A stretch of DNA of 64,000 nucleotides, from the NCBI GenBank assembly GCA_963924555.1, contig OZ004585.1, forward strand, positions 8,820,556 to 8,884,555, in the 5' to 3' direction. Positions within the stretch are counted from its first letter, which is position 1. Every line of letters starts with the position of its first letter. This document shows positions 1 to 64,000 of this stretch, piece by piece. The notes beneath the pieces were generated by a model. It made no database searches, had not been told where the DNA came from, and worked only from the letters and a program-made list of their open reading frames with translations. Origin of the DNA: Crambe crambe. Its lineage: Eukaryota; Porifera; Demospongiae; Poecilosclerida; Crambeidae. Made by a program: the position numbers and the translations under genes.

Positions 1-1721
1 TTAATTATATTGGACCAGGGCACACACACTAGCCTCGTACCTGCATAATTTAGAGACACACACACACACACCATTTATAACACTTTCTACTTATCAGGTT
101 TTCAGGGTTTATTTGAGCTCTCTGGCCCTCCCACTGGGTGCTTGATCATCAAGTCATGTTAGCAATTAAGAGCTGCTCAAGCTTTTAAGTTCATTGTGAA
201 CTTGGAATGATGTTGTCAAACATTAAACAATAATGATGATAAGCTAGTTAGTGTGTCAAATCTTCCTCTTGAATGGTGTTATCAAACATTAAAAACAGTG
301 TATTCAAGCTCTAATGACTACACATCACTTGTTCTATGACTACTTAAAACCAGTGATATCAAGTCCTCTTTATTGCCTCTTAAACAATGACTTAGTGTGA
401 ATATTATTATTGCATCCCCTGAGGAAAGTCTGAGCACCAGGCCGAAACGTCAGATGTGAAAAGAATTTTTTAAGCTAAGTATCTAGAGAAGTTCACATAC
501 AGCTAGCAAACAACAATGACTTAGTGAACCTTATCAGATAAGCACATTTATGAGTATCTCTAATAGCAACCACTTGTTCTCTTACTACACCTAGAGTGGA
601 AAAACTTCCAATAAAGGATGCTTTGAAAGAGGACAAACCTCTCAATAAAAGGAGAGTATCCTTGTGTATAGCTTAAAGAGGACAACCCTGGTCCAAAGCG
701 TGTTCAAAAAGAGGACAACCTCTCTCTACAAAGGGTCCAAAGTGTGTTCCAATGTTCAACAATGGCATTCAGTGTGCATGTTATTGTGTATGTTGAAGGA
801 GGTTCTAATAAACACTGGAGGGTGTGAATGAAGCATCAAGTGCAGATGAATAAGTGTTGGCCACCACACATCACTTAGTGCCTCTCTTCATCATAATAAT
901 AAACACCTGGGCATGGACATCCAATAATACTTTAACCCTCACTTCATTGATTTTTTGCATATGTCTCATTAATCTCTGCTTATTTCCTGCATATTACTTG
1001 AGCTCAAAACATGTGGTGAGGTGACGAGCCCCTGAATGATATCGGAGAGCGTATTTTGTGTCTTGCAAGGTGTCTGAAACGTATTCCATTACAAGTGTTT
1101 ATAAACTTTTACGCTGGAAGCATATGTTCCAATATCATTACAAAATTGCTTTAATGAGTTCAACTACCACTTAGAGCAGATCTTGATATGAAAACAGATG
1201 ATCAGTACACGTAGGGCTAGGGCTAGGGCTAGCTAGGACTTGATGTGGGATCCATAACATGTTGAGGTTCATCATTACATACATAAAAGAACAGCTCGGA
1301 ACTATAGAGGCAGAGCAACATCATAATTTCATGCCCATGCAGTCTTCAAAGTAACAGACTAATATAATATGCGGTCACCGAGTAATGCCCCCACTTTGTC
1401 CGGTTATAAATTATTTGTTGTTGAACCACAACCACCTCACAGGATTAAGTACAAGTATCCACTGCAGCAGTTATAGCAACTCCTTTGTGGATATGATGTA
1501 CCTAATGACTCAATGTTGAGTCTCTTGAATAAAGAAAGACATTCTTTGAAAGACTTGGTGCATAAAAATTAATAACACTCAAGAGTGACTGGTGAATTTT
1601 CAACATTTGGCCATTCGAACATCATCATTACGTATCTGTCCAGACATTTCTACATTAGCTAACTCTGGTGAAGCTGGCAAACAACCTTTACTTCCAGCTA
1701 ATTTTGCCCTTTAAGGCTTAC
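1..1721. other. Non-coding flank, repeat-rich
   Basis: No convincing exon was found on either strand. The stretch holds a CA run near 57-72, a reverse-oriented copy of the dispersed 'rescued-by-gold' type family A repeat (about 600-750, with AGAGGACAACCTCT-like blocks), a hammerhead-like motif at 419-450 and a short GGGCTA run at 1203-1230. If the NIDO gene at 1722-10567 continues, its next exons lie here unrecognised or outside the window. Confidence 0.5.
419..450 (+). ncRNA. Hammerhead-like core motif (weak)
   Basis: CTGAGGA is followed 18 bases later by CGAAACGT. These resemble the two conserved core strands of hammerhead ribozymes (CUGANGA and GAAA). Between them GTCTG and CAGGC can pair as stem II, but extra unpaired bases (AA and C) separate that stem from the core, so the fold is not canonical. 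Hammerhead-type sequences are known in Penelope-like and related retroelements of many animals. I infer a decayed retroelement tail; activity is unlikely as written. Confidence 0.25.
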
Positions 1722-4700
1722 TTGTTCTCTCCTTGCATTCTGCGGTTTGAACGAAGGACTCTGAAACCTTGAAGATCCACATTCCAGGGACGCCCACGTT
1801 GGAGGTGGAATTAATGTTCCTAATGGCCTCTGTTCCTGATCCTGGGATTAGGTAGAAGGTCCTGTTGTCCCCTGCATTGAAACCTGCCTGGGCCAAAGCG
1901 GAACCTTCATCCGCCCTTGTCCACTGGATGTCGGCGTACAGAAAGAGCACATAGAGACTGTTAGAGTCCGACGCCATTACACACTGGAAAGTGTTGACCT
2001 GTAAGGTAGAGGAGGAGGGAGAGGGGAGGGGAGGGGAGGGGAGAGGGGAGGGGACAGAGATGAGGGAAGTAGGAGAGATGAAGTGTGACATTTAATAAGC
2101 ACTCAATTATTGATTTGACAAACATACTCCTACTCCCACAGCAGTTCAAAGGAGAGGAAATATTAGCCTACAATGCTTTAATTAGTGGAGACCTAATGAG
2201 GTCCTAATGAGGTATCAACCACAACCCTCCACTCCTTACCACATTTCAAAAGAAACAGCCACTGTTCGGCATTATTGAGGGATGATTGGATAATTGAGGG
2301 AGAGGATTAGTGAAGATAAAGGAATACATCTTAGCAATGTGTAGGAAGGAGTGTGTTAGTCCACATGCCACCAATTAACAGTGTGTGTGTGTGTGTGTGT
2401 GCGCGCGCACATGTGTCAGAGCTAACTCTTCATCATGCCATGCCAAGATACATGGCATGCATGCACATGTAAATGCCATGTCAAGATACATTGCATGCAC
2501 ATGTAAATGCCATGTCAAGATGCATTGCATGCGGATGTAAATACTATGCATACATCAAGAAATTGGGTGTGCCCCTGCACGGTGCATGGCCACTTCAATA
2601 GTTTACATTCCTAATTCCCTCCCTCAAACTATGATACACCAGACCCCTACTCCCCCACCACCCCCACAGACCCCAGACCCATGTACCCTACCCATAGACT
2701 CATGTTTATAGTTTCCCTATCCACAGACCCATGTACCCCCTACTCTCCTGATACACTGTCACACATTCAGCCATGGAAATAACTCTGGCAAATTAATGCA
2801 AATTAATGTTATTCATTGCTACATTACTCCATCATCCCCTTAAGCAAAACTCAAACATTCCATCGTAAATTAACAAGATTCACACATCCTATGTGAGGGC
2901 ATGTTAGAATAACTTCAGGCCATATATGCTCTAATGAGTGTATTTATGCACAAGACCCCTCCCTCGGACACCACCTACCTCAGACAAACTGACTAAAAGG
3001 ACATGTTATTCATGAAACGGATTAGATATTCATGAAGTGCATTGTTGGCTGTTGGCTACGTAAGGTCTCCAGCTAAGACTCCATTGCAGTTCATAAATGG
3101 AGGAGACTTCCCATGAATTTGCTATGGCCTCAAGGGGTTTGCTGATGGTGCACTAGAAATACTCCACTCTACGCTGGAATAATCATTAAAGGACATAACT
3201 CTCGTTCATATTTGTATCACTACAAACTCAAGGTCCATTTGCTATTTTAATTTGTAAAGAGACATACTCCGATACAAGTTACTGGAACTGAACCCAAGGT
3301 TACCAAGATACGTGCAGTGAAACCTCCGAACCTCCCACTGTGGACTCTCTGTATTAAGGACACACACCTATATCCAGGACACTTGTTCCTCCCACTGTGG
3401 ACTCTCTGTATTAAGGACACACACACTCTAGCTATATCCAGGACACTTGTTCTTATACTAACACAGTGGAACCTCCCACTGTGGACTCTCTGTATTAAGT
3501 ACACAGACACCCTCTAGCTATATCCAGGACACTTGTTCTTATACGAACACAGTGGAACCTCCCACTGTGGACTCTCTGTATTAAGGACACCCTCCAAGGG
3601 TTGAATTATTCTTATAGAGAGTTCTGTTAAATACAGATTCTACGCATTCACTTGGCACCTTGATCATTCATTACAACTCCTCAAATTCTTGACCAAATTT
3701 CAAATTTCAAATACCAGCAGAGAGAGTGGATAATCAGCTCTCAGTTGATGCATCAAAACTAGAAATTTGGTTAAGAATTGAGAAAGTTATAGCTGTTATA
3801 GTGAATGATCAAGATGCAAATAGAAATAAGACTAGTCAAGCATTCTGGATATAGAAAGATTCATTGTACAATGTAGCAATCAAATGAATTTTGAGCACTT
3901 ACTCTGTCAGTGCTGGCTCTAAAGTGACCAACCCCTTGCCAGGTTGTTATGAATACACTTTGGGATCGATAATCCCTTGCTGTGACAAATGCCTGATGGA
4001 TCTTCTTGTCCACCATTTCCATGAGGACAGGGTCATCTGAGACCTCACGGTACCACAAACTCCCAGTACCTCGGGTGTCCACGTCAGCATAAAATGGGGC
4101 AATCGTTTGATAGTTGGCAGCAAAGGGGAAGGTGTAGCCTCTGAATGCTCCAGGGGTGGTCGTGAAAGTGATGATGCCGTTATTGCTGACCTGTATGGGG
4201 GGTGTGGGAAATAGGTGTGGGGTGGGTGGGGAGGAGAAAATGCATGAAACTTAATTTAAAAAACAAATGAAAAAAATTGGTTACTTATTTAGAGCATGTG
4301 AAAATAATGGCCCGAGGGGATGTAAATCGTGTACTGAACATTAAAAGGAGATGGCATAACATCACCACATCACCTGCATGAATTCGACCAATTCAAATAT
4401 ACAGATTAAGTTTTAATTCTAGTCATAATAGAATCATCATAATTATTCTCTGGTCTCCTGACTCATAATGGGCTAGAATCCAGTTGTTAATTGCCTGGCT
4501 TGATTCCAAACAAGAGGACAGATACGCTGTCACTCAACATCATTCCAACCCCTCACCAATTAAAATCACCCATAATATTAAAAATTCTTCTCACGACAAT
4601 AGTCAGAGGAAGAGATTGAGAACAAATTTAGGTATCAATCAACATCACTGTGTATATCTCCAATATATACCGCATGCACTGATTCATCTCCTTCATGCTT

Positions 4701-7700
4701 ATTGCTCCACTGGATCAAACCAGGCCGGCCTTCTGGCACTAAACCTCCCTATCTGAGAGAAGTTTAATTAGCCATCATGTTGTATGAATCCGACCTCCAT
4801 GAGAACTTGCTACATCCGTTTTAGCGTGAATGTTGACAAACTATTGTTTCTCTACATCACATTTACTCAGCATCCGTGCCTGGCTACATGCTGACATCAG
4901 ACATTCCATATTACTGGTAATATTCATGGCTTGCAAGTTCATGGAACAGCTCACTTGGAAACCACCACTCAAAACAACCCAAACCACCAAACTTGAATTC
5001 AACAATATCGTTAATTTCTTAACACTCTCAACTTATACAGCCAGTCCAGCTTCCAAGGTGTGTTGCTCATCACAATAATCCGCTCATCCTGCCATGATAA
5101 AGGACATAATTGCTTCCGTAATTCAATTCAGCGCAATTCCACTGACTTGTAACATGTAGCATTCTTGACAGTTTCTCCACAGTTGCCGAGAGATAATTGT
5201 ATTAATTTGTGTGTGTCTTCATTCTTAATCACATTAAAATTTTGTAGCGCGTTTGGAGTTTTCTGGATAGTGATAATTCGTGACCGTAAGCGGTGTACGC
5301 TGCTGGATCAGATCATCTTCATTCTCATTTGGAAGGAGAAAGAAGAACACAAATAAAGGTTTTTTGTAAAATCCAATCCAGCAAGCTTGGTATTAATCAT
5401 TGGGAGTTTCGATTTAATGTTGTTTACCAGATTGTGGGACTTATCATAAGAGGAAGTGTTTTTGCCCACTTTCCAACAATGAATACTCTTTCCTGTCACT
5501 ACAGTGTCATCATTACACACAATGTCTTCAGCTATTAATGGAGAATTCATTGTGTTTGTAATCCAAATCTGTATTTGTATGAGTGGACATGACCCTGAAC
5601 ATTGTCTAAATAAACCAGCCAAAATAATGTCGGGGATATATTGGATGATCACCAACCCTTGCATTTCCTCAATGTAACGAGACAAAAAGCACAATATTCA
5701 AACAAGAAGTTTAGTAGATGATATCTGGCAGGACATGTAAAATGACCACTTGAACATCTCTGGATCTCATTTAAACTTTGTATGAATCTCTGAATAATAA
5801 GACCCAACCTTTTATCCTTTGTAGAGAAGTCAATTCTCATCTTTTGGAGGTTATTTTGTATGGAGTGTATATGGAAAACTTGACTGTCCTTTGTTGACAG
5901 GTTTGTCCCCTTTTCAGAGCGTCATCGGAGGTTCCACTGTGTCAACAATTAGTGACCCTTGGCAGACAATGATGATGCAAAAGTGATCACATGGCTGAAC
6001 ACTTAATATGCATCATTATTATTACATATCCATTGATGATGCATGGCATGGGGTTAGTTCAGACATGCACGATTGATCAAGGTCTCAAGTCAGAGAATAA
6101 GTTATTGATATGGCAGTCAATGGTCTGTCACTATTACCAGATACAGAGAGAATCAGGGACGACTGATTCATGTTAGGTGGAGATCAAGAAGAATCTCTGT
6201 GGTAAGACTGCAATTAACTTCTCTATGGCAACGAGTAATTCAATTTAAGAAGTCGATTGTAGTGAAGATTCTGATAGAAACTGGGTTAGAATCACAACAA
6301 ATGAGTTCCTAGAAATCATAATTAACCCGTCATGATGATTCTCTGTTCTCATACTCCTCCTCTCCTCCTGTATGTGAAGAACCTTTACAACGTCTCAACC
6401 CACATGCTATCACATTACAACCGACTAAGGCTTGAACTAGCCTCGTACCCAAAGGAGGGGGGTGGAGCATGTTCCAAAGGAGGGTTTGAGGATGTGTTAG
6501 GGTGGAGGTTCCAAAGGAAGGGTTGAAGATGATAGGGATGGAGCACGTTCCAATTAAAGGAGGGTTGAAGATGGGGGTGGTATGGAATGGTTGCATGGAG
6601 TATGTTCCAATGGAAAGGAAGATGGGGGTGGAGTACGTTCCAAAGAAGGGGTTGAAGATGGTGGTGGAACACGTTCCAAAGGAGGGCTTGAAGATGGGAA
6701 AGGAGGGTTTGAAGATGACACATTCTTGAGGCTTTGTTTGGGGAGTAAGCATTTGTAGTAATAGTCACATGTGACACAACCACTCCACACACCTTAACCA
6801 ACTCAAAGTCCCACTTCAAAGACAGCACAGTTCTAAGACTTTGATGTTTGCATAGGTAGTACCATCTCATTTTATCATTTTTAGAGACACTCAATAGCTG
6901 CATGCCCTGAGGCTAGCTAATATTGCTGATAATGGATGCCCTGATCTCAATGCCTCCGCTGGAACAATGCCCCTGAGGGTAGCTAACGTAGAGGAATAGT
7001 GTAGATGAAGTCGGTGAATCAAGTGGCAGCTGTTGGTGGGTGGAATATATGGACGTGTCGGGGATGTGTCAGGGGATATGTTGGAGGAGGAACGAGTGGA
7101 GACAGTAAACTTCGGGGGGATCAGTGATCATTTATATACCATAAAATAATGCAAGGGTGGGGCACTATCAGAAGATAATGCAAGGGTGGGGCACTATCAG
7201 AAGGCTGGGCATTAGGTGGGAGCGGTATTATTATAAGCACTATGCTTTAAGAACTCTCGAGATGAAAGTTATCGATTTCCCACTTCAATACATTATATAC
7301 AAGTCCCTAGCCAAAAACTTCTTCCTGTTCTAATCCCTATCTGACATTCCGAGCACAAAATCCAATCCACTGCGAACTCCAATCCCTAAGCAACACTCGA
7401 TGCATAAACTCCTGCTCAATTCCTCCTTGTCCCATGGGAGGAAGGAGAAGAACCGAGCACACGTACAATAACCACACAGTAACCCCCTTGGGACTTGGAA
7501 TTATTATTCGTGTCATTGGGTTGGGTGACAGTATTACAATGATACACTCTCAAGTTTCAAAATGCTGATAGCATGCTGGGCATGGTTCACTTTACAATGT
7601 TCCTTGATTAGATGCATGTTGAACCCGATATCTATCCTAATCGTAGTTTCAATTGTGAACCACTAGTTGGAAAGTTACGGTTTCTCTTCATAATCTTTTT

Positions 7701-10073
7701 ATTTCTTGCATTGATTTTTGTAGAGCCCATAATGATAATAACATTCTTATAGCATGAATAATTCCCCTTCCTGCTCTGGTACTGTGTGTTATATATCACT
7801 TTACAATATTAATTTCCGCCTATGTGAAGGGGATGCTGTTGAAATCTGATATATTTGTGCTCATGAAGTCAGATAAGTTGCTGCACTTTTTTTCTTTTTT
7901 TAAAATTTGATTAAACAAGTAGAACAGTGACTCACTTTGAAATAGATTTTTAGACAATGAGTCGGTCTGTGATCACTTGTAAGGATTCAGCACATAGTTA
8001 GCCTCAATGTGCACTCAATAGTGAATCGAAGCATTCAGCATGATGCCTAGGCTCACTTTTGACTGTTAAAATTATGAAATTTTTTTAGAAATTTGGGTTA
8101 TTTTTTTTACTAGGCTAACACTCAAATCTAAACATTCAGCATGATGCCCAAATTAATTTTGACTGCTAAATTGGTCACATAAATTTCCAGAAATTTGACT
8201 ATAATAACGATTATAGAGCCACCCAAACACACCTCCACTACCTTCAGAATGAGCCTACGAGCCTATGGGGCTAGAGACAAGTCTATGGGCCTATGGGGCT
8301 AGAGAAGAGTCCTACTTGCTTATCATCAACCAAATAACTCTCAATTTTGTTGTAAATATGACTTTACTAGGCTTGGATTTTCACACATAGCAGAATTGAA
8401 GCCAGCACTAATGGACCAAGAACCAAAAAAATGTGATTAATGCAAGCCATGGGTAAAATTGCAGCCATTACCAGCCCCTAAATGATACATGTAACCCTAC
8501 AAACTGCAGTGAGACATCAAACGTCTAGTCAACATTGCTCCAGAGGATATCAATTATGTAGCCAAATTGAATGACTGTGGTCACGGCTCGGCTTTCAAAG
8601 ACTTTGCATGGCAGCTAATCTGTAAGCTATCATATTCTCTTACATTATCATGTCCAGTGAACTGAAGCATCTTCCTTCTTTCCCATTAATATAAATAAAA
8701 TTTAATGAGTAGGGGTTTACGTGAGAAAGGGGAAGGTTCAGAGTTCAGATTAGTTTTCTGGGATAAAATAAATAAAAATGGGGGCTCGAATAATAAGAGA
8801 GGAAAATGCTCTCTTTCCTTTAACTTCCCAAAATTAATTTGCTGACAGGAAGAGAATAGCAAGCATGAAATGTATACAGGCTAACTTGTGAGTTGATAGC
8901 TGCAATGCCACATGGGAGTAATTGAGCCTAATTCGATGTCTAGTTGGACAGATACGCAGAACAGCTGTTTGCTGTGCACACCTCCATACCTCCTCTATCC
9001 GAGAAATTGATGGAATTTTTTTTTTTCAAACAAAGTTGTTCTCTGTAGTACGGATGTGTCCAGTGTTCGGAGGATGGGTTCCAGTGTTCGGAGGATGGGT
9101 TCCAGTGTTCGGAGGATGGGTTCCAGTGCCACCGATTATAGCTATAGAGCAACCCTTGACAGTGGACCATATGGAACCTCTCCGAACACTGGACACACTT
9201 GGGACCCATCCTTTTGTCTTTTTCCTCTTTTGGAGGTTAAAAAGGTACTCCTTTCTTGAGAGGTTTGTCCTCTTTCGGAGTGTCCTTTATCGGTATCAGA
9301 GACATACACCGTAAAAATGAAAAAGTGTGTACTGCACACTCAATACACACACCAAAAACAAAAACAGTGCGTGTATTGGGATAAAATGGTATGCAGTAAA
9401 CACTTTTGTTTTTGTGTTGCAGGAGTTATATGCTACTAGGGTGGGGAAGGTGGGAAGAGGGAAGGTATGAGGTGTGGAAAGTGCACTTTGCACCTTTCTT
9501 TCTCCCCAGAGAAACAGTGACGGGAATCGTCTTCGGGAAGTTTAGCAGTCATGGTGCTAATCTATTGGCTCTTGCTAAATGACATTTTGATTGACATTGA
9601 CACTCCTTAAAATGGCTCTCTAGAGGAGCTTCATTCTCGTAATTACCAAATCATTTGTCACAATTATTTTGCAATGGAATGGATTTGGCAAGTGACTACA
9701 GAGCTCCACTTTAATCAATTATTAATAGTTATTATTATAATAAAGCCTTGATCAGGTAACACTATTCCATAAATAAAACCTGTTGCTTTATATTATGGCT
9801 AGCATATGGCTGAAAACAGTTTGCACTGCAATGTCACAAAAAAATGTAATCTCTCAAGACGTGAAAAAATATTAAAAAAATGAAACTCTAAACATTATTC
9901 ATGTCGGCATTCGTGTGCAATCACATGACCTGATCCCCACACAAATCATGCCCCCATGGTTACCCGTATGCTGACAAAACTTCCCTTTGGACTTGTACCA
10001 GTATTCATCATCATGACTTCATCTTCTTGGAACACATGCAATGCCACATTGCATGATTGTATGATTGTGCAAA

Positions 10074-10108
<35 letters not shown>

Positions 10109-10567
10109 GGATGCATGGACACTTTCAAAGGAATTGGCTACAAGTGAAATATTCATGTCTGCCATGTATATATGGATTAAATCAATGCAGTTGCCAAAGA
10201 GATCTGCTTTATACAGCAGCTACACTTTTTACACCTCTATTCATAAAAGTTAGGCAAAGAAGAAGAAGAAGAAAAAACCACGACTCAGATTTGTTTACAA
10301 CCCTGTAACCACTTAAATTAATCAACGCTAGCTAAGAAGGCTGGAAGCATGCAAGTTAGCTATATATATACTCACACGGAAGCAAGAATGCTGTTTTCCG
10401 TAGAAGGGGTAAGCGACGCTGGGACAAATGGCTGCAGTGCTGTCATCGTCGCTTCTAAAGAGAGTCCTGTCTCCATCATCGGCGCCAAAAGGGAAGAATT
10501 CGCTCGACGACAGAGCGTGTAAACCCTGCAGGATACAGCAGATTAAAAAGCAGCGGGCCAGCAACAT
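1722..10567 (-). CDS. NIDO-domain secreted protein, 5' part
   Basis: Three minus-strand exons fit in phase: 10567-10376 (64 codons), 4190-3903 (96 codons) and 1998-1722 (92 codons plus one base); the 3' end is not seen. Exon 1 starts at the ATG at 10567 with a hydrophobic signal peptide (MLLARCFLICCILQGLHAL), then FFPFGADDGD and RSDDDSTAAI, the usual opening of a nidogen-type NIDO domain. Exon 2 carries VSNNGIITF, FYADVDTRGTGSLWYRE and TWQGVGHF. Exon 3 carries VNTFQCVMASD, DIQWT, AQAGFNAGD and NVGVPGMWIF, the typical NIDO end. NIDO occurs in nidogen, mucin-4/sushi-type and alpha-tectorin-like extracellular proteins. The 6.2-kb and 1.9-kb introns are long for this locus, so the join of exon 1 to exon 2 is inferred from phase and domain continuity. 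Confidence 0.75.
2008..2056. repeat. Purine-rich GGGGA tract
   Basis: Repeated GAGGGGAGGG beside the NIDO third exon. On the coding (minus) strand this is a long CCCTCC pyrimidine tract just ahead of the acceptor at 1999-2000, so it can serve as the polypyrimidine tract. Confidence 0.6.
2380..2545. repeat. GT run and ~35-bp tandem repeat
   Basis: A TG/CG dinucleotide run (about 2381-2408) is followed by about three imperfect copies of a unit containing CATGCACATGTAAATGCCATG and CAAGATACAT, between 2430 and 2545. Intronic. Confidence 0.7.
3325..3595. repeat. Tandem repeat with CACTGTGGACTCTCTG core
   Basis: Four copies of CCTCCCACTGTGGACTCTCT followed by GTATTAAGGACAC (or GTATTAAGTACAC), separated by variable CTATATCCAGGACACTTGTT spacers. 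It lies in the NIDO intron. The GTGGAACCTCC part resembles the dispersed family A repeat, so it probably arose from a local amplification of that element. Confidence 0.75.
6455..6725. repeat. Minisatellite, CGTTCCAAAGGAGGG units
   Basis: Seven or more imperfect units built from GGAGCATGTTCCAAAGGAGG and GGTTTGAAGATG(G) blocks of about 30-45 bp. The array is open in several frames on both strands, which explains long spurious ORFs, but no codon-level conservation or splice context supports a gene. Confidence 0.75.
7935..8210. repeat. Dispersed repeat family B
   Basis: Contains TCAGCATGATGCCTAGGCTC, CTTTTGACTGTTAAAATT and a long A/T stretch. Related sequence occurs in an intron at 24450-24760 and in an ACAT intron at 60070-60180 (GAATGCTTAGATTCACATTT, TGAGTGTTAT). 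No ORF or clear terminal repeats were found; probably a non-autonomous element. Confidence 0.5.
9057..9127. repeat. 21-bp tandem triplication
   Basis: Three perfect consecutive copies of a 21-bp unit (TTCCAGTGTTCGGAGGATGGG), directly followed by a family A repeat. Because 21 is a multiple of three it stays open in all frames; no coding role is supported. Confidence 0.85.
9160..9300. repeat. Dispersed repeat family A copy
   Basis: Shows the recurring signature of this window: GGACACACTTGGGACCCATC, CCTTTTGTCTTT, CTCTTTTGGAGGTTA, GAGAGGTTTGTCCTC, GTGTCCTTTATCGG. Other copies lie near 600-750, 5885-5940, 27005-27090, 30550-30710, 50462-50580, 50758-50875 and 51740-51915. Confidence 0.65.
10077..10107. 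repeat. 31-base G homopolymer
   Basis: Uninterrupted G run inside the NIDO intron. Similar runs occur at 11831-11853 (C), 29122-29163, 35522-35534, 46651-46668, 53854-53870 and 60947-60959. Length is likely unstable and error-prone in assembly. Confidence 0.95.
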
Positions 10568-10653
10568 AGCGAGATGTGGTAGAGCCGTTTGATGGAATTG
10601 TAAAGCGTTACCATAGATTGTATAGACTGATGGCGTTACTCCCACCTATCTGC

Positions 10654-10665
10654 TGCGCATGCGCA
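10654..10665. promoter_or_regulatory. NRF1-type palindrome in divergent promoter
   Basis: A perfect TGCGCATGCGCA lies between the divergent starts at 10567 (minus, NIDO) and 10697 (plus ORF). This is the established NRF1/alpha-PAL binding consensus. The 130-bp spacing suggests a shared bidirectional promoter. Related sites: 42261-42272 and 60844-60853 (upstream of ACAT). Confidence 0.5.
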
Positions 10666-10696
10666 ATGTCTTTCAGAGTCATCGGATGAAGGCTCT

Positions 10697-11188
10697 ATGC
10701 AATTCCTGGATCGCTGCTCCTTCCTTGAAGGACTTTTAGGCCTGGAGGGCTTTATAGAGAAAATCAAGGAGGGTTCTAGCTCACCCAGGGAGATCAAGAA
10801 AGAACTCATCAAACTTGATTCCTCCTCTCTACTTAAAGAGAAGGCTCACTCTAGCACATCCCTGGCAGCTGAAATCACTGAGTCTACCTGCTGGCTCAAA
10901 ATCTGGGACCTGGCTCTTGAATTTGGTCCATGTGGCACCACAGCCGTCCAATATCTGTTCAACATGATGACCAGACCTGTGTTTGGGTCAACCCCTTGTA
11001 CCTTTTGTGAAGATACAGTCCTAGCGACTTATTTCAAACACTTTCTTGCATATCACCTACCTGCTAACTGGCCAGGAATGACTAAGGAGGAAATTACGGG
11101 AGAGTTGAAGAAGGAGAACCCTGACATCAATCACATCATCAAGCTATTCTTACCTAATCATATGTCCACCCTCAGACTAATGCAGTAA
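10697..11188 (+). CDS. Unrecognised 163-residue ORF
   Basis: An uninterrupted ORF from the ATG at 10697 to a TAA at 11186-11188, ordinary in composition and probably real protein. I recognise no family. It is helical in character: an acidic/basic N-terminal half (GFIEKIKEGSSSPREIKKEL), a Trp-rich centre (CWLKIWDLALEFG), then CTFCEDTVLATYF with a CxxC pair, and a lysine-rich tail. The frame stays open upstream to a possible acceptor (TTTCAG near 10673), so it may be the last exon of a longer gene. No retroelement motifs are visible. It starts 130 bp from the divergent NIDO start. Confidence 0.5.
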   Translation: MQFLDRCSFLEGLLGLEGFIEKIKEGSSSPREIKKELIKLDSSSLLKEKAHSSTSLAAEITESTCWLKIWDLALEFGPCGTTAVQYLFNMMTRPVFGSTPCTFCEDTVLATYFKHFLAYHLPANWPGMTKEEITGELKKENPDINHIIKLFLPNHMSTLRLMQ

Positions 11189-12043
11189 TGTATTATTTTT
11201 GCTTTTGATGCCTATGGGTTTACAATGTATATGAATTTGAATTTGACTTTATAACAATTTGCAGCTACATTGCATTGCGGGAGAAGGTGTGTGACGTGGG
11301 GAGTCCTGAGGTAGTCTCTAGGCAGTTGTAGTACAAGGCCAGGTACTCATCCTTGAAAAATTAGCTACCTGACACTTATAGTTAGCTATTAATTTTCAGA
11401 GTAGCTATAGTGTGAATGTATAGATAATCAGAATTCCCTAATCATAACATAGATTCATTATTATCATTCAATATGAGCTCACTGTCCTTACTGAGAAACA
11501 GTTAGCTACACCCTCACACACTCTGATAGCTAGTAGGTCATTAGTTTCAGCACATAGCAGAGCCAGCTCATTTGTAGTGGTACGGCCATGCATAGCTACC
11601 ATCTGGGGGAGCCCTCCAGTAAAATTTAATGTTATTGATTCAACTTCAATCTGGAATGGCAATGCCATGTACTAACTTATTCAAATTGCATACACACACA
11701 CACACACACACATATAACATAATATACACACACACAAAATAACTCTGAATGGTGGTATGGCCATAGCCGTACCAGCCGTAGCAGTGCCTCCAAAGGTTAA
11801 AGGAAGATAAGTTAAGCAAGCTGGAATGTGCCCCCCCCCCCCCCCCCCCCCCCTTGAAGGTGCCAAACTAGTTGACTTCCAAGACATCTTTCTTTAAAAT
11901 AACAGTTATTCCAATGTGTGACCTTGTTAGTACGAGAATATGTTATGTATGTACAACAACAAACAACAAACAACAACAACAACAACATGTGTCGAGTAAA
12001 TACAATGTTGGTGTATGTATGTATTGAGGGTCACATTTGAAGG
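11189..12043. other. Intergenic, microsatellites
   Basis: No gene seen. Holds CA runs (11690-11740), a 23-base C run (11831-11853) and an AAC/ACA run (11955-11988). This is the 3' flank of both the plus ORF and the minus kinase-Kelch gene, which converge here. Confidence 0.6.
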
Positions 12044-14290
12044 TCACACTATTGTAGCAATGTCGGTACAGGAAGTGTCCTCTTCACTGTCCTCCCCTCC
12101 TACCACGATCATCTTGTTGCCCACCACTGCCACCATGCACTCGCTCCGAGCAACTTCCATCTCACCAAACTCAGACCAGGAGTCAAGATCCACGTCATAT
12201 ATGCAAACGGTCTTCAACCGAGGGGGATCTTTTGCAGCTTTCAGGGTTTCAGCTCTCCCACCTACTCCGAGGATATTCCTATCAATGCACACCACTGTTT
12301 GATAGTGATAGAGCTGGTGATGACATCGCTTCCATGCCTTTGAATCTTGAATCTTCTGCAGTGGGCAGGAGTAGAACACGTCCGTGGGGCCCGAGAAGTC
12401 ACATCCAGAGCTGTGATAGACAGTGTCATTGGTCACAAACATGAAGGCAGAGTGGTAAATGGTGTCACTAAACCAGTGATAAGGATTAAAGTGACTCCAT
12501 TCCAGGGTCTCTAAGTCAAGGATGGACCCTATCATCTCATTTCTGGCAAGGGGTCTCCCTAACACAATGACCCTGTCATAAGTGCTGCAGGCAAAAGGGT
12601 TAAAAATCAATGAGCCAGTGGACGGGAACTTTTCCACCCACTCCTCCTCACCTCTCTTCTTCCCTCCTTCCTCTCCTCCTTCCTCTCCTCCCTTATTCAC
12701 TCCTTCCTCTCCTCCCTTATTCACTCCTTCTTCTCCTCCCTTCTCCCCTCTTTCCTCTCCTCCTCCTTCTTCTCCTCCCTTCTCCCTTCCTTCCTCTCCT
12801 CCCTTCTCCACTCCTTCCTCTCCTCCTCTTTCCTCTCCTCCTCCTTCTTTTCCTCCCTTCTCCCTTCCTTCCTGTCCTCCCTTCTCCCCTCCTTCCTCTC
12901 CTCCCTTCTCCCCTCCCTCCTCTCCTCCCTTCTTCCCCATGTAAGTGTACAGCTTCCCTTCCTGGTTGCCATAACCACCAATTGTAGTCAGGAAGAGGTC
13001 ATATATGGTGACGATGGTGAAACCACCTTTCACAGGAGGGTCAGGAAGGGTACTCCACACATTCTGCTCCACATCAAACTGGTGAATTTTTTGGCCAAAT
13101 TCGTAAAAGTACGCCACTTTTCCTGCAACTGCTGTGTGACCGCGACCTTTGAACTTTACAGGAGCATTAGTAGATTTCTTCCAATGCAAAGTAAAGTCAC
13201 TGGATAAAGCCATGATGGTGCTGTGTTTCTCATGGATGGTATTATCCTTCGTGTCCAGAGTTTGCTGGAGTGTCTCCAACTCTTCCTCTGCCTTTGCTAA
13301 TTGCACCCTCAAATCCTCAAGAGTCGCTTCATTTCGTCGTGTTTCCTCCATGAATTGGTGATAATTGGCACTGTGGTTTGTCTCTGCACTGTTCCTGTAT
13401 GCATCAAGTGTCCGCATCTCCTCCAACTGAGCACAAAGTGTAGTGGCTGTTGGTCTGTCTTCATGCTTGTCCTCCAGACAGGCCAAAGAGACTTGGAGTA
13501 GAGGGGAGCCATCTTGGACTAGACTGATGTGGTTCTGTCTCCTCTCCACCTCCTTCACAGCCACTTGTGCTTCAATGGTGCGTCTCTTATTGTTGGGATC
13601 TGGCACTTGAAGGGTGGTGAACCTGTCTGAGGGTTCTGGGAATTTCCCCGTCAGCATCTGGAGCACTACCACACCAAAGGAGAAGACGTCCAGTTTATCC
13701 ATGTGGAGAGGTCTGTCCTTGAGGGCCTCTGGAGGCATGTAGAACATGGTGCCTGGACACGTGGTTGCTGGAGTCATTCTAGGAGTCACCTTTTCCAACC
13801 TGGACATCCCAAAGTCAGTGACCTTTGCCCTCCTGTCTCCCAGCAACAAGATGTTGTTGCTTGAGAGGTCTCGATGGAGGATGCTGTTAGAGTGGAGGTA
13901 AGCCAGAGCAGAGGTTACGTCAAGGCAGAAGTCGAGCTGGGTGTGGAAGGGTGGGGTGTGTGGTGCCATCTCCTCCAGGAAGTGAGTGAGATTGTGGTCC
14001 ATCAATTCCATCAGTAGCACGGGCAGTCCAGTGTCTTCATCAGTGCATGTCCCCAGGTACTGGACAATGTTGGGGTGCTTGATGGCAGCAAAGAGTTGGC
14101 ACTCCTGCTCAAACCTACTCATCATCTTCCTCACCCCAGGGTCAGCCAGGTCAAAGAGGAGAGAATGGATGATTTTAGCAGCACAGGTGAGAGTGTCACA
14201 CTTTGCCTTGCAGACTGAGCCATAAGAGCCTCTGCCAAGTGCTTGGTCCTTCAGCAGAGTCACCTTGGAGAATCCAAAGTGATCACTCAT
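12044..14290 (-). CDS. Protein kinase-coiled coil-Kelch protein
   Basis: Single-exon ORF of 748 residues. Residues ~10-285 are a kinase domain of TKL-like character: glycine loop LGRGSYGSV (18-26), lysine in CAAKII (K39), catalytic loop HRDLSSNN (H139, D141), DFG at 159-161 and a PPEAL segment, so it should be active. Residues ~303-357 form a coiled coil (EDLRVQLAKAEEELETLQQT). The rest reads as a Kelch-like beta-propeller with RGHTAV, ILGVGGR, VARSECMVAVVGNKMIVVGG and SWSEF blades. A ~95-residue Gly/Glu/Lys insert (about 452-548) interrupts the propeller; the neighbouring copy lacks it. The role is inferred to be cytosolic signalling with the propeller as a docking module. Confidence 0.85.
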   Translation of the reverse strand: MSDHFGFSKVTLLKDQALGRGSYGSVCKAKCDTLTCAAKIIHSLLFDLADPGVRKMMSRFEQECQLFAAIKHPNIVQYLGTCTDEDTGLPVLLMELMDHNLTHFLEEMAPHTPPFHTQLDFCLDVTSALAYLHSNSILHRDLSSNNILLLGDRRAKVTDFGMSRLEKVTPRMTPATTCPGTMFYMPPEALKDRPLHMDKLDVFSFGVVVLQMLTGKFPEPSDRFTTLQVPDPNNKRRTIEAQVAVKEVERRQNHISLVQDGSPLLQVSLACLEDKHEDRPTATTLCAQLEEMRTLDAYRNSAETNHSANYHQFMEETRRNEATLEDLRVQLAKAEEELETLQQTLDTKDNTIHEKHSTIMALSSDFTLHWKKSTNAPVKFKGRGHTAVAGKVAYFYEFGQKIHQFDVEQNVWSTLPDPPVKGGFTIVTIYDLFLTTIGGYGNQEGKLYTYMGKKGGEEGGEKGGEEGGEKGGQEGREKGGKEGGGEERGGEEGVEKGGEEGREKGGEEGGGEERGEKGGEEGVNKGGEEGVNKGGEEGGEEGGKKRGEEEWVEKFPSTGSLIFNPFACSTYDRVIVLGRPLARNEMIGSILDLETLEWSHFNPYHWFSDTIYHSAFMFVTNDTVYHSSGCDFSGPTDVFYSCPLQKIQDSKAWKRCHHQLYHYQTVVCIDRNILGVGGRAETLKAAKDPPRLKTVCIYDVDLDSWSEFGEMEVARSECMVAVVGNKMIVVGGEDSEEDTSCTDIATIV
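12645..12940 (-). repeat. In-frame GGEEGGEK-coding minisatellite
   Basis: Pyrimidine-rich units on the plus strand (CTCCTTCCTCTCCTCCCTT type) translate on the minus strand to repeats of GGEEGGEKGGEEG with V/N/R variants, inside the Kelch part of the kinase at 12044-14290. Unit lengths are multiples of three, so the frame is kept. The same site in the paralogue reads directly from YTRRNKSW into VEKFPPAP, which shows where the array was gained. Confidence 0.9.
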
Positions 14291-14475
14291 GCTCTAGTAC
14301 TTTGTTCTTATCCAACTAAGGTTTGATTAGAAAAGGTCAAAGGTGGACCACATTATTATCACTATAATAGGATCTAGAGACCAAGTATCTAGCCATCAAC
14401 TTTTTATTATTTAACTTTGTGTGCATACATTATAAAATGTGAAAATTGTGGTGAGGAAATAGCTGTAGCCAGGTT

Positions 14476-16385
14476 TCATACTGGGGTGGCAATGTCGGTA
14501 CGGGAAGTGTCCTCTTCACTGTCCTCCTCTCCCACCACGATCATCTTGTTGCCCACCACTGCCACCATGCACTCACTCCGAGCGACTTCCATCTCACTAA
14601 ACTCAGACCAAGAATCAGACCCTACATCATATCTGTAGATGGTTTTGATCCTAGGAGGAGGAGTTGTTTTAGGGAATATATAGCCTGTCCTCCCTCCCAC
14701 ACCTAGGATGTGGCCGTGGAAGCTTGTGGGTGTCTGGTAAAAACATGGCATATCATTGAGGGATTTCCATGTTATATTACTACAATCCTTCATCTTACTC
14801 ACTGGGCAGGAGTCAAACACTTTGTTGTTACCCACTAAATCTATCCCTGCAGCTTGGTACATGATGTCGTTATGAATGAACCGGAACATGAGCCGATAGT
14901 AGTAACCATATAAGAGATCTATTTCGAAACTAGTCCACTCTAGAGTCCATAAGTCCAGTACATGTCCTTTACACATCAGCCCTTCGAACACTATCACCTT
15001 GTCCCTAGTACTGATGCAGGAGGAGTAGAGTAATCTTATTTTGGGTGCTGGTGGGAACTTCTCCACCCATGATTTATTCCTTCTCGTGTAAGTGTAGAGT
15101 GTTCCTTTGACACTTATATAAGTCAGGAACAGGTTGTGGATGACGTGGTAGTGTGTCCCAGGTTGTGGTGGGCGTGGTAGTGTGTCCCAGCATTCTGTTT
15201 CAGTGTCAAACTGGTAGATATCTCCTTTAGCATTTAGTGTATAAAAGTATGCCTTGCTGCCAACCACAGCTGTGTAGCCTCGACCAGAGAACTTCACCGG
15301 AGCATTTCTAGTCCTCCTCCAACGCAAGCTGAAGTCATTGGATATTAGTTTAGTCGTTTGAGCTTTGAGGATGCGATCCTTCTCTTGAATGACATATTTC
15401 TTGTCTTCTAACAGGTGTCGGAGTATTACTAATTTGCCCCACATCTCTTCGATGCAAACTTCTTGGAGCTCTAATTTCTTCTGATATTTGGCTCTTGCGG
15501 CTGTCTCTGCACTGTTCCTGTATGCATCTAGTGTCTGTATCTCCTCCAACTGAGCACAGAGTGCAGTGGCTGTTGGTCTGTCTTCATGCTTATCCTCCAG
15601 ACAGGCCAAAGAGACTTGGAGTAGAGGGGAGCCATCTTGGACCAGACTGATGTGGTTCTGTCTCCTCTCCACCTCCTTCACAGCCACTTGTGCTTCGATG
15701 GTGCGTCTCTTATTGTTGGGATCCGGCACTTGCAGGGTAGTGAACCTGTCCGAGGGTTCTGGGAATTTCCCCGTCAGCATCTGGAGCACTACCACACCAA
15801 GGGAGAAGATGTCCAGTTTATCTGTGTGGAGAGGTCTGTCCTTGAGGGCCTCTGGAGGCATGTAGAACATGGTGCCTGGACACGTGGTTGCTGGAGTCAT
15901 TCTAGGAGTCACCTTTTCCAACCTGGACATCCCAAAGTCAGTGACCTTTGCCCTCCTGTCTCCCAGCAACAAGATGTTGTTGCCAGAGAGGTCTCGATGG
16001 AGGATGTTGTTAGAGTGGAGGTAAGCTAGAGCAGAGGCTACGTCAAGGCAGAAGTCGAGCTGGGTGTGGAAGGGTGGGGTGTGTGGTGCCATCTCCTCCA
16101 GGAAGTGAGTGAGACTCTGGTCCATCAGCTCCATCAGTAGCACAGGCAGTCCAGTGTCTTCATCGGTGTGTGTACCCAGGTATTGAACGATGTTAGGGTG
16201 CTTGATAGCAGCAAGGAGTTAGCACTCCTGCTCAACCTGCTCATCATCTTCCTCACCCCAGGGTCAGCCGGGTCAAAGAGGAGAGAGTGGATGATTTTAG
16301 CAGCACAGGTGAGAGTGTCACACTTTGCCTTGCAGACTGAGCCATAAGAGCCTCTTCCCAGAACTTGGTCCTTCAGCAGAGTCAC
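14476..16385 (-). pseudogene. Broken kinase-Kelch paralogue
   Basis: Tandem copy of the gene at 12044-14290, same orientation. The N-lobe (LLKDQVLGRGSYGSV, CAAKII) reads from 16385 but is cut by a one-base loss around 16232-16236 (two A where the intact copy has three). In the original frame the codon matching CAA of QECQ is also TAA (16219-16221). The rest, MLLMELMD onward from 16143, stays open for 555 codons to the end of the Kelch region, with HRDLSGNN and DFG kept. The start region is rearranged too: the nearest upstream ATG at about 16419 runs into a stop. I call it a recent pseudogene; a sequencing error could explain the frameshift but not also the stop. Confidence 0.75.
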
Positions 16386-17236
16386 CTTAACCCAAACTGG
16401 ATCGCTGGAGCAGTCATGCTAATAAACTGTAGTCCGATCCTTTTTGGTAAAGGGTCGGGCTCAGGGGTCTGGGAGCGATCGGGAATCCGGAACTGGAACG
16501 GGACTAAACTATACTAAGGGGTGTGTGTCATACCTTAGAAAAGGTCAAAGGTCAGAAGAGTCATTGAATTTCGCGCCATATTCTGCGCATGGATCTTCAC
16601 GCTGAATAGGCGTGGCCAAAGTGGCAGGGCTAGGCTAGGATCGTCTCTATACACACGTACACTTTGAGTCTTAGGTACGTAGACCATAGAGCTAGAGCTA
16701 GAGCTAGAGAAAGAGATCAACAAGCTGTAAGGTAAACATTTAACTAGCTGATTTAGTTCAGTCACAGTTTAACTAGGTAGCTTGCTGGCAGCAGCTAGCT
16801 ATAGATCACCTTTAATATTAAGTATTGAAGAGTGTCCAGTGTGTGTATAAAGGGAGGTGAAACATAACTGAAGGAGGAAAGGCTCCTTCTATGTGATGCA
16901 TGAAGTAGCATAATTGAAATGTTCAAAGGGGATTACCCAGAGAGTGACCATTTCAGTACCTAGAAGGCAACCTTATATAAACTGTCATTATGATCTGCTG
17001 ATAGTCAAGAATTGACAAAATCATAAAACTTACTTTAGACCAATCATTATCCCTTTGTTCCATCATCACCACTGAATTAGTGACATTAGCTTGGAGTAAT
17101 CAATATGCAGAAGCTTGACATGGAGATCTCTGTGACTGAATCAGTCCCATTACCTCAGAAAATATTCTGACTAGCTTTCTCTCTGGCTAATATTTTTGCA
17201 GCATCTTCAAGTTATCAAGTGAGTGAGTGAGTGATT
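16386..17236. other. Intergenic / 5' region of the MAPKAPK gene
   Basis: No ORF with coding character. Contains a GAGCTAGAGCTAGAG run (16687-16708), CTAGCTATAG-rich sequence and a GAGTGAGTGAGTGA stretch just before the ATG at 17237. Transcription start of the plus-strand kinase and of the pseudogene to the left presumably lie here. Confidence 0.5.
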
Positions 17237-21346
<4,110 letters not shown>

Positions 21347-22667
21347 TTATTGTTGGATACTGTCCAATGATGATAATGGAGTTGACATGAATTATAACAT
21401 TATAGCTATTTTTTTTATCATTGTTAGTTCCTGCAATTAATTTTATAATGAAACATACGTATAATATACACGAAGAAAAAATTTGTCCCGCCCACGCCCT
21501 TTTTGCGCATGCTTAGTAGATGAAATGTAAATAACGTTTATAGTCTAAATCAACAATGTCAGTATATTTCCGTAAACTATGGTGTAGGCATCCTAGCTAG
21601 CTAGTGAAAAGAGGCGTGAAAGAGGTTTAAAAGTCGTAGAGACATCGCAGAAGCTTACATAGAACTTTAGATTCTTTTTCCAGTTTAGGTTGAAAACTAA
21701 CATAGTCTTTCAAAAAAAAAATGACACCACCAAATGGTTCACCCGTCAAAATTTTGCCGGGCAATTTACCACATGAGGCTGGAAAGCCATCCAAAAAAGG
21801 AGGGATTTTGACCCACTGTCACCTGAAGAAAAGATCTTCAAGTTGTCCCTTATCAAATGACTCATTTTTGGTATCTGTTGAAGTTCTGACATTGGATAGA
21901 AGTCCACCATTTTAAAAGTGGGTATCTCACATGAAATTCAGGAGATGGTGAATCCATGGAGTACACTAAAGGTCAACTTTGAGTGATAGAGTGTGAAGAG
22001 ACAATTAGAGACTACTGTGGACTGAGCCAAATCTTAGTGGAAAGAGAAGTTTGAATAGGGTAACTATTTTTAAGGGGACTTTAAAGAGTGAAATAAGCCA
22101 TATTGATGGGGAAGTGAGATAATGTAGCCAATGAATAGAATACAAAAAATGGCTGACAATTTAAAAACCTCACTGTACTTAATCTTTTTCACTTGCTCTC
22201 CTGCTCTTTAGAGTTTAGGTATGTGTTGTTAGTTGACCTTTCATGAGTATGCCTCTATACATTCTCTGGTCTAAGGGTTACTCCTGAATTTAGATTAGCA
22301 TAGCTTGGTTTTTTTCTTTTCTTATCTAACTAATCTCTCAAGCTACCGGTTTTGACTCGTACCAGGTTTGTAATGCCCTTTGATGCTGTTGGTTGAGTTG
22401 TCATGGTAAAAATACATACCAATCTCTTGTGTGTATAGCATTATGACTATAGTTTTGTCTATATGTGTAGCACTTCAGTTTTAACATGCTATGGTAGCTG
22501 GTAGGCATAATTTAGACCCTGGGTACAAGGCTAGGTAGCTCCCTGGGGGTCCCATGATTCAATCTTCCTCTATTTGTTAAGTTTTAGAAACTGAAGGTGT
22601 GATAACATTACATCATCGGTATCTTTACGGCATGATTTGTCATTTTCTTTTTTCTTTCCTTTTCAGG
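21347..22667. other. Intergenic; possible small ORF 21721-21915
   Basis: The 3' flank of MAPKAPK and 5' flank of the next plus-strand gene. A 64-codon ATG ORF (21721-21915, starting MTPPNGSPVKILPGN, ending in a TAA) is Pro/Lys/Ser-rich and could be an upstream ORF or an unlinked first exon; nothing else supports it. A TGCGCATGC half-palindrome lies near 21505. Confidence 0.35.
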
Positions 22668-25600
22668 ATGATGAACCAGTCAAGCGGGTTTATCTGGGGC
22701 AGCAAGCCCCCTGACCTGGAGGAGGGAGAGGTGAGTGATGGACTCAGCAGTGAAGAGGACTACTCCCCTGGTTCCCTTGTCATTGATACTCAAGACCAAG
22801 GTGCCACATTAGGTAACACTGATGTACATTAGCTCAGGATATTAGCTCAGGATACTAGGTGGATATAGTATACTAGCTCAGGATACTAGACAAAATCCTT
22901 GTAGATTACCTGTATACTACCAAACAGATCCCTGTATACTAGCCCAGAAGGGTGGGACTTGTAGAGAGTTTATGCTCTGAATGTTGTCTTGATTTGTATT
23001 GTCATACATAATCATATGGTATGTTACTGTGCAGGTGTGTCTTCACATGTGACCTCTGGTCCTCCAACTCCACCCATTGAAATGCTTCAGAGTAACTTGC
23101 AGGAGTATGATGCACATCCCATCTTCAGCATCATCACATCTCCTTCCTCCACTCCGCCCACAGACACCATGTCTCAATCCCAACCTTCTTCCTCCCCCTC
23201 CTTCCCCCAGTTCTCCACCTTCGTCTCCTCGCCCTCCCCTCTCCCCACCATCACCAGCGACATAGTCCCCCTTCCCGCGTCCTTGCCGCAACTTCTTGCT
23301 CCCCTACCCACTCTCAGTGTTGGGTCGCGTGACGAGGGAAGCGGAAAAGGAGAGAGGGTAGTCTTTCTGACCAAAATTGAAGTGTTAGCTGAAGGTAATA
23401 TAAGGCACACCTTGATATTCTATATAGTGCACACCATGATATATTATATTCCAATTAGAGCACACCTTGCTACTGTATATTTGAAAGTTTATACATTCCT
23501 TCAGGTTCTGCACCAGTGGACACTCTCTGCATCTACTCTTTCAAGTGGGGGGCAGAATCCATTGAAGTCCTCACCCGCCAAAATCGTGCCCCTTTAATTC
23601 CAGTGAAAAATGTCTACCTGAAGGCCATCCCTGGTCTAAAGCAGAATGTCCTCTCAGCAAGGATATCCAAGTTAGGGATTCGCAGTTTGGTGCTATCAGA
23701 GCCGTATGTTTCTACAGTTAAGAAGCTGAACCTTGGATTGAATGGAAGCTCTCATTACATCACTGTTCCTGACTTCATCAAGATTTGCAACTACTTCAAG
23801 CGACAGGCACCTAGTTTTGTCACCAAGTTCGATATAGTGACCTCTGTTCTTTCACCTGAGAGTGTGCTGCAGCTCTTCAACGATCCCGATAATCCTGCCA
23901 GTCAGATATTGTTGAGTCAGCTGTCCGAGGAGGCTGGAAAGAGGAAAACAGGTGGAGCTGTGATCCCTGGGATCGGGGGAGGGGCATCGATAAGGGGGAG
24001 TGGGAGTCCCTCTCACAGTAGGACTCATAGTGAAGGGAACAATATGGATGGAACATTCAACTTCTCTGATGGTGAGTTAACGTCATTGGTGCATGTACAG
24101 AATGTCTCACATGCATGATACATGTCTTTCACATGTGTTTCATGCAGAATATCTCGCATGTAGAGAATGTCATGTGCAGTACAGAATGTCTTTCACATGT
24201 ATGTACAGAATGTCATGTACATATCTTTTCCCCTTTAGTGGATGCACGTCGTCTTGCTCTTCCCAATGGCTCCTCTATTTTTGTACTGGTGAAGGAGGGA
24301 GTGATCTACCTGCCCAACCCAGAACTGGCCAAAATCCTTCCAGCCGTCAGTCGGACTGCCATGGATCACATCAGAAATAGCTATGGCATCACTGTGACCC
24401 AGGTGGGTGTGTGGGTGGGTGTGTGGGTGCAGGCTCTACATCAATGCTGCCTAGATTCACTTCAGACTAAATTGGTCACGAAAAAAAAGTTACCCTCAAG
24501 AGACTTGGTAAAAATGGTTGAATTTTTTTGTGACCAATTTAGCTTTTAACAATCAAAAGCGAATCTAGGCGTCATGTTGAATGCTTAGGTTCACATTTGA
24601 GTGTTATTGCTCTTGTAAGAATTTTTTAGGTAAAATTCTGAAAAATGGTTGAATTTTTTTTGTGACCCTTTTAACAGTCAAAAGTGAATCTAGGCATGCT
24701 TAGATTTATAATTTGAGTGCTATCGGTCTCGTAAGACCTTTCTTGGTATTTTCCCTAGTCTGTATGGCCTTGGAAACAAGACCAATAACACTCAAACATC
24801 CTATTAAAAGTGTCTTCTCTCACTAAATGAGACACAATTCCTCCATCATTGTTTTTTGTAGGCGAATAAGACAGATATGGGTGTGTTGAAGTACTTGGGT
24901 GTGGTCAGCATGAAGGCAGGACGCACCCTCCTTTATAAGGTCAAGGATGTGGCCACAATGTTCAATCATTGGAAGTCCACCATCCCTGAGTTCATCAAGG
25001 AGATGATCAGAGGCAAGGTGAGGGCTACATGTGCTATACATGTGCATGGCATGTGCGTAGTCATAGATATGTACATGGCATGTGTAGGTGTGGTTACAAT
25101 TGTATTATATTACATGTGCAAAGTTGGAATGGTCCCTCCCCCTTCATTTGATCTCTAGATTCCAGAGGAAAAGATCGTAATCGATACATCATGTAATTAC
25201 CAGGGGTTCCCCATGGTCTCCATGAGCCCCACAGGCTCCCGTACCCCTTCTCCTCACCGTACCCACCAGAACCCCTCCTCTGCATCGTCAGCAGTACCCA
25301 ATTCCGCTTTGCTCTCATCACAAGTCGCCTCCAATCATGCGCCCCCACAAATCAGCCATACCCACTTTAATCAGGATGGGGGCTTCTCTTCAGGCAATAT
25401 ACCTGCTAGTGCCTCCAGCGTCTTCAGGTCTACTGTGGGTTCATCTGTCAGGAGACAAAAGGAGAAGACGATCATGTCTGACATTAGTCCAATTGGGCAA
25501 CATGGCAACCTCACTCCCGATAAATTCCAACTCCCAGTACAAATGCTTAATTCCTTCACCACTCCTGCTGTATCTAGTCACATGACTGGTTCTTCTGGTC

Positions 25601-26547
25601 ACATGACTGCTTCTGGTCACATGATTACTTCTTCTGGTCACATGACTGCTTCTTCTGGTCATCATGTAATGGATTCCTCCAGTCACTTGATGATGGGTTC
25701 TTCTAATCACATGCCTGGTGGCCCTGCCCACCAAACATCCAGTGTAACAATTGGTCAAGCAGAGTATTACTCCCACCCCAAGGACCAGCCGCCACCTCAG
25801 AAGGTTTCAAAGAGACGCACCAGTGTCAGTGGTTCACCATTGGATGACACAAGTAAGTACTGCAGAGGAAGACAATGCGAATTTGAGAGGCCGAAGAATG
25901 CGTAGGCCTCTCCAGATGCTTGATACAGGAGAGGGGAGAACCCTATAATCAGTGGCATCTATTACCTGGGTCTCATGATTAAGGAGAGGGGGGGAAACCC
26001 TTTTATCAGTTACCCTTATAGACTTTGATGTGGGGCGAGGTTTTCTCTGAGCCTCTCTGATAGAGGAGAGGGGGGAGAACCCCATAATCAGTGAACCCTT
26101 TTAATCAATGGCATTTACATAATTATTACCCTTCACAGATCTTGATTACTCCACACTGATGTGGGGTGATGTCTCCTTGACAATGCTTTGTCCCAAGGGA
26201 GAGGAGCCTTATTTGGCCATGCCTGAACTCGTCCAGAAAGTATTTCGCTACCGTTCCTATGTCAGCATTGACCAGAGGGCTCGTTTGGGAGTGATCATTC
26301 ACCCGGCAAGTTCCATCCAAATCCATGCCCTCAGAGCGCGTGGAAGCCTTGATAGCTTCACAGGTCAGTGTGAAAGATAGTGCAAAATAGAGATAGGACA
26401 TTTCATCTCATCTAAATCCAACTTTGATCAGACATTATTGCAATCTTGTTGGTCATTTATCTTCTTTGAGGATGTGAATTTGTTCTAACAGAATGTCCAG
26501 CTAAAGTTGGAATGCATCACTTGATTGGGTTTCCACTAGCATCTAAT

Positions 26548-26624
<77 letters not shown>

Positions 26625-29117
26625 GCATAGGTAACGTGAAGCTGATCAGCTTGAGTAATGCAGTAAAACTAGCAGTGAATGGGAACTTTCAGATTCCTGG
26701 ATCTGTCATACAGACACTAACTGCCCAATCAAAGGTAATTAACCCCATCCCTACTTAAAGTGTGCATTATTTAGAATTAAACTTTGCCCTCTTATAGGTG
26801 CCAGTTCAGCAAATTTTAAACCCCATAACAAGTACAATCCCTACTGTTGTCATGCCAACCAACATCGAGCATGGTCACGAAAAACAGGAAAAACAGGAAA
26901 TGACATCTTCAAGTAGCACAGAAGGAAATGTACCTCCTATCCCCATCCACCCTGACATAAACCCCGCCCCTCCTGACTGGAGAATCGGTATGTAACAGTG
27001 TGTACAGTGGAACCTAACCTTTTGTCCTTTGAAGAATTATCTTTTGTTGGGAGATTTTTCAGTGTCCTTTATCAGAGGTGGCATGGGTACTATAATGTCT
27101 TATGCTACCGATGACCCTTTACCATATAGATGGTTCGATGTGTGGAGTGAAGTGGGGCAAGAATAGCATAGCTGTCTACATCACTAACACTGGAAAATAC
27201 TGTGTCGGCTTGTATCAGGTAAAGGGTAGTTATTACCTAAAACTCAATTATCTATAATTAGCTAAAACTCAATATATCTTTCTACTACCAGGTTTATGAT
27301 GTGCTGTTCAAACGCTATGTTACTCGCATGAATTTCAAGATGCGTATGCGTAAGTTGGATATCCGAAGCAGTCGTGCCCCATCATCTGTCCGTCTCAAGT
27401 TGGTGGAACTGGGGGCCCTCCCCGCCCACTGTCCTGTCTGTGGTCTCATCACACTGAGGGAGATGGAGAGATTGGCCAAGTCCTATGGGGTGGAGCCTCC
27501 TCCTGTATTCTATGAGAAATTCCTCTCCGGGAAATCAGAACAGAAGGTAAGTTCTATTCTCGTTCCATTCCTCCTACCCAATATATTTCTTAATTCTATT
27601 CCCATTCTCTATTCCACTATTTAATGTACCTGCAATATTGTACACAGTCCTATTACCCTTCTACCTCTTAATACTGTGCAACTGTGCATAATTCTATTCC
27701 CATTCTCCATTCCAACTATTTCCATTCTCCATTCCATTCCTCCTACTTAAGTTACCTCTCGATACTGCACTATGAGGATACCCCATTATCTTTCCCAATC
27801 AAGATATTTATCATTCCTTTACAGGTTATTTCACAAGTGACACCCCACCCTCCTCTGCCTAGCCACACCCAGAATTACGGTATCGTCCCCTACCTGAAAT
27901 CCTCTCGTGAGCGAACGGAAGAGGACTCCAATATGACATCCCCCAACCTCATAACAACATCACTCGGCACTAAATTCACCAATCAGATCCATTTGATGGA
28001 AACTGATAAAGTCTCCACTTCCCTAATCATCTCAATTTCAAGGGATTTGACTCCTTTCAAAGTATCTCAACCCACCAATTCCTATGCTTCGCTCAACACC
28101 GGACCCCTCCCACTGTCCTCTAAGAGACCACACCCCCATCCTTACGGTGGCCCCCGGGGAGATGTTTTGAAGAATCTTGCCAAAAGGATCTCCCAAAAGA
28201 GCAGGAAATATACTAACACTCTGAATGCCATGCGCACTTCAGCACAAAACTCAAGCCCCCTCCTTCCTGACCCATCCTCTGGGGGAACGAGAGTGTGTCC
28301 ATCCTGCGGGCAGGCAAACCCCCAGCATAAAAAGAGGTGTGGTTTCTGTAACGAGTTTATTGTGGGCACTCCATGTCCTTCGTGTTCGGTCCTCAATTAC
28401 TATCGATCCAAGAACTGTATGAAGTGTGGGACCACAATGCCGTATGCTTGGACGTCCACAGCAGATAAGGATGCTGCTAGATCACATGATAGATCACATG
28501 ACCAAGGAGAGGCTTCGGGAAGCGGAATGTCAGACAGTTCATCGCACCCCACTTCGCCTCTATCTCCGAAATATTCCGCACCCCCTATCAGAAGTGCCGT
28601 TTTGAAGAGTTTATTCCCACAGGTAAGAAGGAAATGCCAAGTCAGCAAAAAGAAATATCAGATAAAAGATGTGCATGGGATATTCTTGAGTAGAAGATAG
28701 CACCAAAAGTAAAATAAGCTAGACTACTTGGCCTACAATTTTTTAGTGTTGTAAATGAATAATGTATTATATTGTTATTCGCAGTTAAAACATAAGCTTA
28801 ATTGTTCCTTCTAGCAACAGGATAGACCAAGTGATCCTCCAGCAGACGTTGGGAGTAAGATAGCAGGTGGGACTGGTCAGCAGCAGCTTGTGACAAAGAC
28901 AGTGTTTCCCCCATCATCCAGGAAGTGTCAAGAGTGTGGTCAACTCAACTCGCGCATGGCCAAGAAGTGTGTGCAATGCAGAGGTCACCTGCAAGGAAGG
29001 GCCTGCATCAGGTTGGTAGTGCGTGCAGAGGGAGAGGGTTTCAGATCAAGAGATGTCGAATAGGATGCAGTGAAAGTGGACTCCCCTGGAATGCAAAAAC
29101 CTCTATATTGCAGACAG

Positions 29118-29164
<47 letters not shown>

Positions 29165-30982
29165 GAACCCTTTTGATCATTACAGTGGAACCCTAAGTGT
29201 GGATTCCTTGAAATGTAAAACCTCTATAGTATTGGGGGGAGAACCCTTTTAATCATTACAGAGGAACCCTGAATGTGGATTCCCAAAAAACCTCTATATT
29301 CCAGACAGTATTGGGGGGAGAACCCTTTTAATCATTACAATGGAACCTCTAAATGTGGAAATGCCATAATTGGGACACTTTACATTATTACTATTATTAC
29401 TTGTGGTTCATCAGGTGTGGTCGTCCGAACCTGAATCATGTGACTGAGTGCTACAAGTGTGGTGCTACTTTACCCTCGGCTTCCTCCTCCTCTTCCTCCT
29501 CCACTTCCAAGTGGGTCTATGCGGGGTCGCACAGTGGCAGAGGTCAGTCAATCGTAGCAGAAGTTCAAGTCTAAGCTTTTATGGATAGAATTATAGATTT
29601 TTTTGTTTATTTTATCTTGAAATAGCTTACAAATCAACAGCAACAGTCCAGACCATAGAGACCAAAGGTGCAGACATACATTGTGATCATGTGATCATAT
29701 TCTCTCTCTCTCCCCCTCCTTTTTTAATTAATGCACACCTTGCTCTCTCTTGCAGTTCTCCTTAGTCGTGCACCCATAGCTTGCCTACGCTGCAATAAGT
29801 TCCGTTCCTCTGGCTACTTCAAGTGTGGTCGCTGTGGTGATGCCTTCAGGGTGCACCCCCTGGTCGATCCTCCGTGGGAGGACAAGGACCCTCCCCCTCC
29901 CCCAAAGAAACGGAAGGAGTCCTTTGAAAATAAGGAAGAGGAAAGTGACCAGAGGAAGAAAATCAGTGAGTAAAATGAACTGGTCATAAAGAATTGGACT
30001 ATACAGTCAAGCCTCTAAATCTGGACATTTTGGGGTCCAGTAATAAATGTCCTGATTGAGGAGCTGTTCCTTAATTTAGGATAGTGCAGAGGAATCCCAA
30101 AAAGGTATCCTGAATATAGATGTTAGGAACTCTACACATTTTGGGGGTTTCCACTAGGTAGAATCTCAGCTAGGATCCAATGATTCGTTTTGACTAGGGG
30201 TCGTAGAAACTCCGCTAGGATCCAATGGTTTGAACTGACTAGGGGTCATAGAATCTCAGCTAGGATCCAATGGTTAGTTCTGACTGAGTGTCCAAGTGGT
30301 TCACCTGGCTTCACCTCTATTGTTAGACACTCTTGTCTGTCCATATTTGCAGATTCAGTTGTGTTTAGTGACTTGGCTTGCAACCTGCTGAGTCTGGGGC
30401 TGCAGGAGCAGCTGGTTCCCCTCATACAGGCCACACTGAACGAGAGTCAAGACAAACTAGGAGAAGCTCAGCAGGAGTTTGAAGGTGAGATAAGACAATG
30501 AAGGAATTTATCATGCTTCTATTTATAAGCAAAGTGCAAAATTTTCATGGTATACATGAAACCTCTGAATAATGGACGCACTTTGGACCCAGCCTTTTGT
30601 CGTTTATAGAGAAATTGTCCTTTTTTGGAGGTTACTTCGTATGGAATGGTATTGTCTGAGAGTGAGAGGTTATCCTCACGGTCCTTTATTGGAGGTTCCA
30701 CTATTACTATAATGATGTACAGTATTATTTTCTTTAGCTGCTGAAGAGGAGTATGAGGTGGCACTGGTGAAGAAACAAGGTGCTGAAGAAGATTTTAAGA
30801 ATGTGCAAGCTGAACTGGATGGTCTACTGGCTCAAGTCGAGGGTACCAACAAGAAACTAGGAGGCGTGATTGAGAGGGAGGAGGCTGCAAAGAAAGAAGT
30901 GGAAACACTACCTACTGAGATTGAGTCATTGAAGGCTAAGATTGAAGCATCAACAAGTCTTCTCCTACCAAATGAAATTTAG
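22668..30982 (+). CDS. Multi-DHD (Ski/Dachshund) zinc-ribbon protein
   Basis: Seventeen phase-consistent exons: 22668-22812, 23035-23394, 23505-24071, 24239-24402, 24862-25017, 25159-25852, 26139-26363, 26631-26734, 26798-26987, 27130-27218, 27292-27546, 27825-28622, 28815-29011, 29415-29542, 29756-29965, 30353-30484, 30738-30982; ~1552 residues. Residues ~870-965 match the Ski/Sno DHD, ending LGALPAHCPVCGLITLREME (the Ski CGLIT-x-x-x-x-E-R-L signature). Three more segments (~180-275, ~358-450, ~697-800) share its pattern, e.g. GSSHYITVPDFIKICNYF and TLLYKVKDVATMFNHW. CxxC zinc ribbons follow (~1139-1192, ~1285-1340, ~1364-1390), then PPPPPKKRKE, a likely nuclear signal, and a coiled coil (~1440-1545). 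The protein is probably a nuclear transcription or chromatin factor; that role is inferred. I know no protein with this exact architecture. The ATG at 22668-22670 follows a possible acceptor, so the 5' UTR is probably spliced. Confidence 0.82.
24440..24770. repeat. Family B repeat in intron
   Basis: Two tandem related segments with GAATGCTTAGGTTCACATTT, GAGTGTTATTG and TTGTGACC motifs (24470-24600 and 24600-24760), related to 7935-8210 and 60070-60180. Confidence 0.5.
25575..25725 (+). repeat. SSGHMTAS-coding repeat in exon 6
   Basis: About seven imperfect copies of TCTTCTGGTCACATGACTGC encode Ser/Gly/His/Met repeats (GHMTAS, GHMITSS, SSHLMMGSSNHM) in the long disordered region between DHD-like modules 2 and 3. 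The reading frame is kept across all copies. Confidence 0.85.
25910..26120. repeat. GAGAGGGGGGAGAACC tandem repeat
   Basis: Three to four ~65-bp units in the intron between exons 6 and 7, each with a G run followed by GAACCC(T/C)(A/T)TAATCAGT. Related to the array at 29100-29350. Confidence 0.7.
26551..26622 (+). repeat. CT microsatellite before exon 8
   Basis: About 36 TC units end eight bases before the acceptor CATAG at 26626-26630 of the multi-DHD gene. Confidence 0.9.
29080..29355. repeat. ~85-bp tandem array with long G run
   Basis: Three units of TTGG(G)nAGAACCCTTTT, ATCATTACAGTGGAACCCTA and AAACCTCTATATTGCAGACA. The first unit carries a 42-base G run (29122-29163), the others six Gs. 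It lies in the intron between exons 13 and 14. Confidence 0.8.
30160..30295. repeat. ~56-bp tandem repeat
   Basis: Three copies of CTCAGCTAGGATCCAATG(G)T plus TGACTAGGGGTC(A/G)TAGAA in the intron between exons 15 and 16. Confidence 0.8.
30550..30710. repeat. Family A copy in intron
   Basis: Signature AATGGACGCACTTTGGACCC, AGCCTTTTGTCGTTTATAGA, CCTTTTTTGGAGGTTACTTC, GTCCTTTATTGGAGGTTCCA. Lies between exons 16 and 17 of the multi-DHD gene. Confidence 0.7.
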
Positions 30983-30999
30983 ACACCATTAAAAATTTT

Positions 31000-31950
31000 T
31001 CCTTCTTTTCCCAAGTTTTATTATTAACTTTTTTTTTTTTTTTCTTTTTCTTTTTGAGATTCATTTCCACATTTGAATTTATCATTCTTAGCTCCACTTA
31101 CTTTATGTCCATTCATTGCAGCCATCAATTATTCCTCACATCAGTACTAGCTTCTTTCTTTTACTTGCTATAGTACTTACTATACAACTGCATTGTACTT
31201 AAAAGTCTTGAACTTTAGAGTTGGGAGTGTTAACTCATGCAGAGCATTGAGGATTGTCATTGAGGGATATGAGAGACCGATCATGAATTGAATTCTACCT
31301 TGCCAGCTAATCAGAATGAAGGTTACTACAGTTTATTCTCATGACTTTTGCTTTCAAGATGCACTCGTGGGTTCATGGTCTGCAACAAACTTCCTTCGCT
31401 ACTTTCAAGCCAATCAGCATTAGTTTTATAATAGCTAAAGCAGATCACAGTCACATCTATATATAATCTATAAGATGCCCAGAATATATACAAGGGCTCC
31501 ATAGTTAGTAATAATGACAACCCTTTCCACATGCACACCGTACCAATACATAATTATATTATTATACAAAATAATAGCACAATACAGTAATTATGATATT
31601 GAGCAGTAAAAGAAAATGTCCGTGGCAGGTTGAGGAGAACCTTCAGGAGGAGAGATGGGGTTAAGGGCAAATAAAATGGTTATGTGAAAACATGGCAGCT
31701 ACCTTATTCTAGCCTCGTTCCCAGGCCTTCCTCTCTCACTTGTAATCAAACAGATAAAGTATTTTTCTTCTTTTAAAACTCTTCCTCCTGTGCAGTCTTT
31801 ACCTTTTTCTTCAGTGAGAAAGGAAGGCCTGGGAACGAGGCTAAACCTTATTCCACTTGTAGATTTGATTATGAAGGCTTACATAAAAGTGAGTCTGAAA
31901 TCATATTATCATGCTTTGCTATAACTACATTATCAGATTGATTGAGGGAC
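31000..31950. other. Intergenic between convergent genes, with hairpin element
   Basis: An inverted repeat at 31711-31846 has arms TAGCCTCGTTCCCAGGCCTT and its complement AAGGCCTGGGAACGAGGCTA: a ~136-bp MITE-like hairpin. A possible short last exon for the minus-strand Death-domain locus (acceptor CAG at about 31382, reading a few codons to a stop) is too weak to annotate. Confidence 0.6.
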
Positions 31951-31954
31951 TAAC

Positions 31955-32333
31955 CTGTTTGATGTGGAGGGGGAGGAGAACTAGTGACCATATGCAGTTT
32001 TTCTAAGTGAGAGAGGGACATTGATGAGTTCCACTTCTTGACGTCAATCCACACACTTACCTCTCCTAATGGTGATGGCTATCTTTGTGTGACCAGTCTT
32101 GTTGAGTGCTGTAGCCAGACTTTCCCAGCTGGGAGGACCACTTGTTTTGATGACATCGTAATCGCCCCTTAACCATGCTTCAACCATATCGTAAGGAAGG
32201 CTCGTCATTCTCTTCAACTTGTTGAAATCCAATCCGAGAGCTGTCCCCAATTTCATCACCTCATCATTGTTCAAGTCTTCCAGTAATGAAGACACCTGAA
32301 AATAGTCAGCTGTTCCCAGAGAACTTTGAGTGG
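31955..32333 (-). CDS. Death domain module 3 (two exons)
   Basis: Exon 32333-32061 (273 bp) encodes a Death domain: SSLLEDLNNDEVMKLGTALG, LKRMTSLPYDMVEAWLRGDY and SWESLATALNKTGHTKIAI. Exon 32002-31955 encodes the linker KLHMVTSSPPPPHQT. Both match, exon for exon and phase for phase, the copy at 37996-37724 and 37664-37617. Small Ser/Thr linker exons similar to those before module 1 lie upstream (near 34060-34110 and 34140-34180). No Ig exons follow before the next gene, so this copy is either terminal, truncated or alternatively spliced. Death domains mediate homotypic assembly in immune and apoptotic signalling. Confidence 0.7.
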
Positions 32334-34337
32334 CTGAATCACAAGTGTATGTGAAAATATATTATTACGTTAGCTATTTCTTTTACTCTTGATTCCTCAC
32401 TTGCAAGTTGAGGTCCACTTGTGTGTCTTTCTTCTAGTCCTTCAGAGCTTGTAGGATGGATACTTGTAGTTTGCATCTTACTTCGAGTAGCTAAAGTGTA
32501 CACAGTACATGTATGTGAGGATAGAGGGAGGGGAGAGAATGAGACATTGTTTGGGGAGAGTTGGTCTTATGATATAAGGGGTGATGGACACTCGCTGGTT
32601 GCGGTTCACTTGCCTTTGAAATCTGAACCATACTCTATTTGTCTATTATGGTCCACATGCTCATCAAGTACTCACTTGACTGAGGCTGTGATTCATGCCC
32701 TGCAGCATCATCTGTTAGTGGCTACAGTAAAAAAGAAGTGTCTGAAATACTCCTTACGGATTTAGACTAATCAGTGCTATTTGAACTCCATATGCTGCTG
32801 CTTAAAAACACACCTTTGCTGGTGGGCTTTTCCTTGTAGCTTCGGAAGTAACATCTATTAGACATAGAGTATAGGGTATTATACAAGTTACCAAGTTACT
32901 ATAAGTCAGTACAAGTTACTATGCACTATTCTACCAGTGAGGCCACATGCACCATGGATTTCAAGGTCAACTAGCTAAGTTCAACAATTGGAAGGATAGA
33001 GTTAGTCAGTCCTCCTATGCACAGAGTAACCAGCATGCCCTCTCCCTAGCCTTGGTGAGAAAGGAGCCCGAGGGTTGGAGGACAGAATATAGTGCCTGAT
33101 GCCTGAGGACAAAGGCAATATCCTGTACAGCACGAGGGTGAGGCATGGTTAACTGTTTTAATGCCTACAATGAAAATGTATTGGCTTCCTGGCTTCCTGA
33201 CATTGCCCTAACCACATATGGCCTGCAGTATGGGGGTGCTTTTTAACCCAGTACTAACTCGTTTTGCAAATCCATAAACTTGTCCCAAACTTCTGTCATG
33301 TGTTCTATAAAGATTGTATTATCTCTGCATCAAATTTCAGAGCTAAAGTGGCCAAAATGTACATCTAATAATTTGAGAACTCATAACATACACAGTGATC
33401 ACAGCCCAATTCACTAAGGCTTATATAATGAGTGGGTGGTGACAGATCTGTGCATAGATGCATATTAGAAAGGTGGTACATGTGTTCATAACCATAAAGT
33501 TCTTGATTACCTCGTACATCTAAGGAACCACTGCTCCTTCTTTTTTTTTACATGCAGCTTCATAAGTTAAGGTGATCAATGTAATAGTCAGTTTTTTCTA
33601 TATCTAGCTTAGACTTTTCAAATCACAAGGTCGGGCATGAAAAAATAAGAATAAACAAAAAAATTTAGTGTTATGTTATAGAATATAGATAGAAGGTGTC
33701 AGAGAAAAAAATTATCCAAGTAAGCCTAACAGTTCCTGAGAATTACAGGCATTAGCAAAGTTATTCATAGCACCCACGAAAATTTAAAATTTTTGGTGTG
33801 TATGGTAGTGACATGGTACTGTATAGCTAGGATATTTTGCTCATTGCTGCTCTAAACAGCTCTGGAGTTATACTCCCTTAGCAACCATGCCCTAGCACAT
33901 ACACGTCTGCATGAGCACAGTATAATCTTAACAAATACTATAGACACAATGATAATGCTGTTGCGCACTAATGCACCAATGACAGGTGGCCTTATGGATT
34001 TCATGTGAGGGACACACACATACTCACTTGTTGATTGAGGTCCACTTGTATGTCTTTCTCTCAGCCCTTCAGAGATGGTAGACTGTAATAAAGGATGGAT
34101 AACTTGTAATCCACATTTAAAATTGACCATTACAAACACAAACCTTTGAGTGTGTTGGTTCTTGCAGTTCGTTCGTTGGTACTGGAGGAGTGGAAATAAA
34201 ATTAGTATGAGATAGTCCCAGGATACCTCAATTCATCTGTCATGTGTCATAGGGCCCAAAGATATATAATGTATAGGTGGTCTGTGCATAGACCATTATT
34301 GGAAAAGTGGTATGCTAATTATTGCAATAATTAATTA

Positions 34338-34893
34338 TGCGGAGGCGGGAAATAGAGCCTGGTACCCACTGTTTGTGCATGCGCCAAAAATTTCACGCGA
34401 AATTCCCGCCTATTACACTTTATGACGGTGTGTGATGTCACAACATGTAACTACGTGTATCAGCATGCGCTATAAGATAGCAAGAAATGAGTTCGAGTGG
34501 AGAAGAGAAGATAAGACTGGCACTTTTAAAACTATTCATAGTGGCAAGAATCTTTATCCATAAGCCGCTCTCCCTTAAATCCAGAGGAGATGATCACAGC
34601 CTCAGCTCTGCACTATTCCCTAACAAACAAACGAACGGAGAGAATTGCTTGCTGCTGCTCCTTGTTCAGTACTAGGTGGGATTGTCCCAGCCGAGATAGG
34701 GCGTAAAACAAACAAAGACACCGTCCGCGAAGAAGAACTGGTGAACTAGAGCTAGTCTGCTGCAGTGCTGATTCAGCAGTATTGCATCATGCATCACGGA
34801 AGATTACTGAGAGATTACGATTTCCCCCAATCAGGGGGAAAAATTGGCGCATGCGCAAACAGTGGGTACCAGGCTCTTTTGTCCGCCTCCGCA
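34338..34893. mobile_element. TIR element, ~556 bp
   Basis: Long imperfect terminal inverted repeats: TGCGGAGGCGGGAAATAGAG then CCTGGTACCCACTGTTTGTG on the left, and CAAACAGTGGGTACCAGGCT then CTTTTGTCCGCCTCCGCA on the right. No transposase was seen, so it is a non-autonomous DNA transposon. The arms carry GCGCATGCGC-type sequence. It sits in an intron of the minus-strand Death/Ig locus. Confidence 0.75.
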
Positions 34894-35185
34894 AAATTAG
34901 AGCCTGGGGACGAGGCTAATGATGCACCCTGCCCACCTTCCACTGGAGGAAAACCTGCACCCTGCCCACCCTCCACTGGAGGAAGACCTGTACCCTAAGT
35001 TACTACAAGTGACACCAGTGAGGCCACATGCATAGAGTTGGTATAATACAGTCCTCATACTCTAATTATGTAATCTTCAGTAGCTACTGCTAGTATTTAG
35101 ACCTATATACAGGCTCTATGGGAGTAGCATGCCTTCTCCCTGGTTGCATGGAAAGAAGGGAAGGTTCAGTTAGCGTATTACTCAC

Positions 35186-35884
35186 CAGCTGTTGTCATGG
35201 TAGAAGGATTCACTACTAACTCCAAAGTTGCCTGGCCTACTCCAACATCATTCTCACAGCTGATTGAATACATTCCACTATCTGCCTCAGTCACTCTGCA
35301 AAAGATGATGGTGCCATATTCAACCTTGAATCGCTTTGTGACTGCCCTGCTTCCTTCCTTGGTCAGAGCATGTCGAACATCCTCATCCAATGGAGGGCAA
35401 CAGTTTACAGAGAATTGGACAGTGGGTGTGGTCCCAGCTGCAGCCTCAATGTATTCCAACTCAAGAGCATATTCTGGCGAGTCTGCATGGAGGGAGGAAG
35501 ACAGTGAATACACAGATATGAGGGGGGGGGGGGGGAACCAACTTTTATTTGTTGAGCAATAAAGTGAAAACCAATAAACAAAAGTATAACAACAAAAATT
35601 GCTATGACGTAACTCACATTGGACTTGGAGGTTGAATGAAGCATGACCTTTGCCAATGGCATTGGAGGAGCTGATGACATACTTCCCTGCATCTCTTCTT
35701 TTCACTTTTCTGAAGCATATATTGTTCCCTTGGATGAAGATATTGTCTTGACGAAGAGACTGGCCGTCTTCCCTGGATAAGGAGTGTTGCCTGAGGGGAG
35801 GCTCACATGATACCATCCACTGGACGTCCTGGTCACAGCCTTCCTTCACCCTCACTTCACCAGGTAAGGAGTAAACTGGAGGAC
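35186..35884 (-). CDS. Ig domains 3 and 4
   Basis: Exons 35884-35618 (267 bp) and 35482-35186 (297 bp), both entered and left in phase 1. First Ig: GPPVYSLPGEVRVKEG, NICFRKVKRRDAGKYVIS; second: PTVQFSVNCCPPLDEDV, ADSGMYSISCENDVGVGQAT, the DxGxY and NxxGxG features of I-set Ig domains. They are close paralogues of the pair at 36836-37468 and keep the 'ISSSNA' segment which that pair lacks. The Death exon that should precede them survives only as a fragment (35977-36069). Confidence 0.75.
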
Positions 35885-35976
35885 CTGCAATCAAGTATAT
35901 ACTCCAAATCAATAGTATATAACTAGCTAAATAGATGCATAACTTTGCCAATCTTAGAGGAGGTATTATTCAAAGT

Positions 35977-36069
35977 GCTATCTTTGTGTGACCAGTTTTG
36001 TCGAGTGCTGTAGCCAGACTTACCCAGCTGGGAGGACCACTTATTTGGATGATGTTATCATTGCCCCTC
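35977..36069 (-). pseudogene. Truncated Death-domain exon
   Basis: About 93 bp align with the second half of the Death exon (reads NDNIIQISGPPSWVSLATAL then DKTGHTKIA on the minus strand). The first half, the exon end and its donor are gone, and the left edge is fused to intron sequence (ATCTTAGAGGAGGTATTA) that lies before the Ig exon in the intact copy. This is a deletion junction between tandem copies. Confidence 0.75.
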
Positions 36070-36835
36070 TATTACTGACTCTTAACAAGTTAGTCTTTTA
36101 AAAAGACTAGGAATGCCTCGGCACGACTTCAGTGCAACCTTTATTATTATTAAACTTTCTAAATAATGTGCACTGAGCAACATGGCTCATTGTAGTAAGG
36201 TGGGTATTTACACAGCTAGTATTCTTGCTGTTCAATGCTTTCAAACTGCCGTTTTGAATGATTCTCACGCATATAGCTTGATTGAAGTATGTCTGGGATT
36301 CTTTCATTAGATTCTCCTTCAACATGGCTCTAAGTCTTTGGCACTTCAAATGATCACCTAGTTCACGTACATTGCAATCTCTTGTTTCTATTCATTGCTG
36401 TCTTCTCTGCATGGGCTTGATTTATTGGCAAAGATGGCCAAGAAGCATCACTTTCTTCACGGTGTAGCATTACTGCGTAGTGACTGTGAGCCTGAGCCTG
36501 TCTGTTTGTAACATGGCTCTGTTGTTTTTGTTCATTGCTGTCTTTTAGTCAGTTCTCTGCATGGGCTTGATTTGTTGGCAAAGAAGGCCAAGAAGCATCA
36601 GCACTCTCTTCATTACTGCGTAGTGACTGCGAGCCTGAGCTTGAGCCTGTTTATGTTGGCTTAGCTAGCAAGTAGCTAGAGAGCTAGTGCTAATAATGCA
36701 CATGCTCGATACGCATCACCGCCCATCATTGCGCGCGCTATTACTACGTACCATCATAGATAGTCGCCTTCGGCACTGTGTGCCGAAGCAAAAAACTATT
36801 GTCTCTGCTCTTCCCTGATTTAATGCAATACTCAC

Positions 36836-39800
36836 CAGCTTTAGGGCTGTCGGTTGTCATTGTGGTAGAAGGATTCACCACTAACTCCAAGGTTGCCTGT
36901 CCCTTTCCAACATCATTCTCACAGCTGATGTGGTAAGTTCCACTGTCGTCCACAATCACTCTACAAAAGGTGATGGTGTCATCTTCAACTTTGAATCGTT
37001 TGGTGGCTGCACTGCCTCCTTCCTTGGTTAGAGTGTGTCGAGTATCTTCATCCAATGGAGGGTAGCAGTCCACAGAGAATTGGACAGTGGGTGTGGTCCC
37101 AGCTGCAGTCTCAATGTAGTCTGACTCAGGAGTATATTCTGGCAAGCCTGCATGGAGGGAGGAAGATAGTGAATGAACAGATATTACACTATTGCTATCA
37201 TGTAACTCACATTGGACTAGGAGGTTGAATGAAGCATGACCTTTGCCAATGGCATACTTCCCTGCATCTCTCCTTTTCACTTTTCTGAAGCAAATATTAC
37301 TCCCTTGGATGAAGATATTGTCTTGACGAAAAGGTTGACCATCTTCCCTGGATAAGGAGTGTTGGGAATGGTCTCTGAGGGGAGGCTCACATGATACCAT
37401 CCACTGGACATCCTGGTCACAGCCTTCCTTTACTCTCACTTCACCAAGTAAGGAGTAGACTGGAGGACCTACAATCAAATACATCACTGTATATAACTAA
37501 CATAGATGCATAACTTTGCCAATCTTAGAGGAGGTATTAATAGCTCCATTCAAAGTGAAACATGGCAGGTCTATTCCACACAATGGTACATTGATCAGAC
37601 TGATTGAGGGACTAACCTGTTTGATGTGGAGAGGAAGGAGAACTTGTGACCATGTGCAGTTTTTCTAAGTGAGAGAGAGACATTGATGAGTTCCACTTCT
37701 CAAACATCAATCCACACACTTACCTCTCCTGATGGTGATGGCTATCTTTGTGTGACCAGTTTTGTCGAGTGCTGTAGCCAGACTTTCCCAGCTGGGAGGA
37801 CCATTTGTTTTGATGACGTTGTCATCGCCCCTTAACCATGCTCCAACCATGTCATCAGGAAGACTCGTCATTCTCCTCAATTTGTTGAAAGCCAATCCGA
37901 GAGCTGTCCCCAATTTTATCACCTCATCATTGTTCAAGTCTTCTAGTAATGAAGACACCTGAAAATGGTCAACTGTTCCCAGAGAACTTTGAGTGGCTGA
38001 AGTGTACATAGTGTATGTGAGGATAGAGGGAGGGGAGAAATGAATGTTATTATTATTTTTTGTGGACAAATGGCCCTGGTTTCATGTGAAGGATACATAC
38101 TCACTTGCTGGTTGAGATCCACTTGTGTGTCTCTCTCCCAGTCCTGTAGAGCTGGTAGACTGTCTTGTAGTCTGCAAATAGTTACTCATATCTGGAGGAT
38201 TTTGAGTGGCTAAAGTGTACATAATAGAGGATAGAGGGAGGGGAGAGAGTGATATTGTGACAGGTGGCCCAATGAGAGATCACATAATACTCACTTGCAG
38301 GCTGAGGTTCACTTGTGTGTCTTTCTCCTTTAGAGCTGGTAGACTGCAATAAAGGATGCATGGATACTCGTTAAAGATCAACCTATTACTAACACGAACC
38401 TTTGAGTGTGTTGGTTCTTGCAGTGGGTTTATTGATGCTACTCTTTCTGAGGAGGAATGGAAAATAATTATATGACAGTCCTAGGGAGAAACTAATACTA
38501 TCCCATTCATATCTCATAATTATTTGTCCCAAACTTCAGACAGGGCCCAATTCACTAATCATTTTGGTGGTTTGTGCACAGATGCATATTATATTGGAAA
38601 GATGCTACTGATGCATACTTGCTGCAGGAATTGTAAAAGTGCACTCTTTTTTCAGTCCCTCCACAAACAGTGTCAGGGACTCAAATCTGGTGGTGCAAGT
38701 GATGCTGATTCCTGGAGGATAGTCAAGAGTCTTTGAAGGATCTTCAAAATTAGCCACTGGAAGGTCAATCTCAGCCCTTGAAATCTGAACCACATAAACC
38801 ATGTTGAATATAGCTACATTTCATAGTTATCTTATACTTACGGCTGGTTTATCCATGATTATGTTTTCAATGGGTTTAAGAGCTACTGTATCACTTGCTA
38901 TTGCCACTGCATCACGGACAATGCGGCCTTCACGTTGCTCTATCATTCCAGAGTATTCATTAGAGATGTTTTTATCACAAACCTTATATAATGCCCATAA
39001 TGAAGACAATGGATCTAAAGAGAGTAACATGTATCCATAGCTACCTGTGTGTACAATGGATGATGAGGACACATGCAGAACACAGCAATAATGTCGGAAT
39101 CAGATGTAACACTCAACGCTCGATAAAGTCTTGCAGAATACAAACTTTCAACTACATCATTTGAAGAAAGATTATAACCTATATAGCCATAATTATAGCT
39201 AGCTATACTGTAATGAAATACCTTTCGATATCGTTTCTTTCCTAAAGAATATCCTCCACCAACCCAAATGAGTGAATTGAATTTTACCAAACTGACTTCC
39301 TTCATTGAATGTTACACTAATATCCTTTACCTCCTTGAAGACATAGACTAGACAGGATCCCCTGTACTCTGGATCAGGACTAGCTCTTAAGAACATCATA
39401 TTCTTGCACTCCTCTTTAGTCTGGAGTTTAGCAGAGTGTTGCATCTTCATCTTCAGGGGCTTGTTCAATTCTGTCTGTTTGCTTGTTTTAATGAGATAGG
39501 CTGGACTAGCTGGCTCCATATCTTCAGGTATTTCGAAGGATCCACTAAAGCTTGGCTGAATCAACAGGTCCACTGATTCATCAGGTGAGATAGAGCCTTC
39601 AGGAATGTCAATACTTATTCCAGCATCACTTTCATGGTCAATCTTCTTTTCTGTACTTGAGATCTTCTCAAGAATTCTTTGATTTTTGATGAAGACTGCT
39701 CCAGGAGTGCTTTCATCTTTGCACAGAACTAAACATGCAAATTGTTACATCAAAGTTATAGTATTTACATAATAGAAAAGTGCATAGCAAGAATGAACTG

Positions 39801-42800
39801 CATGTTCTATTATGGTCCACATGCTTATCAAGTACTCACTTGACTGAGGCTGTGATTCATGCCCTGCAATATCATCTGTTAGTGGCTACAGTATAAAAAG
39901 AAGAGTGTCTGAAATACTCCTTACAGATTTAGACTAATCAGTGCTATTTGACCTCCATGCTCTGCTGCTTAAAAACACACCTTTGCTGGTGCTGGGCGAG
40001 AGAAAATTCTTTTCCTTGTAGCTTCGGAAGTAACATCTGTTAGACATAGAGTATTCTAACTTGTAGGGTACAGTACAAGTGACAAGAGCACTATTCTACC
40101 ATTGAGGCCACATGCACCATGGATTTCAAGGCCAACTAGCTAAGTTCAACAATTGGAAGTAGAGGGATAGAGTTGGTCAGTCCTCCTATGCATAGAGTAA
40201 CCAGCATGCAAGGAAGGAGGGTCAGGAGAGGAAGGTTCAGGGGGGACAGCTGAAAATGATCACACATGCCTATGAGGGCTATATACAGGATTTAGATCCC
40301 GTTGCTATGTGGTTGCTATGTGCATTAAATCAGCAAGTGTGCACTAAGTAATATTTAGTTCACTCTTTTCTAGCTCTAAGTGTTTTAATGCACCTGCACG
40401 AGAATGATGCTATAATGCTCGAGGTGAATGTAATGCACGAGCCGAAGGCGAGTGCATTACATCACCGAGAGCATTATAGCATCATTCGAGTGCACCATGC
40501 ATTAAAACACATGGAGCTAGAAAAGAGTGATCTAAACATTTTAGTGCTGGTCACATGACTTGTGACCAATCAAATTCCAGTTGGTCCTTACAGAACCCTA
40601 GCCCTAGCCTAGCCCTAGCTAGCCCTGGTACCTAGCAAGCTCTGACACACTTTGGTTCAGTAAGAATGCTCTAATTTAATGATATTCAAAAAAATAAATG
40701 AGGTAAATTCCTGAGGTTTTCCTGTTTGAAACCCAATGTAAAAAGTGAAATGCTAAAGTCTATAAAAGAAAACATTAAGACATATACTTACTGTAAGCAC
40801 TAGGGACTGAGGCTGGAAGGTCATAGTCCTAGTGGATCTTCCACTAGGCTCCTATGTACCTTCAGCACAGTTTCTCAAGTGTGCACTAAATATTTAGTGC
40901 ACATGAAAGTGTGCTTTATGAGATTTAAAGCACACTTTTCAGAGAATCTGATTGGTCACAAGTCATGTGACCAGCACTAATTCTGTAGGAGTGCACTAAG
41001 TAATATTTAGTTCACTCTTTTCTAGCTCTAAGTGTTTTAATGCACCTGCACGAGAATGATGCTATAATGCTCGAGGTGAATGTAATGCACGAGCCGAAGG
41101 CGAGTGCATTACATCACCGAGAACATTATAGCATCATTCGAGTGCACCATGCATTAAAACACATGGAGCTAGAAAAGAGTGATCTAAACATTTTAGTGCT
41201 GGTCACATGACTTGTGACCAATCAAATTCCAGTTGGTCCTTACAGAACCCTAGCCCTAGCCTAGCCCTAGCTAGACCTGGTACCTAGCAAGCTCTGACAC
41301 ACTTTGGTTCAGTAAGAATGCTCTAATTTAATGATATTCAAAAAAATAAATGAGGTAAATTCCTGAGGTTTTCCTGTTTGAAACCCAATGTAAAAAGTGA
41401 AATGCTAAAGTCTATAAAAGAAAACATTAAGACATGTACTTACTGTAAGCACTAGGGACTGAGGCTGGAAGGTCATAGTCCTAGTGGATCTTCCACTAGG
41501 CTCCTATGTACCTTCAGCACAGTTTCTCAAGTGTGCACTAAATATTTAGTGCACATGAAAGTGTGCTTTATGAGATTTAAAGCACACTTTTCAGAGAATC
41601 TGATTGGTCACAAGTCATGTGACCAGCACTAATTTTGTAGGAGTGCACTAATTTTTTTGCATCCCCAGGCTATGCTGAATGCTGCAAGACAGCTTGAAAA
41701 AGTTGTTGAAATTCTGCCTTTTATGCTGGCTACTATACTCTCTGAAAAGCTTGTTGGGTTTGAAACGTTATGTCATTATAAACGTGCAACGTGGTCAATG
41801 AATAACATTAAAATTCCACGTTTCAAACCCAACAAGCTTTTCTGAGAGTAGCTAGTATAAAAGAAGGAACATTCTAGCTGGTCTACAGCAAGCTGGTGTT
41901 TCACACGCCGCCTATCCTTCGTGCTCGGGGGAGTATCCCTGATTTATAGATACAGAGGTTTTCAGGTTGGTTGACCAGTAGAATTTGCGCATGTGCAAAA
42001 TAAATTCATGCGAGTAAAATATACTGTCATACAAATGCAATGGTCTTAAATTTAGCGAGCACGAATTTAATTCTGCATTGTTGGCAAATTTTGTGTCAAC
42101 CAACCTGAAAACCTCTGTAGCTATAACAGGAGCATCAGCAGGTACGTGGACTATTCTTGCCGCCATTTCACAACTCAAGAAAGAAGTGGAGACACAACAA
42201 TTAGCTAGCTATAGCAAACCAAACAGTACTGATGTTTGTAACTATGGACTACAGTAGCTACGCGCATGCGCAATGGGATCTAAAATAGATAAAGCATGCG
42301 CACTCGGTTTCTGGTTGATTTAGTGCACCATCCCTCGGGCCTGCAGCCCTCGGGCTACGGTGCACTAAATCAACCAGAAACCTCGCGCACATGCTTTATC
42401 TATTACATAGTGCCTGATGCCCGAGGGCGGAGCCTGAGGGTGAAGGCTATATCCTGTACAGCATGCATGAGGGTGAGGCATGGTTTAACTGTTTTAAAGC
42501 CTACGATGAAAATGTAATATTGCCCTAACCACATAATAATATGCATGGTCTGCAGTAAGCAGTAGCAGGGTACTTTTAACCACAAGTAGCTAGGCTCATT
42601 CTGAAGTATACCAACTCATTTTGCAAATCCATAAACTTCCCATCATGCGTTCTATAAAGGTTGGATTATCTCTGCATCAAATTTCAGAGCTAAAGTGGCC
42701 AAAATGTACATCTAATAATTTGAGAACTCATAACATACACAATTCACTAAGGGTTATATAATGAGTGGGTGGTGACAGGTCTGTGCATAATTGCATATTA

Positions 42801-45800
42801 GTAAGGTGGTACATGTGTTCATATAATATAAATACGTACTTAGTTCCTGAAGTTTGTTCCTTATCCTCCATCCTACTCCTTTGAGTTTTACATGTCCTTT
42901 TGTCCTGAACTCATTAAGAGTGTTATCTTGGTCTCGATGTTTCCCCTTCCTAACTTTCTCTAGGAAATATTTAACCCTCACTGAGAGAGTTAAAGGCTGC
43001 AGCTGTAGAAGCATGAAGGTTAAAGCACCGTTACTTATCATGAATCACAACTCACCTGAATTGGGTTCTGTGGTATTACAGGTAAAGAAGCAGATTTGAA
43101 GAAGGGTAGCTCAAGAATCTATTTCATAGGACCGAAAATATCATCACAACAATCAACTGTTTCGTATAATTTACGTCACTGATGCTATGGCTAAATCCAT
43201 CAGCAAATACATACTGCAGTGCTTCCTTTAGCTCTGGTATTCTAATGGACTCATACTGTTCCTTTGATGGAGTAAAAGTAGTGAGTTCTCTCATATAAAT
43301 CATCTCATACAACACATGACCTGAAACAATAATCAACGTTATGTGAGCTAGGTAGCTATATTTCTACATACCAAACATGATGACATCTATAAACTCTTCT
43401 CCAGAACTTGAGTATAGATCATAGCGATGTGTCCTGTATCCTAGCAATGTGTTCTCATATCCCCCTAGTCGACACACGTCCCCCTCCACAAAGATGTTCC
43501 CAGTGTGCACATGTCCAAGAGGGGGAAACCCCAGTCCATACAAGTACTTCATTGCCTGGTGAGGAAAATGTGAATGAAGTGAGGGAGTTTAGTTGCATTA
43601 TGTCATTTACCATTAGAATCTGGTGGCCAAAACTTGCAATTTGTAGTGGAGTTAGTGGATTTCGTCTTCCTCTTTTGATTGCAGTCATCTTACTCTCCCA
43701 ACCATCCATAGGTTTAGTCTGGTAGATAAACTGTCATTAAACTTGTGCTAACTACAGGATTAGTTCCATCCTACCCCATACATGACATCCCTGAGGGAGC
43801 CCTCTTCCTGAAGAGGGTAGAGCATGGAGACCAGGTGATGTCCATTCACCTTACTGTACTCACACTCCACCAGTGGAAGGAGGAAGGGACACTGCAGCAC
43901 AAGCAATACACATGCTATGAGTACATTACATTACTATACTATAGCTACATGCTGCAAGTGAGCACACCTGATAGCTGCACACACCTGGGAAAGATCCTGA
44001 GTGAGTTCTGATAGAGCTCGAAAGGAAGTACTGAGATATATGGGACATGTCTGGGGTATCTTGGTCTATAAGAATGGTAAGGTGTCATTAAAACATAAGT
44101 GTCATTATGAAATCACACAATAGTTTGCAGGTGAGTTGATCCTTCATCTTCTTTGATCATCCAGATTCTCTCACTCCTTTGTCCTATCATATAACAATCA
44201 TAAGAGATGTGGTCTAGTTAATAATAACAGTAGAATAACAGCAGCTAGCCAATTAATATCAAAGTCATCACTAAAGTGCAAGCCTTACCTGTCTCAAATG
44301 TGGATGGTATTATTTGGGTACCAAGAAACATCTCCATAGCAGCTGCTATGTTATCAGGTATTTTCCAGCTTTCAGTTGTTGGAGTAGGAACCATTTTATC
44401 TTTCTTCACTTTCTTTGTCATTTTCTTTTCCCCCACTACTTTATCTCTAACTTGTTTAAGTAAATCTTTAGCTCCAGAAGATAAAGCCTATAATTATTAT
44501 AAAGTAAACCAGTTCTGCTATGAATGATTGAGCACTAACTTCAGATTCTGTTGGACTTGCATGTTGAATGGCAATGAATTGTGGAATATGCATAATCTAT
44601 ATAAAAACATGTAGCTTTAGTAATAGCTATAAAGAGTGTAGCTACATGCAGTGTATGTTTAAGTTACCTCTCTCATCAGAGCTATGTAATCCTTCTTGGT
44701 TTTGCCGATATCAAAGATTCTTCCGAGAACTTCTCTCACTTCATCATCCACTTTCTGATAGTCCTCATCAGTAGGGAATACATGCCCAGGTTCAAACCCA
44801 CATGCCATTTCAAATATCACATGACCTGAAAAAGTGCCACCAATATAAGTGGTACCTGGATAAATCCATATTGCACTCACTAAACATAATTCCATCAATC
44901 TGTCTCAAGCAGTCTTCTTGCTCAATGTCTCGGTAAAGGCGTGTCCTGTATCCTAGCAACACATTCTCATAGCCTCCTAGTTTAATGCCCTCTTCAGTGA
45001 TGAAGATGTTTCCAGTGTGCACATTACCCAGTGGAGGAAAGCCAAGCTCATAAAGGTACAAGAATGCCTAATAGAGTGCACATGATAATAGCTAATATTA
45101 ATATTGTTAGTATGTCACACTAACCTCCAATAGCTGACTTCCATATCTAAAGATCTCCAGCTTCTTAAGTGGCTTTTCGTTTCTTTGATCCATTCCGTAT
45201 TTCTTGTCCCAATCTCTGTCAGGATTGGCATTCTATTGTGTACATGCATGCAGTGTGAGTATGCCAGTCCACATTATATGCAGAAATATCAAGGGTACAA
45301 TAAAAGAAGAAATAAAACTGTAACCTTGACTATATACCTTGTTTAGTGTGTCTCTCAGTGATCCTTTCTTTCTATAAGGTTGGACGAGGACTATACGACT
45401 ATCAGTACAAGCGATTCCTACCTCCCGTATCGGATGAATGTGATGATGCTGGATACATAAACTTCATAAACTAAGAGCATAGAATATATCCAAGCTCACC
45501 TGGCTAACTTTCTTCAGAATCTCAAATATCTTCTCTAATTCAGAATGCAGTTCAATAGGACATTTCTTTGATACTGGAGACTGCAATAATAATTTAATTC
45601 AAGTTTAGTGGGAGGGGTTAAAATTATTATTACGAGTGCTGTAACACCACTCATTATCCTCTTTCATACACAGCGTACCAGTGTCACTAAAACACATTCC
45701 GTGGAGCTTTTCTTCCATCCTTTGCACCAATATTTCTGTAGTCGAGATCCTACATATATTGCTTAATCATCATGTTTAAGTAGCTATGCCCATATAGCTA

Positions 45801-47557
45801 GCTTACCTAGGTAAGCATCACACTGATACCCAGGATTGAATGGAGAGCAATCACTGGAATCCTCAAAGAATTCAAGATAAAGATCAGAAGCAAGCTCTAT
45901 TATAATAAATAATTTTAAATTATGGAGTAGTAACTATGATGCTACTTCTTACTTCGATCAACTCTTTCTTCTGATATTCTGCGTCTGGTGTAGTGGCTAG
46001 GGCTAGGGCTAGTTTCTTTTTCTTCTTCCTGTGAAGAGTGAGAGAGAGGTGAGACAACCACAAAGACAGCCATCATGCACCACAAAAAACATGTGACACG
46101 TGAGACTTGTGAGAGAGTAAGGTAACCTGGGGTAATTTCGGATGCGGGGTAATCCCGGACACTGGCTCCTTACTCCGAAGAGAAGAAGCTAACAGGCTTT
46201 AACCTGGAACTTAGAAACAACTACATATGCTTTACCTCTCCACCAACTCTTGAAGGCCGATGCTGGATCTACATAGCTCTAAACCGCTGATCTCCTGCAA
46301 ACCAACCTTTTCTTGTACCGCGACTTTTCCAGCACAAGCAGAGCTAGGTTAGCTATACATAGCTAGTTAGCACTAAGACTAAAGTTTCACTCTAGGGTAG
46401 CAACCCTGCACTGTTCTATGATCTGGGTGAGCAGTGTGCCGAGTGTCTGGAATTACCCCACCCACAAAATTTGACACCACTCGATGTTTTTTAATATTGC
46501 AACAAAACTACATAAGTTTGGTGTTCCAGAGTTGTAGCAGCTTTTGGAAAAAGTATCCGGAATTACCCATTTTACCTATTATGACCACTAGCTAGTGTTT
46601 GAGTTGCAAACTCCAGGAGTCTACATTGCATGCTCATCCAAAATAATATTGGGGGGGGGGGGGGGGGGTACTGATTGGGTCAGTTATGATTCGCTGCACA
46701 TGCATTTGTTTGCTACCACTGTAGCTCAACTCTTCCTGAAAGAAGAGATTCTGCAGTTATTCAAGGGCTGCATAAGTGGCCATTCACCCCCTACTCCATT
46801 CTTTATTCACTGTTTTTAAGGTGCTGGCAGTGAGCGTCTTGTTGGAGATACTGGACCAGCACAACATAGTATTTAATTTTACAACTCACCCCAAAGAACC
46901 ACTTCTGGACCTGTATGTGAGGAAATAACAGAGTCATAACAGTCATGCATGGACTAAGCTTAGTATAGTAGTCGTCTACCCATGGTCTAGCCTAAAGCTT
47001 CAATGACCATACTGTCACAATCATACCCTCCAAGTTTGTAAAATGTCATGAAAGAGTACCTTTTGAACTGTGCGTACACTGTAATAAAACTCACTCAGAA
47101 TGCACACACCATGTATCAATTTTGGTGCCAAGTCAAGATGCCAGCACTTGACAATCAGCTGGCAAGGGCTAGGGAGGAGCGAGATTATAGTAGCATTGCA
47201 GCCTATTAATTATTTAGCCTATTATGCTGCTATTCCATTATTATGCTAGCATATTAGCCCCATGCCTAGCTACAAGTTTGGTGGTGTTTCAGTGCCTTCA
47301 GGCTCAGCCATAAAGAAGCAGTGATACGATGAAGGATAAGGATACAGATTAGCCTGGAATTGCATTACTATGAAATTTCCAAGCAGTACATCCAATCATT
47401 GTGGCATGTAGAAGGCCCCCAGGCATAGACTGGACTAGCATGCAGCCTGTACTTGTGCATACTGCAGCTATTCAAGCGAAAAACACACCTTTGCTGGTAC
47501 TGTCATTTCTTCCCGAATCCTCTGAGTCTCTCTGTTGCTACTGGTAGCCTGCCCCAT
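36836..47557 (-). CDS. Double PXK-like pseudokinase-ZU5-Death-Ig protein
   Basis: Phase-consistent minus exons: 47557-47489, 46910-46890 (tentative), 46028-45953, 45896-45807, 45749-45679, 45580-45500, 45448-45338, 45232-45125, 45067-44881, 44825-44668, 44596-44540, 44487-44289, 44183-44119, 44065-43985, 43891-43775, 43718-43611, 43555-43372, 43320-43175, 43118-43056, 43002-42840, 39875-39840 (optional), 39728-39222, 39044-38842, 38784-38619, small linker exons (38100-38460), 37996-37724, 37664-37617, 37468-37211, 37147-36836. The start MGQATSSN fits N-myristoylation. Two domains match PXK/Slob kinases (KKLEIFRYGSQLLE, GFPPLGHVHTGNIF, RLGGYENTLLGYRT); the HRD and DFG aspartates are absent, so both are pseudokinases. 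Then ZU5 (SIDIPEGSISPDES, DMEPASPAYLI), a probable UPA segment, a Death domain (VSSLLEDLNNDEVIKLGTAL) and two Ig domains. One continuous gene is inferred from phase; it could be two. Confidence 0.68.
38100..38460 (-). other. Repeated small Ser/Thr linker exons
   Basis: Three short exon-like blocks with splice signals read KRVASINPLQEPTHSK (near 38401-38450), STSSKGERHTSEPQPA (near 38296-38345) and RQSTSSTGLGERHTSGSQPA (near 38103-38170). They are copies of one another, and similar blocks recur at 34030-34180 before Death module 3. Their exact ends and phases are unsure; alternative use is likely. Confidence 0.5.
40339..41642. repeat. 652-bp tandem direct duplication with palindromic core
   Basis: Two copies, 40339-40990 and 40991-41642, differ at only a few bases (e.g. 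GAGAGCATT/GAGAACATT, ACATATACTT/ACATGTACTT). Each holds a near-perfect inverted repeat with arms of about 75 bp (CTAGCTCTAAGTGTTTTAAT ... ATTAAAACACATGGAGCTAG) and a second smaller inverted repeat around GTGCACTAAATATTTAGTGCAC. It lies in the 3.1-kb intron before the ZU5 exon. No coding sequence was seen. Confidence 0.9.
41731..41857. mobile_element. Hairpin MITE
   Basis: Arms CTCTGAAAAGCTTGTTGGGT-TTGAAACGT and ACGTTTCAAACCCAACAAGC-TTTTCTGAGAG face each other across a ~50-bp centre. No ORF. Confidence 0.75.
41951..42119. mobile_element. Mariner-like MITE, 169 bp
   Basis: Terminal inverted repeats TACAGAGGTTTTCAGGTTGG and CCAACCTGAAAACCTCTGTA are essentially perfect. The outermost TA at each end fits a TA target duplication as in Tc1/mariner elements. 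The 88-codon ORF on the minus strand is only the element's palindromic sequence. Confidence 0.8.
42286..42403. repeat. 118-bp palindrome
   Basis: Arms TAGATAAAGCATGCGCACTC, GGTTTCTGGTTGATTTAGTG and their complement to about 42403, around a CCCTCGGGCCTGCAGCCCTC centre. A near-perfect NRF1-like site (CGCGCATGCGCA) sits just left at 42261-42272. Confidence 0.85.
46050..47480. other. Intron and G run near the 5' end of the pseudokinase gene
   Basis: Apart from the tentative 21-bp exon 46910-46890 (VQKWFFG) nothing coding was seen. A G run lies at 46651-46668. The block 46800-46915 is duplicated at 48360-48545, where the microexon equivalent reads KLLRRVRNLS. Confidence 0.5.
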
Positions 47558-49984
47558 CCTGGATAATGGGAGTCTTAGTAAAAGTTACACAAACACCAAC
47601 AGATAATGGCTTCACTTTTACAGTGTCCTCCACAGTTTGCACTTACTCAGATCAGTCCGAGCTTCTCTACACCACTGACACAAGCGACAGCTAGCTACAT
47701 GAGAAATTGCTACACTTCAATCCGCCACTATACTAGTTCAGTACTACTTATATGTGCTGTCATAGTGCATGTAGGTGCATGAACCTACAGAAAACTTGCC
47801 AGTTAGTCTGAATGCAGCCTCCTCCGGTTCCCTCTCTTTTCAGTTAAAAATATGAAAAATGAGATTCTGCTATACCTGGAAAATGAAATGATATGGATGA
47901 AGAGGACGCCTGGAGAATGAAAGATCCGTCCTCCACTGAAGGAAGATCTGCTCCCTACCCACCCTCCACTGAAGGAACTTCTGCGCGAGACTTCGCTAGC
48001 TAGCTAGTCTGTAGCCTCGTACCCAGGCCTTATCAGAGAGTGTGCAAGCACTCTCTAAGTAGGGATGGCAGGTCAAAGGTCATAGTCAGAGAGTGAGCTA
48101 GCACTCTCTAGCCTCACCACACACATAGCATGTGAGCTACAGCCTTCAAATTAGAGTAAATCATGCTATGATGTCACTATGCCTTGCCCATTGCAGCTGC
48201 AAACTCCAAAGGTGGAGAATCTTCATTTATATTAAGGGGTGCATGATAGACCCCTTGGCAGACATGTCAAGGAATTATGCATGATGTGCCCAGGGCACAT
48301 ATGCTGCTTTAAGTACAGTATTCCAACAAACAACCCATTCCTGCATACAAGCACCCCCCACTCTTTATACACTGTTGCTATGTAATGGCCTACTGTTGCT
48401 ATGGGCCTAAGGTGCTGGCAGTGACTGTCTAGAGGGTCTTGTTGGAGATACTGGACAAACACAACAACATAGGAGCTATTTTCATAACAACTCACCCTCG
48501 ATAGGTTCCGTACACGTCTCAGGAGTTTCTGTATGTGAGGAAACAAACCGACTCAAAACAGCCATATTTGAGGACTAGTAAGCTAGTAGCTAGCTAGTTG
48601 TGCATGCTATAGAGAGAGACCTAGGACTAAAGTAACACCAACAAACAAGTCCTTCAATGATTGGGGCGAGTGCACTCTCTACATAGGTGCCAACTGTCCC
48701 CAAACTTCGGGGACAGTCCCCAAATTGGCAGCTTTGTCCCCAAGTCCCCAAAGGGGTACTGATTTGTCCCCAAAGGCCAAGGTCCTGACTGAGCACATTG
48801 TGGTTTCATGGATTAACATGTACAGTAGCTACTGTATACATCACTCAGTACATTATCTGTATTGTACAGATAATGCACTGAGTGATGTTTACAGTACTGA
48901 TGTACTAGCTACCTCAAAAGTTAAGTAGCTATTTTGTAATGATAATCCTTTGCATAGGGTAGGTGTGGGTATTATGAGTCAGTCCCTATTATGGGTTCAC
49001 CACTTGATAAGAATCTACAAGAGTTGATACTTTAGATATGAACTTTTGATCAAATAAAATCATCCAGAAAATGCCTTATTCATGCATAAACATAATCTTA
49101 AATAAGAAGTTTAAAAATGGGTATAATCGTGGCCAATCTGAATCAAAAAAGCGCAGGGAAGCAATGATGCTACAAGATGGAGTAAAAAATGAATTTTAAA
49201 GTAATCTAAGGTTATTATTTTTGTTTTGTACAAATCTTAGCTACATTATCAATTCTTAGAGACAAAAATCAACCCAGTGACTCATAATTCATACCTATGA
49301 CTCATAATACCTTCCTGAGTGTCATGTAAGATCATAACTCCTATCTACAAGATGCAATATTTTTATTACTTTCTCCACACATTAGTTCTACATAACCTAT
49401 TTTATATCTGGAGCAATTTTCAGCATTCTAAGATAGTCCATTTCCAAGAAAAGAGCAACAATACTTAGCTGACTCATAATACCCACACCCACCCTAAATG
49501 GGTGTGGTTAGTGGGTGTGGTTGGGATGTGGCCTGTGTGTCCCCAAAGCCAGTTTGACTCTCTCATATGTAAGCATATGAGTTATGTAGTTATATCTGAT
49601 GATCTTTATCCAGCCCTAGGGCTCCCGTAGATGATTTCTGTTTGTATTCTGGTGTATTATGAAATGCCTATTTCCCTATTGAGCATTCTGCGCATGTCTG
49701 GTTAATCTTGAGTGTATCTTTATGCATGTTTATGGCCATTAAATTAATGATTAACAGCCTAATAGCTAATTATTATGACTAACCTTTCTCTCGCTATCGC
49801 CATCATCATAGATATATGATGTCCAGACCACGGAACATTATCTATAACCATAGATAATAATTATAGATAGTATCTATGCTTTTTAACTATGCCATCATCG
49901 ATCGATCAAGGCACGTGCGCATCGATCAAGGCACGTGCGGCCGCGGGCGGCTGAGAGGGAAAGGATCGTCAGGCCTTTGAGACG
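47558..49984. other. Intergenic region with three inverted-repeat elements
   Basis: Upstream of the divergent pseudokinase and HSD17B10 genes. Contains the duplicated block 48360-48545, GTCCCCAA-rich sequence at 48690-48780, a hairpin at 48838-48888 (ACATCACTCAGTACATTATC and its complement) and a TIR element at 48955-49496. No further gene was seen. ATCGATCAAGGCACGTGCG is duplicated at 49899-49939, close to the HSD17B10 start. Confidence 0.55.
48955..49496. mobile_element. TIR element, ~542 bp
   Basis: Ends TAGGGTAGGTGTGGGTATTA and TAATACCCACACCCACCCTA are inverted copies that extend into ATGAGTCA/TGACTCAT. The interior is A/T-rich without a transposase ORF. The TA at each end could be a target duplication. 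Confidence 0.75.
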
Positions 49985-51270
49985 ATGGCAGCATTAGCAG
50001 AAGTCAGGGAAATTTCTAAGGTTGTTGCTCTAGTAACTGGTGCGGCCTCTGGTTTAGGTAAGGCTACAGCTTCCCGCCTTACCAGGCAGGTAAAGATGTG
50101 GACTAGTTAGCTTGTAGTTTGTGGGCTCTAATGTCTTTAAATAGGGTGCTAAAGTGGTAGTGGCTGATCTTCCCAGTAGCAGTGGAGCAGCTGTAGCTGA
50201 TGAACTTGGAGATAACGTCTCATTTGTACCTACTGATGTGAGTGGACATGGCTAGATAGCTGGTCCCTGTAAATTATTCTCTCTGGTCACATGACACTCA
50301 GGTGACTTCCGAGGAAGATGTGAGAGGAGCTTTAGAGGTTGCCAGAGAGAAGTACGGAGGAGTAACGGCAGTTATCAACTGTGCTGGAATAGGTGTGGCC
50401 ATTCGAACCCTCTCCAAGAAGGGACCACACCCACTAGATGAATTCAAGGTAGGTGTGCGATCAGTGGAACCTGCAATAAAGGATATGGACAAACCACAAC
50501 CATTGTATGTACACACTATTCTCTACAAAGGACAAATGGCTGGGTCCCAAGTGTGTCCATTATTTTGGAGGTTCCACTGTGTTGTTTTTCAATGTGAACA
50601 TTGAGAAATGTGATGATTCAGCATTTTGTGTCTTATAGAAAGTTCTGAATGTGAATGTTGGGGGAACATTTAACGTGATTCGTCTGGCGGCTGAAGACAT
50701 GACTCGGAGGGAACCATACAACCAATCAGGAGAGAGAGGTAGCATTATACTCTGGCTACAGTGGAACCTTGACACACTTGGGACCCGTCCATTTGTCTTT
50801 TGTAGAGAGGTTGTCCTCTTTTGGAGGTTATTTGTATAGAATGTATGGATTGTCCTCCTTTATCAGAGATTCAACAGTACCTTTTAATTGTATACCCTTT
50901 GACATGTCCCTGTGATGTACATGTAGGTGTGATAGTCAACACTGCTAGTGTGGCTGCTTATGATGGTCAGATTGGACAGGCAGCATATGCCTCCTCTAAA
51001 GGAGCCATAGTCAGTATGACACTGCCAGTGGCACGAGACCTCATGAAGAATGGGATCCGAGTCTGTACCATTGCTCCGGGGCTCTTCGACACGCCCCTTC
51101 TACACTCCCTCCCCGAGGCCGTCCGGTTGGAGCTGGGGAAGACGGTACCGTTCCCCCCTCGTTTGGGACTGCCAGACGAGTACGCTCACTTGGTGCAGGC
51201 CATCATCGAGAACCCTATGATGAATGGAGAGGTGATCAGACTGGATGGAGCACTGCGCATGCAGCCATAA
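49985..51270 (+). CDS. HSD17B10: 3-hydroxyacyl-CoA dehydrogenase type 2
   Basis: Five exons: 49985-50089, 50145-50237, 50302-50448, 50639-50738, 50927-51270; 262 residues, the usual family length. It is a mitochondrial short-chain dehydrogenase that oxidises 2-methyl-3-hydroxybutyryl-CoA in isoleucine breakdown and also serves in mitochondrial RNase P in animals. The NAD site is [12 protein letters not shown]; the catalytic set is S156 ([10 protein letters not shown]), Y169 and K173 (YASSK). [25 protein letters not shown] ([14 protein letters not shown]) and the ending [14 protein letters not shown] are diagnostic. The ATG at 49985 gives the family's short N-terminus. Two family A repeats sit in introns 3 and 4. 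Its stop lies 305 bp from the convergent UBA1 stop. Confidence 0.95.
50462..50875. repeat. Two family A copies in HSD17B10 introns
   Basis: Copy one, 50462-50580 (AGTGGAACCTGCAATAAAGG ... TTTTGGAGGTTCCACTG) lies in intron 3. Copy two, 50758-50875 (CAGTGGAACCTTGACACACT ... TCCTTTATCAGAGATTCAAC) lies in intron 4. Both keep the outer CAGTGGAACC/GGTTCCACTG-type ends. Confidence 0.7.
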
Positions 51271-51575
51271 ACTTCCACCAATCCTAGCACTATTGCAGTA
51301 TACGAAATTTATAGTTTTATGATAATACAGTGTGTATCAAAACATTATACTTTAGCCCTTATAGCTGACCATGATGCCTCCCCCCTCACTTCCCTCAGGC
51401 AATCTCCTGAATGAAACCGGTACTGCCTGCAAAATTCAAGTCTTTACTACTATTTAATATTAAATCTCACTACGACAAAAAAGAAAAAAAAATTAAATAA
51501 ATAATACTAGTGATCCTTGTCACACCTCCTAATAAGTCTGAGGTCAAAGTCTGCCTAGTAATAATAATAATTTTG

Positions 51576-53797
51576 TTATCGGAAATTGTACTTGATGTAA
51601 GGGACTTCGGCATCCTCCCCACTGCTGTCGGTGGCTATGATCTCCAGGACAAGATTCTTGACGTGGGGAGGAATTTCCTTCTTGCTTGCCTCGATTGCCA
51701 CTTGAGATAACCTGCAGAAGACCAGGAAAGGATCAAACTCTGAGAACTTCTGATAAAGGACACTCTGAAAGAAGAACGGCCTAGAAAGTACCTTTGTACA
51801 TTCTGAAAGAGGACAAATCTAAAAATCAAAATAACCTCCAAGAAGAGGATAACATCGTCTACAAAGAACAAAAGGCTGGGTCCCAAGTGTGTCCATTATT
51901 AAAGGAGGGGTTGCCCCTCTAAATGAGATAAACACTGTACGATTGCTCCTATCACATGATAGTCACATGACTCACGGTGTCTGCATCCTGGTTTTGACCT
52001 TGTCCTTGTTCATGAAGAAGGAGTAGAGCATTGAGACATTGTAGGATAGCATGGTGATGTCTAGCTTATGTTCTTTGCTGAAGTAGTCCATAAACTCTTT
52101 CAGGGTCATTTCAGAGCCATCCTGCCTCCTCCCCTGCATCTCAAATCTGTCCCATAGAGTCCACTCCTTATCGTAGTACTGGATATGGGAGGATATGGGA
52201 ATCAGACAAAGAGTGAAATCATTAGATCCAAATTCTAAAATACAATGGAACATTTCCGAAAGGAGATGACCTCTCCAAAAAGGCAGTGTCCATTATTTGG
52301 TCAATCATCAGAGAATTTGGATGTTTCAAAATTTCAGGTTGAGCCCTGACCTTTGTTATTGGAGCTGGAATGGGTTCAGAGAAGCCAAAGAAAGGCAGCG
52401 CCAAGTTGATGAAGCCATTCTTGTAGCTCTCAATCTTCTTGTTGCCGTTAACAAGCTACAGTGATAAACATAGTGGGTTTACTGCATGGTGAGTAGTACA
52501 CTGACTTACTACATGGATTACTGAGTAGTATACTGACTTATGCATGGATTACAGAGTAGTATACTGACTTATGCATGGATTACTGAGTAGTATACTGACT
52601 TACTGCATGGATTACCGAGTAATATACTGACCTTGTATAGTTCCAGGCAAACGAGACCAACTACCAAAGAAGTGGTGGTTGCTATAGCAGGGATAATCTT
52701 ACCAGCAATAAGTTTACTCTGCAAAGGAAGATATGGTTTTATATAGTACACTTTATAGAGGCTTGGAATTTGAAGGGGGTAGAGTACCTTATGTCTGTCT
52801 GCATTAGGAATGCTGTAATTAGTAGCTCTAAGATTTGATGCTGCCACGATGAAATCAAGATGGTGATTAGAGTCGTCGTCCTACAGGTCACATAATTATA
52901 GTTATCAAGTCCTGTGATAATAAGAGGACAATTATGATTGACTTGCCTTCTCAAAATCTGCAGGAACCATTTTGAATCCCTTCAGTTTGTCCTTGGGAGG
53001 TAGTTTTTGGATGAGATCTTGGAGTTCATCCTCACCTATTATTCAAACCACACACAACAGTAAATCTAGTAATCTGTACAGCACAGTAACTGTATACTCT
53101 TGAGTACTCTCTAGTAATCTTTCAATGTACAGCACAGTATACTTCATCAGGATATCCCAAAGTAATCATCTAGTAATCTTTGCAAGTACAGTACAGTATA
53201 CTAGTGATTGTATACTTTGTCAGGATATCTCAAGAGTAAATCTTTGTATGTATAACACATTATCTGTATACTATATCAGGATATCCCAATAATTCGAAGC
53301 TTGGACTTACTTCCAGCATTCATGGCTGCTTCTTTAGCCTCTTCGTCGGTGGTGTGGATGGTGACTCCTGAACGAGGCCTGAAAGGTTCTACTACCACAC
53401 TTGCTGCCTTCTCTGTCATATACTTCCTTCCCTCAGTAACTACAAAAGACAATGGAGGAGTCTGACCTCAACCTTCTATCTCAGAACTCTACTCTAGCAT
53501 GCAAATCCTAATAATAGGGACAGCCCAATCCGCTCTTAACGATAGGGGCACAGACTTAACTCCCCTTCTGTTCTTAATGGTCCAATCCCCTGTTACTAAT
53601 GACAGGGGCATGACCCAATGTACCCTTGATGCAGTAGTTCTCGGCAAAGAGGTAAGTGGCAGCCTCCACAAAGTCCATGTGTAAGGAGTCGCGAGGGTCA
53701 AAGGTGATAATCTGGGGGCAGCGCTTTGGACCCGACCAGAAAGGTTGTCCTGATGAAGTAGTCTAATAATAACAGGAAGACTCCCATAATATGGATG

Positions 53798-53848
<51 letters not shown>

Positions 53849-54285
53849 TTTGAGGGGGGGGGGGGGGGGGCTGATGAATTTTGTCATCCCCCATACATAT
53901 AGTGTGGAGGAAGCAGAAGAAGGGAAGAAGGGGTATTGATTGGTTGACTTACGTGATCGGCTGGGAAGCTGTGGAGGAGTTGGGCAATGGTGTTGTGGAA
54001 GTACTCCTGGAAGAGGAGGCGTGCCCACTTAATGCAGTCGTCAAGGTCTTTAGGTTTGTCCTCAACCGTGGCCTTATGTATGGTCACTAAGGTTTGTATC
54101 TGTAGTGTGTGCAAAAATAAAGAGAAGCAGCTTTCTCTACGTATTTAGAGCCATGCAAATTATACCAGCCCTAGGGTTCTAAATTATTTAGAGTTTTTAT
54201 ACTTACTGGTGTCTGCCCTTGTTGTTTATTGATTCTCTCTATGAACTGTGGGTCCCTATAAGAAGTCAGAACAGCAGTCACTCAG

Positions 54286-54364
<79 letters not shown>

Positions 54365-56409
54365 CTAATGTCTTACGTGAGGTACTCCATCACATAACTG
54401 GCAGGTTGTGCGAAGAGCCCCTCGAAGGTGTCCCTGGCCCACTGCAGCGTGTGTTCAATAGCATTGGGAAAGTTCTTGAGAGTGCAGATGGGGGTCTCTT
54501 TCTCAGGGGGGTCCTGGGATGACCCGTAACTCTCCGTCAGGAACGGGATCACCACTTGGACGTTCCCTTTGGTCCCCAGTGTCCCAGACTCCAACAAAGG
54601 TTTCCGGTAGTACACACAGCGTCGGTCCATATACAGCCCTGAGGGGAGGAGGGGGTAGGGGAGGAGGAGGGAGGGTGAGGGGTGGAGGGGGTAGGGGAGG
54701 AGGAGGGAGGGGAGGGGTGGAGGGGAGGAAGGTTGGAGAGGAGGAGAAAAAAGAATTGATATGCCAGACGAACACGAGACATGACCAAGACTCACTGGCA
54801 TCTACATTGTCCAGGGCATTAGCCACTCCGTCCAAATTCTCAAAGAATTTGTCATCATAAGTGCTCTCGGTCTCTGGTCCCATCCTGTTCTGGTGGGCAA
54901 TGGCGTTCAGGGCAGGGTTCATAGCCTTCACCGCCTCCACTGCTGTCGTGCTCTTAGGTTTCTATACAATGCAGTAACATCATGTGACATTTATCAGGTG
55001 AAATCAGCTCAATACATTTCTCAAAAATGCTTCAGTGCACGTGAAACAGTTTCTCTTCTGTGTTCTATAAAGGTAGGAGTATTTCTACACCAAATTTCAG
55101 AGCTAGCCAATCTTTATGCGGGGGAAAAAGGACAAAAATGAATCATTCTATATAGCATCTTATGTCCCAAGGTCTGAAGAGGAACTGTATTTTAAAATCA
55201 ATGTACCTGAATGTCCCAGGGTCTGAAGAGGAACTGTCTGTTGAGGTTGCTTTTCTCTATGATGTCCATGTCGGTGACATACACTGCTCCCTCTGGACCA
55301 GCACCCACACCCATCATCGCCAGGTTCTTCAATATCTCACAGCCTATGGCACCAGCTCCAACCTAAAATAATGTACAGATCTTTCTCAGAGGCAGGTAGA
55401 GAAGCCTTGATAAAATTAATTATTAGAAAAAAAGTGCCTTATTTCTGGGATGCATTGGAGAACACAGAAAAGTGTCCTGATTAGAAGTGTCCTGATTATA
55501 GATATGTCCTGATTATAGATGTGTCCTGATAATAGATGAGAGTTTACATTAAATGCCTTTTATTCAACTCACCACAAAGTATTTCATTATTTCCAACCTC
55601 CTCTGGAAGCTTGCACCAAACACGGCTATCTGCCCGTCGTACCTTGACCCCACTGGAGCTGCCGATTGCTCATCGGGCCACTCCTTCTCGTCCTCCGGGA
55701 GGGCCTCCAGTGCATCGAAGTAGAACCACTGCATGAGAGGGTGAAACTTCCCACTGCAAGCCTAGAATAAAATTATACACACCATATCTATTACAGAGCT
55801 ATCAATAATGTAATAAAATATTTCGATGTCCCAAACTTCTGCCATGCGTTCTATAATATCTCCACACAGACGGCCACTAGTAGTCATGAGTTATGGTGAA
55901 CTAAAATATGAAGAGGCACAGCTGAGGGCATACTCCTCTACCAGTTAGTGGTATGATATTATTATACATAATCATGAGTATGTATTTTAGAACCCCTGCC
56001 AATAATTACCTTGACGACTTCCTGCGCTGTGATTGGCCCAATGAAGGCTTGCATGGGAGAAACATTGCCTGAAGCTAGGTAGCTAAATTTGGTCATCAAG
56101 TCTTCGTTAACCTCTACCTATACAAAATCAAGTCAAAATTCAAAGGATCACAATTCATATACCACATCTGACCTCTGACCTTATTAGAAGCTGATGAATT
56201 GATTTCCTTGGCAAGGGTGACCAGTATTGCAGCATCCTTCTTGTTGTATGGATGTGGGGATCTCTTCTGGTCCACCACGAAACGATCCAAAGCTTGAAAG
56301 GCTAAGTGAAGTTGCTCTGGACGATCAAATTTGGCAAAGTCTGAGATGACGTATTCTGGAGATTCAAAGGATGCGGAGAAAGATTTCTGAAACAAAAAGG
56401 AGAATGAAA

Positions 56410-56484
<75 letters not shown>

Positions 56485-58394
56485 CTTAATTTTTCTTTTA
56501 GCTAGGACTCACAAAGGAGATTTTCTTTGGCATCTTGACCTCGGTTGCTATGCCTCCCCTGATATAGTCGGAGAATTTACTGGTGTCCCCAATGCTGAAG
56601 GTGTAGGGTCCCTGGACTCTGACCTTACGAGGCTCACAGCCATTCAGCTCTGTCATACCCTAAGGGAGAAAACGAAGACAGTAAGATGATTTCCCTTTAT
56701 AGCTAAGGGGGTAACAACTTCAACTGACCTCGATTTCCCTGAAAGTGACATAGTCTCCACTCTCCAAGTTGTGCCTTGACTCATCCAAACATGCCACAGA
56801 ACCATTCTCATCCTTACAACAAAAGAATAAGTTTAGGCATGGCAGGGTTTCATACAAAAAAAAAAAAAAGAAAAAAGAAGAGAGAGAATAGGTCATAAGA
56901 AAATTGGTTGGGTTATCCAGTACTCTTACAGCTTAAAAACACTTGAAAGAATGACCTTTTTTTCCATACAAGATTTATTGATACTTAAGTTATGTACCTT
57001 GGTGATGGAGGAGATAATAACACTAGTTGGCTGTTCACCTGACACATCATTCACTATAAACTCCTCCCCAAAGTCACAGAATATTTGCCTATATCAACAA
57101 TGTGGTAAAGGGTCGTACATTTATCAAGGTTGTTTTGGCTGTGATATCCCTTACCCAAAGAGGCCTTTTGTAGAAGCTACAATGAACTTGATATTCTTTG
57201 AGTGACATAAGTCTCCAATCCTGCATTGCTCACTCAGGGGGGATTGTGTGAGAACCACCACTTGGAACTTCTGTATTGCCTCATCCGAGAGTGGTCCAGA
57301 CAAAACTTCCACACGAACGTAACTGTTGAGCTCAGCGAGGTGTGGCTGACTCACCTCTGCACAGTTGGAACCCACATCCTTCTCAGTAAAGAAGAACTAG
57401 GGGGAGGAGAGGGGAAATATTCTAATTAATGCATCCTGTAGTGCTTTATCAGAGGATTGCTATTACAGTTATCATTACAAAGTGTTATATTTTAGCAGCA
57501 GAGCCAGAAATAACTGTTAAATGTTATGAAAGTTATTTCTTGTACCTGTGAGGAGAGATGGGAGAGTTGTACTGGATCAGGGTCATGAATGGTTACAGAT
57601 TTCACTCCGGCCAAAACCACGTTCTTGGCTATGAATTATAAGAAGATAAGCTCCTGACCTCAATGTAAATCTTAAGAAATTCCCCTAGAAGCAGGAAACC
57701 ACTCCAAGTTTGGATGAAAACCTCATAAATACTATTAATGAACCCTTGCTGATTCTCTCTCTATATATACCTATTTCTATTCCAAGACCCTTCATGCCTG
57801 AAATGAGGACATTAGTGGTGCCCATCTTCCGCATGGCATCGTGTCCCAGCACGTACAACTGGCGAGAGTACAAACCCTCATCTATCTCCGCCCCCTGACC
57901 AGAGGACTCTCCAGATGTATTCATCATGTGGTTATTATTCCAAAACTAAAAATATTAATAGTAAGAACAGAGAGTCACTAAGAGTAAGAGGCTAGATAGC
58001 TAAATCTCTCTCTATAAAAGGCCAACCTTCTTACTAGCTGGTAAGTGGTACTTCTGGCTAGTTTTAGCTAGTAGTAGTATTTTATTACTGGCTTTTAGCT
58101 TAAAAACATCACTTACTTCAACCCTTAGCCTTCACTCTCAAGGGCTAAATTACTTTTCACAGTTCTATCGAGTGAGAGGAAATTCGAAATTTTGGGGGTG
58201 TGGTCACGCATAAAAGCAAACAACCGGCCAAGGATCTAGCATGCAGTGACTATAGCTAGCTAGCTAGTTAAAAGCATTAAAAAGCCCACCTCTCTGTTAT
58301 AGCTTCCCGAGTGAGGGTTGCAGTCGTTAGCCTCTGACGACTTATCCGCTTCTTCGATTCTCGCTCTCTTCGCTGGTGGCTCCTTGGCGGACAT
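51576..58394 (-). CDS. UBA1: Ubiquitin-activating enzyme E1
   Basis: Twenty-three exons, all in phase, 1063 residues: 58394-58290, 57945-57771, 57628-57546, 57396-57155, 57088-56998, 56812-56729, 56659-56513, 56386-56180, 56117-56010, 55761-55573, 55362-55207, 54961-54796, 54638-54377, 54255-54207, 54099-53953, 53762-53624, 53439-53311, 53035-52947, 52880-52788, 52718-52632, 52455-52351, 52178-51976, 51711-51576. It adenylates ubiquitin, takes it as a thioester and passes it to E2s, in nucleus and cytosol. The N-terminal inactive adenylation half, the active half ([33 protein letters not shown]), the catalytic cysteine C636 in [15 protein letters not shown], and the C-terminal ubiquitin-fold domain ([22 protein letters not shown]) are complete. 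A basic N-terminal stretch (PPAKRAR) fits the UBA1 nuclear signal. The intron after 52947 has a GC donor. Neighbours converge (HSD17B10) and follow (ACAT). Confidence 0.96.
51740..51915. repeat. Family A copy, reverse orientation
   Basis: TGATAAAGGACACTCTGAAA, GAGGACAAATCT, ATAACCTCCAAGAAGAGGAT and GGCTGGGTCCCAAGTGTGTC are the complement of the family A signature. It lies in the last UBA1 intron. Confidence 0.7.
52488..52628. repeat. ~37-bp tandem repeat in UBA1 intron
   Basis: Four units of GAGTAGTATACTGACTTA plus (C)TGCATGGATTAC fill most of the intron between exons 20 and 21. Confidence 0.85.
53060..53290. repeat. ~70-bp degenerate tandem repeat
   Basis: Three to four units with CTAGTAATCTTT, GTACAGCACAGTATAC and ATCAGGATATCCCAA in the UBA1 intron between exons 17 and 18. 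Confidence 0.7.
53804..53870. repeat. AT run, T run and G run
   Basis: About 18 AT units, then 11 T and 17 G, in the UBA1 intron between exons 15 and 16. Confidence 0.9.
54289..54361 (-). repeat. GA microsatellite (TC on the UBA1 sense strand)
   Basis: About 36 units fill most of the 121-bp intron 54256-54376. In transcript orientation it is a pyrimidine run. Confidence 0.9.
56415..56482 (-). repeat. GA microsatellite (TC on the UBA1 sense strand)
   Basis: About 34 units inside the 126-bp intron 56387-56512, upstream of the exon 8 acceptor in transcript orientation. Confidence 0.9.
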
Positions 58395-58827
58395 GTGCGA
58401 TGAGATGACCCGGACACACTACAGTAGCTGGCTCACTAGCCGGCCAAACACTAGCTAGTGACTGGAAGTATATAGTGCTATAACGAAGGAGAGAGAATAG
58501 ACACTATGTAAGGTACCACTGTACTTGGAAAGCACTTGCAAGCAAACTTCTTCAAGTCCTTTAGCTACTACACTGATCTGAAATATGTGGCTAAACTCTT
58601 CGAATACTTTTTACCAATAAGTTCCACCGAATTCAGAGACTCAGTACACGCCAGACATTTGTAATAGCGCACAGCTGATTCCAATTCCTTAGCCATGTGA
58701 GTAATATTGAACTTGTAAACGCGACGCATAATTAGAATTGAGAGGTCAAAGTACGTATTGGAACGGAATGTGTTGAATAATGGTCCAATTCCATTCGTGT
58801 ATAGGATAATAAAGCACATCATAACAA

Positions 58828-60673
<1,846 letters not shown>

Positions 60674-61331
60674 CTCTGGAAAGACTGCAACTCAGTGTGT
60701 GTCGCCCAGAATCCCATAGTTCCGCGGTAGCTAATCGACAAACAATGGACTCACACTCACCGAGAAAATTAGGTAATGGGTCGATCGAATGAACGCCCTA
60801 GCGCGCGCTATCTATATGGACTCGCGCGGGCGTGCTAGTTTTATGCGCATGCGTTATTCTGGAACCTTATTTGTCTTTTTTCTGGTGTAGCCCTTGTGCT
60901 ATTGATGACTCCTTGCATTGCTTTTTGCAAAATTTATAAAGCCGTTGGGGGGGGGGGGGCTAGCTTCGAGCCTTTGTGAAGATTATCACCTATCCAGCTC
61001 AAGCTGGTAGCTGCTGCCCCAAATGTGTGGCTTGCCAGAAGGAGTCAGTTTACTGTCACATATGTGATTGGCATCCACACCAGTGTTATGTTTAAAGCTG
61101 AGGAACTGTTGTTATCTTTACTGAACTCATCATCTGACTTTGCTCTGTTTTCACCAGGATCCATTGTCTTTATTCAATTTTCAGATAGTTTGTTTTACAC
61201 TGTCCTGTGCATACTGTTGTTGTTGTTGTTATTGTTGTTGTTTTGTTTTCATGCCTTCTGGGCCTTGAAATTATTACTAGCTATTACTAGATCTATGCCA
61301 TGAACACATGTCAGACTTAATCATCACAATG
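60674..61331. other. Promoter region of ACAT copy 1 and spacer
   Basis: GC-rich stretch with GCGCGCGC and an NRF1-like TGCGCATGCG (60844-60853), a G run (60947-60959) and a TTG run (61211-61245). No additional gene was seen. Confidence 0.55.
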
Positions 61332-63420
61332 TCACAATTTTTCAATAATCATGGCAGAGCCCCCTCCCCCAGCAGTACAGATGCCTGCAAGTCCCTTTTC
61401 CCCTGACTTAAGGTTGTGGACAAGGTGACCAACAATACGTGCTCCTGACATTCCAAAAGGATGGCCCAATGAGACAGCACCTGTAGATATAATCATAATG
61501 ACTCTATAGTATGAGCCAATACTTATAGTACAGATTGCCTCACCTCCATGGATGTTGACGAGAGAAGGATCTAGTTCCATCAGTTTGATGTTTGCCAGAG
61601 CCATCACACCAAAGGTCTCATTGATCTCAAATAAGGAAATATCTTCCTTCTTCAGACTGCACATGGAGAGGACTTTAGTCATGGCTGCCACTGGAGCTGT
61701 GCAAAAGTCTATTGGAGCACAATCTGCATCAGCAAAACCTGAGAATTGGCAGTTGTAAAAGTAGCTAATAAATATCATGAAAGAAAGCACTTGCCTAGTA
61801 TGCGTGCCAAAGGCACTGCTCCAGTTCTGTTGGCAGCTGCCTGGCTCATGAGGACGAGGGCAGCGGCTCCATCGCTGAGGGGACTGGAATTAGCATCTGT
61901 AATGGTCCCCCCTTCCTCGGCACTCAAGAAAACAGGTTTTAGGGACCCAAACTTTGAAAAATCAGCTCTGAGTCAAAAAGTGAGTGTGTATACTATAAGA
62001 TAAGAAATAACTAAATTCCCTTAAAATTTAGATGCCCTAAGATGCCATAATTATCATGAAGTGTGTCTGTAGCTACCTTTTAATTTCTTGGTCTTCTTCA
62101 ACTACATCTATTGAGTCTTTCTTGGTGGATGGAACGAATACAGGAACTATCTCTTTTCTTAGGACACCATTTTCCATGGCCTGAGCTGAACGAGTATAGG
62201 ACAACTTAGCATACTCGTCCTGTTCCTCCCGAGAAATTCCATATTTTTTAGCAGTGTGCTCACCAAAATTTCCCAAATAGGACTGGAAAAAGAAAGTCAC
62301 CAGTACAGGAATAGAACCATTTCATGGAAGACATAAGCTATTTATAATATACAAAAAGTTTACAAATCAATGAACAGGATTAATTTAATTGACTTTCAAT
62401 TTCTGCTCCATTTTATGGCATGTGTGGTTATAGTGCCATCAGTGCATGTTGTCTCTCTATCACAGCTTATTAAATCCAGACTCTAAGATTTAAAGCTGAC
62501 AGTGGTTAAGAGAAATACGAACCTTATTGTACACGTCCCATAAACCATCCTGAATTATTCCATCCACTATCTTATGATGGCCATAAGTATATCCTGTGCG
62601 ACTCTTCGGGAGGTAGTAGGGAATGTTGGAAGTACTTTCTAAGCCCCCAGCAACCATAACCTCTGTTGATGACAAGGCTATACTTTGTGCTGCCATCATG
62701 ACTGTTTTCATCCCTACGAGATGAAAAAAGAAATGCATGGGTGCTTCACAGAGACTTCAGCAGTTGACTATAGCAAAATTACAGTTGATTCAGAAGGTGA
62801 ATTATGAAATATTTCTTTGGAAATAGCAATGATATTTCAAGAAAGTACATTACCTACTGTTTAGTTGGTCCCATATTTAGCTATACCTTCACATCATTAT
62901 GCACTACACATAGCTTCACTGCAGACTGTGTTTTGCTGTTATATTGCTCACTTAATGTGAAATAGCTAGCCTTTATTATACCTGAGGAACATGCTTTGTT
63001 GACGGTCATCCATGGAGTGGTCACAGGGAGACCAGCACCAATAGCTGCCTGTCTGGCTGGACCCAATCCCTGACCAGCTTGTATACCAACACCCATGTAC
63101 ACTTCATCTACCTGCAGGCCTAATGTGTTATAACAGTATTAGCTATAAATGAAGAAGAGGCTTACATGCTCTGGTTCGATTTGGGCTCTCTTGACTGCAG
63201 CCTGGATGGCAAAGGAGCCTAGTTGAGTACCTTTTAAGGAAGATAAATCCCCAAGAAAGCTTCCAATGGGTGTCCGAATAGCACTGGCGATGAAAACTTC
63301 CTGTATTCTAGAGTTTCCCCCATGTCTCTTTGCAGTAGTGCTGAAATTTGTGGCCTGATTCTTACTGCAAACAAGACCCTGAACTCGTCTATAGCAGAAC
63401 AGCCTGCTAACTCTAGCCAT
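61332..63420 (-). CDS. Acetyl-CoA acetyltransferase paralogue, copy 2
   Basis: Seven exons with the same structure and phases as copy 1: 63420-63166, 63111-62982, 62713-62523, 62282-62077, 61967-61795, 61738-61544, 61480-61332; 432 residues, no stop or frameshift. Transit peptide [15 protein letters not shown]. The nucleophile C126 is kept but its surroundings differ ([12 protein letters not shown] against [12 protein letters not shown]). The NEAF motif has become NETF, and the C-terminal CNGGGGAS has become CTAGGGGS; H390 is unchanged. The altered Asn, Ala and Gly positions are normally invariant in thiolases, so substrate or rate may have changed, or the copy is decaying while still open. 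The GC donor of intron 5 is conserved. Confidence 0.88.
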
Positions 63421-63659
63421 CTCTCTCTCAAAAAATTTTTTTCTCCCTTTGCAGGCACATAGCTAAATGTTTTTATTTTTAAAATAGCTTCCACCTTTAC
63501 TTTACAGCTTCCACATTGAGTGTGTGTCAGTGTATGTTATTAAGGCATTACAGAGCTAAATCTGAATAGAGAAAGGTCAGGTACAGGTCACTATATCAAA
63601 GTAATAATAGATGATGATGATTGTTGGGGATACACCCCCACACTGGACATCAGATGACT

Positions 63660-63726
<67 letters not shown>

Positions 63727-63933
63727 CGACGACAACAACAACAACAACAACAACAATCAACTTACGGTGTCTTGTACATTAATTTAATTGCAGTAGCATG
63801 ATACATGATGAGGAAGAGGGATTTAAAATTAATGTAAACATGAAGGAGCAGGATATGCCCTTTCAGGTATTATGTATATTATTATATGCAGTCATGAAAA
63901 AACATGGACGGCATATAACGCATGTGTAATTAT
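63421..63933. repeat. Spacer with TGA/GAT and CAA microsatellite
   Basis: About 23 GAT units (63660-63730) pass into GAC and CAA repeats (to about 63756). Nothing coding was seen between ACAT copies 2 and 3. Confidence 0.8.
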
Positions 63934-64000
63934 CTACAGTTTTTCAATGATCATTGCAGAGGCCCCGCCCCCACCATTACAGATGCCTGCAAGTCCCTTT
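63934..64000 (-). CDS. Acetyl-CoA acetyltransferase copy 3, last exon (partial)
   Basis: The minus strand reads [21 protein letters not shown] and a TAG at 63934-63936, the C-terminus of a third thiolase with the normal catalytic-cysteine motif CNGGGGAS. The rest lies beyond the window edge. Confidence 0.9.
   Translation of the reverse strand, partial: KGLAGICNGGGGASAMIIEKL

What the first reader, a model, noticed from the sequence alone, without database searches (positions are those of the whole stretch)
36836..47557. Double PXK-like pseudokinase fused to ZU5-UPA-Death-Ig
Seen: splice phases link two kinase-like blocks with GFPPLG(N/H)VHTGNIF and LGGYEN in place of HRD and DFG, a ZU5 (IPEGSISPDES), a Death domain and two Ig domains. 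Known: PXK/Slob kinases have degenerate active sites, and ZU5-UPA-DD is a conserved supramodule in UNC5, PIDD and ankyrins. Inferred: an intracellular or membrane-anchored (MGQATSSN) signalling scaffold that joins a vesicle-type pseudokinase to death-fold signalling. I know of no such combination.
Basis: partly seen in the sequence, partly recalled or inferred. Interest (0 to 1): 0.85.

Follow-up and report, generated by a model that had tools for sequence, protein, structure and literature searches.

The report
Chimeric pseudokinase and death-domain gene
In what is probably a sponge genome, pieces of three duplicating gene families on one chromosome appear to have been joined into one gene whose protein would carry two inactive kinase domains, a ZU5 domain, a death-like domain and immunoglobulin domains; if it is transcribed as one message it would be a new way of wiring dead kinases to death-fold signalling.

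Summary
The domains are there, on the minus strand. Two PXK/Slob-like pseudokinase blocks share one linking exon, and their exon order recurs in tandem paralogs. A ZU5 exon, a divergent Death-like exon and an Ig pair follow. In 10 of 10 readable C8 paralogs the kinase gene stops in its last exon; the window copy has lost that stop, and an in-phase splice donor leads on to ZU5-family exons. Membrane and ectodomain-like stretches seen upstream in two paralogs were not found here. The Death-Ig-Ig tail is 86% identical over 1174 nt to part of a ROC/COR-like Ig-Ig-Death gene on the same chromosome. No RNA could be tested, so two adjacent genes or a silent chimera remain possible. UPA was not confirmed; the Death fold rests on profile likeness. 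The ZU5 has lost the Phe-Ser pair, at the PIDD-type self-cleavage position, kept by 16 of 19 database relatives and 9 of 9 own-genome loci looked at. Best guess for function (inferred): a non-cleaving cytosolic scaffold or brake linking receptor pseudokinases to Death signalling.

The parts
47489..47557 (-). putative first coding exon, MGQATSSN... (N-myristoylation-like by eye)
   Evidence: not confirmed by a homologue
46890..46910 (-). exon 2; exon and flanks resemble the second coding exon of a ZU5-family gene (L045), mostly in the flanks
   Evidence: DNA 71% over 94 nt, 43.7 bits; best of 8 control segments 29.2; a peptide search did not see it
45953..46028 (-). exon 3 (revised frame EEEKET...RISEERVDR)
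   Evidence: frame follows paralog L052, by eye
44289..45896 (-). pseudokinase 1: exons 45896-45807, 45749-45679, 45580-45500, 45448-45338, 45232-45125, 45067-44881, 44825-44668, 44596-44540 and start of 44487-44289
42840..44487 (-). pseudokinase 2: rest of link exon 44487-44289, then 44183-44119, 44065-43985, 43891-43775, 43718-43611, 43555-43372, 43320-43175, 43118-43056, 43002-42840
42835..42842 (-). junction: paralog stop codon lost, phase-1 donor A|gtacgt
   Evidence: (10 of 10 paralogs stop), (donor ranks 26 of 33)
40037..42839 (-). 2.8 kb intron: 42823-42432 recurs at 33490-33101; two 98.5% copies of a ~650-680 nt repeat at 41651-40974 and 40999-40322
39840..40036 (-). ZU5-family linker exons 40036-39981 and 39885-39840
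39222..39728 (-). ZU5 exon; Leu-Gly where relatives have Phe-Ser
38619..39151 (-). exons 39151-39045, 38982-38842, 38784-38619 where UPA would lie; conserved with ZU5 paralogs, no UPA model match
38105..38446 (-). linker exons 38446-38400, 38343-38295, 38209-38105
37724..37996 (-). divergent Death-like domain exon
37617..37664 (-). linker exon
37211..37468 (-). first Ig exon (six residues shorter than copies)
36836..37147 (-). second Ig exon (I-set)
35977..36068 (-). 92-nt Death exon fragment, not in the model
35186..35884 (-). second Ig pair: exons 35884-35618 and 35482-35186, in phase
32401..34181 (-). repeated linker exons 34181-34144, 34082-34028, 32854-32814, 32721-32676, 32490-32401
32061..32333 (-). 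second Death-like exon
31591..32002 (-). linker 32002-31955 and possible terminal exon 31640-31591 ending in TAA

Best explanation
One chimeric gene on the minus strand. Recombination among three tandem families of the same chromosome placed a double PXK/Slob-like pseudokinase cassette in front of the ZU5 part of a ZU5-family gene, and the back end is a Death-like/Ig-Ig block of the ROC/COR-like Ig-Ig-Death kind. Shown: the exons, phases, homologies and the breakpoint behind the kinases. Weakly shown: that the front end also comes from a ZU5-family gene. Inferred: that one transcript spans all. Proposed mechanism (inferred): the cytosolic protein docks through its two inactive kinase domains, possibly onto receptor pseudokinases of the same array; its ZU5 module has lost the Phe-Ser self-cleavage pair and so stays in one uncut chain with the Death-like domain; the Death-like and Ig domains recruit partners. 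It would act as a constitutive scaffold or an IRAK3-like brake rather than as a cleavable PIDD-like switch.
For: The last kinase exon holds a stop in 10 of 10 C8 paralogs read (a fragmentary C1 copy was left out); the window copy loses homology some codons before it and meets a phase-1 GT donor, the phase that the next ZU5-family exon needs. Upstream stretches of 2 of 2 paralogs examined have no blastn likeness in window 45982-48200, and the longest start exons of ZU5 gene L045 (relatives in L046, weakly L048) were not found anywhere in the window, so each half seems to lack what the other could supply. A DNA likeness to L045 lies in front of the kinases. The tail matches L054 at 86% over 1174 nt. 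The 43 exons have AG/GT borders and one open frame. Computed dN/dS 0.16-0.72. In a simulation of neutral substitutions at half the dS that I took, no stop arose in 1%, 0.75% and 4.8% of 2000 runs for the three blocks. About 150 kb away, L049 holds a pseudokinase followed by a Pfam Death domain (E 9e-10), probably one gene.
Against: No transcript evidence. The junction intron is long and repeat-filled. Donor and acceptor are ordinary (ranks 26 of 33 and 18 of 32), and stronger sites lie inside the intron: 3 of 158 GT and at least 8 of 182 AG. No listed second copy shows this fusion. The first Ig lacks six residues. Exons 1-2 are weakly supported, and the L045 likeness rests on one locus and mostly on flanks. 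A search of the protein database with the first full model returned four proteins, matching the Ig tail only. The function is not tested at all.
Confidence: 0.55

Rival explanations
1. Two neighbouring genes: a double-pseudokinase gene that reads on without splicing and stops after a new 28-residue tail (...STYLYYMNTCTTLLICNYAQTCHHPLII), and a separate ZU5-Death-Ig gene with an unrecognised first exon in the 2.8 kb gap.
For: Paralogs end at this exon and an in-frame stop lies 28 codons past the break; ZU5 gene L045 appears to start on its own short exons (by eye); the gap is long.
Against: The two longer L045 start exons were not found in the gap (the two shortest, 8 and 11 residues, are too short for that search to exclude). 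The first ZU5-family exon is internal in L045 (by eye) and needs a phase-1 donor, which the last kinase exon provides. The upstream stretches of two kinase paralogs are not found here.
Confidence: 0.27
2. A chimeric recombination product that is not expressed or is already decaying.
For: No listed second copy; six residues missing from the first Ig; a Death exon fragment and a partly repeated tail lie behind it.
Against: No stop in the 1266 codons of the three blocks and no frame break seen in the exon alignments, although the neutral simulation predicts about 3-5 stops per block.
Confidence: 0.13
3. A misassembly that joined two loci inside repeats.
For: Two 98.5% identical repeats lie in the intron.
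Against: The break lies between 42840 and 42823, outside those two repeats, and the downstream copy (33490-32642) shows the same order of intron stretch and linker exons without kinases.
Confidence: 0.05

Closest known systems
PXK / Slowpoke-binding protein (Slob) pseudokinases; database proteins P0006-P0008 (P0008 from Geodia barretti)
   Same: Same pseudokinase family; H/N-x-x-x-GN and GGYEN or SGYEN in place of HRD and DFG
   Different: Those relatives have one pseudokinase and one membrane-like segment (by eye), and P0006 and P0008 a WH2 motif; here two pseudokinases, no membrane segment found, no PX, no WH2, and a ZU5-Death-Ig tail
ZU5-UPA-Death proteins (UNC5, PIDD, ankyrins) and FIIND proteins CARD8/NLRP1
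   Same: ZU5 followed by a Death-like domain; relatives keep Phe-Ser at the end of ZU5 as in PIDD HF/S (passages of PMC3210808)
   Different: UPA not confirmed; window has Leu-Gly there (UNC5b has Leu at the Phe position per the same passages); pseudokinases in front, Ig behind
IRAK2/IRAK3
   Same: IRAK3 is a pseudokinase thought to be a negative regulator (abstract of PMC7955167) and has a Death domain (abstract start of PMC6820782 in the listing)
   Different: Different kinase family and domain order (order recalled); no ZU5 or Ig
ROC/COR-like Ig-Ig-Death genes (P0001, L054)
   Same: Nearest relatives found of the Death-Ig-Ig tail
   Different: They carry a GTPase/COR-like front (P0001: COR-A 34.8 bits, cut-off 35.3) and no kinase or ZU5 was seen in them
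Lineage-specific Death/TRADD-N architectures of Amphimedon and NACHT-ZU5 genes of early animals
   Same: Large sponge families with shuffled Death-fold and ZU5 domains (passages of PMC8195603 and PMC12909245)
   Different: The passages seen name no pseudokinase-ZU5-Death combination

Membership tests
PXK/Slob pseudokinase family | Sequence homology of the kinase-like domain | tested here: met
   profile A1 finds P0006-P0008 at E 2e-64 to 1e-60
PXK/Slob pseudokinase family | Degenerate HRD and DFG | tested here: met
   Asp of HRD replaced by Asn (K1) or His (K2) in the weak alignment to OSR1; LGGYEN where DFG would be (placing of DFG by eye)
PXK/Slob pseudokinase family | PX domain (PXK proper; defining feature recalled) | tested here: not met
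PXK/Slob pseudokinase family | C-terminal WH2 (as in P0006) | tested here: not met
ZU5-UPA-Death supramodule | ZU5 | tested here: met
   below cut-off alone; homologous to copies above cut-off; 18 of 20 members of the exon alignment, window included, match ZU5 at E <= 1
ZU5-UPA-Death supramodule | UPA | tested here: inconclusive
   no match, and the model rang in no genome of that search
ZU5-UPA-Death supramodule | Death domain after ZU5 | tested here: inconclusive
   no Pfam Death match (0 of 9 family members); hhalign E 1.9e-8 to a Pfam-positive Death domain; fold model weak
Autoproteolytic ZU5 (PIDD, FIIND) | Phe-Ser at the end of ZU5 | tested here: not met
   Leu-Gly in the window; Phe-Ser in 16 of 19 database relatives (2 Phe-Cys, 1 Phe-Gly) and in 9 of 9 loci L040-L048
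IRAK-type Death-kinase adaptor | N-terminal Death domain followed by the kinase domain (recalled) | tested here: not met
   the Death-like domain lies behind the kinases; resemblance in proposed function only
One gene | One transcript across 42840|40036 | not testable with these tools
   no RNA data held

The most novel reading that the evidence does not exclude
The gene is an animal 'integrated decoy': an immune Death-fold scaffold that has captured the paired pseudokinase domains of a neighbouring family of receptor pseudokinases, so that interference with the receptors' inner domains is sensed by the bait and passed on through the Death-like domain. The array would then be a cassette-shuffling immune locus that makes new receptor-to-death wirings.
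Probability: 0.08. Interest if true: 0.92.

Novelty: new variant of a known kind. Interest (0 to 1): 0.6.

Why it matters
It shows how tandem arrays can make a new signalling protein: three families on one chromosome, with many phase-1 exon borders, supply a pseudokinase pair, a ZU5 module and a Death-Ig tail. If transcribed, it links PXK/Slob-type pseudokinases to death-fold signalling, which my eight searches of the open-access library did not show as described (listings, with four papers opened in part). The receptor-like paralogs, and the pseudokinase with a Pfam Death domain about 150 kb away, make a testable case that such animals use dead kinases as receptor tails.
Full report
Setting. 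The window is bases 8820556-8884555 of contig C8 in a genome of 143139886 bases in 119 contigs. The gene has many small introns. The only database relative of the pseudokinase that carries a species name comes from the demosponge Geodia barretti. I therefore treat the genome as probably that of a sponge; the species was not identified.

What is there. I built a splice model on the minus strand and corrected it after comparison with paralog L052. The revised model has 43 exons from 47557 to 31591, AG/GT borders, one open frame and a final stop, 1824 aa. The part after 36836 is a partial repeat of the tail and could be skipped or alternative.

The pseudokinases. A search of the own genome with the second block gave 127 exon-size matches, most in a tandem array on C8 at 8.0 and 8.7-9.07 Mb, with a smaller group on C1 and one on C20 (102 of 102 candidates scored). 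Mapping my exons onto fetched pieces shows the same exon order in copy after copy. The link from block 1 to block 2 lies within one exon (44487-44289), which one search lists 12 times, this copy included. A profile of five family members finds proteins named 'PX domain-containing protein kinase-like protein' and 'Slowpoke-binding protein' at E 2e-64 to 1e-60. In a weak alignment to ordinary kinases of the PDB (best E 0.0015) the Asp of HRD is replaced, and LGGYEN stands where DFG would be (placing by eye). The long relatives P0005-P0008 have one membrane-like segment, by eye, and P0006 has a WH2 motif. Upstream of two double-pseudokinase paralogs lie Ser/Thr-rich stretches, a Cys-bearing stretch and a membrane-like segment (by eye; not shown to be in the same transcript). 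Of four single-pseudokinase pieces read, one shows an Ig-like stretch and a membrane-like segment and another a membrane-like segment (by eye). So the array looks like receptor pseudokinases.

The break. In 10 of 10 C8 paralogs whose last exon I could read, that exon holds an in-frame stop 36-67 codons in (in one copy the stop, at 36, lies inside the conserved part, so that copy may be broken; a fragmentary C1 copy was not used). In the window the homology ends some codons before the usual stop and a GT donor in phase 1 follows. The sequence behind it (42823-42432) recurs at 33490-33101 within the repeated tail and weakly in an intron of ZU5-family genes. The next family exon, at 40036, begins in phase 1; in L045 it is an internal exon, by eye.

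The ZU5 family. The own genome gave 136 matches (129 of 373 candidates scored). L045, a close copy, seems to start on four short exons and has no kinase in the piece read (by eye; its ZU5 exon carries a frame change). These start exons were not found in the window by peptide search, a test that is fair only for the two longer ones. By DNA, the second one has a likeness around 46928-46847, in front of the kinases (71% over 94 nt, 43.7 bits, against at most 29.2 in 8 control segments), mostly in the flanks; a further 22-nt match lies at 48497. So both ends of a ZU5-family gene may flank the kinase cassette; the front end is the weaker part of the case.

The tail. DNA 38039-36886 is 86% identical over 1174 nt to L054, where a stretch like the back of P0001-P0004 (ROC/COR-like) is followed by Ig-Ig, the same Death-like domain, Ig-Ig and a Pfam-type Death domain (domain reading of L054 by likeness). 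The Death-like exon has 150 matches, itself included (150 of 336 candidates scored). None of nine scanned matches Pfam Death, but hhalign links the family to the Death domain of L049.

Coding state. Computed dN/dS between the window and paralogs is 0.16-0.72 in the kinase blocks, 0.25-0.54 in ZU5 and the exons after it, 0.37 and 0.51 in the Death-like exon and 0.28 in the Ig pair; several kinase comparisons are saturated, rest on few codons or compare block 1 with block 2 type copies, and are unreliable. Stops occur in the aligned parts of 3 of the 26 pieces compared (C1, C8:8946369 and L044), not in the window. A simple simulation of neutral substitutions, at half of dS values (0.12, 0.33, 0.20) that I took, gives 3-5 stops per block, and no stop in only 1%, 0.75% and 4.8% of 2000 runs. 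This says that each block was coding for most of its history; it does not prove that the fused transcript exists now.

How it may work. PIDD, CARD8 and NLRP1 cut themselves between Phe and Ser at the end of a ZU5 domain; the Ser is the nucleophile, and UNC5b has Leu in place of that Phe (passages of PMC3210808). Relatives of the window ZU5 have Phe-Ser in 16 of 19 database proteins (two Phe-Cys, one Phe-Gly; some may come from the same or a sister genome) and in 9 of 9 own-genome loci L040-L048; the window has Leu-Gly. The window protein should therefore not cut itself (inference). With two inactive kinases in front and no membrane exon found, a cytosolic scaffold or brake is the most economical reading, comparable in effect to IRAK3, a pseudokinase thought to restrain signalling (abstract of PMC7955167; Death domain of IRAK3 from the listing). 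All of this is inference.

Known or new. The domains are known; the combination was not seen in eight paper searches, which cover open-access papers only and were mostly read as listings. Sponge expansions of Death-fold proteins with shuffled partners are known (PMC8195603, PMC12909245; passages only). I call it a new variant of a known kind.

Noticed in passing
L049 (C8:8703400-8711400, minus strand): A membrane-like segment, one pseudokinase of this family, Arg/Ser-rich repeats and a Pfam Death domain (E 9e-10) with a stop, probably one gene: a second pseudokinase-Death link about 150 kb from the window gene.
   Followed up: partly
L054-L056, L064 and others on C8 (7.7-8.7 Mb): A repeated family of ROC/COR-like genes with Ig-Ig and one or two Death-type domains; database relative P0001 also has a weak TRAF-type zinc finger at its start (21.4 bits, cut-off 27).
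   Followed up: partly
window 12044-16218, minus strand: Two tandem long open frames with a protein kinase domain that keeps HRD and DFG, followed by Kelch-like repeats (both by eye).
   Followed up: no
L050 (C20:6107500-6114000): A divergent member with a long Lys-Glu-Asp-rich repeat, a membrane-like segment and one pseudokinase.
   Followed up: partly
C8:9052071-9055283 (L033): A copy with a C-terminal stretch resembling the WH2 end of P0006; possibly the ancestral-type Slob gene next to the array.
   Followed up: no
window 40322-41651: Two 98.5% identical copies of a ~650-680 nt repeat with inverted-repeat parts, inside the junction intron.
   Followed up: partly
P0015, P0020, P0023: Relatives with long acidic insertions between the catalytic-loop motif and GGYEN or CGYEN.
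   Followed up: no
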